Part shown: piece after piece, positions 1-40,119 of the stretch
How the letters are laid out: each line of letters opens with the position of its first letter
How positions within the stretch are numbered: the first letter of the stretch is position 1
Assembly: GCA_030834695.1 (NCBI GenBank)
Contig: JAUQXK010000045.1
Coordinates: 1-40,119 of the forward strand
Length of the DNA stretch: 40,119 bases
Direction: 5' to 3'
Origin: Desulfobacterales bacterium
GTDB lineage: Bacteria > Desulfobacterota > Desulfobacteria > Desulfobacterales > SpSt-501
Notes under the pieces: model-generated
Database searches by the model: none
The model's input: the letters and a program-made list of their open reading frames with translations, nothing else
What the model was told of the DNA's origin: nothing
Translations under genes and position numbers: made by a program

Positions 1-1
1 C

Positions 2-3000
2 ATCGACGCTGATGCTTCGGCCGTTATTGGACAAGCCTCCATCGTTAGCTTCACCATCAACAATGGCGGCAGCGGGTATATGGCTCCCGTTGTCACCATC
101 ACGGATTCTACCGGTACAGGCGCCACGGCCGACGCAATCATTGGTGGCACGCTCGCCGGCGGCATGCGTAAATTCGTCGACAGTATGCCAGGTCTGGGGC
201 CTTCCGGAGCGAACAACCTTGGACAATACATCCCCGTTGCTGTTGCCGATACGACAGCCCATCTGGGATCCGATTACTATGAAATCGCCCTGGTAGAGTA
301 TAGCGAGAAGATGCATTCAGATCTGCCGGCGACAAAGCTCAGGGGCTACGTACAGCTTGAAACGCCGGGAACACTGGCGGCAATGGCCGCCATGAACCCG
401 CCGCTTGTCAGCCAGCACATTGACTTAGGCGGTGGACTTTTTGCAGTGGATATTCCCCACTACCTGGGGCCTCTCATCGTTGCCAAGGGGAGAGCTCACG
501 GCGTAACCAGCCCCGCGGGTGACCCGAAGCCGACTCGCATTAAATTCTACAACCTGCTTCCCACCGGCGCCGGCGGGGACCTTTTTCTGCCGGTTGACGA
601 AACCATAATGGGTTCCGGGCTGGGGCCGGCCGGGCCAGGGGTGGCACGCGACACGTACACGCAGAACCGGGCCGCCGTCCACCTCCACGGCAACAACAGC
701 GTCTGGATCAGCGACGGCAACGTTCACCAGTGGATCACACCAGCCAATGAGAACACCCCATACCCCAAGGGCGTCAGCGTGCGGAACGTGCCGGACATGC
801 TAAATCCCGATGGCACAGTTCAGTGCGACTCTCCGGGCAGTGGATGTATGACCTTTTTCTACACCAACGCGCAGAGCGCGAGGCTGCAGTTCTACCACGA
901 CCATGCCATGGGTATCACGCGCCTCAATGTCTATGCCGGAGAGGCGGCCGGATACGTGTATACGGATGCGGTCGAGCAAGACTTGATCAACGGCACCAAT
1001 GTGTCCGGTGTATATGGCATCGATGCTACCACCGGCGTCCCCATACCTGGATCCTATACGCCAGTCCTCCCTGGTTTGGGGATTCCCCTGATCATCCAGG
1101 ACAAGACCTGGGTGGACGCTGATACGATCTACGCACAGGATCCCACCTGGAATTGGGGCACGTTACCGGCACCGGGGGCAGGAGCCAACGGCGACCTCTG
1201 GTATCCCCATGTCTATATGACGGTCCAGAACCCGGCGGATCTGACCGGCACGAATGCCTTCGGCCGCTGGCACTACGGCCCCTGGTTCAACCCGCCGACC
1301 CCGGTATGCGTGAACGGCCAGCCGGTGGGGTGCATCGAGGTCGGGCCTGTTCCCAACGAGTACTATCAGCCTATTTGTGAGACAAACCCAAACGACCCCG
1401 CCTGCACGGCGCCCTGGGAGCCGCCTTTTAGACCCGGGAATCCGAATCCCTCCATACCCGGCGAGTCCTTCCTTGACACCTCGGTCGTCAACGGCACCGC
1501 CTACCCATACCTGGAGGTGGAGCCCAAGGCGTATCGATTCCGCGTCCTGAATGCCGCCAACGACCGCATGTTGAACCTGCAGCTCTATGTGGCAGCCGAC
1601 AAGACCGCTCCGACGACAGCCGGCACGGACTACGTCGCTACGCCTGCCCGACTCTGTGACGGATCGGTAGCCGTTGACAACTGCACCGAGGTCAAGATGG
1701 TCCCGGTCAGCGTGGCTCCTGCGAACCAGTATGCCGACACGCCGAGCGGCATCCCCGATCCGGCAACGAAAGGCCCGGCTTGGATCATGATAGGCACCGA
1801 AGGCGGCTTCATGCCGAAGCCGGTGGTGGTACCTCAGCAGCCGATCGGCTATAACCTTGACCCGGCTTACTTCAGTTTCGGCTTAGTCAACCAGCACTCG
1901 CTCTTCCTGGGGAGCGCGGAGCGGGTCGACGTAATCGTCGATTTCAGCGGCTACGCCGGCAAGACCCTCATCCTCTACAACGATTCCCCGGCTCCGGTCC
2001 CGGCGGGTGCTGCGCCCTACGACTTCTACACGGGCGACGGAAACCAGATGGATGCCGGCGGCGCACCCAACACGCAGCCCGGTTACGGCCCCAACACCCG
2101 CACCATAATGCAGATTCGGGTGGGGACTGGCACACCAGTTCCTTATAACCTGGCAGCCCTAAACCAAGCGTTTGCTAAGACAGGCACAAAGCGAGGCGTC
2201 TTCGAGCTAACCCAGGAACCGATCATCATTCCGCAGGCCGCCTACAACTCTGCCTACAACAACACTTTTCCGACGACTGCGACGCAACAGTATGTTCAGA
2301 TCGCCGATCTACAGAAGACCTTTCAGCCGATCAATGAGGCCGGGCAGCTACAGCCTGCCGTCACGTTGCCGCTGGAAATGAAGGCGATGCATGACGAGAT
2401 GGGCGGAGTGTACGACACCCAGTTCGGCCGAATGAGCGGGATGCTGGGACTCTCCAACCCACTCTCCCCGGTGCATGTCCTGATCCCTTACCCCTTGGCG
2501 AGCCCGCCCACCGATATCGTAAAGGGCTCGGTGGAGGGCCAGCCAATCGGGGTGATGCCCGACGGCACGCAGATCTGGAGGATTTTCCACAACGGCGTGG
2601 ATACCCACACCATCCACACCCACCTGTTCCATACGCAGCTCATCAACCGCGTCGACCAGAGCGGGCAGGTCACGGGGGGGACGGAGGCCGTGGATCCCAC
2701 CGAGCTCGGCTGGAAGGACACCTTCAGGGTGAACCCGCTGGAGGTCACCTACCTCGCGATGCGCCCGACCGTTCCGACCCCGGCGCAGGTCCCGTTCGAA
2801 GTACCCGACAGCAGGCGTCTGATCGATCCGACGCTGCCTTTAGGGGCCACGCTTATCCCGCCGCCGCCCGCAGGCTGGTTTAGGCCGGATGGCACGGCGA
2901 TCCCGGAAATCCTGAACCACGAGGTCAACTTCGGCTGGGAGTACGTGTGGCACTGCCACATCCTCTCCCACGAAGAAATGGACATGATGCACTCGCTGGT

Positions 3001-3940
3001 GTTCGCGGTTCCTCCGAGGGCACCTACTCTCAACAATCCTACATTAAGCGGCAACACCAACAACCCGCGAGTCAACCTGACGTGGGTTGACAACTCCCAG
3101 AAGGAGGAAGGATTCACCGTCCAGAGGGCGACAGATGCCAATTTCACGGTAGGACTGACATCCTTCAACGTTGCAGCGAACGCCGTGACATTCCAGGATT
3201 CAACCGTCGCGAGGAATGGCCTTTACTGGTACAGGGTGTTCGCAAAAGGCAGTCCGGTCGGCGACTTGCAAACGGCGGGCTTCCCCACCATGTCGGCCGA
3301 CTCTGCATCCAATACGGTCCAAATTCAGGTCGGAGCTGTGCAGGGAACACCGACTGCGCCCACCAACCTGACGGCAACCCTGCAAACCGGCCCGCAGGCC
3401 AGCCTTACCTGGAGGGACAACGCCACCACCGAGACCGGCTTCCTGGTCGAGCGCTGCACGGGCGCCGGCTGCACGAACTTCGCCCAGATCGCCGTGGCGG
3501 GGCCGAGGAACAACACCGGCAACGTGACCTACGTGGACGCTACCGTAACCGCCGGCAACAGCTACTCCTACCAGGTAAGGGCTGTGAACGGCAGTGGCTC
3601 GTCGGCCCCCAGCAACACAGCCAGTGTGGTTGTGTCTGCGATACCGCCGGCGCCGACCGGTTTCACAGTGGCGGTCACCAAGGCCAACGGCAACAACTAC
3701 ACGGCGGCACTGAACTGGAGCGCGGCTACTGACCCGACCAGCTTCACCATCCAGCGCGCCACGAACCTTTCGTTCACGTCCGGCCTGAACACCTCCACGG
3801 TGGCGGGCAACCTCAGAGCACTAAATCAGACCGTGACGCGCAACACAACCTATTACTACAGGATCCGGGCGAACAACAATGTCGGCGGTTCGTCCAACTG
3901 GACGAACGCCCTGCCGTTCCCCATCCGCACCGGCCCCTGA
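2..3940 (+). CDS. Secreted multicopper oxidase with C-terminal fibronectin type III repeats, OmpB-like (5' partial)
   Basis: The frame is open through the left edge, so the start and any signal peptide lie outside; 1312 codons are visible. The first ATG at 80 is internal, because the frame before it reads as the same Gly/Thr-rich segment. All four copper motifs of multicopper oxidases are present (numbered from the first visible codon): HLHG at 227-230, HDH at 299-301, HTIHTH at 869-874, and HCHxxxHxxxxM at 984-995, where C985, H990 and M995 would be the type 1 ligands. Three Fn3-like repeats follow at about 1005-1100, 1115-1210 and 1213-1305. The size and architecture resemble Geobacter OmpB, a secreted multicopper protein linked to use of insoluble electron acceptors (from memory). 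A role in copper or other metal oxidation fits the neighbouring Cus genes. The substrate cannot be read from the sequence. Confidence 0.9.
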   Translation: MDADASAVIGQASIVSFTINNGGSGYMAPVVTITDSTGTGATADAIIGGTLAGGMRKFVDSMPGLGPSGANNLGQYIPVAVADTTAHLGSDYYEIALVEYSEKMHSDLPATKLRGYVQLETPGTLAAMAAMNPPLVSQHIDLGGGLFAVDIPHYLGPLIVAKGRAHGVTSPAGDPKPTRIKFYNLLPTGAGGDLFLPVDETIMGSGLGPAGPGVARDTYTQNRAAVHLHGNNSVWISDGNVHQWITPANENTPYPKGVSVRNVPDMLNPDGTVQCDSPGSGCMTFFYTNAQSARLQFYHDHAMGITRLNVYAGEAAGYVYTDAVEQDLINGTNVSGVYGIDATTGVPIPGSYTPVLPGLGIPLIIQDKTWVDADTIYAQDPTWNWGTLPAPGAGANGDLWYPHVYMTVQNPADLTGTNAFGRWHYGPWFNPPTPVCVNGQPVGCIEVGPVPNEYYQPICETNPNDPACTAPWEPPFRPGNPNPSIPGESFLDTSVVNGTAYPYLEVEPKAYRFRVLNAANDRMLNLQLYVAADKTAPTTAGTDYVATPARLCDGSVAVDNCTEVKMVPVSVAPANQYADTPSGIPDPATKGPAWIMIGTEGGFMPKPVVVPQQPIGYNLDPAYFSFGLVNQHSLFLGSAERVDVIVDFSGYAGKTLILYNDSPAPVPAGAAPYDFYTGDGNQMDAGGAPNTQPGYGPNTRTIMQIRVGTGTPVPYNLAALNQAFAKTGTKRGVFELTQEPIIIPQAAYNSAYNNTFPTTATQQYVQIADLQKTFQPINEAGQLQPAVTLPLEMKAMHDEMGGVYDTQFGRMSGMLGLSNPLSPVHVLIPYPLASPPTDIVKGSVEGQPIGVMPDGTQIWRIFHNGVDTHTIHTHLFHTQLINRVDQSGQVTGGTEAVDPTELGWKDTFRVNPLEVTYLAMRPTVPTPAQVPFEVPDSRRLIDPTLPLGATLIPPPPAGWFRPDGTAIPEILNHEVNFGWEYVWHCHILSHEEMDMMHSLVFAVPPRAPTLNNPTLSGNTNNPRVNLTWVDNSQKEEGFTVQRATDANFTVGLTSFNVAANAVTFQDSTVARNGLYWYRVFAKGSPVGDLQTAGFPTMSADSASNTVQIQVGAVQGTPTAPTNLTATLQTGPQASLTWRDNATTETGFLVERCTGAGCTNFAQIAVAGPRNNTGNVTYVDATVTAGNSYSYQVRAVNGSGSSAPSNTASVVVSAIPPAPTGFTVAVTKANGNNYTAALNWSAATDPTSFTIQRATNLSFTSGLNTSTVAGNLRALNQTVTRNTTYYYRIRANNNVGGSSNWTNALPFPIRTGP

Positions 3941-3956
3941 GTAGCGGGGGCATCGA

Positions 3957-3988
3957 CGGGGAGGGAGCAATCCCTCCCCGTTTTTTTT
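3957..3988 (+). terminator. Rho-independent terminator after the multicopper oxidase
   Basis: A perfect 10-bp GC-rich stem (3957-3966 with 3971-3980) closes a GCAA tetraloop and is followed by eight T (3981-3988). It begins 16 bases after the stop codon and separates the oxidase transcript from the cus genes downstream. Confidence 0.93.
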
Positions 3989-4070
3989 GCAAAAGAAGCG
4001 GCGTTGTAGTATTTCAAAACAAAAAGCGCGGCATGTGATCGCATTATAACAGCCTGCTGAAAAAGGGAAC

Positions 4071-5429
4071 ATGAAGACTCTGTTAACCGCCGTCATTTTT
4101 CTCATCCTCCTTGCAGGATCGTTTCTGGCCGGCTCCTGGTACAGGGAGCACGAGACCAGAGTCCTTCCTTCGGAAATGAAACCACCCGCGGCGAGCGCCG
4201 ATTCGGGCCCTGCCGATACTGTAGCTGACACCGAATTGGACGATTCCTCTCTGCCTCCCGGAACCGTCAGGGTCACACCTGAGCGACAGCAGATGGTCGG
4301 CATCCGGTCTGGAGTTGTGGAAAAAACCGAAGGTGAATATTTCATCCGCGCCGTAGGGAGGGTCGCGCCCGATGAAAAGCGCGTCTACCGCTTGGTGGCA
4401 GCGGCTGACGGCTGGATCCGGGAGACCTACGCCAACGACACCGGAACCCTCGTGAAGAAGAATGAGCGATTGGCCTCTTTTTACAACCCCCTGCTTCGGA
4501 CCACCCAATACAACTACTTATCCGTCCTCGGTTCATCGCGGACTGACCGATATGACGCGGGCAGAAGGCAAGCGCTCGCGCCGTCTCAACTGGCGACTCT
4601 CGATATCAAGACCTACGTCGACGCGCTAGAAAGCCTCGGCATGAGCGAACAGCAGATGAAAGAACTATCCAGCACCAGGGAGGTCTCGGACAAGGTTTTC
4701 ATAGTGGCCCCGGCGACCGGCTTCATCATCGCGAGGAATGTGTCGCCCGGCCAGCAATTCGAGAAGGGTTTCGAGTGGTACCAGATCGCGAACCTCGACC
4801 GGGTCTGGATTTTGGCCGACCTCTTTCCGGCCGACGCGGGTCATGCAAAGCCCGGGACCACGGCCCGCGTCACCCTGCCCGGCCAGAACAAGGAGTTTCA
4901 TTCCACGGTGGCCAAAGTGCTCCCTCAGGTGGACCTGGCATCCAGGACAACGAAGGTGCGCCTCGAACTGGACAACCCCGGCCATGTGCTGCGCCCGGAT
5001 TTGTTCGTGAACGTGGAATTCCGGATCACGCGACCGCCGGCACTGGCCGTTCCAGCCGATGCGATCCTCGAGGCGGGGATGAGCCGGACCGTGTTCGTGG
5101 ACCGCGGGAACGGGTACTTCGAGCCTCGCGAGGTGGAAGCGGGCTGGCGGCACGGCGGCCGGGTCGAGATCACGAAAGGGCTCGAGCCCGGCGAGAAAAT
5201 CGCCCTCTCCGGCAACTTCCTGATCGACTCGGAGAGCCGCCTTCAGCTTGCCGCCTCCGGCATGCAGCCGCTGCTGGTCCAGGACCCGGTCTGCGGCCAG
5301 GAGATTTCCCCGCGCAAGGCGGAAAAAGCGGGCTTGAAAATTAGCCATGGGGGAAAAGCCTATTACTTCCACTCCGAAGAATGCAAAGCGCAATTCGACA
5401 AGAAGCCGGAGCAGTATGTGAAGGAATGA
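4071..5429 (+). CDS. cusB: CusB-type RND efflux periplasmic adaptor with C-terminal YHS domain
   Basis: This 452-residue protein is a membrane-fusion adaptor that would link a CusA-type pump to an outer membrane channel and may pass Cu(I)/Ag(I) to the pump. An N-terminal membrane anchor (about residues 4-22) is followed by the barrel-sandwich and beta-barrel regions typical of the family, including FIIARNVSPGQ and GFEWYQIANLD. The last 49 residues form a YHS metal-binding domain: DPVCG with C408, then YYFHSEEC with H434 and C438. An AGGGA lies very close to the ATG, so the ribosome site is modest. A TATAAC at 4045-4050 could be a -10 element, but no good -35 was found. cusA follows after a repeat-filled gap. 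The YHS fusion is seen in many environmental CusB proteins and suggests heavy-metal specificity. Confidence 0.9.
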   Translation: MKTLLTAVIFLILLAGSFLAGSWYREHETRVLPSEMKPPAASADSGPADTVADTELDDSSLPPGTVRVTPERQQMVGIRSGVVEKTEGEYFIRAVGRVAPDEKRVYRLVAAADGWIRETYANDTGTLVKKNERLASFYNPLLRTTQYNYLSVLGSSRTDRYDAGRRQALAPSQLATLDIKTYVDALESLGMSEQQMKELSSTREVSDKVFIVAPATGFIIARNVSPGQQFEKGFEWYQIANLDRVWILADLFPADAGHAKPGTTARVTLPGQNKEFHSTVAKVLPQVDLASRTTKVRLELDNPGHVLRPDLFVNVEFRITRPPALAVPADAILEAGMSRTVFVDRGNGYFEPREVEAGWRHGGRVEITKGLEPGEKIALSGNFLIDSESRLQLAASGMQPLLVQDPVCGQEISPRKAEKAGLKISHGGKAYYFHSEECKAQFDKKPEQYVKE

Positions 5430-5484
5430 AGAAGAAGACAGAATACAGAATCCAGGAGCTAGAATTCAGAAGAAGAACTACAGG
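5430..5484 (+). repeat. Left block of degenerate purine-rich repeats (ACAGAATCCAGGAG-like)
   Basis: Begins right after the cusB stop. Imperfect copies of units such as GACAGAAT, ACAGAATCCAGGAG and AGAATTCAGAAG follow each other on the + strand. The same words appear on the opposite strand in the block at 5716-5790, so the two blocks are roughly inverted around the small gene between them. Confidence 0.7.
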
Positions 5485-5715
5485 ATGAAGAGACCGCCCG
5501 CAAAACAATTTCGGGAGTTGATTGTTTGGCAAAAGGCACACGAACTGGTTCTGTCGGTTTATCGACACAGTGAATCGTATCCAAAAAACGAGCTTTATGG
5601 GCTGACGTCTCAAATGAGACGGGCGGCGGTTTCCGTTCCCGCTAATATCGCCGAAGGCTTCAAAATCTATGAGTCAGGAGTCAGGAGAAAAAATGAAAAC
5701 AAGGAGAGGGCTTGA
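5485..5715 (+). CDS. Four-helix-bundle protein (S23/Avd-like), truncated remnant
   Basis: The 76-residue product begins like the four-helix-bundle family named after the 23S rRNA intervening-sequence protein: FRELIVWQKAHEL, then MRRAAVSVPANIAEGF. Full members are about 115-125 residues. Here recognisable homology stops just after NIAEGF (about residue 58), and the last codons are translated GAGTCAGGAG-type repeat sequence. I read it as a 3'-truncated and probably inactive copy inserted between cusB and cusA. Family members bind RNA or act as accessory proteins such as Avd of diversity-generating retroelements, but no reverse transcriptase or template repeat is nearby. No strong ribosome binding site is seen. 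Confidence 0.65.
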   Translation: MKRPPAKQFRELIVWQKAHELVLSVYRHSESYPKNELYGLTSQMRRAAVSVPANIAEGFKIYESGVRRKNENKERA

Positions 5716-5790
5716 TTCTGACTTCTGGATTCTGTCTCCCGGATTCTGTTTTCTTGATTCTGGCTCCTGACCTCTGTCTCCTGGATACTT
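5671..5790 (+). repeat. Right block of degenerate repeats flanking the four-helix-bundle remnant
   Basis: Starts with GAGTCAGGAGTCAGGAG inside the end of the small gene. It then switches to the complementary pyrimidine-rich version (GATTCTGACTTCTG, GGATTCTGTCTCC, GTCTCCTGGATA) up to eight bases before cusA. Read on the opposite strand it matches the left block words GACAGAAT and ATCCAGGAG. The tract occupies the place where the cusA ribosome binding site should be. Confidence 0.7.
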
Positions 5791-5797
5791 ATTCACC

Positions 5798-8700
5798 ATG
5801 ATCAACCGCATCATCGACTTTTCGGTCGCGAACAAGTTCTTCGTTCTGGCGCTGACCGCCGTTGCCTGTATCGCCGGATGGTGGTCGGTGCGGCATATCC
5901 CGGTCGACGCGATCCCGGACCTGAGCGATACGCAGGTGATCGTGTTCTCGCGCTGGGACAAAAGCCCCGATCTCGTCGAGGACCAGGTCACCTACCCCAT
6001 CGTCTCGGCCCTGGTGGGCGCCCCCAAGGTCAAGGCCGTGCGCGGCTTCTCGGACTTCGGCTACTCCTACGTCTACGTTATCTTCGAAGACGGGACTGAC
6101 ATCTACTGGGCGCGCTCCCGCACCCAGGAATACCTTTCGGCCGTGCTGCCGCGCCTGCCGCAGGGGGCGCGGACCGAGCTCGGCCCGGATGCGACCCCCC
6201 TCGGATGGGTCTACCAGTACGCTCTCGTGGACGAGTCCGGCCAGCGCAGCTTGGCGGAACTGCGGTCCTACCAGGACTGGTATCTCAAGTACTATCTCAA
6301 GTCGGTGCCGGGGGTGGCGGAAGTGGCGCCGGTCGGCGGTTTCGGCAAGCAGTACCAGGTCAACGTCGACCCGAACCGGCTGCAGGCCTACGGGCTTTCG
6401 ATCAACAAGGTCGCCGATGCGGTGCGCGCGGGCAACTACGAAAGCTCGGGGCGGTTGATCGAATTCGGCGGTACTGAATACAACATCCGCGGACGCGGCT
6501 ACGTCAAGTCCGTGCAGGACCTCGAGGAGATTGCCGTGGCCACGAGCGCGAACGGGACCCCCGTCCGGCTCGCGGACATCGGCGAAGTAGTCCTCGGGCC
6601 GGACCTGCGCCGCGGCCTCGCGGACCTGGACGGCCGCGGCGACGTGGTCTCGGGCATCGTCGTCATGCGCCACGGGCAGAACGCGCTGGACGTGATCGAC
6701 CGGGTCAAGGCCAAACTGAAGGAGATCGAACCCGGGCTGCCGGCCGGGGTCAAGGTCGTCCCGGTCTACGACCGCTCGGACCTGATCCGGGGCGCGATCG
6801 ACAACCTCACTTCCACCGTGATCGAGGTGCTGGTCACCGTCTCGGCCGTGGTCTTCCTGTTCCTCTGGCACATCCCGAGCGCGGTCATCCCGGTCATCAC
6901 TCTGCCGATCGCGGTCCTGATCGCCTTCATCCCCTTCCGCATGACGGGGCTCACTGCCGACATCATGTCGCTGAGCGGGATCGCCATCGCCATCGGGGCG
7001 ATGGTGGACGCCTCCATCGTGGTGGTGGAGCAGACCCATAAGGGCCTGGAGCAGTGGAACCAGAGCGGGCGGAGGGAGGATTATCGTTCCGTGGTTATCA
7101 GGGCGGTGAAGCAGGTGGCCGGGCCCAGTTTTTTTGCCTTGCTGGTGATCGCCGTCGCCTTTCTGCCCGTGCTCACGCTCGAGGGCCAGGAGGGGCGCCT
7201 GTTCCGGCCGCTCGCCTACACCAAGAACCTGGCCATGATCATCGCTGCGGTGCTCGCGATCACGCTCGACCCGGCGCTACGCCTCCTGTTCATCCGCATG
7301 CGGGATTTCACGTTCCGCCCCGTGTGGCTCCGGCGAGCCGCCAACGCGGTTTTGGTCGGACGCATCCGGCCGGAGGAGTCACACCCGGTCAGCCGGGTGC
7401 TTATGGCGCTCTACCGGCCCGCGGCGGCCTGGTCGCTCAAGCGTCCCTATCTGGTGATCGCAGCGTCGTTCCTCCTCATGGCGGCCACTGTGCCAGTTTA
7501 CTTCAAGCTCGGCTCCGAGTTCATGCCGCCGCTGGAAGAAGGGTCGATCCTGTACATGCCGACGACCATGCCCGGGATCTCGATCACCGAGGCGCAGAAG
7601 CTGCTGCAGGTCACCGACCGGGTGATCCGCGGCTTCCCGGAGGTGGAACGCGTGCTCGGCAAGGCGGGCCGTGCCGAGACATCCACCGACCCGGCGCCGC
7701 TTTCCATGCTCGAGACGGTCGTGACGCTCAAACCCAAGAGCGAGTGGCGCGGGGTCGATACCTGGTATTCCGGCTGGGCACCGGAGTGGTTGAAAACGGC
7801 TTTACGGCATATTTCACCGGACCACATCTCCCAGCGCGAGCTGATCAGCGAGATGAACGACGCGCTGCGCCTGCCCGGGCTTTCCAATGCCTGGACCATG
7901 CCGATCAAAGGCCGAATCGACATGCTGAGCACCGGCCTGCGCACGCCGGTCGGGATCAAGATCACGGGCGCGGACCTCGACGCCATAGAGGAGATCGGCG
8001 GCCGGATCGAGTCGCTGCTTCCGAAAGTCCGCGGGACCCGCAGCGTGTTCGCAGAGCGGACCGCCAGCGGCTACTACTACGATGTGGATTGGAACCGCGC
8101 GGAACTCGCGCGCTACGGTTTCAGCATGGAGGAGGCGCAGGCTGCGGTCGAGCGCGCCATCGGCGGAGACAACGTGACCGTGACCGTCGAGGGGCGCGAG
8201 CGCTACCCCGTGAACGTGCGCTACATGCGCGACTTCCGCTCGGATGTTTACTCCCTCGAGCGCGTGCTGGTGGGAGGCGCGGGCGACCAGCCGCAGGTGC
8301 CGCTCTCGCTCTTGGCCACCATCAAACCCGTCAGCGGCCCTTCCATGATCCGCAACGAGGACGGCTTACTGACCGGGTATGTCTACATCGACCTCGCCGG
8401 TCGCGACACGGGCAGCTACATCGAGGAAGCGGCCGCGCTAATCCGGGAGAAAGTGCCACTACCGGCGGGGTACGCGGTCAGCTGGAGCGGGGAGTACGAG
8501 GCCTTGGTGCGCGTGCGCGAACGGCTGATGGCGGTCGTGCCGGTCACGCTCTTCCTCATCCTGCTCTTGCTCTACCTCAACACCCGATCGACGGTGAAGA
8601 CAGGGATCGTGCTGCTTGCGGTGCCGTTCTCGGCCATCGGCGCCTTCTGGATCCTCTACCTGCTCAACTACAACATGAGCATCGGGGTCTGGGTCGGGCT

Positions 8701-9058
8701 CATCGCCTTGCTGGGCGTGGATGCCGAGACCGGCGTATTTATGCTTCTCTATCTCGACCTCGCCTACGAGCAGGCCAGGAAAGAGGGGCGCCTTCGAAGC
8801 TTGGCGGACCTACAGGAAGCCATTCGTTATGGAGCGGTCATGCGCCTTCGGCCGAAATTCATGACGGTGGCCACTACCTTCATCGGGCTGGTTCCCATAT
8901 TGTGGTCCATCGGCATAGGTTCCGATGTGATGAAGCGAATTGCAGCTCCAATGGTCGGAGGTATCTTTACTTCTTTCTTATTGGAGCTTATGGTGTATCC
9001 GGCGATCTACCAGATCTGGAAATGGAACTTCGAACTGAAGAAGCAGGTTTCTTCGTGA
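5798..9058 (+). CDS. cusA: CusA/CzcA-family heavy-metal RND efflux transporter, Cu(I)/Ag(I) type
   Basis: This 1086-residue inner-membrane proton-driven pump would export metal ions through a tripartite complex with the CusB-type adaptor. TM4 carries GAMVDASIVVVE with D404 at the position of the proton-relay aspartate. The three methionines that line the Cu/Ag path in E. coli CusA (M573, M623, M672) have clear counterparts: M587 in LYMPTTMPG, M637 in APLSMLET and M709 in RIDMLSTG. This argues for copper or silver rather than zinc or cobalt. About 23 extra residues lie between the second and third methionine compared with E. coli. No good Shine-Dalgarno precedes the ATG, where repeat sequence ends. 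Most of a long frame on the same strand over 7054-9058 is a shadow of this gene. Confidence 0.95.
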   Translation: MINRIIDFSVANKFFVLALTAVACIAGWWSVRHIPVDAIPDLSDTQVIVFSRWDKSPDLVEDQVTYPIVSALVGAPKVKAVRGFSDFGYSYVYVIFEDGTDIYWARSRTQEYLSAVLPRLPQGARTELGPDATPLGWVYQYALVDESGQRSLAELRSYQDWYLKYYLKSVPGVAEVAPVGGFGKQYQVNVDPNRLQAYGLSINKVADAVRAGNYESSGRLIEFGGTEYNIRGRGYVKSVQDLEEIAVATSANGTPVRLADIGEVVLGPDLRRGLADLDGRGDVVSGIVVMRHGQNALDVIDRVKAKLKEIEPGLPAGVKVVPVYDRSDLIRGAIDNLTSTVIEVLVTVSAVVFLFLWHIPSAVIPVITLPIAVLIAFIPFRMTGLTADIMSLSGIAIAIGAMVDASIVVVEQTHKGLEQWNQSGRREDYRSVVIRAVKQVAGPSFFALLVIAVAFLPVLTLEGQEGRLFRPLAYTKNLAMIIAAVLAITLDPALRLLFIRMRDFTFRPVWLRRAANAVLVGRIRPEESHPVSRVLMALYRPAAAWSLKRPYLVIAASFLLMAATVPVYFKLGSEFMPPLEEGSILYMPTTMPGISITEAQKLLQVTDRVIRGFPEVERVLGKAGRAETSTDPAPLSMLETVVTLKPKSEWRGVDTWYSGWAPEWLKTALRHISPDHISQRELISEMNDALRLPGLSNAWTMPIKGRIDMLSTGLRTPVGIKITGADLDAIEEIGGRIESLLPKVRGTRSVFAERTASGYYYDVDWNRAELARYGFSMEEAQAAVERAIGGDNVTVTVEGRERYPVNVRYMRDFRSDVYSLERVLVGGAGDQPQVPLSLLATIKPVSGPSMIRNEDGLLTGYVYIDLAGRDTGSYIEEAAALIREKVPLPAGYAVSWSGEYEALVRVRERLMAVVPVTLFLILLLLYLNTRSTVKTGIVLLAVPFSAIGAFWILYLLNYNMSIGVWVGLIALLGVDAETGVFMLLYLDLAYEQARKEGRLRSLADLQEAIRYGAVMRLRPKFMTVATTFIGLVPILWSIGIGSDVMKRIAAPMVGGIFTSFLLELMVYPAIYQIWKWNFELKKQVSS

Positions 9059-9078
9059 AAGAGCAATCGAGAGATCTT

Positions 9079-9609
9079 ATGAAAGCCATTAAATGGATTT
9101 TTCTGGCCATCCTCATAGGACTTGTTGCGGCAGGGAGCCTGATCGCCTGGGCTTCTCCTCCGGAAGCAGCGGATGAAGAGAGCACGACATCACCCCAGAC
9201 CACCGGATCTTACTTAAAGGGAGAGGGTGCAGCGGCCGCATCCGTTGCACGGGGTCCAAATTCGCAGGCAATTTCTGGTATGCGGTTGATCGGGACCGCG
9301 GTCGTCGACGGCGCCACTTCCATCGCTTTCTTGCAGCTAATTTCTGGAACTCGGTTTGTGCGGGAGGGCGAAGAAATCGTCGACGGGATTCGCCTGGTCA
9401 GGGTTTGGAGAAACCGAATCGACGTCGAACGCGGGGGGAGGCACCAGGAGATCCGTTCGGACTCGAATGAAGGGATAGGGAACCACGCCCCTCCGTATCC
9501 AAACAGCGGAGAGATAGCCCCGGCCGATGTGGACCGCCTGCGGGAGACCCATGGGCGGATGGGACGATCCTTATTTTATTCACATTACCGAAAGCTTCAA
9601 AATCAGTAG
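9079..9609 (+). CDS. GspC-like membrane-anchored protein (type II secretion HR-domain homologue)
   Basis: The ATG at 9079, with GAGAGA just upstream and 20 bases after the cusA stop, gives 176 residues. An N-terminal membrane segment (about 6-24) is followed by a low-complexity linker. A region at 67-126 reads like the periplasmic homology region of GspC or PilP: LIGTAVVDG, then REGEEIVDGIRLVRV, then RNRIDVERGGR. GspC proteins connect the inner-membrane platform of type II secretion to the outer-membrane secretin. No other secretion gene is in the window, so this is an orphan in the cus transcript. The assignment rests on pattern similarity only. Its stop overlaps the convergent gene by seven bases. 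Confidence 0.65.
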   Translation: MKAIKWIFLAILIGLVAAGSLIAWASPPEAADEESTTSPQTTGSYLKGEGAAAASVARGPNSQAISGMRLIGTAVVDGATSIAFLQLISGTRFVREGEEIVDGIRLVRVWRNRIDVERGGRHQEIRSDSNEGIGNHAPPYPNSGEIAPADVDRLRETHGRMGRSLFYSHYRKLQNQ

Positions 9610-10604
9610 CCGATGAGGACGAAGTCCGAAAAAATCATTTTTAAGATCACGACGCCACTGAGGACCGCATAGAAGACAAGGCCTGCCCAGGCCAGGCGCT
9701 TCTGGATACGCGGGACGACGGCCTTCAGGCTCGGCACCGACCGGAAAGACATCAACGCCCAGGCTCCCGCGCCGGAAATGCCGCCTCCCAATAGGGTCAC
9801 GTAGATCAGGTATCCCACGTAATGGTATTCCCGCTGCAGGATGCAGAACGGGCAGTGGTGAGTCGGTAGCTCATAGAAGCACACCGAAATAAACGAAATT
9901 AGCGCTGCCACCGACACCGGAAACGCCAGGGTGCCGGCGACGCCAAAAATTTTTCCACCACTTCCTCCGCCCAGAAAAAAAATCCCCGAACCCATGACCA
10001 GCGCCATGCTGCCGAAGAAAAGCACCTGCATGGGAACCGCCGGCAGGGCAGCGAGCCCTGCCGCGAACCCTTCTTCTTCCGTGCTGAACAGGCTCCCGCA
10101 GCAGGAAGTGATGACGTGCGCCTTCAGATTCAGAAAATAGCTCCACAGCTGCCCGGTTTCGAATAAGAGAAAGGGCACGATTACCAGCAGGAGCGAGTAT
10201 TTCCTGCGGATCAGCGGGTAGTCACTCGCTTGGTTGTCGGTGTGGTTCAGTACCAGCCATACCCCACCCAGGAGGCAGTTCAGCACCTTGAGCACTACCG
10301 CCGGGTAGCCGTACTCGTTGACATTGAGGGTGCCCGCCGCGCACATGGCGCCCACGAAAAGCCGATGCAGGTCGTCGGCGACAAAGACCAACAGGAAAAA
10401 AGAGAGCACCTGGAAGCCGAATGCGTAGGTCATCAGCGTGGAGACGAGGTAGGTCTTCTTTTCGAGAGCGAGCTGTTGCTCGGAGCCGCTCTGCAGGTCC
10501 CAGGCGTCGATGATCTTGTAGGCCCAGAAGGCGGCGTAGGCAATCATCAGGCTCACTATGAGCGAGCCTGTGAGCAGGGCGATGACCGCGGGGTGCAGGA
10601 TCAT
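9603..10604 (-). CDS. Polytopic membrane protein with HHCPFC motif, copper-associated ABC operon
   Basis: The start is ATG at 10604, which overlaps the ATPase stop as ATGA; the frame extends further upstream but that part is a shadow of the ATPase gene. The 333-residue product has about eight hydrophobic segments. Cysteines stand out: C168-C169 in SCCGS and C251/C254 in HHCPFC. CPFC placed at a membrane boundary recalls disulfide exchangers such as VKOR or DsbB, and the two histidines could also bind Cu(I), but I do not recognise a named family. It is the last gene of the NosL/ABC operon, so a redox or metal-handling role alongside the transporter is likely. This function is inference. Confidence 0.8.
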   Translation of the reverse strand: MILHPAVIALLTGSLIVSLMIAYAAFWAYKIIDAWDLQSGSEQQLALEKKTYLVSTLMTYAFGFQVLSFFLLVFVADDLHRLFVGAMCAAGTLNVNEYGYPAVVLKVLNCLLGGVWLVLNHTDNQASDYPLIRRKYSLLLVIVPFLLFETGQLWSYFLNLKAHVITSCCGSLFSTEEEGFAAGLAALPAVPMQVLFFGSMALVMGSGIFFLGGGSGGKIFGVAGTLAFPVSVAALISFISVCFYELPTHHCPFCILQREYHYVGYLIYVTLLGGGISGAGAWALMSFRSVPSLKAVVPRIQKRLAWAGLVFYAVLSGVVILKMIFSDFVLIGY

Positions 10605-11287
10605 TCCGCCGGTCCCGAGCCGCGGATCCTGCCGTCGCGCATTTCGATTATATGGTCCACCATGGTAGATTCGTAGACCAGCGGGTCGTGGCTGGCGATG
10701 AGGATGGTCTTGGCCTCGGCGTTCAGCCGCTCCATGATTCCCAGGAAATCCTTGGAGAGCTTCGTATCCAGGTGGGCCGTGGGCTCGTCGGCGATGATCA
10801 CCTTGGGGTCGTTCACCAGGGCGCGCGCGATGGTCACGCGCTGGGCCTCTCCGCCCGAGAGCCACTCGACCCGCGCGCGCGCCTTGGCCGACAGGCCGAA
10901 GAGTTCGAGCAGGCGCAGCGCCCGCTCGCGCAGGGCGGCATGCTTCTCACCGGTGGTGTAGGCCGGCAGCATGACGTTTTCGAGGGCGCTGATGCCGCGG
11001 ATCAGGTGGAACTGCTGGAAGATGAACCCGAAGGTCCGGCGCCGGACCTCGGTGAGGAAGCGCTCCGGCAAGCTCGTGATCTCGCGGGCGCCCACCAATA
11101 CCCGTCCGGAGGTGGGCTTGGCCATGGCGCCGACGATGCTGAGCAGGGTGGTCTTGCCCGACCCGCTCGGCCCCTTGAAGACCGTGACCTTGCGCTCCTC
11201 GACCAGCAGGCTCACATCCTCCAGGGCGGTGAACTCGTCGGGACGGTTGCGGTTGAAGACCTTCGTTATGTTCTTGAGCTCGACCAT
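10601..11287 (-). CDS. ABC transporter ATP-binding protein, LolD/MacB type
   Basis: This 228-residue ATPase carries Walker A GPSGSGKT (39-46), the Q-loop near Q91, the signature LSGGEAQR (143-150), Walker B VIIADE (163-168) and the H-loop H200. Its length and spacing match LolD, MacB and FtsE proteins, which pair with FtsX-like permeases that work mechanically on periplasmic cargo rather than moving it through a channel. The partner is the permease gene immediately upstream in the operon. The Shine-Dalgarno (GAGGTGA) is about 16 bases from the ATG and therefore weak. An inverted-repeat element fills the gap to the permease gene. The downstream membrane gene is coupled through an ATGA overlap. 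Confidence 0.93.
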   Translation of the reverse strand: MVELKNITKVFNRNRPDEFTALEDVSLLVEERKVTVFKGPSGSGKTTLLSIVGAMAKPTSGRVLVGAREITSLPERFLTEVRRRTFGFIFQQFHLIRGISALENVMLPAYTTGEKHAALRERALRLLELFGLSAKARARVEWLSGGEAQRVTIARALVNDPKVIIADEPTAHLDTKLSKDFLGIMERLNAEAKTILIASHDPLVYESTMVDHIIEMRDGRIRGSGPAE

Positions 11288-11313
11288 ACGCTATTGATAA
11301 AATCACCTCAAGC

Positions 11314-11438
11314 GATGACTTCGCAAAAAGGCCAGGATCAAGACGCGCGAATCTCGCCACGCGAGGCGTACTCGAACTTCGCCGCAGCGATAGCGCGATG
11401 AAGCGCAACGCCGGGATTGGCCGTTCTGCGAAGTCATC
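11314..11438. mobile_element. MITE-like 125-bp inverted-repeat element inside the ABC operon
   Basis: Terminal inverted repeats of 21 bases, 11314-11334 (GATGACTTCGCAAAAAGG...) and 11418-11438 (...TTCTGCGAAGTCATC), match at all but two positions. The interior is GC-rich and has no coding frame. The element lies exactly between the permease stop and the ATPase start, and its right terminus supplies two bases of the permease stop codon. A 42-base relative of its right end lies at 14115-14156. From memory, similar TTTTTGCGAAGTC repeats are frequent between genes in Desulfobacterota. Confidence 0.75.
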
Positions 11439-12570
11439 ACAGCCTCATGATGGAATCCGGGTCCACCGTGGCGGCGCTCCACGTGGGGATCACCGTGGCC
11501 ACGGTGTACGGGACCACCGTCAGGAAGAACAGCGCCAGAACCTGGTACGGGTCGATCTGCGGCACGAGCTGAAAGCGCGGGTACAGCACGGCCCAGCCCT
11601 TTAGGACCGGCTCGAAGATAAACGCCGACGAGAAGAAAACATGAACGTAGGCGAGCACGGTCCCGCCGAAAAAGGCCGCCAGCGAAATGATGATGCCCTC
11701 CCAGGACTTCATGGCGATGACCTCGGAGGTTTCCCAGCCGACCGCCTTCAGCACCCCCATCTCACGGCGCTCCTCCATGCTGAGGCTTGTGGCCTTGTCC
11801 CAGGCGAAGATGACGAAGGCGGCCACGGCACCCGCAAAAATCACCAGCAGCAGGCCGCTTCGCCAGTCGAAAAGCGAATCATAGGTCCGCAGGATCTCGT
11901 CGCGCAGGATCGGCCGGGTGTCCGGCAGGAGCCTCCGGATCTTGTCGGCCACCACCACCAACTCCTTCTCGTTGCGAACCTTCAAGGTAATGTCGGTGAA
12001 ATAGTCCTCAGGAACCCCGAAGAATGCGCGCAGATCATCGGCGTGCATCTCGATCAGGTCGGACGAGACCAGCTCCGATTCATGCGAAAACACCCGCACC
12101 ACTTCGAAGCTCGCATAATCCCCTTTGGAGCCCTTGAGAGGAATCAGATCTCCTTCGCCGGCGTTCAGCGTTCGCGCCACTCCCTGGCCGATGGCGATGG
12201 TGCCGGGCTCCAGCGGCGGCTCTCCCGAGGCCACAACGGTGTAGTTGGCGCCGGTGGAAGGTTCAAAGTAGTAGCCCCAGAGCCGGCCCTGCACCTGACG
12301 GGTCCCTGTGATTTTCCTGAGCACGTCGATGTGGCTCTCCGGAATCAGGTCATGGCGGCCGGCCATGAGCCGCTGGACGACGATCTCCGGTGCGCCACGG
12401 AGCACGGCGCGCGCCTCGCTCTTGACGGCCTCCGTGAAAAACACCACCGAGGCCAGCGTGAACACGACAAAAGCATACACCACCGTCAGGGCGAGGTTCT
12501 TCTTCCAGCGCCGACCGAGCGAGGACAGCGCAAAGTCGATGATATTGCGATGGCGTTCGTGCAGGCTCAT
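11437..12570 (-). CDS. ABC transporter permease, FtsX/MacB type
   Basis: The start is ATG at 12570, overlapping the previous stop as ATGA; an upstream extension of the frame lies in the preceding gene and is rejected. The 377-residue protein has the MacB/LolC layout: an N-terminal membrane segment (about 29-47), a large periplasmic domain (about 50-240), then three C-terminal membrane segments. The conserved cytoplasmic coupling stretch MEERREMGVLKAVGW precedes the second membrane helix. It should dimerise and work with the LolD-type ATPase encoded next. Because two NosL proteins precede it, the cargo may be a copper-loaded protein or copper itself; that is inference. The stop codon overlaps the terminus of the repeat element. 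Confidence 0.9.
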   Translation of the reverse strand: MSLHERHRNIIDFALSSLGRRWKKNLALTVVYAFVVFTLASVVFFTEAVKSEARAVLRGAPEIVVQRLMAGRHDLIPESHIDVLRKITGTRQVQGRLWGYYFEPSTGANYTVVASGEPPLEPGTIAIGQGVARTLNAGEGDLIPLKGSKGDYASFEVVRVFSHESELVSSDLIEMHADDLRAFFGVPEDYFTDITLKVRNEKELVVVADKIRRLLPDTRPILRDEILRTYDSLFDWRSGLLLVIFAGAVAAFVIFAWDKATSLSMEERREMGVLKAVGWETSEVIAMKSWEGIIISLAAFFGGTVLAYVHVFFSSAFIFEPVLKGWAVLYPRFQLVPQIDPYQVLALFFLTVVPYTVATVIPTWSAATVDPDSIMRL

Positions 12571-12869
12571 TGCGGTCGCAGGTGAGGGGGCGGCGAAATG
12601 AGCGTCCCAGATGGAAAGTGCTCCATGGCCATGGGGCTGTCCTGGAAGGGCGTGTGCCGGTCGGCCATGGAAGGATGCCGCGCGTAACGCGCATCGGTGA
12701 AGAGGCAAAGGTCGGTCAGGTCGAGCCGTTTGACGAGAGCCGCGGATTCATTCCATGCGGCTTGGGCCTTTTGGTGGCGGTAGTGGGCGTGAGCGACCAT
12801 CACGGCAAGCGCACCCGCTCCCAGCCCCGCGAGGACAAAAAAAATGGTCGACTTCCTGGTCGGCATCAA
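12567..12869 (-). CDS. Small membrane-anchored protein of the NosL/ABC operon
   Basis: This 100-residue protein has one N-terminal hydrophobic segment (about 8-27) and a short exported part. That part contains LCLFTDARYARHPSMADRH followed by FQDSPMAMEHFPSGTL, then PPPH near the end, a pattern I recall from uncharacterised proteins beside nosL and MacB-type permeases. It is bounded on both sides by ATGA overlaps with the NosL gene and the permease, which strongly supports translation. The exported part is rich in His and Met (several of each within about 40 residues), so metal contact is possible. No function is established. Confidence 0.8.
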   Translation of the reverse strand: MMPTRKSTIFFVLAGLGAGALAVMVAHAHYRHQKAQAAWNESAALVKRLDLTDLCLFTDARYARHPSMADRHTPFQDSPMAMEHFPSGTLISPPPHLRPQ

Positions 12870-13339
12870 TCGAGCGTCTTAACGAGGGGCAGATCGATTT
12901 GTTCAAAAGTCAGGGCGGCTTTCCCCTGATGGTCTTTCATGAATTCCTTGGCACCGGCCTCGGTTTCAAAGGGGATCAGTTCTTTTCCCATGGGTCCGTA
13001 GACGTCGCTGCCCGCCACGTAAAAGGCGTTGCGGCCGTCGATAAGCACCAATCGATAATAATCGGTGACGTGCACGGCCTGGATGTCCGCGGTCGTCTTG
13101 CCCGGAGCATATTTGGCCATATTGAAGTAATACTTCATCATGTCCTTGACGCCGTCGAAGAAAATGGTCGAACCGTTCCTCAAGACAACGGCGGCGACCC
13201 AATCCGGGTATTTGGCGACGAACATGCCGCACACCGGGCACTTGTCCTTCGGACCTGGCTTCACCGCAACCGAGTCACCGGCCCATAGGAAGGGCACGTG
13301 AAGCAATAAGGATAAAAATAGAACCGCTTTCAGGATCAT
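12866..13339 (-). CDS. nosL: NosL-family copper-binding protein (second of two)
   Basis: This 157-residue exported protein has a signal peptide ending near residue 20 (HVPFLWAG). The NosL signature is C34-P-V-C37-G-M39, followed by VAKYPDW and a motif resembling GSTIFFDGVKDMMKYY. NosL is a Cu(I) chaperone, known from delivery of copper to nitrous oxide reductase; no nosZ, nosD, nosF or nosY is in this window, so here it probably serves the adjacent ABC system. A GGGAGG lies about 14 bases upstream of the ATG. The stop overlaps the next start as ATGA. The protein lacks an obvious lipobox, unlike NosL lipoproteins. Confidence 0.88.
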   Translation of the reverse strand: MILKAVLFLSLLLHVPFLWAGDSVAVKPGPKDKCPVCGMFVAKYPDWVAAVVLRNGSTIFFDGVKDMMKYYFNMAKYAPGKTTADIQAVHVTDYYRLVLIDGRNAFYVAGSDVYGPMGKELIPFETEAGAKEFMKDHQGKAALTFEQIDLPLVKTLD

Positions 13340-13399
13340 AACGGGGCAAAATCCTCCCTCTGCGACCGCTGCGTCTCTGCGATAAGCACTCTTTCGGCC

Positions 13400-13906
13400 T
13401 CAGGAGCCCTGCTTCATACGCTTGGCTTTCCGGCGTTCGCGGATCATCTTCGTATCCGCATTCATGTCTTCGTAGGCCGCTTTGATGACGCTATCGAAGT
13501 CGGCCAGCGCACCGCCGTTTGCCTTGACGAATGCCTCGGCATCCTCCTTTTTGTCGAAGGCCCACTTGGCCCGTTTGGTCATCACCCCCGGCTTTTCCCC
13601 GCCGAGAACCCATATCGCCTTCTCGGCGTCGATCAGGTTCTTGGTGTTGAAATCGGCCACCTGGATGGTCTTGGGGGTCTTGTCTATGTTCAGGGCCAAA
13701 TCGACGGCCACACAGTGCAGGCTACAGGACCCCAGCTCCGAGCCATCGTCATAGACCAAAAGCATGCGGCTATGCGCGAACATCTTACGATCCATCCCGC
13801 AATATTTGCAGGAACCGTGGCTGTCGATGTCCTGTTGAGCGATCGCGTAACCGCCGGTGAGCAGAAGCGCCGCCATCAGGGCTATAGACCATACCCCCTT
13901 GTTCAT
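13400..13906 (-). CDS. NosL-family copper-binding protein (first of two)
   Basis: First gene of the leftward operon. The ATG has an excellent ribosome site (AAGGAGG). The 168-residue product has a signal peptide of about 23 residues (ends GGYAIAQ). The metal-binding core is C33-K-Y-C36-G-M38, with a second pair C61-S-L-H-C65 and a nearby HSRM. This differs from the downstream paralogue, which lacks the CSLHC pair, so the two proteins may hold copper in different ways or pass it from one to the other. The C-terminus is basic and helical-looking (KMIRERRKAKRMK). A promoter and possible operator must lie between 13907 and 14246, shared with the divergent gene. Confidence 0.88.
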   Translation of the reverse strand: MNKGVWSIALMAALLLTGGYAIAQQDIDSHGSCKYCGMDRKMFAHSRMLLVYDDGSELGSCSLHCVAVDLALNIDKTPKTIQVADFNTKNLIDAEKAIWVLGGEKPGVMTKRAKWAFDKKEDAEAFVKANGGALADFDSVIKAAYEDMNADTKMIRERRKAKRMKQGS

Positions 13907-14014
13907 AGAATCCTCCTTCTTAGGTGTGTTCGTGGAGAACCGGAAATTACAGGCGGCCCGACGCGTCGATGCGGCCCGTTTTGGATACTATATAAAGAAC
14001 GCGGGGGAAGAGAT

Positions 14015-14032
14015 ATAAGGTCGATACCTTAT
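14015..14032. promoter_or_regulatory. Perfect 7-bp dyad in the nosL / FixH-like divergent region
   Basis: ATAAGGT (14015-14021) and ACCTTAT (14026-14032) are exact inverted repeats around CGAT. The dyad lies about 110 bases upstream of the first nosL start and upstream of an AT-rich stretch containing TATATAGT on the minus strand, which could be a -10. The half-site order is opposite to that usual for MerR-family copper operators (ACCTT...AAGGT), so the regulator is not predicted. No regulator gene is adjacent. Confidence 0.4.
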
Positions 14033-14114
14033 TTATGATTGATTGATGTAACCGTAGCAAACATGTGGGAGGCCTGTCCAGCGATAATCGCAAGTGACGG
14101 CCATTTAATTAAAC

Positions 14115-14156
14115 GATGAGGCGCAACGCCGAGAGTGGCCTTTTTGCGAAGTCGTC
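14115..14156 (+). repeat. Partial copy of the 11314-11438 element (right end)
   Basis: Forty-two bases match the right end of the MITE-like element (11397-11438) at 36 of 42 positions in the same orientation, including GCGCAACGCCG and TTGCGAAGTC. No left terminus is found nearby, so this is a fragment or solo end. It lies in the divergent region before the FixH-like gene. Confidence 0.7.
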
Positions 14157-14246
14157 AAGCTTGAATTTCTGGAAGAATGCAGGTAGCACTTGTCTATAAT
14201 TTGCAGGCGAACTTGTTCGTGTTCGCTGAAACGGACACCACCATCG

Positions 14247-14651
14247 ATGAACCCAAGAGTCTTGACCTACCCGGGGATTGCGCTGCTGGCTTTTTTCACG
14301 CTCGTGGAACCTTGCGTGGCGGCTGACTACCGGGTGCGCAAAACTGCCGAAGGCCTGACCTTCGACATCGCCATCAACCGCAATCCGCCGATATTGGGCG
14401 ACAACGAGATCCGCATCGAGATCAAGGACCCCCAGGGCAAGCTGGTGCTGGACGCGGAGGTGTGGGTCAACTACTACATGCCGCCCATGCCCAAAATGGC
14501 GCCCATGAACTACACTGCCCCGGCGACGCTCAAAGGCAAAGAATACCGGGCCACCATGGATCTGATCATGACCGGCCCATGGAACATCATCACCCGGGCC
14601 AGAATTCAGGGTAAATGGATCAGAGTCGTCTTTCCCATCGATGTCCGCTGA
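14247..14651 (+). CDS. FixH/YtkA-like exported protein with Met-rich motif
   Basis: The chosen ATG gives 134 residues with a clear signal peptide (cleavage near VAADY, residue 26). The mature part is a beta-rich domain like the FixH/YtkA family: EIRIEIKDPQGKLV, then VNYYMPPMPKMAPMNY, then GPWNIITRARIQG. Methionines 78, 81, 84 and 87 fall within ten residues and could bind Cu(I), as in other copper-region proteins; that is inference. A TTG in the same frame at 14190 is not needed. No good Shine-Dalgarno precedes the ATG, but TATAAT stands at 14195-14200. The gene is divergent from the NosL operon and convergent with the efflux operon. Confidence 0.78.
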   Translation: MNPRVLTYPGIALLAFFTLVEPCVAADYRVRKTAEGLTFDIAINRNPPILGDNEIRIEIKDPQGKLVLDAEVWVNYYMPPMPKMAPMNYTAPATLKGKEYRATMDLIMTGPWNIITRARIQGKWIRVVFPIDVR

Positions 14652-14999
14652 ATCTCACCTGGATTGCCTCAAGTTGCACCAATCTCCACCCGCAGCCTAT
14701 CGACGCGAAATCATCCAATGGCAAAGGTAGAGTTCCCGTGCCCTGGGTCGAATCTACAGAGGCGCGCCAGGATTGGAGAGGTTACCTGAGCAAAGGTGCA
14801 TTTTCAGGTGTGCAATGCCGGCCACGGGCATTTCTTAAGCCGAAGCATGCGCCGGAAGAAATTGCGGCAGGTTTCCCGCCCTCTCCATGACGCCGGCGGG
14901 AATTCTATGCAGCCGAGCGGGTCGGTTTCGAAAAAAGGGCGCAGAAAAGCACGTATTCGCGGAATGAGCGGTTCAGAAAAAAGGTAATGATGCAGGTTC
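14652..14999. other. 348-base convergent intergenic region, no feature recognised
   Basis: It lies between the FixH-like stop and the stop of the outer membrane efflux gene. No convincing coding frame, terminator hairpin with T-run or repeat was seen. A short frame at 14796-14987 has a low-complexity basic translation and no ribosome site, and was not accepted. Confidence 0.5.
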
Positions 15000-16406
15000 T
15001 CAGATGGCGCCGCCGCCCAACGTTGCATACAGCCGGACCTGGTTGACGAGCTTCACCAGGCGGATGGCGATGAGGCCCTGCTGCGCGGAATAAAGCGAGC
15101 GCTGTGCGTCCAGCACGTTGAGATAGATGTCGCTGCCCTTCTCGTAGCGGGCATTGGAAAGCCGGTAGGTTGCTGCGGTCGCATCCACGAGCGACTGCTG
15201 CGCCGCCATCTGCTCGGCCATGGTCCCCCGGCGGGCCAGCGCATCGGCCACCTCCCGGAACGCCGTCTGGATCGCGCCCTCATATTGATTCAGGGCGATC
15301 TGCTGCTGCACCTCGCTCACGTCGAGCGCCGCCCAGATCCGCGGGTCGAAGATCGGCATGACGACCACCGGCGTGAAGTTCCAGGCGAGCGAGCCGGACT
15401 TGAACAGCCCCGACAGTTGCTCGCTGGCGGTGCCGACGGCGGTCGTGAGCGAAATCCGGGGGAAGAACGCCGCCCGGGCCGCGCCGATATCGGCGTTGGC
15501 GGCTTTGAGCAGGCTTTCGGCCTGAAGCACGTCCGGCCGGCGCAGCAGGATCTCCGAAGTGGTTCCGGCCGAGACGTCCGGCAGCGCGGCGACGGCGCTC
15601 AACCCCTCGGGCAGCCAATCGGCCGGAACCGGCGCGCCCACCAGCAGGGTCAGGGCGTTTTCATCCTTGGCCGCCAGCTCGGTGTAGCGGGCGACGTCCA
15701 CCCGCGCCGTGTCCACCCGCGTTTGCACCTGGCGCAGGTCCAGTTCGGGCACGATGCCGACTTCGAAGCGCCGCCGGATCAAGTTGTAGGAGGCCTGCTG
15801 GGCCGCGAGGGTGGACTGCGCCAGCTGGAGGTTCTCGCGGTTTGCGGCCAGCGTCAGGTAGGCGTAGGCGACTTCGGACACCAGCAGGATCCGGGCGCTG
15901 CGGCGGGCCTGCTCCGTGCCGAGGTATTCCTCCAGGGCGCGCTGCTCCAGGCTGCGGACGCGGCCGAAGAAGTCGATCTCCCAGGAGGCGATGCCGAGCT
16001 CGGCGCGGTACTGCTCGAAGGTCTCCGACCGCCCCGTACCGGACAGGTCATGGGGCACCCGCTGTTTGTTGCCGCTGCCGACCGCATCGACGGCCGGCAA
16101 CAACTCGGCGCGCTGGATGCGGTAAAGCGCGCGCGCCCGCTCGACGTTCAGCGCGGCCGCCCGCAGGTCGCGGTTGTTCTCCAGCGCCGCCGCGATCACC
16201 GCCTGCAGGCGTTCGTCGGTGAAAAACTCCTGCCACGGCACGTCGTCGGCCGCTGCAGCGGCCGGATCCGAAGGGCCGTTTTTATACGACGGGCCGCTCG
16301 GCCAGCCGTCGGGAATCGGCGCCTCCGGGCGCTGATACGGCGGGATCATGGTGCAGCCGGCGATCAGAACGATCAGGGTCAGCAGGGTCGGCGTCGTGCG
16401 GGTCAT
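15000..16406 (-). CDS. oprM: Outer membrane efflux lipoprotein, NodT/OprM family
   Basis: The 468-residue protein starts at ATG 16406, two bases from the pump stop; longer in-frame starts run into the pump gene and are rejected. Its lipoprotein signal ends LIVLIAGC, followed by PPYQRPEAPIP as in OprM, CmeC and NodT. The body shows the two tandem outer membrane efflux repeats (for example QAESLLKAANADIGAARAAF and YEKGSDIYLNVLDAQ), which build the trimeric barrel-tunnel channel. It completes the AcrAB-type pump encoded just upstream. It is the only outer membrane channel in the window, so the Cus-type pump may use it or one encoded elsewhere. Confidence 0.95.
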   Translation of the reverse strand: MTRTTPTLLTLIVLIAGCTMIPPYQRPEAPIPDGWPSGPSYKNGPSDPAAAAADDVPWQEFFTDERLQAVIAAALENNRDLRAAALNVERARALYRIQRAELLPAVDAVGSGNKQRVPHDLSGTGRSETFEQYRAELGIASWEIDFFGRVRSLEQRALEEYLGTEQARRSARILLVSEVAYAYLTLAANRENLQLAQSTLAAQQASYNLIRRRFEVGIVPELDLRQVQTRVDTARVDVARYTELAAKDENALTLLVGAPVPADWLPEGLSAVAALPDVSAGTTSEILLRRPDVLQAESLLKAANADIGAARAAFFPRISLTTAVGTASEQLSGLFKSGSLAWNFTPVVVMPIFDPRIWAALDVSEVQQQIALNQYEGAIQTAFREVADALARRGTMAEQMAAQQSLVDATAATYRLSNARYEKGSDIYLNVLDAQRSLYSAQQGLIAIRLVKLVNQVRLYATLGGGAI

Positions 16407-16407
16407 G

Positions 16408-19400
16408 TCAGTGTGCCTCCGAAGGGCGCACCGCGTCGGCACCCGGTTTTTGCATTTCGGCACCCTTCATTTTTCCAAACAGCTGAACCACCGCCACGTA
16501 AAACAGAGGGATGAACGGCGTCGCCAGGAAAGTGGCGGCCAGCATCCCGCCCAGGACCCCGGTGCCGATGGCGGTTTGCGCACCCGCCCCGGCTCCGTTG
16601 GCGATGGCGAGCGGAAGGACCCCGAAGCCGAACGCCAGCGAGGTCATGACGATCGGACGGACCCGCAATTTGGCGCCTTCCAGGGTTGCTTCGATCAGCC
16701 CCGTCCCTTCCTTAACCCTGGCCATGGCGAATTGCACGATCAGAATGGCGTTCTTGGTGGTCAGCCCTAAAACGGTGAGGAGCCCGATCTGGAAATACAC
16801 ATCGTTTGGAAATTCTCGCAGCGATGAAGCCACCACGCCCCCGATGACCCCCAGCGGCAACGTCAGGATGATCGAAAAGGGAACGGTCCAACTCTCGTAT
16901 AAAGCGGCCAGGCAGAGAAAAATCACGATGATGGAAAAGGCGTAGAGCAGCGGCGCCTGGGACTTCGCCATCCGCTCCTGGTAGGAGAGTCCGGTCCAGT
17001 CGAATCCGAGTCCACGGGGCAGCTGCGCAGATATTTCCTCCATGGCCTGCATCGCCTCCCCCGAGCTCCTCCCCGGCGGCGGGCCGCCCCAGATATTTAA
17101 GGACGGAAAGCTGTTGAATCGCTCCAGCCGGGGCGATCCCTGGAACCAGTGCCCGGATGCAATGGCGGAGAAAGGGGTCATCGTCCCGGAATCGTTTCGA
17201 ACGTAGAGCCGATCCAGGTCTTGTGGAAGCATCCGGTACGGGGCGTCGGCTTGGATGTAGACCCGCTTGACGCGCCCGCCCTGGATGAAGTCGTTCACGT
17301 AGGCGCCGCCGAACGCGGCCGAGATGGTGGTGTGGATGGAGTCGATCGGAACCCCGAGGGCACCGGCTTTCTGCCAATCCACATCGATTCGGTATTGCGA
17401 TACGTCTTCCAGGCCGTTTGGGCGCACACGGGTCAGCCTCGGGTCCTGGGCCGCCGTGCTCAGCAATTGGTTGCGGGCCGCCATCAATGCTTCATGCCCC
17501 ACCCCGCCCCGGTCCTGAAGCTGGAAGTCGAAACCGCCCGATTGCCCGAGCTCCATGACGGCCGGAGGCGGGAAAGCGAACACCCGGGCGTTGCGGATGG
17601 TCGCGAACTTCACCATGGCGCGTTTCAGCAGGCTGTCGACCTTCAGATCCGCCCGGGTGCGCAGGTTCCAGTCTTTGAGCTTGACGAACGAAAGCCCCAC
17701 GTTCTGCCCGGTTCCGGAAAAGCTCCTGCCGGCCAGCGTAAAGCAGGTGGCCACCGCATCCTTTTCATCCTCCAGGAAATGAGTGCGGACCAGCTCCATG
17801 ACCTGCTCGGTCTGCTCCAGGGCCGAACCCGCCGGCAGCGTCACTTGGACGAACAGGATCCCCTGATCCTCATTGGGCAGATAGGCGGTGGGCATCCGCT
17901 GGAAGAGAACGGCCAATACGGCCACCAGCAGAACGTAGAGGAACAGGTAGCGAAGCTTTCTCGATATCAGATGGCTCGCCATGGCCACATACTGCCTCCG
18001 GGCGCGGCGAAACGTCCGGTCAAACCACCGGAAGAAAGGGCGGAACAGGACGAAACCCGTTTCTGCGGCCTCGTGCCCCCTGGGGACCGGCTTGAGGAGC
18101 GAGGCGCACAAGACCGGGGTCAGAATCAGCGCCACGACGACCGAGAGCAGCATGGCGGCAATGACGGTCACCGAAAACTGCCGGTAAATGACGCCGGTGG
18201 AGCCGGTGAAGAAAGCCATAGGGCCGAACACCGCCGAAAGGACCAGCCCGATTCCGATCAATGCGCTGGTGATTTCCTTCATGGACTTGCGGGTGGCCTC
18301 CTTGGGAGGGAGCCCCTCCTCGGCCATGACCCGCTCCACGTTTTCCACCACGACGATGGCATCGTCCACGAGAAGGCCGATGGCCAGAACCATGGCAAAC
18401 ATGGTCAGCATGTTGATGGAAAAGCCGAACAAACCCAACACCGCAAAAGTGCCCAGGATGACCACCGGCACCGCCAGGGTGGGGATGAGGGTCGCCCGTA
18501 TGTTTCCCAGGAAAAGATACATTACGAGGAACACCAGCAGGACCGCCTCGAACAGGGTCTTGATGACCTCCTTGATGGCCTCCTTCACGAACGGCGTGGT
18601 GTCGTTGGGGTAGATGGCCTTCATGCCGGCAGGGAAATACCTGGAGAGATCCGCCATTTTCGCCTTGATGGCGTCCGCGGTCGCCAGAGCATTGGCGCCG
18701 GGGGCCTGCCGGACGGCAAGAGCGGCCGAGGGCCTGCCGTTGGTGAGCATTCGGCTCCCGTAGCGTTCGGTGCCCAGCTCGGTGCGGCCCACGTCGCGGA
18801 TGCGCACAATGGATCCATCCGGATTGGTTCGCAGCGGAATGGCGCCGAACTCCTCCGGAGTCTTGAGGAGGTTTTGGACGATGATCGAGGCGTTCATCCG
18901 CTGGCCTTCCACCGCCGGCGCGCCGCCGAATTGCCCGGCTGAAATTTCCACGTTATAGGCCCGCAGCCGCTGGATGACATCTTCCACCGTCAGACGGTAA
19001 TCGTTCATTTTTTCCGGATTCAACCAGACCCGCATGGAATATTGGGAGGAGAAGACCTCCACCTCCCCCACCCCCGGCACCCGCGCCAGCACTTGTTGGA
19101 CGCTCGACTGGGCGTAGTCCGCCAGATCGTAGTCGTCCATGCTGCCGTCTTCCGAGGTCAGCCCCACGATGATCAGCCAGTTGCGGGTGGACTTGCTGAC
19201 CTTGACCCCCTGGCGCTGGACCACATCGGGCAGACTCGCCATGGCGAGCTGGAGCTTATTCTGAACCTGAGCCCAGGCAAGGTCCGGATCGGTCCCGGGC
19301 GCAAAGGTCAGCTCGATCCGTCCGGCTCCCGAGGCGTCGCTGTTGGCGGACATGTACAACAATTTGTCGAACCCGGTCATCTTCTGCTCGATGATCTGAA

Positions 19401-19587
19401 CGACGCTGTTTTCGACGGTCTCGGCTGAGGCCCCGGGGTAGAAGGCGTCGATGGCGATGGAGGGCGGAGCGATGGGCGGATACTGGGAGACCGGCAGATT
19501 ATAGATCGCCAGCCCGCCGGCCAGCATCATGATGATGGCGATCACCCAGGCAAAGACCGGGCGGTCCAGGAAAAAGTTCGACAACAT
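16408..19587 (-). CDS. acrB: RND multidrug efflux transporter, HAE1 family (AcrB/MexB type)
   Basis: The 1059-residue inner-membrane trimeric pump starts MLSNFFLDRPVFAWVIAI, which is the standard family N-terminus. TM4 contains GLLVDDAIVVVENVERVM with D408-D409 at the proton-relay aspartates. The partner lysine is in LTTKNAILIVQFA in the C-terminal half. Length and motifs are complete with no frameshift. It would take hydrophobic drugs, bile-like compounds or solvents from the periplasm and push them through the OprM-type channel. It is in one leftward operon with its adaptor (12 bases upstream) and channel. A 597-codon frame on the + strand over this gene is a GC-rich shadow. Confidence 0.97.
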   Translation of the reverse strand: MLSNFFLDRPVFAWVIAIIMMLAGGLAIYNLPVSQYPPIAPPSIAIDAFYPGASAETVENSVVQIIEQKMTGFDKLLYMSANSDASGAGRIELTFAPGTDPDLAWAQVQNKLQLAMASLPDVVQRQGVKVSKSTRNWLIIVGLTSEDGSMDDYDLADYAQSSVQQVLARVPGVGEVEVFSSQYSMRVWLNPEKMNDYRLTVEDVIQRLRAYNVEISAGQFGGAPAVEGQRMNASIIVQNLLKTPEEFGAIPLRTNPDGSIVRIRDVGRTELGTERYGSRMLTNGRPSAALAVRQAPGANALATADAIKAKMADLSRYFPAGMKAIYPNDTTPFVKEAIKEVIKTLFEAVLLVFLVMYLFLGNIRATLIPTLAVPVVILGTFAVLGLFGFSINMLTMFAMVLAIGLLVDDAIVVVENVERVMAEEGLPPKEATRKSMKEITSALIGIGLVLSAVFGPMAFFTGSTGVIYRQFSVTVIAAMLLSVVVALILTPVLCASLLKPVPRGHEAAETGFVLFRPFFRWFDRTFRRARRQYVAMASHLISRKLRYLFLYVLLVAVLAVLFQRMPTAYLPNEDQGILFVQVTLPAGSALEQTEQVMELVRTHFLEDEKDAVATCFTLAGRSFSGTGQNVGLSFVKLKDWNLRTRADLKVDSLLKRAMVKFATIRNARVFAFPPPAVMELGQSGGFDFQLQDRGGVGHEALMAARNQLLSTAAQDPRLTRVRPNGLEDVSQYRIDVDWQKAGALGVPIDSIHTTISAAFGGAYVNDFIQGGRVKRVYIQADAPYRMLPQDLDRLYVRNDSGTMTPFSAIASGHWFQGSPRLERFNSFPSLNIWGGPPPGRSSGEAMQAMEEISAQLPRGLGFDWTGLSYQERMAKSQAPLLYAFSIIVIFLCLAALYESWTVPFSIILTLPLGVIGGVVASSLREFPNDVYFQIGLLTVLGLTTKNAILIVQFAMARVKEGTGLIEATLEGAKLRVRPIVMTSLAFGFGVLPLAIANGAGAGAQTAIGTGVLGGMLAATFLATPFIPLFYVAVVQLFGKMKGAEMQKPGADAVRPSEAH

Positions 19588-19599
19588 GGCAGTCCTCCC

Positions 19600-20811
19600 T
19601 CAATTCGATCCGGCCGACGGCCGTTTCGAAGGGGTCGCGTTCGCGCTGCCCATCGGGGAATCCAACGGAACCGCCTTGACGACGACGCCGGGCCGCACGT
19701 TCAGCAATCCCTCGACGATCACGCGATCTCCGTCCGAGAGGCCGGAAACGATGAGCCACTTATCGCCGATAGCGCGATTGAGCGTCAGCATCCGCTGCCG
19801 TACCGTTCCGGACTCATCCACGACCAGCGCGATCGGGTCGCCCTTGGGCGTGCGGCTCACCCCCTGTTGGGGGACCAGAATGGCTTTCTCGGTCACGCCC
19901 TCCTGTACGACGGCCCGCACAAACATCCCCGGCAGCAGCACATGTTTCGGGTTCGGCACCACGATGCGCACCGTGTAAGAGCCTGTTGCCGGGTCCACCG
20001 TCACGTCGCGGAACTGCAGCCGGCCCTCCAGCGGATACGGGCTTCCGTCTTCCAGCACCAGCCGCACTTTGCGCCCGTTGCCTTCATCGGCGCTGAGCTG
20101 GCCGGTCTCTAAATTGCGCCGCAGCCGCAACAGCTCGGCGGACGACTGCGCCACGTCCACATAGATGGGATCCAGCTGCTGCACCGTCGCGAACGGCTGG
20201 CCCTGATAAGCTGTCACCAGCGTGCCGGTCCTCACGTTCGTCTTGCCGATGCGCCCGGCAAACGGCGCCGTCACCCGGGTGTAGTTCAAATTGATGCGCG
20301 CCGCCTCCACCTGCGTTTTCCAATACTCGATCTCGGCCCTGGCCTGCTCCACCGCGGCGACCGCATCGTCGTAGTCCTGCTGACTCACCGCCTTGTCGAC
20401 GATCAGCTCCTTGTAGCGCTCCACCTTCAGCCGGATCGAGGGCAAATTGGCCTGCGCCTTGCCGAGCGAGGCCTTGGCCGAGTCGAGCGCCACCTGAAAC
20501 GGTGCGGGGTCGATCTGGTAAAGCACCTGCCCGGCCTTGACATCGGAGCCCTCCTCGAACAGGCGTTTCTGGATGATCCCGCTGACCTGCGGCCGGATCT
20601 CCGCGATCCGGTAGGCCGACGTGCGGCCCGGCAGCTCGGTCGTCAGCTCGACCCGCTGCGGCTGAAGCGTGATCGTCGCCACTTCCGGGGGCACCGGTGC
20701 CGGCTGCGCTTCGGTCCTGGAGTCGCAGCCGGTCAGCCATACACCGTTCAGCAGCGCGGCTGCCAGGGCCAGGTATCGGAAGCACCCGCAACCGATTGCA
20801 TTTTTTCGCAT
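19600..20811 (-). CDS. acrA: RND efflux periplasmic adaptor, AcrA/MexA type
   Basis: The ATG at 20811 is chosen because GAGGAGA lies just upstream; the frame is open further but runs into the regulator gene. The 403-residue protein is a probable lipoprotein (GVWLTGC lipobox). Family landmarks include ELPGRTSAYRIAEIRPQVSG, LFEEGSDVKAGQVLYQIDPAPF (lipoyl half), an alpha-hairpin near residues 90-150, and TRVTAPFAGRIGKTNVRTG (second lipoyl half). It bridges the AcrB-type pump and the OprM-type channel. The gene follows tetR by 62 bases, so self-regulation of the whole operon by the regulator is likely. Confidence 0.95.
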   Translation of the reverse strand: MRKNAIGCGCFRYLALAAALLNGVWLTGCDSRTEAQPAPVPPEVATITLQPQRVELTTELPGRTSAYRIAEIRPQVSGIIQKRLFEEGSDVKAGQVLYQIDPAPFQVALDSAKASLGKAQANLPSIRLKVERYKELIVDKAVSQQDYDDAVAAVEQARAEIEYWKTQVEAARINLNYTRVTAPFAGRIGKTNVRTGTLVTAYQGQPFATVQQLDPIYVDVAQSSAELLRLRRNLETGQLSADEGNGRKVRLVLEDGSPYPLEGRLQFRDVTVDPATGSYTVRIVVPNPKHVLLPGMFVRAVVQEGVTEKAILVPQQGVSRTPKGDPIALVVDESGTVRQRMLTLNRAIGDKWLIVSGLSDGDRVIVEGLLNVRPGVVVKAVPLDSPMGSANATPSKRPSAGSN

Positions 20812-20873
20812 CGAGATATTCTCCTCGTAGGGATGTCCGTGACGGATGGAGGTTCGTGGTATTGAGGTCAATC

Positions 20874-21497
20874 TCAGGAGCCGACTAATCCCTTGAATAG
20901 GATGTTCAAGATGGTGCCCGGGTCTTCCGGATACGGATTTCCCTGCGGGTCTTCGATCCAGTGAAACAGAAATGCGTTGGCCATGCTGTCCAGGGCCAGG
21001 GCCAGATGATACGGAGCGGCGATCCGTCGAAAGCGCTTTCGATTCATTCCGCATTCGAAGATGGAGGCGAGTGAAAGCAGAACGCTCTGGTGGCGTTTGC
21101 GGATTTCTCGCTCGGTTCCGGCCATGACCTTGAACCGCGCGCCCCGGGTCTCCTCAAAATAGAGTCGAATGGCGGCGACGTTGTTGCGAAAGAGTTCCCC
21201 CTTGACCCGCACGTAGGTTTGCAGCTTTTCGATTTCCGGCGCATCGCCCGCGACCACCTCCGTGATGGCCGCGTAAAACCGGTCGCTCAATTGCAGGATG
21301 AGCGCCTTGTAAAGGTCCTCCTTGTTTCGGAAGAACTTGTAAAGCGTCCCGGTGGCGAACTCCGCTTCCCGGGCGATTTCGTGCATGGAAACGTTATGAT
21401 ACCCCTTTTCCGAAAAAAGCCGGAGGGCGACGTCGAGAACTTCCTGTCGCTGACGCAGCTTTTCGCGCTCCCGCCGGGAGGACTTGCACGCTTCCAT
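20874..21497 (-). CDS. TetR/AcrR-family transcriptional regulator
   Basis: The 207-residue product has an N-terminal TetR helix-turn-helix at about residues 36-56 (VSMHEIAREAEFATGTLYKFF, with NKEDLYKAL after it). The C-terminal ligand domain resembles the regulators of RND pumps (FRNNVAAIRLYFEETRG). I place the start at 21497 because AAGGGG lies upstream at good spacing; an in-frame ATG at 21530 would add 11 residues but has no ribosome site and would lie only about 13 bases after the likely transcription start. It is the first gene of the efflux operon and probably represses it by binding the palindrome at 21542-21567. Confidence 0.92.
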   Translation of the reverse strand: MEACKSSRREREKLRQRQEVLDVALRLFSEKGYHNVSMHEIAREAEFATGTLYKFFRNKEDLYKALILQLSDRFYAAITEVVAGDAPEIEKLQTYVRVKGELFRNNVAAIRLYFEETRGARFKVMAGTEREIRKRHQSVLLSLASIFECGMNRKRFRRIAAPYHLALALDSMANAFLFHWIEDPQGNPYPEDPGTILNILFKGLVGS

Positions 21498-21541
21498 CGG
21501 ATGCCCCTTGGATGTGTCGATAAATTGCATAAAATGAATAT

Positions 21542-21567
21542 AACGTCATATTTTATAATATGTCGTC
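21542..21567. promoter_or_regulatory. Probable TetR operator palindrome
   Basis: AACGTCATATT (21542-21552) and AATATGTCGTC (21557-21567) are inverted repeats with 9 of 11 positions paired, around TTAT. It overlaps the -10 region of the promoter below, as expected of a repressor site. The binding protein is inferred from position only. Confidence 0.6.
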
Positions 21568-21577
21568 AATTTGTCAA
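21550..21577 (-). promoter_or_regulatory. Sigma70-type promoter of the tetR-acrAB-oprM operon
   Basis: On the minus strand, a consensus -35 TTGACA (21577-21572) and a -10 TAAAAT (21555-21550, five of six consensus bases) are separated by 16 bases. The predicted transcription start near 21543 leaves a leader of about 45 bases to the preferred start codon. Confidence 0.65.
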
Positions 21578-21779
21578 TACGCGCCCGCCGACGAGCGTCA
21601 TTTTCCGCCCGATCCAATTCACGCTCCGCTCGACCGGAGGCTGTTGAATTTTGGCCGCCGCGCATTAATCTAATCGAAAGGATTCACACCCGAAGAGGTT
21701 GTTGCTGCCTGTCATTGCGAAGCCGTTTTTCGCCAGCAAGCTTTTTACGATCGCATTTTATCCGCCCGGAGGTGCTCCC

Positions 21780-23042
21780 ATGGACCGAACGTTCCACCCG
21801 ATGAACCGAATACGGTCGAAACAATGGTTCGGGGCGATTCTATTTTCCACCTTTTTGATCGGTGCCGGCCTCGCCGGCCCATCACTAGCCGCCCCGCAAA
21901 TCCAATTAACCCCCATCGTCAGCGGCATCGACAGCCCCTTGGCCATCACGCACGCCGGCGACGGCTCCGGAAGGCTTTTCATCACCCTCCAAATCGGCCG
22001 GATTCTGATCTACGACGGGCAGCAGGTGCTTCCCGCCCCCTTCCTGGACATCGGATCGCTGATCACCGCCGAAGCCGAGCGCGGGCTGTTGAGCCTCGCG
22101 TTCCACCCGGACTATGTTTCGAATGGGTTTCTTTACGTCAACTACACCGACCTCAACGGGGACACGGTCGTCGCGCGCTACACGGTTTCCGCGGATCCGG
22201 ACGTGGTCGATCCGGCCTCCGCCGTGATCCTTCTCAACATCCCCCAACCGTTCGCCAACCACAACGGCGGCCAGCTCCAATTCGGACCGGACGGCTACCT
22301 GTACATCGGGATGGGGGACGGCGGCGGCGGGGGCGATCCGTCCGACAATGCCCAAAGCCTGAATTCGCTGCTGGGCAAGATGTTGAGGATCGACGTCAAC
22401 GCCGGCCCGCCCTATGGGATACCGCCCGACAACCCCTTCATCGGCGACCCGGCCGCCCTTCCGGAGATCTGGGCGCTGGGCCTTCGCAACCCGTGGCGCT
22501 TCAGCTTCGATCGGCTGACCGGGGACCTCTGGATCGCCGATGTCGGACAGGACGACCTCGAAGAAGTGAATGTCCAGGCCGGAAGCAGCGCCGGCGGCGA
22601 GAACTACGGTTGGCGCCGCATGGAGGGCACCAACTGCTTTAACCCCGCTGCGGGCTGCAACGACGGCAGCCTGACCCTGCCCATTCTGCAGTATGATCAT
22701 TCCCTCGGCTGCTCGATCTCGGGCGGCTACCGCTACCGGGGCCAGGACCATCCGGGTTTGGCGGGGATCTATTTTTACGGGGACTTTTGCACCGGCCGGA
22801 TTTGGGGCGCATCATCCGATGCCGCCGGTTCATGGACGGCCGCGGAATTGCTCGACACGGATCTCAGGATCAGCGCCTTCGGCGAGGATGAGGCGGGCGA
22901 AATCTACGTGGCCTATTTATCTTCGAACGCCGGCGCCGTTTTCCGCATCGGCGAAGTCGTGCCGGAACCGCCGCCCGCTGCCGACAGCGGAGGCAGCGGG
23001 GGCGGCGGGGGCGGATGCTTCATTTCCAGCCTGGCCGACTGA
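21780..23042 (+). CDS. PQQ-dependent sugar dehydrogenase family protein with shortened CFI-box tail
   Basis: The ATG at 21780 follows GGAGG at good spacing; the earlier in-frame starts lack one. The 420-residue protein has a signal peptide ending near GPSLAA. Landmarks of the soluble aldose/sorbosone dehydrogenase beta-propeller (YliI type) are present: ERGLLSLAFHPDY, NHNGGQLQFGPDGYLYIG, LLGKMLRIDVN, GLRNPWRFSFD and GENYGWRRMEG. It would oxidise sugars in the periplasm or outside with PQQ; no PQQ biosynthesis genes are in the window. The C-terminus is a Gly-rich run ending GGCFISSLAD. This is the beginning of the CFI-box C-terminal domain, but it stops before the usual remainder. Confidence 0.88.
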   Translation: MDRTFHPMNRIRSKQWFGAILFSTFLIGAGLAGPSLAAPQIQLTPIVSGIDSPLAITHAGDGSGRLFITLQIGRILIYDGQQVLPAPFLDIGSLITAEAERGLLSLAFHPDYVSNGFLYVNYTDLNGDTVVARYTVSADPDVVDPASAVILLNIPQPFANHNGGQLQFGPDGYLYIGMGDGGGGGDPSDNAQSLNSLLGKMLRIDVNAGPPYGIPPDNPFIGDPAALPEIWALGLRNPWRFSFDRLTGDLWIADVGQDDLEEVNVQAGSSAGGENYGWRRMEGTNCFNPAAGCNDGSLTLPILQYDHSLGCSISGGYRYRGQDHPGLAGIYFYGDFCTGRIWGASSDAAGSWTAAELLDTDLRISAFGEDEAGEIYVAYLSSNAGAVFRIGEVVPEPPPAADSGGSGGGGGGCFISSLAD

Positions 23043-23107
23043 ACCACCCTCAGTTCGCGACGCGGAATACCGCCTGCAAGCCATGGCGGGCTTGCACCGG
23101 CTTGACT

Positions 23108-23605
23108 TCATGGCACTGGCAGTGGACGACGGTGTCTCGGGACATGGCCGCGCCGGTAGACCATAACAGTCCGCTTGAACTCGATGACGACCTGGCCATC
23201 CTGATTGAAACCGGTTGTTTTGACCCGGACGATCCCCATGTTGGGGCGGGATTGCGACAAACGCATCTCGAGCACTTCGCTTTGCGCATAAAGGGTGTCG
23301 TCGTTGAACACCGGACTCGGGAGGCGTATCTCGTCCCATCCCAGATTGACGGCATTTTGAGAGATATCCGACACGGATAAGCCGGTGACGATCGCCAGCG
23401 TCAGGGTCGAGTCCACCAACGGCCGCTTGAACTCGGTCTGAGCGGCGTAAACGTGGTCGAAGTGGACCGGGTTGTTGTTGACGGTCAGCAGCGTAAACCA
23501 GATGTTGTCAGTCTGAGTGATCGTCCGACCAATCGAATGCGGATAGATGTCGCCCACTTCAAAGTCTTCGTAGGCCCGACCCTGCCAACCTTGCTTCAGT
23601 GCCAT
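23108..23605 (-). CDS. MaoC-family (R)-specific hydratase/dehydratase-like protein
   Basis: The start MALKQGWQGRAYEDF at 23605 has GGAGAGGG about ten bases upstream. The 165-residue hot-dog-fold protein shows the MaoC pattern: EDFEVGDIYPHSIGRTITQTD, then DNIWFTLLTVNNNPVHFD, where N-x-x-P-x-H-x-D is the usual hydratase site (Asp/Asn and His), and RPLVDSTLTLAIVTGLSV. Such enzymes hydrate or dehydrate acyl-CoA esters, for example mesaconyl-CoA type substrates. The final dozen residues (GHVPRHRRPLPVP) do not look conserved. It is downstream of the TM2 protein gene and convergent with the dehydrogenase. The natural substrate is unknown. Confidence 0.88.
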   Translation of the reverse strand: MALKQGWQGRAYEDFEVGDIYPHSIGRTITQTDNIWFTLLTVNNNPVHFDHVYAAQTEFKRPLVDSTLTLAIVTGLSVSDISQNAVNLGWDEIRLPSPVFNDDTLYAQSEVLEMRLSQSRPNMGIVRVKTTGFNQDGQVVIEFKRTVMVYRRGHVPRHRRPLPVP

Positions 23606-23668
23606 CGAAACATGCCCTCTCCGGTTCTTGTTCGACCCCGCGGCAGTACCGCATCCCATTCGGCGGCA

Positions 23669-25120
23669 TCACCGAAATCGACACGGGCTTTGTTTGGGTC
23701 GGGCCAGTTCCTTACGAGACGTGGCTGAACCCATTTGCTTGCTTTCAGCTCGGACCGGCGCGTGGCCGGCCTGCCTTGTCGGATATTTCGCGTCGAATTC
23801 GCCAGGGGCCATCTGTGCCAACTTCACCGTGTCGTACCACCCGACGAACATCGGGATGACGGTCCAAAAGAAAACAAGATGTTTGAGGCCGCGGCGCCGA
23901 TCGCCGAGGTAAAAATGATGAAGTCCGAAAATTCCAGCGAACATCGCCAGCAGGACCGCCGCCGTCTGGCTGCTGCGTGGGGTCCACGGCAAATCGAGTG
24001 AGGCGAACACATTCTTCATCGCCGCTTGAATCGGGTCGCGGTACGGGCGCATCAGCCCCAGCGCCAAGCCCGCCCAGCTGACCTTGAGCCGGATCGGCTC
24101 TTCCCGTGCCTGCAGGGATGAATCAAAGCAGATGATCTTACCGGCCACAACCCTTCCCGAGGAAACCAGCTTCATCCAGACCGGCGCCTCGGCCGCCGTG
24201 GTTGGCCGGATAACAGGGCCAAAGCGCTGTTCGAAATACTGATCGAACGCCGCTGTCTTTTTAGCGTCCCCGAGGTTGACGAACAGAATCTGCCGGCGCG
24301 GCACACGGGTCATGGCCTGCTCAATTTCCCAATGCAAATTCGGGGTCGACCCCGTGCGGATGAGCACGAGCCCGGATCGCGCCATCCAATCGGTGACCTT
24401 TGCCTTCCAGTCCGCATCGCCGACGTAGAGCCTCGCCGCACCCAGTTCCGGTAGGGGCTCGCCCGGTTTTCCGATGGCGATCACCGGCCCCACGCGATTC
24501 AGAATCTCAGCGAGCTCCTGCTCCGGACTGAACGTCACCGCGTAGTCAAAAAAAACGGTCATGGCCCGTTTCCAGAAACCGTCCGGCCGCAGGACAATTT
24601 CGCTATCCGCTTCGAACGATCGAAGGTACACCACGGGTGGGCGAGGATCGGCCGCCAGCAGTTGCTCGGCCGGCACCACGTCATACTTCCAGCCGCTGCG
24701 AAGGAGCTGGAAGCCGATTCTTGCAGAAATGAGAAAAGCGGCCAGACCGGGCAGCGACAGCCACCATTTCTCATCCAAGAATTTGGACGCGGACATGTCG
24801 ACGAAACCCGCAACCGCCAAACACAAAATGATGAGCGTGGACCCACCGAGCTTTCGCCATGCGCCGCGCTGCGCGCGTGCGCTGGTGAGCAGCGGAACAT
24901 TTTTCAGACCGGCCAGGAGGACGATCAATCCGAAGGCAAAGAGATGTGCGGCGAGAAGCCATGCACCGGCTAAGAACAACCCCTCGCGTTCGGCGGCGGC
25001 CAAAAGCGTTTCGATGCCCTCCATCTTCTCGCTGAACACGCTGAAGCCGACGAAGCCAAGCGCCACCAACAGCAGGCCGGTCATCTTGAGCTTCAGTGCG
25101 TCTTTAGCTGGAGAGGTCAT
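23669..25120 (-). CDS. Membrane protein with possible TIR-like central domain and C-terminal TM2 domain
   Basis: The 483-residue protein has four N-terminal hydrophobic segments (about 13-30, 48-72, 93-108 and 122-140). A cytoplasmic-looking central region (160-280) reads PPVVYLRSFEADSE, GPVIAIGKPGEPLP, ARLYVGDADW and LVLIRTGSTPNLHWEIEQAM. The alternating hydrophobic strands, and a Glu placed after a Trp (W264-E265), recall TIR-like folds, but this is inference. The C-terminal part (386-437) is a TM2 domain: FAGIFGLHHFYLGD, then two membrane helices ending GWYDTVKLAQ. The ATG lacks a strong ribosome site. The neighbouring MaoC gene shares orientation but seems unrelated. Function unknown; a membrane-linked defence or signalling role is one possibility. 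Confidence 0.8.
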   Translation of the reverse strand: MTSPAKDALKLKMTGLLLVALGFVGFSVFSEKMEGIETLLAAAEREGLFLAGAWLLAAHLFAFGLIVLLAGLKNVPLLTSARAQRGAWRKLGGSTLIILCLAVAGFVDMSASKFLDEKWWLSLPGLAAFLISARIGFQLLRSGWKYDVVPAEQLLAADPRPPVVYLRSFEADSEIVLRPDGFWKRAMTVFFDYAVTFSPEQELAEILNRVGPVIAIGKPGEPLPELGAARLYVGDADWKAKVTDWMARSGLVLIRTGSTPNLHWEIEQAMTRVPRRQILFVNLGDAKKTAAFDQYFEQRFGPVIRPTTAAEAPVWMKLVSSGRVVAGKIICFDSSLQAREEPIRLKVSWAGLALGLMRPYRDPIQAAMKNVFASLDLPWTPRSSQTAAVLLAMFAGIFGLHHFYLGDRRRGLKHLVFFWTVIPMFVGWYDTVKLAQMAPGEFDAKYPTRQAGHAPVRAESKQMGSATSRKELARPKQSPCRFR

Positions 25121-25531
25121 TGCAAACCGCTTTTATTCACTGGTCGTGAACAGCATCCGCATGCCGACCCGCTTTGGGTGAGCCGCTGTTGCCCGCGGGG
25201 CGTTATCGCAGCCGGCCGCCCGTCTGCCCCGAAACATGGAAACGCCCCTTTGGGTTGTCAACAGCGAAGCACCAGCCCGTCGGCTTCGATTCAGCCACCA
25301 CTTTGGTTTAGCGTTTTGTTTCCGGTCCCGGGGGTGCCATTTGGAGACGGTCTGATTGCTGGCGATTTCCAGATGAGGTGTGAAATTCGAGGAGACTGCG
25401 GATTAAAACAGCTCAGCAAGGCTGCTAGGCCGGCGAGGAACGGACCGGGCTGCCATCGCTGCTATTTGTCACGCAGATGGGACGCTGCAAAAGGATGGCT
25501 CGCAAGAATTCGGTTCGGTTGCTTCGAGCGT
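25121..25531. other. 411-base intergenic region, no gene recognised
   Basis: It lies between the start of the TM2 protein gene and the stop of livF. No conserved coding frame, T-run terminator or clear promoter was seen; frames that cross it translate to low-complexity sequence antisense to livF. Confidence 0.5.
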
Positions 25532-26248
25532 TCAGCCCCCGAGGTAGGCCTTCTTGACCTCCGCGTTTTCGAGCAGTTCCTGCGAACGTCCCGCCAGCAC
25601 CAGCCGGCCGTTTTCGATCACGTAGCCCCGCTGGGCGAACTGCAGCGCCAGGCGCGCGTTCTGCTCCACCAGCAGGATGGTGGTGCCCTCGGCGTTGATC
25701 TCCTTCAGGGCCTTGAACATGCTCATCATCAGCAGCGGGGCGAGTCCCATGGAGGGCTCGTCCAGCAGCATCATCCGCCGGCCGCTCATGTAGGCCCGCG
25801 CTACGGCGAGCATCTGCTGTTCGCCGCCGCTCATGGTGCCGGCCTTCTGGTTCTGGCGCTCCTCGAGCCGCGGGAAGAGCTTGAACATGCGCTTCAGGTC
25901 GGCGCCGACGCGGTCCGCATCCCGGCGCGCGAACGTGGCCAGCTTGAGGTTCTCGGTGACGGTCAGGTTCTCGAACAGCCGTCGCCCCTCCGGCACGTGC
26001 GACACGCCCAGTTCGCTGACCACGCGGTCGGCGCTGTAGTCCAGAAGATTCTTGTCCTGCAAGGTCATGCGCGTGCCGGCTTCGGGCTTCACCATGCGCG
26101 AAATCGCCCGCAGCGTGGTGCTCTTGCCTGCGCCGTTGGCCCCGATGATGCAGACGATCTCGCCCTCTTCGATCTGGAAGTCCAGACCGTGCAGGGCCTT
26201 GATGTTTTCGTAGGATACCCTCAGGTTCTCGATCGATAGCAGCGTCAC
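25532..26248 (-). CDS. livF: Branched-chain amino acid ABC transporter ATP-binding protein LivF
   Basis: The 238-residue ATPase starts at a GTG that overlaps the livG stop (GTGA). It has Walker A GANGAGKST, the signature MSGGEQQMLAVARA and Walker B MLLDEPSMGLAPLL; the SMGLAP run is characteristic of LivF. It pairs with LivG to drive uptake of leucine, isoleucine, valine or related amino acids through LivH/LivM. It is the last gene of the liv operon. About 410 bases of non-coding sequence follow, in which I found no terminator. Confidence 0.95.
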   Translation of the reverse strand: MTLLSIENLRVSYENIKALHGLDFQIEEGEIVCIIGANGAGKSTTLRAISRMVKPEAGTRMTLQDKNLLDYSADRVVSELGVSHVPEGRRLFENLTVTENLKLATFARRDADRVGADLKRMFKLFPRLEERQNQKAGTMSGGEQQMLAVARAYMSGRRMMLLDEPSMGLAPLLMMSMFKALKEINAEGTTILLVEQNARLALQFAQRGYVIENGRLVLAGRSQELLENAEVKKAYLGG

Positions 26249-27018
26249 GCCACGGCCTCCTTGCCCAGATAGGCATCGATCACCGCCGGATTGTTCTGGA
26301 TCTCGTGGGGGGTCCCCTCGGCGATGACCTCTCCGAACACCAGGGTCTGAATCCGCTCGCAGAGCTCCATCACCACCCGCAGCCGGTGCTCGATCAGGAA
26401 GATGCCCAGGCCGATCTCGTCGCGCATGCGGCGGATGATGTCCATCATCTGGGAGAGCTCCTCCGGATTCATGCCGGCCGTGGGTTCGTCCAGGAAAAGG
26501 ATCTTGGGCTCGGTCGCCAACGCCCGTGCCATTTCCACCCGGCGCTGGGCGCCGTAAGGCAGGTTCGTCACGACCTGACCGGCCAGACCCTCGATCCCCA
26601 TCATGGCCAGAAACCGCCGCGCCGCGGCCTCGTGCTCGGCCTCTTCCCGATGCCGCTGGCGGGTCCCCAGGAATGCGCCGGCCAGACCGTAGCGCAGCTT
26701 CGAATAGCGCGCCAGCTTCACGTGGTCGAGCACCGTCATGTGCCGCCAGAGCAGCATGTTCTGGAAGGTCCGGCCCAGGCCGCGCGAGGCGACCTCGTAG
26801 GGCGCCAGGCCGACGAGATTATCGCCCTCCAGCGTGATATGGCCCTCGGTGGGACGATAGATGCCGGTGATCAAGTTGAAGATCGTGGTCTTGCCGGCCC
26901 CGTTCGGGCCGATCAGACCGCACACTTTCCCGGCCGGGATCTTGAGATTGTAGTCGTGAACGGCGCGCAGCCCGCCGAAGAAGTGGGTCATGTGTTCGAC
27001 ATTCAGCAAAGCGGTCAT
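26245..27018 (-). CDS. livG: Branched-chain amino acid ABC transporter ATP-binding protein LivG
   Basis: I chose the ATG at 27018 (MTALLNVEHMTHFFGG), ten bases after the livM stop; another in-frame ATG at 27042 lies inside the end of livM. The product has 257 residues, with Walker A GPNGAGKTT, the LivG-type signature LPYGAQRRVEMARALA and Walker B ILFLDEPTAGMNPEE. The long insert after the Q-loop (residues about 95-140) is usual for LivG. Neither start has a strong Shine-Dalgarno; translation is probably coupled to livM. Confidence 0.94.
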   Translation of the reverse strand: MTALLNVEHMTHFFGGLRAVHDYNLKIPAGKVCGLIGPNGAGKTTIFNLITGIYRPTEGHITLEGDNLVGLAPYEVASRGLGRTFQNMLLWRHMTVLDHVKLARYSKLRYGLAGAFLGTRQRHREEAEHEAAARRFLAMMGIEGLAGQVVTNLPYGAQRRVEMARALATEPKILFLDEPTAGMNPEELSQMMDIIRRMRDEIGLGIFLIEHRLRVVMELCERIQTLVFGEVIAEGTPHEIQNNPAVIDAYLGKEAVA

Positions 27019-27028
27019 ATTTCGACTT

Positions 27029-28336
27029 TCAGCTTTGAGCATTGGACTTGGGTCTCCCTTTGGGCTGAATCAACCGCACGGGATCGAAATCCCGGAAGGC
27101 GATCAGGCCCGTGGGCCGGAAGATCATCACCAGGATGAGCAGCAGCGGGATGAAAATCCATTTCCAGATCTCCAGCGGGCGCAGCATCTCGCTCAGCAGG
27201 TTGATGCTCACCGCCCCCACGATCGACCCGTAAACCGAGTTCAACCCTCCGAAGTACATCATGGCCAGCACCTCGGCCAGCTGCTGGAGGCCGAACGTTC
27301 CGGGGTTCACATAGCGCAGCACGTGGGCGAAAAGCACGCCGGCCACGCCGGCCCAGAAGGCCGCAAACAAAAAAGCGATCATCTTCGTGCGCTGGGTGTT
27401 GATGGTCATGGCGTCGGCGGCCATCTCGTTGTCGCGCACGGCGTTCAGCGCCAGGCCGTAGGTGGAGCGCACGAAGTTGTTGATGACCGCGACACAGACC
27501 ACCGTGCAGACGAAGACCGTCGGCAGATTGGACCAGTCCGGCTGCCCCCGCATCCCGCGGGGGCCGCCCACGATTTCGAGGTTTTCGATCAAACTCTTCA
27601 CGATGAACGTAAAGGCGAGCGAGATGATGGCGAGGTAGTCGCCGCGGGTGCGGAAGGAGGGAATCGCCACCGCGAGCGCCCCCACGGCCGCCGCGCAACC
27701 GCCGACGATGAGGGCCAGCGGGTACAGATAGGGGCCGATGGCGGGCGGCAGCAGGGCCTTGCCGTACATGCTGCTGTTCGTGAACAGGACGATGGTGACC
27801 ACCGAACCGGCATAGGCCCCCAGCGCCATGAACCCGGGATGGGAGCAGGAGAATTCCCCCATGTACCCGTTGATGACGTTGAGGCTCAAGGTCAGCATCA
27901 CCGCGATGAGGGTGATCTTGACGACGATCATGCGGTAGTCGTTGATGTCCGACCAGATGTGCAGCACCGCGTAGAGCAGGGCCAAATGGAGGACGATCGA
28001 CACGGCCGGCCAGCGCCCGGCCAGAAACCCGGCCAGCCGGTTGGAAGGAAGCTGCAGCAACCGCGCCACCAGGAGCGCCGGCGCCAGGTAGACCAACAGA
28101 ACGTACAGCACGGTCCCGGGGATCAGCTCGGGCTTTTTCAGGGCGTTTTCAAATCCGAAAAGCACCGGAATCCTGGGAAGCTCGACGAGATGCGCCAGAT
28201 CCAGGCCCACGAACTGCTCCGCCAGGACCGCCGTCAGCGCCCCCAGCAGCCAGCCGAGCAGCGGGACCTCTTGGAAAAAACGCCTCAACCGGCCGAACCG
28301 GCGCGGGAGGCTCTGAGTGTTGTTGGATGTGCTCAT
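27029..28336 (-). CDS. livM: Branched-chain amino acid ABC transporter permease LivM
   Basis: The 435-residue multi-spanning membrane protein has an N-terminal extension of several helices before the conserved LivM core, as in other long LivM proteins. Core landmarks: LSLNVINGYMGEFSCSHPGFMALGAYAG, AIPSFRTRGDYLAIISLAFTF cut here into short motifs such as RTRGDYLAI, GLALNAVRDNEMAADAMTIN region (AVRDNEMAA), and GGLNSVYGSIVGA. It forms the channel with LivH. The short C-terminal tail (QPKGRPKSNAQS) is encoded by CTCAAAGCTGAAAG-like low-complexity DNA near the gene end. Confidence 0.93.
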   Translation of the reverse strand: MSTSNNTQSLPRRFGRLRRFFQEVPLLGWLLGALTAVLAEQFVGLDLAHLVELPRIPVLFGFENALKKPELIPGTVLYVLLVYLAPALLVARLLQLPSNRLAGFLAGRWPAVSIVLHLALLYAVLHIWSDINDYRMIVVKITLIAVMLTLSLNVINGYMGEFSCSHPGFMALGAYAGSVVTIVLFTNSSMYGKALLPPAIGPYLYPLALIVGGCAAAVGALAVAIPSFRTRGDYLAIISLAFTFIVKSLIENLEIVGGPRGMRGQPDWSNLPTVFVCTVVCVAVINNFVRSTYGLALNAVRDNEMAADAMTINTQRTKMIAFLFAAFWAGVAGVLFAHVLRYVNPGTFGLQQLAEVLAMMYFGGLNSVYGSIVGAVSINLLSEMLRPLEIWKWIFIPLLLILVMIFRPTGLIAFRDFDPVRLIQPKGRPKSNAQS

Positions 28337-28382
28337 GAATGCTCATTCCCGGTTGTCCACAAGCGGCGTGCGCGCAGGGGAG

Positions 28383-29306
28383 TTAGAGTCTCAGACGGAC
28401 GGAGTAGGGTTCTCCGAAAAGACCGTACGGCCGGAAGACCAGAATCAGCAGAATAATCGAGTAGGCGATGAAGTCCCGAAGAGTCGAGGGAAACACCATG
28501 GCGACAAAAATCTCGATGAACCCCAGGATGAACCCGGCCAGGGTGGCGCCCAGAATGGACCCGCGGCCGCCCAGGATGGCCGCTACGAAGGCTTTCCAGC
28601 CGAACACGATGCCCATGTAGGGATCCAGCACGGGATAGGCTACGCCGAAGAGGATGCCGGCGGCAGCGGCGAGTCCCGACCCCAGCGCGAAGGTCATCGC
28701 CGCGATCTTGTTGATGGGAACGCCCATCAGCGGGACGACCGCGTAGTCGAAGGCCATGGCGCGCATGGCCATACCCCACTTCGTGCGGCGGATGAATTGG
28801 TGCAGCGCCAGGGCCAGCGACAGCGAGACCACCACGATCATGATCTTCTGGTTGGTGACGAACACCCCCCCGAGATCGTAGGTGACGGGCTCGACCAGGG
28901 CCGGGAACTTGACGCGCTGCGCCCCCAGCAGGATCAGGTTGCCGGTCTCCAGGATGATGCCGATCATCAGCCCGGTGATCGCGGCCGAGGCGCGCGGTGC
29001 ATCCCGCAGGGGGCGGTACCCCACCCGTTCGATGAACATCCCCAGAAAGGAGGTGAGCACCATCGAAAACAGGACGGTGAGCACCAGGATCAGCCAGTTG
29101 GGCAGCGCGAGCATGCCGGTGGCGCTCAGGGCGATCAGGGCCGTGGCGACGCCGAAGCCGATGTACGAGCCCGTCATGAAAATATCCCCATGTGCGAAGT
29201 TGAACAGCATGAGGATGCTGTAGACCATGGAGTAGCCGATCGCGATCAGCGCATAAAAACTGCCCCACTGGAGGGCGTTGATCAGGTTTTGCAGAAAGAC
29301 GGTCAT
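28383..29306 (-). CDS. livH: Branched-chain amino acid ABC transporter permease LivH
   Basis: The 307-residue membrane protein begins MTVFLQNLINALQWGSFYAL, the usual LivH N-terminus, with AGGGA seven bases upstream of the ATG. Conserved segments include IAIGYSMVYSILMLFNFAHGD, of which the GYSMVYSILMLFNFAHG core marks the family, RAMAFDYAVVPLMGV (the EAA-like cytoplasmic loop in this family) and GRGSILGATLAGFILG. It works with LivM as the permease pair. It lies 46 bases before livM and is separated from livK by a repeat hairpin. Confidence 0.95.
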   Translation of the reverse strand: MTVFLQNLINALQWGSFYALIAIGYSMVYSILMLFNFAHGDIFMTGSYIGFGVATALIALSATGMLALPNWLILVLTVLFSMVLTSFLGMFIERVGYRPLRDAPRASAAITGLMIGIILETGNLILLGAQRVKFPALVEPVTYDLGGVFVTNQKIMIVVVSLSLALALHQFIRRTKWGMAMRAMAFDYAVVPLMGVPINKIAAMTFALGSGLAAAAGILFGVAYPVLDPYMGIVFGWKAFVAAILGGRGSILGATLAGFILGFIEIFVAMVFPSTLRDFIAYSIILLILVFRPYGLFGEPYSVRLRL

Positions 29307-29368
29307 GCCGAATCCCTGTTTCGGAGAAGTTAGGTTAGGGTGTTGGGTGCCCCATCCGCATGGTAATG

Positions 29369-29414
29369 AAATCCCCCTTCCCCCCCTTTGGAAAAAGGGG
29401 GTTGGGGGGATTTT
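29369..29414. repeat. C-run/G-run inverted repeat between livK and livH
   Basis: AAATCCCCCTTCCCCCCCTTT and its near-complement AAAGGGGGTTGGGGGGATTT are separated by a few bases, forming an imperfect hairpin with arms of about 20. From memory, this AAATCCCCC...GGGGGATTT unit is a dispersed palindrome in many bacterial genomes. In this position the RNA hairpin could reduce read-through from livK into livH, or protect livK mRNA, which is commonly needed in excess. Confidence 0.7.
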
Positions 29415-29452
29415 GATCTAGCGACAGGTCTCAGCCGGCGCGGGCGCGGGCT

Positions 29453-30628
29453 TTACGGACATGCGGTCTTGTAGAACTCGAACTCGCCCTTGTCGTTGAT
29501 CTTGACGATGTTGGCGCACTTGACGGGGTCGCCGCTGTTGGGCGGGAAGGTGATCGTCCCCGTGATGCCCGGGAAGTTCTTGATGCCGGCGATCGCGTTG
29601 CGCACGGCCTCGCGGTCTTTCTTGATGTCGCCGGTGATCTTGCCGGCGTTCTTGATGCCCTGGCCGATCAGGCCGATCGCATCCCAGGTGAGGGCGGCCA
29701 CGTCGTCGGGGATGTTACCGAACTTGGCCTTGTAGCGGTCGATGAACTCCTTGGTGGCGCCCTTGGCGCCGGCCGAGGCGTAGTGCGAAACGAAGTAGGA
29801 GCCCAGGCAGTCTTTGCCGCAGAGCTTTACCAGTTCGTCGGAGGCCCAGCTGTCGCTGCCGAGGATCGGCTTCTTCCAGCCCAGCTGCTTGGCCTGCTGC
29901 ACGATCAGGGGCACTTCGTTGTAGTACTGAGGAGTGAACAGGAACTCCGCGCCGGAGTTGATGATCTTGGTCAGCTGAGAGCTGAAGTCGGTATCCTTGG
30001 TGGTGAAGCTTTCATAGGCCACGACCGATCCGGGGCCGTTTTTCTTTTCCCAATCCTTCTTGAAGAATTCGGCCAACCCCTTGGGGTAGTCGCTGGCCAC
30101 GTCGTAGAGCACCGCGGCCTTGGTGAACTTGTACTCGTCCTTCGCGAAGATCGACAGGGCCGGCCCCTGGAAATCGTCCAGGAAGCAGGCGCGGAACACG
30201 TAGGGCCGGTCCTTGGTCGTGTTGGGGTTGGTCGACCAGCCGGTAATCATGGGGGTCTTGTAGTTGTTGCTGACCTCGCCGGCCGGAACGGCCTGTTTGG
30301 AGGCCTGCGGCCCGACGATGGCGATCACCTCGTCGACGGTGACCAGTTTGGTGGCTGCCTTGGCGGCCGACTCGGCTTTGGCTTCGTTGTCCTCGACGGC
30401 CAGCTCCAGCAGGTATTTCTTGCCGCCCACCTCGATGCCGCCGGCCTTGTTGACGTCCTCCACGTACATCTGGGCCGCGAATTTGGTCGCCTCGCCCACC
30501 TTGGGGATGTCGCCCGTGATCTCGGCGTTGATGCCGATCTTGAGGGTGGCCGCCTTCTGGGCGAAGGCCCCCGTCACCATCAAGATACCGGTCAAAAGCA
30601 CTGCCGATACGATGACCATCTTCCTCAT
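29453..30628 (-). CDS. livK: Branched-chain amino acid ABC transporter substrate-binding protein LivK
   Basis: The 391-residue periplasmic protein has a signal peptide of about 23 residues (VTGAFAQ) and an ideal ribosome site (AAGGAGG). It has the type I periplasmic-binding fold of LivJ/LivK: TLKIGINAEITGDIPKVGEATK cut to motifs such as KIGINAEITGD, AAQMYVEDVNKAGG, VIAIVGPQASKQAVPAGE, KTPMITGWSTNP and FFKKDWEKKNGPGS. It would capture branched-chain or related amino acids and hand them to LivHM. It is the first gene of the operon and is divergent from gcvH, with about 190 bases between the two starts. Confidence 0.94.
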   Translation of the reverse strand: MRKMVIVSAVLLTGILMVTGAFAQKAATLKIGINAEITGDIPKVGEATKFAAQMYVEDVNKAGGIEVGGKKYLLELAVEDNEAKAESAAKAATKLVTVDEVIAIVGPQASKQAVPAGEVSNNYKTPMITGWSTNPNTTKDRPYVFRACFLDDFQGPALSIFAKDEYKFTKAAVLYDVASDYPKGLAEFFKKDWEKKNGPGSVVAYESFTTKDTDFSSQLTKIINSGAEFLFTPQYYNEVPLIVQQAKQLGWKKPILGSDSWASDELVKLCGKDCLGSYFVSHYASAGAKGATKEFIDRYKAKFGNIPDDVAALTWDAIGLIGQGIKNAGKITGDIKKDREAVRNAIAGIKNFPGITGTITFPPNSGDPVKCANIVKINDKGEFEFYKTACP

Positions 30629-30751
30629 GATTGCCTCCTTGGGTTGTAGGTGCTGGTTGGCGTTGAGAGAACCCCCTGAAACATGGCCGGTTCCTTAGCA
30701 CAGCGAAAGGCGCAATGCAACGGCTTATAACTTCCGGAAAACCTTTCAATA

Positions 30752-30780
30752 TTGACAAGAATGACGTAATTCCATAAAGC
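30752..30780 (+). promoter_or_regulatory. Possible sigma70 promoter of the gcvH operon
   Basis: TTGACA (30752-30757) is a consensus -35; 17 bases further lies TAAAGC (30775-30780), a weak -10. This would start transcription about 33 bases before the preferred gcvH ATG. No room remains for a glycine riboswitch between this site and the gene. Confidence 0.4.
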
Positions 30781-30819
30781 TGACACATCTGGCTTAATCT
30801 CATCGGAAGGAGCATGCGC

Positions 30820-31218
30820 ATGAAAGACGTTTCGGAGTTGAAATTCCCCGAAGAACTGGGCTACGTCGAGAGCCATGAATGGGTTCGCACCGAAGACGGC
30901 CGGGCGCGGATCGGCATCACGGACTACGCCCAGGACCAGCTGGGCGACGTCGTTTACGTGGAGCTTCCGGCCCCCGGGAAGTCCCTGGCCAAAGGCGCTC
31001 CGTTCGGCAGCGTCGAATCGGTCAAGGCCGTGTCCGAGCTCTACCTGCCGATCGGCGGAACGGTGGTCGAAATCAACGCGGCGCTCGAGAACTCCCCCGA
31101 GCTGGTCAATTCCGATCCGTACGGCCGGGGATGGATGATCGTCATCGAGCCCTCCCAATCCGAAGATCTCAAGGGTCTTCTCAGCGTGCAGGCCTACCGT
31201 GAAAAACTGAAAGGATGA
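30820..31218 (+). CDS. gcvH: Glycine cleavage system H protein
   Basis: Two ATGs stand two codons apart; the second (30820) is chosen because AGGAG (30808-30812) is seven bases from it and only one base from the first. The 132-residue protein carries the lipoyl attachment lysine K69 in ESVKAVSEL, with YVESHEWVRTEDGRARIGITDYA before it and NSDPYGRGWMI after it, all typical of GcvH. Lipoylated GcvH shuttles the aminomethyl group between the P, T and L proteins. The lipB and lipA genes downstream supply its cofactor. gcvPA follows after three bases. Confidence 0.97.
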   Translation: MKDVSELKFPEELGYVESHEWVRTEDGRARIGITDYAQDQLGDVVYVELPAPGKSLAKGAPFGSVESVKAVSELYLPIGGTVVEINAALENSPELVNSDPYGRGWMIVIEPSQSEDLKGLLSVQAYREKLKG

Positions 31219-31221
31219 GCC

Positions 31222-32553
31222 ATGCGCTACCTGCCCCACACCCTCGAGGACATTGCGGAGATGCTGAAGACCGTGGGGGTCGAGTCCCTCGACGGTCTTT
31301 TCGCCAGCATCCCCGCGGACTGCCGCCGCAGCGCTCCGATGGTGCTGCCGCATCCTCTGACCGAGTGGGAGCTGAACGCCCACATCGATCGGCTGGCCGG
31401 CCGCATGGCCGCCGGCCCCGCCTACAAGGTGTTCATCGGCGCCGGAAGCTACGAGCATTTCATCCCCGCATCCGTGGGGTTCCTGACGTCCCGATCGGAG
31501 TTCGTGACCTCCTATACGCCCTACCAGCCCGAAATCAGCCAGGGAACCCTCCAGGCCATTTTCGAATACCAGACCCTGGCGGCCCGCCTGCTCGGCATGG
31601 AGGTGGCCAACGCCTCCATGTACGATGGGGCCTCGGCCCTGGCCGAGGGACTGCTGATGGCCGCACGCATCACCCGGCGCTCCAAGGTGGCCGTGTCGAG
31701 GGCCGTCCACCCGCTCTACCGCCGCGTGGTTGAGACGTACCTGAAACCGACGGACATCGAGGTCCGCGAGATACCTTTCGGGCCGGACGGAACGACCCTC
31801 CTGAGCGCCGTCGCGGACCCTGCCGAACTGGCGGCGGTGGCCGTCCAGTCGCCGAACTTCTTCGGCTGCATCGAGGACGTGGCCGCCGTCTCCGGCCGGG
31901 CCCAGGCCGCCGGCGCCCTGTGCGTGGCCGCCTTCAGCGAGCCGCTGGCCTTCGGCCTCTTCAAGAACCCCGGCAGCCTGGGTGCGGACATCGCCTGCGG
32001 CGAGGGCCAGAGCCTGGGGATACCGCGCGCCTTCGGCGGACCCGGCCTGGGCATGTTTGCCTCCAGGATGCAGTACGTCCGCAACATGCCGGGGCGCCTG
32101 GTGGGGGAAACCAAGGACCTGGAGGGCCGCCGCGGGTTCGTGCTCACGCTGTCCACCCGCGAACAGCACATCCGCCGCGAAAAGGCCACCTCGAACATCT
32201 GCACCAACAACAGCCTGTGCGCCCTGACCGCGGCCGTCTACATGGCCTCCCTGGGCGGCACCGGCCTGCGCGAACTCGCCCAGCTCAACTACGACAAGGC
32301 CGAATACCTCAAGTCGCAGCTGCGCGCCGCAGGGATCCGCCTTCCCTTTGGCGCAGCCACGTTCAATGAGTTCGTGGCCGCCTTCCCGGACGGATTCGAT
32401 GCCGTCCATTCCCGGCTGATCGCCAAGGGGATCGTCGCCGGCCTGCCGCTCGGCACCTATTATCCCGAACTTAAGAACCATTACCTGCTGTGCGCGACGG
32501 AAACCATGTCCCGGGACGACCTGGACGCGCTGGCGAGGGAGGTGGCGTCATGA
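31222..32553 (+). CDS. gcvPA: Glycine dehydrogenase (decarboxylating) subunit 1
   Basis: The 443-residue subunit starts MRYLPHTLEDIAEMLKTVG, the standard N-terminus for split P-protein subunit 1. Other landmarks: FIGAGSYEHFIPASV, TPYQPEISQGTLQAIFEYQT, NASMYDGASALAEG and TNNSLCALTAAVYMA region. With subunit 2 it decarboxylates glycine using PLP and transfers the aminomethyl group to GcvH. The ribosome site AAAGGA is inside the end of gcvH. The stop overlaps the gcvPB start as ATGA. A 618-codon frame on the minus strand over this gene is a shadow. Confidence 0.97.
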   Translation: MRYLPHTLEDIAEMLKTVGVESLDGLFASIPADCRRSAPMVLPHPLTEWELNAHIDRLAGRMAAGPAYKVFIGAGSYEHFIPASVGFLTSRSEFVTSYTPYQPEISQGTLQAIFEYQTLAARLLGMEVANASMYDGASALAEGLLMAARITRRSKVAVSRAVHPLYRRVVETYLKPTDIEVREIPFGPDGTTLLSAVADPAELAAVAVQSPNFFGCIEDVAAVSGRAQAAGALCVAAFSEPLAFGLFKNPGSLGADIACGEGQSLGIPRAFGGPGLGMFASRMQYVRNMPGRLVGETKDLEGRRGFVLTLSTREQHIRREKATSNICTNNSLCALTAAVYMASLGGTGLRELAQLNYDKAEYLKSQLRAAGIRLPFGAATFNEFVAAFPDGFDAVHSRLIAKGIVAGLPLGTYYPELKNHYLLCATETMSRDDLDALAREVAS

Positions 32554-34007
32554 CGGAATTCCCGGGAGCGACCGGCCTGGTCTTGAACGAACCGCTGCTG
32601 TGGGAACGGGGGCGCCGGGGGCGCTGCGGGTTCTCGCTGCCCAGCCGGGATGTGGAGCGCCGCCCCGCACCCGCCGCGCTCACTGCCGCAGGGCCTGATT
32701 TTCCGGACCTGAGCGAGGTCGACGTGGTGCGGCACTACACCCGCCTGTCCACCTGGAATTTTTCGGTCGACGCCGGGATGTACCCGCTCGGCTCCTGCAC
32801 GATGAAATACAACCCCAAGACCAACGAGCGCCAGGCCGCCCATCCCGGTTTGGCCGGCGCCCACCCGCTGCTGCCCGCCGACCTCTGCCAGGGCGCGCTG
32901 GAGCTGATGGCCGCCCTGGAGTGCCTGCTGGCGGAAATCACGGGACTGGACGCGGTCACGCTGCAGCCGGGGGCCGGCGCCCACGGCGAGCTGACGGGAA
33001 TGCTCGTCTTCCACGCCCATCACCGCCATCAGGGCAAGCCGCGCTCCAAGATCATCGTGCCCGACACGGCCCATGGCACCAATCCGGCCAGCGCCTCCCT
33101 GTGCGGCTACCGGTCGGTTGCGATCGCATCCAACGCGAACGGCGTGCTCTCCCCGGAAGCCGTGGCGGCCGTCATGGATGATCAGACCGCCGGGATCATG
33201 GTGACCAACCCCAACACCCTCGGTCTCTTCGAAGAGAACGTCAAGGCCATCGCCGACATCGTGCACGCCAGGGGAGGACTGGTCTACTGCGACGGCGCCA
33301 ACATGAACGCCGTCTTGGGAATGGTCCACATGGGGAGGATGGGCGTGGATGTGCTGCACCTCAACTTGCACAAGACCTTCTCCACGCCCCACGGCGGCGG
33401 CGGCCCCGGCGCCGGACCGGTCTGTGTGGCCAGGCACCTGGAACCGTTCCTGCCCGTGCCGCGGGTGCGGCTCGTCGACAACCGCTACGTCCTGTCCGAG
33501 GATTTTCCGCTGTCGATCGGGAAGCTGCAGGCCTTCTGGGGCAACACGGCCAACCTGGTCCGCGCCTACAGCTACATCCTGACCATGGGCGCCGAGGACC
33601 TGAAACGGGTGAGCCAGCTCGCCGTTCTGAACGCCCGCTACATCAAGGAACGGCTCAAGGGGATTTATCACCTGCCCTACGACCGGCCGTGCATGCACGA
33701 GTGCGTTTTCTCGGACAGCCTCCAGCAGGCCCACAAGGTCAACACGCTCGACATCGCCAAACGCCTGATGGACTACGGCTTCCATCCGCCGACCATCTAT
33801 TTTCCGCTGGTGGTGCCGGGCGCCATCATGATCGAGCCCACCGAGACCGAGTCGAAGGAGGATCTGGACCTCTTCATCGAATCCATGAAAGCCATTGCCA
33901 CCGAGGCCCGCGAAGCGCCCGACCGTCTGCACCAGGCCCCCACCCGCGCCAAACGCAGACGGCTCGATGAAACCGCCGCCGCCCGCAAGCCGTGCCTGAC
34001 GGGGTGA
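32550..34007 (+). CDS. gcvPB: Glycine dehydrogenase (decarboxylating) subunit 2
   Basis: The start is the ATG overlapping the gcvPA stop; 20 more in-frame codons upstream are rejected. The 485-residue subunit carries the PLP lysine K275 in LNLHKTFSTPHGGGGPG. Further landmarks: MYPLGSCTMKYNPK, LQPGAGAHGELTGML, DTAHGTNPASA and PCMHECVFSDS. It forms the active P-protein with subunit 1. Split P-protein is usual in Desulfobacterota, Firmicutes and Archaea. The short tail (APTRAKRRRLDE) is basic and less conserved. A 571-codon minus-strand frame is a shadow. Confidence 0.97.
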   Translation: MTEFPGATGLVLNEPLLWERGRRGRCGFSLPSRDVERRPAPAALTAAGPDFPDLSEVDVVRHYTRLSTWNFSVDAGMYPLGSCTMKYNPKTNERQAAHPGLAGAHPLLPADLCQGALELMAALECLLAEITGLDAVTLQPGAGAHGELTGMLVFHAHHRHQGKPRSKIIVPDTAHGTNPASASLCGYRSVAIASNANGVLSPEAVAAVMDDQTAGIMVTNPNTLGLFEENVKAIADIVHARGGLVYCDGANMNAVLGMVHMGRMGVDVLHLNLHKTFSTPHGGGGPGAGPVCVARHLEPFLPVPRVRLVDNRYVLSEDFPLSIGKLQAFWGNTANLVRAYSYILTMGAEDLKRVSQLAVLNARYIKERLKGIYHLPYDRPCMHECVFSDSLQQAHKVNTLDIAKRLMDYGFHPPTIYFPLVVPGAIMIEPTETESKEDLDLFIESMKAIATEAREAPDRLHQAPTRAKRRRLDETAAARKPCLTG

Positions 34008-34080
34008 GGCGCGAGGGATGAGGGCTGAGGACTGAGCTGAAAACGGGCTTGGCCTCAGCACGCCGTCCTCATTCCTGGCT
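34008..34080. repeat. Degenerate inverted low-complexity tract between gcvPB and lipB
   Basis: A purine-rich arm of GATGAGGGCTGAGGACTGAG (about 34017-34037) faces a pyrimidine-rich arm with CCTCAG (34053) and GTCCTCAT (34065-34072). The style resembles the tracts at 5430-5484 and 5671-5790. It fills the space where a lipB ribosome site would be expected. Confidence 0.5.
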
Positions 34081-34084
34081 CCAG

Positions 34085-34849
34085 ATGCAAACGATGATCG
34101 CCGAAAAACACCAATCGTGGCACGCCGTCGATTTGGGCATTGTCCCCTACCCCGACGCCTGGGACCTCCAGCTGCGGCTGGTGGCGGCGCGTTCACAGGG
34201 CCGGATGCCCGCCAACGTTCTGCTGTTTCTCGAACATCCGCCGGTGTTCACCCTGGGCCGGCGCGGGGGCCGCGAGAACCTGCTGGTGAGCGAGGCCTGG
34301 CTCGGCCGGTCCGGTATTGCCGTGGTTCAGATCGAGCGCGGCGGCAACATCACCTATCACGGCCCCGGCCAGCTGGTGGTCTATCCGATCGTCCACCTGC
34401 CGAGCTTGGGCCTCGGCGTCGTCGACCTGGTCGACCGTCTGGAGGACGTCATGATCCGCACCTGCGCCGCCCGGGGGGTCTCCGCCGGCCGCAACCCATT
34501 GAACCGCGGCGCCTGGGTGGGCATGAAGAAGATCGGCAGCATCGGTATCGCCGTGCGCCGCGGGGTGAGCTTCCACGGGCTGGCCCTCAACGTGAACCTG
34601 GATCTCAAGCCCTTCGGCTGGATCCAGCCCTGCGGCCTGGAGGGGGTCGGAGTGACCTCGATTCAGGCGGAATCCGGAAATCCGGTCGGCATCGCCGATG
34701 TTAAGCGGGTCATGCAGGCAAACATCGAAACGGTTTTCCAGGCCGAGCTGACGGCTATCGACCGGCGGGATCTGCTACGGATGGCCGATCTTTCAGGCAC
34801 CGAAGCTGTAATTTCTTCCGTGGGAGCGGCATCTTGCCGCGAAGGATAA
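34085..34849 (+). CDS. lipB: Lipoyl(octanoyl) transferase
   Basis: LipB moves octanoate from acyl carrier protein to lipoyl domains such as that of GcvH. The catalytic pair is visible: C183 in QPCGLEGVGVTSI and K149 in GMKKIGSIGIAVRRG, followed by SFHGLALNVNLDL; RGGNITYHGPGQLVVYP is also diagnostic. The start is uncertain: ATGs at 34085 and 34094 are both possible (254 or 251 residues), and no good Shine-Dalgarno is present. An upstream TTG at 34049 is rejected because it translates repeat DNA. The last ten codons (GAASCREG) come from a REP-like palindrome. Confidence 0.94.
   Translation: MQTMIAEKHQSWHAVDLGIVPYPDAWDLQLRLVAARSQGRMPANVLLFLEHPPVFTLGRRGGRENLLVSEAWLGRSGIAVVQIERGGNITYHGPGQLVVYPIVHLPSLGLGVVDLVDRLEDVMIRTCAARGVSAGRNPLNRGAWVGMKKIGSIGIAVRRGVSFHGLALNVNLDLKPFGWIQPCGLEGVGVTSIQAESGNPVGIADVKRVMQANIETVFQAELTAIDRRDLLRMADLSGTEAVISSVGAASCREG
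34818..34844 (+). repeat. REP-like palindrome within the 3' end of lipB
   Basis: GTGGGAGCGGCATCTTGCCG with following CGAAGG closely resembles the GTGGGAGCGGG..TTGCCCGCGAA type of repetitive extragenic palindrome known from Pseudomonas and others. The hairpin is GCGGCA (34826-34831) with TGCCGC (34835-34840) and loop TCT. It encodes the end of LipB and its trailing GAAGGA serves as the lipA ribosome site. Confidence 0.65.
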
Positions 34850-34854
34850 ACGCA

Positions 34855-35739
34855 ATGACGGATGCCGCATCAAAACCCTTGTTGACCCGCAAGCCGGATT
34901 GGCTGAAACGCCGACTGCCGACCGGCGAAGCCTTCAACCAGGTGCGGGAGCTCATCGAGGCCGGCAAGCTGCACACCGTCTGCCAGGAGGCCAAGTGCCC
35001 GAACATCTGGGAGTGTTATTCCCACCGTACGGCGACGTTTCTCATCATGGGCGAGCGCTGCACCCGCAATTGCCGCTTCTGCTCGGTGAGCCCCGGGCAG
35101 CCCGAGCCGCTCGATCCGGACGAACCGGGTCGCGTCGCCGAAGCCGTCGAACGCATGGGCCTGAAATACGTGGTGGTCACGTCCGTCACCCGCGATGACC
35201 TGCCGGACGGCGGCGCCGCCCACTTTGCGGCCACCATCGGCGAGATCCGCCGCCGGCTGCCGGAGGCGGAAATCGAGGTGCTGATCCCGGACTTCCAGGG
35301 CGATGCCGCGGCCCTCGAAACCGTTCTGCGCGCGCGGCCGAATGTGCTCAACCACAACCTCGAAACCGTTCCCCGGCTTTATTCCCAGGTTCGACCCCAG
35401 GCCGATTACCGCCGGTCGTTGGATCTCTTGAGACGCTCCCGGGCACTGGCGCCCTCGATCCCGACCAAGTCCGGCCTGATGCTGGGACTGGGCGAAAAGC
35501 CGGACGAGCTTCGGCAGACCCTGCTGGACCTGCGCGAGACCGGCTGCCGGATTCTGACGCTCGGCCAGTATCTCCAGCCCTCGCCGCAGCATCTGCCGGT
35601 GGAGGCCTACGTTCCGCCCGATGATTTCGAGACATGGCGGAAGGCGGCGCTGCAAATGGGGTTCGCCGAGGTCGCCAGCGCTCCCTTTGTACGCAGCTCC
35701 TACCACGCCAAAGAGTCCTTCCGAGCGCTCAAACGATGA
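34855..35739 (+). CDS. lipA: Lipoyl synthase (radical SAM)
   Basis: The 294-residue enzyme inserts two sulfurs into octanoyl-lysine on lipoyl domains. Both iron-sulfur motifs are complete: C43-x4-C48-x5-C54 (auxiliary cluster) and C69-x3-C73-x2-C76 (radical SAM cluster, CTRNCRFC). The C-terminal RSSYHA, whose serine binds the auxiliary cluster, is present. The ATG at 34855 has GAAGGA eight bases upstream; a TTG seven codons earlier is inside lipB and rejected. With lipB it forms a cofactor module for the GcvH gene upstream. Confidence 0.97.
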   Translation: MTDAASKPLLTRKPDWLKRRLPTGEAFNQVRELIEAGKLHTVCQEAKCPNIWECYSHRTATFLIMGERCTRNCRFCSVSPGQPEPLDPDEPGRVAEAVERMGLKYVVVTSVTRDDLPDGGAAHFAATIGEIRRRLPEAEIEVLIPDFQGDAAALETVLRARPNVLNHNLETVPRLYSQVRPQADYRRSLDLLRRSRALAPSIPTKSGLMLGLGEKPDELRQTLLDLRETGCRILTLGQYLQPSPQHLPVEAYVPPDDFETWRKAALQMGFAEVASAPFVRSSYHAKESFRALKR

Positions 35740-35764
35740 CCGTTATCCACATGACCCAAACGCC

Positions 35765-36940
35765 ATGAACGACCATCCGCTGATCTGGGCCGAAATCGAC
35801 CTGAACGCCATCGCCAACAACGTCCGCGAGCTGCGCCGCCGCACCCGTTCCCAGGCCAAGCTCATGGCGGTCGTCAAGGCCAACGGCTACGGCCACGGGG
35901 CCGTCGAGGCGGCCCGCACCGCTCTGGAAAACGGCGCCGAGTGGCTGGGGGTGGCCCGGCTGCCGGAGGCGATCGCTTTGCGCGAAGCCGGCTTGGCAGC
36001 GCCGATGTTGGTGTTCGGCTATACCCCGCCCGGCGACGCAGCTCGGCTGATCGACTATGACCTGCGGCCGTCCGTCTATTCCCTGGACGCCGCCCGGGCG
36101 TATTCCGCCGTCGCCGAGGCCCGCGGCCGGAAGATTCTCGTGCACTTGAAAGTGGACACGGGCATGGGCCGCCTCGGAATGGTGCCGGCCGCGCTCGGCG
36201 GACCGGACCCCGGCCAGGCCGTGGGCGACGGTTTCATCCGCGAGGCGACGGCCGTCGCCCGCCTTCCCGGCCTGGAGCCCGAGGGCATCTTCACCCATTT
36301 TGCCGCCTCCGACAGCGCCGACCGATCCTACGCCAAGCGCCAGCTGGCCCTGTTCATCGAGGTGGTATCCGCCCTGCGGGCAAACGGGCTGGAGTTCGAG
36401 CTGCGCCACGCCGCCAACAGCGCGGCGGTCATCGCCATGCCGGAGTCCCATTTGGATCTGGTCCGGCCGGGCATCGCGCTCTACGGGCTCAGGCCCTCGG
36501 CGGAGGTCGACCTGAGCGGCATCTTTCTCAAGCCGGCCATGGCGCTGAAGACGCGGATCGTTCACCTGAAGCCGGTCCCGGCCGGGACCTGCATCAGCTA
36601 CGGCATGACCTACCGCACCCCGCACCCGACCGTCATCGCCACTATCCCCGCCGGCTACGCCGACGGCTTTCGCCGGCAGTTCTCCTCGCAAGGCCGGATG
36701 CTGGTCCACGGCCACCGGGTGCCGGTGGTCGGCCGGGTGTGCATGGACCTGACCATGCTCGATGTGGGTGCGATCCCCGAGGCCCGCGTGGAGGACGAGG
36801 TCGTCATCCTCGGCCGGCAGGGCGCAGAGTCCATTTCAGCGGACGACCTCGCCCGCGAGCTCGGCACCATCAACTACGAAATCGTCTGCGGCGTCACCGC
36901 GCGGGTGCCGAGAGTTTACACCCGCCGGCGCCCCTCATAA
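35765..36940 (+). CDS. alr: Alanine racemase
   Basis: The start MNDHPLIWAEIDLNAIANNV at 35765 is 25 bases after lipA; a longer frame entering lipA is rejected. The 391-residue enzyme interconverts L- and D-alanine for cell-wall synthesis. The PLP lysine is K38 in VVKANGYGHGA and the opposing catalytic tyrosine is Y279 in ISYGMTYRTP. Other landmarks are HLKVDTGMGRLG, GIFTHFAASDS, VRPGIALYGL and GRVCMDLTMLDV. It is complete. The association with lipoate genes is not functional in an obvious way. Confidence 0.96.
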   Translation: MNDHPLIWAEIDLNAIANNVRELRRRTRSQAKLMAVVKANGYGHGAVEAARTALENGAEWLGVARLPEAIALREAGLAAPMLVFGYTPPGDAARLIDYDLRPSVYSLDAARAYSAVAEARGRKILVHLKVDTGMGRLGMVPAALGGPDPGQAVGDGFIREATAVARLPGLEPEGIFTHFAASDSADRSYAKRQLALFIEVVSALRANGLEFELRHAANSAAVIAMPESHLDLVRPGIALYGLRPSAEVDLSGIFLKPAMALKTRIVHLKPVPAGTCISYGMTYRTPHPTVIATIPAGYADGFRRQFSSQGRMLVHGHRVPVVGRVCMDLTMLDVGAIPEARVEDEVVILGRQGAESISADDLARELGTINYEIVCGVTARVPRVYTRRRPS

Positions 36941-36957
36941 ATGGAGCAAATTTGGAG

Positions 36958-37719
36958 ATGGAAAAAAGCATATGGAAGGCATTTTTTGATGCGCACGCAC
37001 CGGTCTACGACGATAATGTGTTCACGAAAAACACGATTCCGGAAGTAGGTTTCCTTCTGGAGGAGTTGTCGCTGCAACCGGGCGGCGCGGTTCTCGACGT
37101 CGGCTGCGGGACGGGGCGACACGCCATCGAGCTCGCCAAACGCGGCTATCGGGTCACCGGGCTCGACGTGTCCTCGGAAATGCTGGCCAGGGCCCGTGAG
37201 GCAGCCAGGCGCGCCGGTGTCGCTGTTGATTGGATACAGTCGGACGCCGGTCGGTTCTCGCTCCCCGGGAAGTACGATGCTGCGGTTTGCCTATGCGAAG
37301 GAGCGTTCGGGCTGCTTGGCCAAAGTGATGATCCGATCGGTCAGCCGCTGTCCATCCTCTGCAACATATCCCGAAGCCTGATGCCTCAGGCAAAGGCCGT
37401 GTTCACCGTTCTCAATGCAACCGCCATGCTTCGCAGATACACGAACGAGGATGTGGCGGAAGGGCGTTTCAACCCGATGACGATGGTTGAGTCGTCGGAA
37501 TACCCGCCGCGGGAAGGGCTGCCTCCGCTTCCGGTTCGTGAGCGGGGGTTCGTGCCAACGGAGCTCATTCTCCTTTTCCGCCTCGCGGGCATGGCCGTGC
37601 TCAACATGTGGGGCGGAACCGCAGGGAACTGGGGAAGAAGGCCTCTCGACCTGGATGAGATCGAGATCATGATCGTGGCCCGCAAAACAGCCGAGCCGTC
37701 GGATGCGGGCGACGCGTGA
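36958..37719 (+). CDS. Class I SAM-dependent methyltransferase
   Basis: The ATG at 36958 gives 253 residues beginning MEKSIWKAFFDAHAPVYDDN; the frame extends upstream inside alr but that part is a shadow. Motif I is VLDVGCGTGRHAIELA (45-60), followed by YRVTGLDVSSEML and the acidic post-I loop, and a motif resembling YDAAVCLCEGAFGLLG. These are typical of type-11/25 small-molecule methyltransferases. The substrate is not predicted. GGAG stands about eleven bases upstream of the start, and another directly before it. It may be cotranscribed with alr, 17 bases away. Confidence 0.88.
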   Translation: MEKSIWKAFFDAHAPVYDDNVFTKNTIPEVGFLLEELSLQPGGAVLDVGCGTGRHAIELAKRGYRVTGLDVSSEMLARAREAARRAGVAVDWIQSDAGRFSLPGKYDAAVCLCEGAFGLLGQSDDPIGQPLSILCNISRSLMPQAKAVFTVLNATAMLRRYTNEDVAEGRFNPMTMVESSEYPPREGLPPLPVRERGFVPTELILLFRLAGMAVLNMWGGTAGNWGRRPLDLDEIEIMIVARKTAEPSDAGDA

Positions 37720-37810
37720 CAGCGCAGCCGATCCTTGTTGGCCTTATTGCCATGACCCGGCCGAATGGCGATATTTTTCATCAAAATTTTCAAAAACCAA
37801 GAACCGTTAC

Positions 37811-38839
37811 ATGATCGGAGTTGATTTGGAAACAAGAAGTTTTGCCATCGACTTTCTAAAAGGCATAAGCGTCCTTTATGTTGCGGGCTATTGGCATTTG
37901 TTTAATTATACGAAAGCCTTTCCGCTATACCAAAACGTGGTTACAGACCGGCTTCTTATGGTTGTACTCGGCTTGTTTGTGTTGATATCCGGATACTTGA
38001 TAGGAACAAGGGGTAATAGCCATTCAAAAGACGGTCTTGTAGCTTTCTATGCTAAAAGATTGTTGCGGATTTATCCACCATTCATTTTGTTTTCTATTAT
38101 TTTCTACATGCTAAATGTCGGTAGCGGAAAAAAGCTATTCAAGACCGCAACGCTCATATCCATGGTTTTTCCCCCGGCCGCGAATACATTATGGTTTGTC
38201 GCAATGATTATTGTTTTTTATTTGATGACGCCGCTGCTGATCAATATGGCCAGAAATATGGCAAAATATTTTTTATTCTGCGGCTTTTTATTTGGTTCTG
38301 CTTTTATACTCAATCATTTTTTCAACATCTTAAATGAAAGGCTTATTTTATTTTTTCCAATATTCGCAGTTGGTGTTCTATTAGCTTCGCACCAAGAATT
38401 AAAAGACAGTCTGCGATTAAGCGTTGTCACACTTTTCTTGATAGCATCTATAATGGTCACATTTATGGATAATGCATCGATGTATCTCTGGCTGCCGCTC
38501 ATGGTGTTTGCCCCTCTGCTTTGTTTTTTGGCTATTTCAAGAAAAGAAAAAATGATAGAACGTTTTAAGATTATCGGGCACATTGGCTATGCCAGCTTAT
38601 TTGTGTATCTTTCGCATCGACCCATTTATGAAGTGTTGAAAAAATTGTACTTTCCTCAATCAGAAATATTACAAATAGTTTATCTAGCAGCAATTTGTTT
38701 GCCTCTAATTATTGCTGTGTCTTGGTTTTTGCAAAAATGGTATAATAACATCGTATGGTTCCTCACGCCCAAGTTAGTGACCACCGGCCGAGTCGATGGC
38801 TTGGGTATTGGGGCCTCTCAAAGCGGTCTGCGGAAATGA
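37811..38839 (+). CDS. Acyltransferase 3 (OafA/WecH-like) membrane protein, AT-rich
   Basis: The ATG at 37811 yields 342 residues starting MIGVDLETRSFAIDFLKGIS; upstream codons in the frame are rejected. About ten hydrophobic segments are seen. Family marks: AIDFLKGISVLYV near the N-terminus, FVLISGYLIG, and FYAKRLLRIYPPFILFS. Such enzymes transfer acyl groups to sugars of cell-surface polysaccharides; the usual catalytic H is in YWHLF. The DNA is far richer in A/T than its neighbours (22/60 and 20/60 G+C in two lines counted by eye, versus 35/60 in serB), which points to acquisition. The last 20 or so codons return to high G+C, so the original C-terminus may have been replaced. Confidence 0.85.
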   Translation: MIGVDLETRSFAIDFLKGISVLYVAGYWHLFNYTKAFPLYQNVVTDRLLMVVLGLFVLISGYLIGTRGNSHSKDGLVAFYAKRLLRIYPPFILFSIIFYMLNVGSGKKLFKTATLISMVFPPAANTLWFVAMIIVFYLMTPLLINMARNMAKYFLFCGFLFGSAFILNHFFNILNERLILFFPIFAVGVLLASHQELKDSLRLSVVTLFLIASIMVTFMDNASMYLWLPLMVFAPLLCFLAISRKEKMIERFKIIGHIGYASLFVYLSHRPIYEVLKKLYFPQSEILQIVYLAAICLPLIIAVSWFLQKWYNNIVWFLTPKLVTTGRVDGLGIGASQSGLRK

Positions 38840-38844
38840 TTCTC

Positions 38845-38864
38845 TGACCGCCTATTGGCGGTCA
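38845..38864 (+). terminator. Hairpin after the acyltransferase gene, possible weak terminator
   Basis: A perfect 8-bp stem, TGACCGCC (38845-38852) with GGCGGTCA (38857-38864), closes a TATT loop six bases after the stop. No T-run follows, so intrinsic termination is doubtful; it may be a relic of insertion or a simple mRNA end structure. Confidence 0.35.
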
Positions 38865-38897
38865 CGCTTCGGCGAACAGTCCCGGTTGGCAGCTGCG

Positions 38898-38935
38898 CTC
38901 GAACCCTGGAACCCTTGACCCCTCGGACCCTTTGA
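38898..38935 (+). repeat. Degenerate GAACCCT-type repeats before serB
   Basis: Consecutive imperfect units (TCGAACCCT, GGAACCCT, TGACCCC, TCGGACCCT, TTGA) run up to two bases before the serB ATG. The tract leaves no room for a normal ribosome binding site and resembles filler repeats often found upstream of genes in these genomes. Confidence 0.6.
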
Positions 38936-38937
38936 TC

Positions 38938-40119
38938 ATGCGCGAGATTGTTCTGATCAACATCACCGGCAAGGACAAACCCGGTCTCACCGCCCGGCTG
39001 ACCGAAATCCTGGCCCAATACGGCATCACCATCCTGGACATGGGCCAGGCCGTGATCCATGACTTCCTGTCGCTCGGCATCCTGATCGAGATCCCGGACG
39101 AGTCCCGATCCTCCTCCGTGCTCAAGGACATCCTGTTTGCCGCCCACAAGCTCGGCATCAGCGCCCAGTTCACGCCCATCGACGAAGACCGCTACGAAGC
39201 CTGGGTCAACCAGCAGGGCAAGGAGCGCCGCATCATCACCATGCTGGGCCGCAAGATCACCGGCGGCCAGATCGCCCAGGTCGCGCAGGCCATGGCCGAA
39301 AACGGCTTGAACATCGAGGTGATCACCCGCCTGTCCGGCCGGGTCTCCCTGATCAACCCCGAGACCAGCCCCAAGGCCTGCATTCAGATGAGCGTTTCCG
39401 GACGCATCGCCGACGCCGACAGCCTGCGCAGCCGCCTGCTGCGGATCTCGGAGGAGACCGGCGTCGACATCTCCTTCCACGTCGACAACCTGTACAGCCA
39501 GAACCGCCGGCTGGTGGTCTTCGACATGGACTCGACCCTGGTGCAGGCGGAGGTGATCAACATCCTGGCGGACCGGGCCGGGGCCGGCGAGCGGGTGGCG
39601 CAGATCACCGAAGCCGCCATGAACGGCCGGATGGACTTCAAGGAAAGCCTGACCCGACGGGTGGCGCAGCTGGAAGGCCTGCCGGAGTCCGTGCTGGCCG
39701 AAGTGGCCGCGGAGCTGAAGCTGACCGACGGGGCCGAACGGGTGGTCGCCACCCTCAAGGGACTCGGCTACAAGCTGGGGATCATTTCGGGCGGGTTCGA
39801 CTACTTCGGAAAGTATTTTCAGAGCCGGCTCGGACTCGACTACGTGTTCGCCAACCAGCTCGAAATCGTCGGCGGCAGGCTGACCGGCAAGCTCAAGGGC
39901 GACATCATCGACGGCCCCAAGAAGGCCGAAATCCTCAAGACCATCGCCATGGTCGAAAACATCAGCCTGGAGCAGACCATCGCCGTGGGCGACGGCGCCA
40001 ACGACCTGCCGATGCTGCACACCGCCGGCCTCGGCGTCGCCTTCCACGCCAAACCCATCGTCCGCGCCAACGCCGACCGGGCGATCTCCAGCGTCGGCCT
40101 CGACGGCCTGCTCTACCTC
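38938..40119 (+). CDS. serB: Phosphoserine phosphatase with N-terminal ACT domains (3' partial)
   Basis: The frame starts at ATG 38938 and runs open through the right edge (394 codons). Residues about 1-80 and 90-175 are ACT-type regulatory domains (MREIVLINITGKDKPGLTAR as in amino-acid-binding ACT modules). The HAD phosphatase domain follows: motif I FDMDSTLVQAE with D196 and D198, motif II IISGGFDYF, and motif IV GDGANDLPM with D352 and D356. It makes serine from phosphoserine, the last step of serine synthesis, and ties in with glycine/one-carbon metabolism through the gcv genes. Length already fits SerB of this two-ACT type (about 400), so only a few residues are missing. Confidence 0.95.
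   Translation, partial: MREIVLINITGKDKPGLTARLTEILAQYGITILDMGQAVIHDFLSLGILIEIPDESRSSSVLKDILFAAHKLGISAQFTPIDEDRYEAWVNQQGKERRIITMLGRKITGGQIAQVAQAMAENGLNIEVITRLSGRVSLINPETSPKACIQMSVSGRIADADSLRSRLLRISEETGVDISFHVDNLYSQNRRLVVFDMDSTLVQAEVINILADRAGAGERVAQITEAAMNGRMDFKESLTRRVAQLEGLPESVLAEVAAELKLTDGAERVVATLKGLGYKLGIISGGFDYFGKYFQSRLGLDYVFANQLEIVGGRLTGKLKGDIIDGPKKAEILKTIAMVENISLEQTIAVGDGANDLPMLHTAGLGVAFHAKPIVRANADRAISSVGLDGLLYL

Follow-up and report, generated by a model that had tools for sequence, protein, structure and literature searches.

A 40,119-nucleotide stretch of bacterial DNA (the window) carries a six-gene operon that encodes two different NosL-type proteins, a small anchored protein, an FtsX-type permease, an ABC ATPase and an eight-helix membrane protein, here called P6, and that probably handles copper between the two cell membranes. 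The genes of this operon co-occur far beyond chance in other genomes. The operon appears to be undescribed, as the sequence-only reading of the window had proposed: no description was found in searches of the open-licence papers of PubMed Central.

Gene layout and encoded proteins

Table 1. Features of the operon and its neighbours, in window coordinates
Feature	Position	Strand	Description
CusB-like adaptor	4071..5429	+	HlyD_D23 176.1 bits; C-terminal YHS domain 43 bits
CusA/CzcA-type RND pump	5798..9058	+	HME-type; TIGR00914 1009 bits, over cut-off; adjoins operon
P6	9603..10604	-	8-helix membrane protein; GAMC, SCC and HHCPFC predicted on periplasmic side
ABC ATPase	10601..11287	-	LolD/FtsE/MacB type; PF00005
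Inverted-repeat element	11314..11438	none	Between permease and ATPase genes; 21-nt arms, 90% complementary
FtsX-type permease	11437..12570	-	377 aa; predicted type VII ABC fold
Small protein	12567..12866	-	Single anchor, predicted by reading; carries the motif LTDLCLFTDARYxRHPSxADxHxPFQDxPxxxEHFPSG (alignment of 17)
NosL-B	12866..13339	-	Secreted-looking; CPVCGM, GSDVYGPMG; PF05573
NosL-A	13400..13906	-	Secreted-looking; CKYCGMDR, CSLHC, GVM; PF05573
YtkA-like protein	14190..14651	+	Divergent from operon; PF13115 50.8 bits, cut-off 25.9

All six genes are open on the minus strand with no internal stops, in agreement with the leftward operon read from the window (Table 1). Two of the three ATGA overlaps claimed for it were found, at the small protein/permease and the ATPase/P6 junctions, and at the latter a P6 start is possible at ATG 10604, which gives a protein of 333 aa and overlaps the ATPase stop; the third junction, NosL-B/small protein, is instead a 1-nt TGATG overlap. 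The permease and ATPase genes are separated by 149 bp, and this gap looks like an insertion, since the two genes abut in a congener (L016). The segment 11288-11436 gave 43 matches in its own genome, itself included, with 40 of 79 candidate places scored. Promoter- and terminator-like sites occurred at about the level of shuffled sequence.

Both NosL proteins were recognised by PF05573 (51.9 bits for NosL-A and 110.5 bits for NosL-B, Pfam cut-off 24), they are the only matches of this family in their genome, and NCBIfam returned nothing for either. Their matches among solved NosL structures were 7og7 for NosL-A (E 1.7e-8) and 7osf for NosL-B (E 9.4e-15). In alignments of 14 sequences each, the invariant residues were C33, C36, M38, C61, H64, C65 and M109 of NosL-A and C34, C37, M39 and M117 of NosL-B, so that two distinct NosL-type proteins, both keeping CxxCGM and a second conserved Met, are indeed present. 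According to PMC6530538, the Cys-x-Met motif and a second Met of NosL are residues with Cu(I) roles. The lipobox of classical NosL was not seen in NosL-A or NosL-B.

The permease matched FtsX (PF02687, 29.6 bits, Pfam cut-off 25.5), and the solved permeases closest to it by sequence, apart from YtrF, were LolF (E 1.3e-8), LolE (E 1.4e-4) and LolC. Its structural model (pLDDT 84.3, pTM 0.72) retrieved LolE (1.2e-15), MacB (1.5e-13) and HrtB (3.6e-11) with Foldseek, and in VIA it aligned to 5xu1_M with Z 23.0 and rmsd 4.9 over 347 residues. As modelled, it is therefore a protein of the LolC/LolE/MacB/HrtB fold, the type VII or mechanotransmission class. The ATPase matched ABC_tran (PF00005, 101.1 bits, Pfam cut-off 25), and its best NCBIfam model was LolD, TIGR02211, at 187.6 bits, under the cut-off of 307.75. 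The reading of the transporter as mechanotransmission-type rather than NosF/NosY thus stands, by Pfam for the FtsX assignment and by the model fold for type VII. In the periplasmic domain, conservation stayed below 85% for every Cys, Met and His position across the 71 permeases compared, and mechanical work on partner proteins therefore fits better than the passage of copper through the permease.

P6 had no Pfam or NCBIfam match and no sequence match in the PDB. With its structural model (pLDDT 88.4, pTM 0.88) Foldseek returned no match to the fold at E <= 0.001, and the VIA list held mostly generic helical bundles. The polytopic protein with Cys pairs that had been described from the sequence is borne out by 71 homologues, in which GAMC, SCC and HHCPFC are near-invariant; the outer position of these motifs is predicted from Lys/Arg counts. 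Sequence comparison gave no support for several assignments of P6. Twelve P6 members together hit 12 Pfam families at E values up to 5, and neither VKOR nor DsbB was among them; one of these members matched CopD at E 3, which is meaningless. The model contains two four-helix halves, but an internal duplication was not seen in the sequence (hhalign probability 0.2%). The small protein likewise had no match in Pfam, NCBIfam or the PDB, and it is conserved in 74 of 80 loci. A plasmid collection gave no match for the permease or P6.

Conservation and genomic surroundings

The co-occurrence expected from the window was found in other genomes: among 49 well-flanked P6 loci, a count from which ATPase matches below 300 bits (a threshold set by the analyst) were left out, the permease, ATPase and small protein accompany P6 in all 49 and NosL in 45. 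In a phylum draw P6 was present in 63 of 395 genomes, and 58 loci from this draw contained the ATPase (55), the permease (54), the small protein (41) and NosL (40); the remaining 18 showed no NosL within the searched span, some of them lying at contig ends. These 58 are what is left of 60 after removal of L184 and L198, whose P6 matches of 37.5 and 37.3 bits were under the 40-bit limit and gave no clear result on inspection. P6 stood without ABC genes nearby in four loci (L023, L162, L182 and L192). The carriers include Desulfobacterota-type lineages, Geobacter relatives, Nitrospirota (Nitrospira) and methane oxidisers. Two of the loci, L065 and L092, belong to Geomonas limicola and Pelotalea chapellei, which are cultured and non-pathogenic.

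The operon had been placed between a Cus-type pump and a FixH-like protein. The pump is confirmed (Table 1); the second neighbour is a YtkA-like protein, over the cut-off of that family, with 18.7 bits against FixH, below the cut-off of 23. A YtkA homologue lies upstream of the operon on the same strand in L037, L091 and L104, and in the first two of these CusB, CusA, YtkA and the operon follow one another on one strand. A CusA-like gene occurs in 23 of 79 P6 neighbourhoods, against about 0.3 expected from the HME-RND density of 13 related genomes; CusB-like (19), TlpA-like (15), SCO (9) and DsbD_2 (7) proteins are counted over the same 79. The recurrence of CusA-like, CusB-like and SCO genes upholds the claim of copper-gene surroundings. 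The commonest clustered neighbour is a sigma-54-type response-regulator family (25/79), and di-haem peroxidases are found in 13/79; neither is copper-specific. One genome, G018, has four further genes scattered among those of the operon, all on a single strand: they encode a DUF2318 protein, a plastocyanin-type protein, a cytochrome c with a COX2 domain, and a protein in which a 4Fe-4S domain is joined by a borderline COX2 domain.

Proposed function and alternative explanations

We give roughly even weight to the operon being an ATP-driven periplasmic module, a relay, for the handling of Cu(I). Exported NosL-A and NosL-B would use CxxCGM and the second Met to bind Cu(I), while a permease dimer and an ATPase dimer would form a type VII ABC machine through which copper itself would not pass. 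ATP hydrolysis would move the periplasmic domains of this machine, and their movement could act on a membrane assembly of the small anchored protein and P6, in which the clustered outer Met-Cys, Cys-Cys and HHCPFC groups would accept Cu(I) or, alternatively, keep the donor thiols reduced; copper would then be passed to periplasmic acceptors, either cuproproteins or the CusBA pump. A more specific form can be offered tentatively: that a mechanotransmission ABC transporter drives, wholly in the periplasm, the ATP-powered hand-over of Cu(I) between NosL chaperones and P6, which would be the first of a novel type of Cys-bearing membrane protein. Alongside P-type ATPases and RND pumps, the operon would then represent a further, widespread kind of copper machine in bacteria.

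Points for such a Cu(I) module are the Cu(I) motif residues of the NosLs, the conserved unit, the predicted type VII fold, the Cys motifs of P6 with their predicted outer position, the copper neighbours, the G018 cluster and the lack of a NosZ match in the genome with the model TIGR04246. Points against it are the lack of NosL in four of the 49 well-flanked loci and in 18 of the 58 loci of the phylum draw, P6 without ABC genes in four loci, the permease without conserved copper ligands, the commonest neighbours that are not copper-specific, and the missing lipobox of the NosLs.

The best surviving alternative, which we hold to be rather unlikely, is a redox-supply module comparable to FetABCDEF, where the ABC proteins together with P6 would supply the periplasm with reducing power and a dithiol relay of Cys pairs in P6, NosL and, where present, TlpA would keep the Cu(I) donors reduced. 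In FetABCDEF an eight-helix protein that carries the Cys pairs of DUF2318 goes together with FtsX permeases, an ATPase and thioredoxins; a route for reducing power through these components is proposed in PMC10783030. The TlpA-like genes near 15 of the 79 P6 operons, the DsbD_N proteins near five, and the DUF2318 proteins encoded within the L020 cluster and immediately ahead of the L093 operon are in line with this explanation. However, homology of P6 to FetA (8 helices, DUF2318, YHS) was rejected, with an hhalign probability of 0.1% against one FetA and no Pfam match of P6; special kinship of the permease with FetB and FetC fell as well, since the permease model scored them at 16.7 and 34.9 bits, no better than the 40.3 bits for an unrelated FtsX permease encoded by the window's own genome; and next to the operon of the window a TlpA gene was not noticed.

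Less probable still is copper export, in which a MacB-like ABC machine would expel periplasmic Cu(I), alone or by feeding CusBA, and the NosLs would serve as collectors. The CusA- and CusB-like neighbours, the one-strand series of L037 and L091, the MacB-type permease fold and the NosL fusions that some lineages have with an outer-membrane-barrel-like domain agree with it, but the operon genes include no recognised MacA-like adaptor, Cus pumps already perform this task, and a CusA-like gene was not seen in the available flanking DNA of 56 of the 79 neighbourhoods. The TlpA-like, SCO, DsbD_N and DUF2318 genes near these operons, like the CuA/cupredoxin genes of one genome, are as much a sign of redox supply or of the loading of cuproproteins as of export.

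A Lol-type release of specific lipoproteins, for instance a TlpA-like neighbour, is very improbable: LolF, LolE and LolC are near the permease and LolD is the best model of the ATPase, yet the permease reached 43.7 bits with the LolCE model against a cut-off of 362.45, which another permease of the same genome, a positive control, passes with 408.8, the ATPase stays under the LolD cut-off, and the small protein, like both NosLs, shows no lipobox. That the operon assembles a nitrous oxide reductase encoded elsewhere in the genome is hardly credible, despite the presence of the NosL family, because one NosZ model, TIGR04246, found no match at E <= 0.001 in the genome, consistent with the reported lack of nosZ; the operon also contains no nosDFY genes. 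With the same model none of 13 P6-positive genomes scored over the cut-off (two gave weak partial matches), and no control genome passed it either. The usual association of NosL is with nitrous oxide reductase (PMC6769254); here, in contrast, two NosLs are kept in a genome without a match to that NosZ model.

If the Cu(I) module does handle copper, an ATP-driven step would be added to periplasmic copper traffic, with relevance to methane oxidisers, Nitrospira and Geobacter relatives, and P6 and the small protein would bring in two families that lack a curated model.

Relation to known systems

NosDFYL resembles the operon in joining a NosL Cu(I) protein with a dedicated ABC transporter. NosY is an ABC-2 type permease, whereas the present permease is of the FtsX/LolC type by Pfam and by its model fold; NosD is absent, as is a TIGR04246 match for NosZ in the genome, the NosLs carry no lipobox, and P6 and the small protein are additional. 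LolCDE shares the permease fold and, in LolF, LolE and LolC, the nearest solved sequences, but the Lol cut-offs are not reached by the present pair while a separate permease of the genome passes that of LolCE. MacAB-TolC and HrtBA also have the type VII permease fold; here, unlike in MacB, permease and ATPase are on separate chains, and NosL, P6 and the small protein are the partners.

The nearest operon design is that of FetMP-FetABCDEF, compared in its E. coli plasmid copy. Both have an eight-helix Cys-bearing membrane protein, an FtsX permease and a LolD-like ATPase, and thioredoxins and DUF2318 recur in some relatives of the present operon; NosL here takes the place of FetM/FetP, and there is one permease gene, not two. 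Fet, which serves iron, and the present operon, which would serve copper, each pair a type VII ABC module with a Cys-bearing membrane protein, and such modules may belong to a broader class of metal or redox helpers.

Operon layout and distribution of P6 loci

The six genes form one minus-strand operon of the window (see the table). The sequence-only reading had counted three ATGA overlaps; two junctions do carry ATGA, and the third proved to be TGATG. The two products without a Pfam match, namely the small anchored protein and P6, as well as both NosL proteins, gave no match in NCBIfam. The permease and ATPase genes are separated by a 149 bp gap which resembles an inverted-repeat element: positions 11288-11436 have 43 matches in the own genome, itself included, the other copies being 72-82% identical, and in a congener no gap separates the two genes. 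The element appears to have been inserted within the operon. A matching 12-nt end was also seen upstream of NosL-A.

Features of the operon and its surroundings in the window
Feature	Position	Strand	Remark
NosL-A	13400-13906	minus	Pfam NosL recognised
NosL-B	12866-13339	minus	Pfam NosL recognised
Small anchored protein	12567-12866	minus	no Pfam match
FtsX-type permease	11437-12570	minus	Pfam recognised
ABC ATPase	10601-11287	minus	Pfam recognised
P6, 8-helix protein	9603-10604	minus	no Pfam match
Inverted-repeat element	11314-11438		21-nt arms; between permease and ATPase genes
Matching 12-nt end	14142-14153		upstream of NosL-A
CusB-like adaptor	4071-5429		C-terminal YHS domain
Multicopper-oxidase-like protein	80-3940		1286 aa; fibronectin type III domain
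Outer-membrane factor, RND pump, adaptor, TetR-type regulator	15000-21530		cluster beyond YtkA gene; by reading translations

Of the 58 kin-set genomes, 13 (the own genome among them) carry P6 homologues, as do 63 of 395 genomes in a draw across the phylum, and a scan of species genomes confirmed at least 532 P6 loci. The best 80 of these, ranked by similarity and including a few contigs from kin-set genomes, belong by record titles to Deltaproteobacteria/Desulfobacterota, Geobacter relatives, Nitrospirota, Methylococcaceae, and one genome each of Lentisphaerae and Marinimicrobia. With contig ends included, 76 of the 80 loci had permease and ATPase beside P6, 74 had the small protein and 63 had NosL. 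Among the 49 loci whose contigs extend 5 kb or more upstream and 4 kb or more downstream, permease, ATPase and small protein were present in 49/49 and NosL in 45/49; the lack of a conserved neighbourhood, which would have refuted the earlier reading, is thus not seen. The window order (NosL, NosL, small protein, permease, ATPase, P6) recurs in 23 of the 49. The phylum draw supplied 60 loci (at least 7 of these contigs, judged by length, already among the best 80), 58 of them with P6 at 40 bits or more, and here ATPase was found in 55/58, permease in 54/58, small protein in 41/58 and NosL in 40/58, with CusA (11/58), TlpA-like (11/58) and SCO (9/58) proteins as neighbours. Since four loci (L023, L162, L182 and L192) hold P6 with no ABC genes nearby, P6 may also act outside this operon.

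Properties of the encoded proteins

In NosL-A, C33, C36, M38, C61, H64, C65 and M109 are kept in 14/14 aligned sequences, as are C34, C37, M39 and M117 in NosL-B. When aligned with solved NosLs, both proteins match at CxxCGM and at the second Met; PMC6530538 describes these residues as proposed Cu(I) ligands or as strictly conserved in NosL. No lipobox was seen in either protein. NosL fused to a Phenol_MetA_deg-type, outer-membrane-barrel-like domain occurs in Methylococcaceae as well as in one Nitrospira and one unclassified genome (eight aligned, e.g. L077:12027-13436 and L088:12716-14128; two Pfam-checked).

The permease is closest in sequence to LolF, then to YtrF, LolE and LolC, and its model (pLDDT 84.3, pTM 0.72) matches LolE, MacB, HrtB and FtsX. 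It falls below the LolCE cut-off, which another permease of the own genome passes. Among 71 sequences its periplasmic domain has no Cys, Met or His conserved at the 85% threshold. The type VII fold and this lack of conserved metal ligands suggest that the permease-ATPase pair would use ATP to act mechanically on partners in the periplasm and would not serve as a copper channel.

P6 was modelled with eight helices (pLDDT 88.4), read as two four-helix bundles from the helix list and fold comparison; sequence-family and structure searches returned no family match and no significant fold match. The motifs GAMC, SCC and H.CPFC hardly vary among 71 homologues. The Cys motifs are predicted to lie outside because few Lys/Arg residues occur in the loops that bear GAMC and HHCPFC and many in the alternate loops.

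Neighbouring genes and the proposed function

Around the window operon and 78 further loci (n=79) we found CusA-like RND pumps (23/79) and CusB-like proteins (19/79), these clusters being named from the window's own proteins; other families, each named from one Pfam-scanned member, were TlpA-like (15/79), SCO (9/79), DsbD_2 (7/79; cupredoxin match below cut-off in the scanned member), DsbD_N (5/79) and heavy-metal P-type ATPase (5/79). Related genomes (13, 57.85 Mb) hold 12 HME-RND pumps over the cut-off, that is about 0.3 expected in 80 loci. The commonest neighbour cluster, a sigma-54-type response-regulator family (25/79), and the di-haem peroxidases (13/79) are not copper-specific. At L093 a DUF2318 protein stands directly upstream of the operon. 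In genome G018 a rearranged copy (L020, 2745-12595) is interspersed on one strand with genes for a COX2-domain cytochrome c, a 4Fe-4S protein with borderline COX2 match, a plastocyanin-type protein and a DUF2318 protein, and COX1 had no match in this genome; this COX2/cupredoxin cluster, seen in one genome only, gives the best indication of client proteins.

On the basis of the NosL motifs and the neighbours, copper is the likely metal. With its outer Cys clusters, P6 would be the natural partner of the ABC machine, either as Cu(I) acceptor or as thiol relay. A Cu(I) relay is the reading we favour, at even odds; supply of redox equivalents ranks second and seems rather unlikely, and copper export, included in the original proposal, comes third as a distinctly improbable function.

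Relation to known systems

No prior description of the operon was found in a search of open-licence papers. Parageobacillus is reported to carry NosL and NosDFY without NosZ (PMC13068155), which shows that a role of NosL beyond N2O reduction has been suspected before, in that case together with the classical transporter.

The nearest studied design is FetMP-FetABCDEF, in which iron uptake is aided by an 8-helix protein carrying DUF2318 together with FtsX permeases, an ATPase and thioredoxins, and reducing power is proposed to flow through these components (PMC10783030). Separate modules of DUF2318, FtsX permease and ATPase exist at L126 (contig C30 of the own genome), L127 and L128, the last two with a TlpA-like gene; the permeases of these modules are similar to FetB/FetC, at about 120 and 102 bits, and an FTR1 or P19 gene was not noticed next to them. 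Compared with one Fet cluster carried on an E. coli plasmid, the window P6 has no detectable homology to FetA, and the window permease shows no more similarity to FetB/FetC than it does to a different FtsX permease encoded by the same genome. The operon may therefore work like Fet or like NosDFYL, the copper delivery system of nitrous oxide reductase, being a member of neither.
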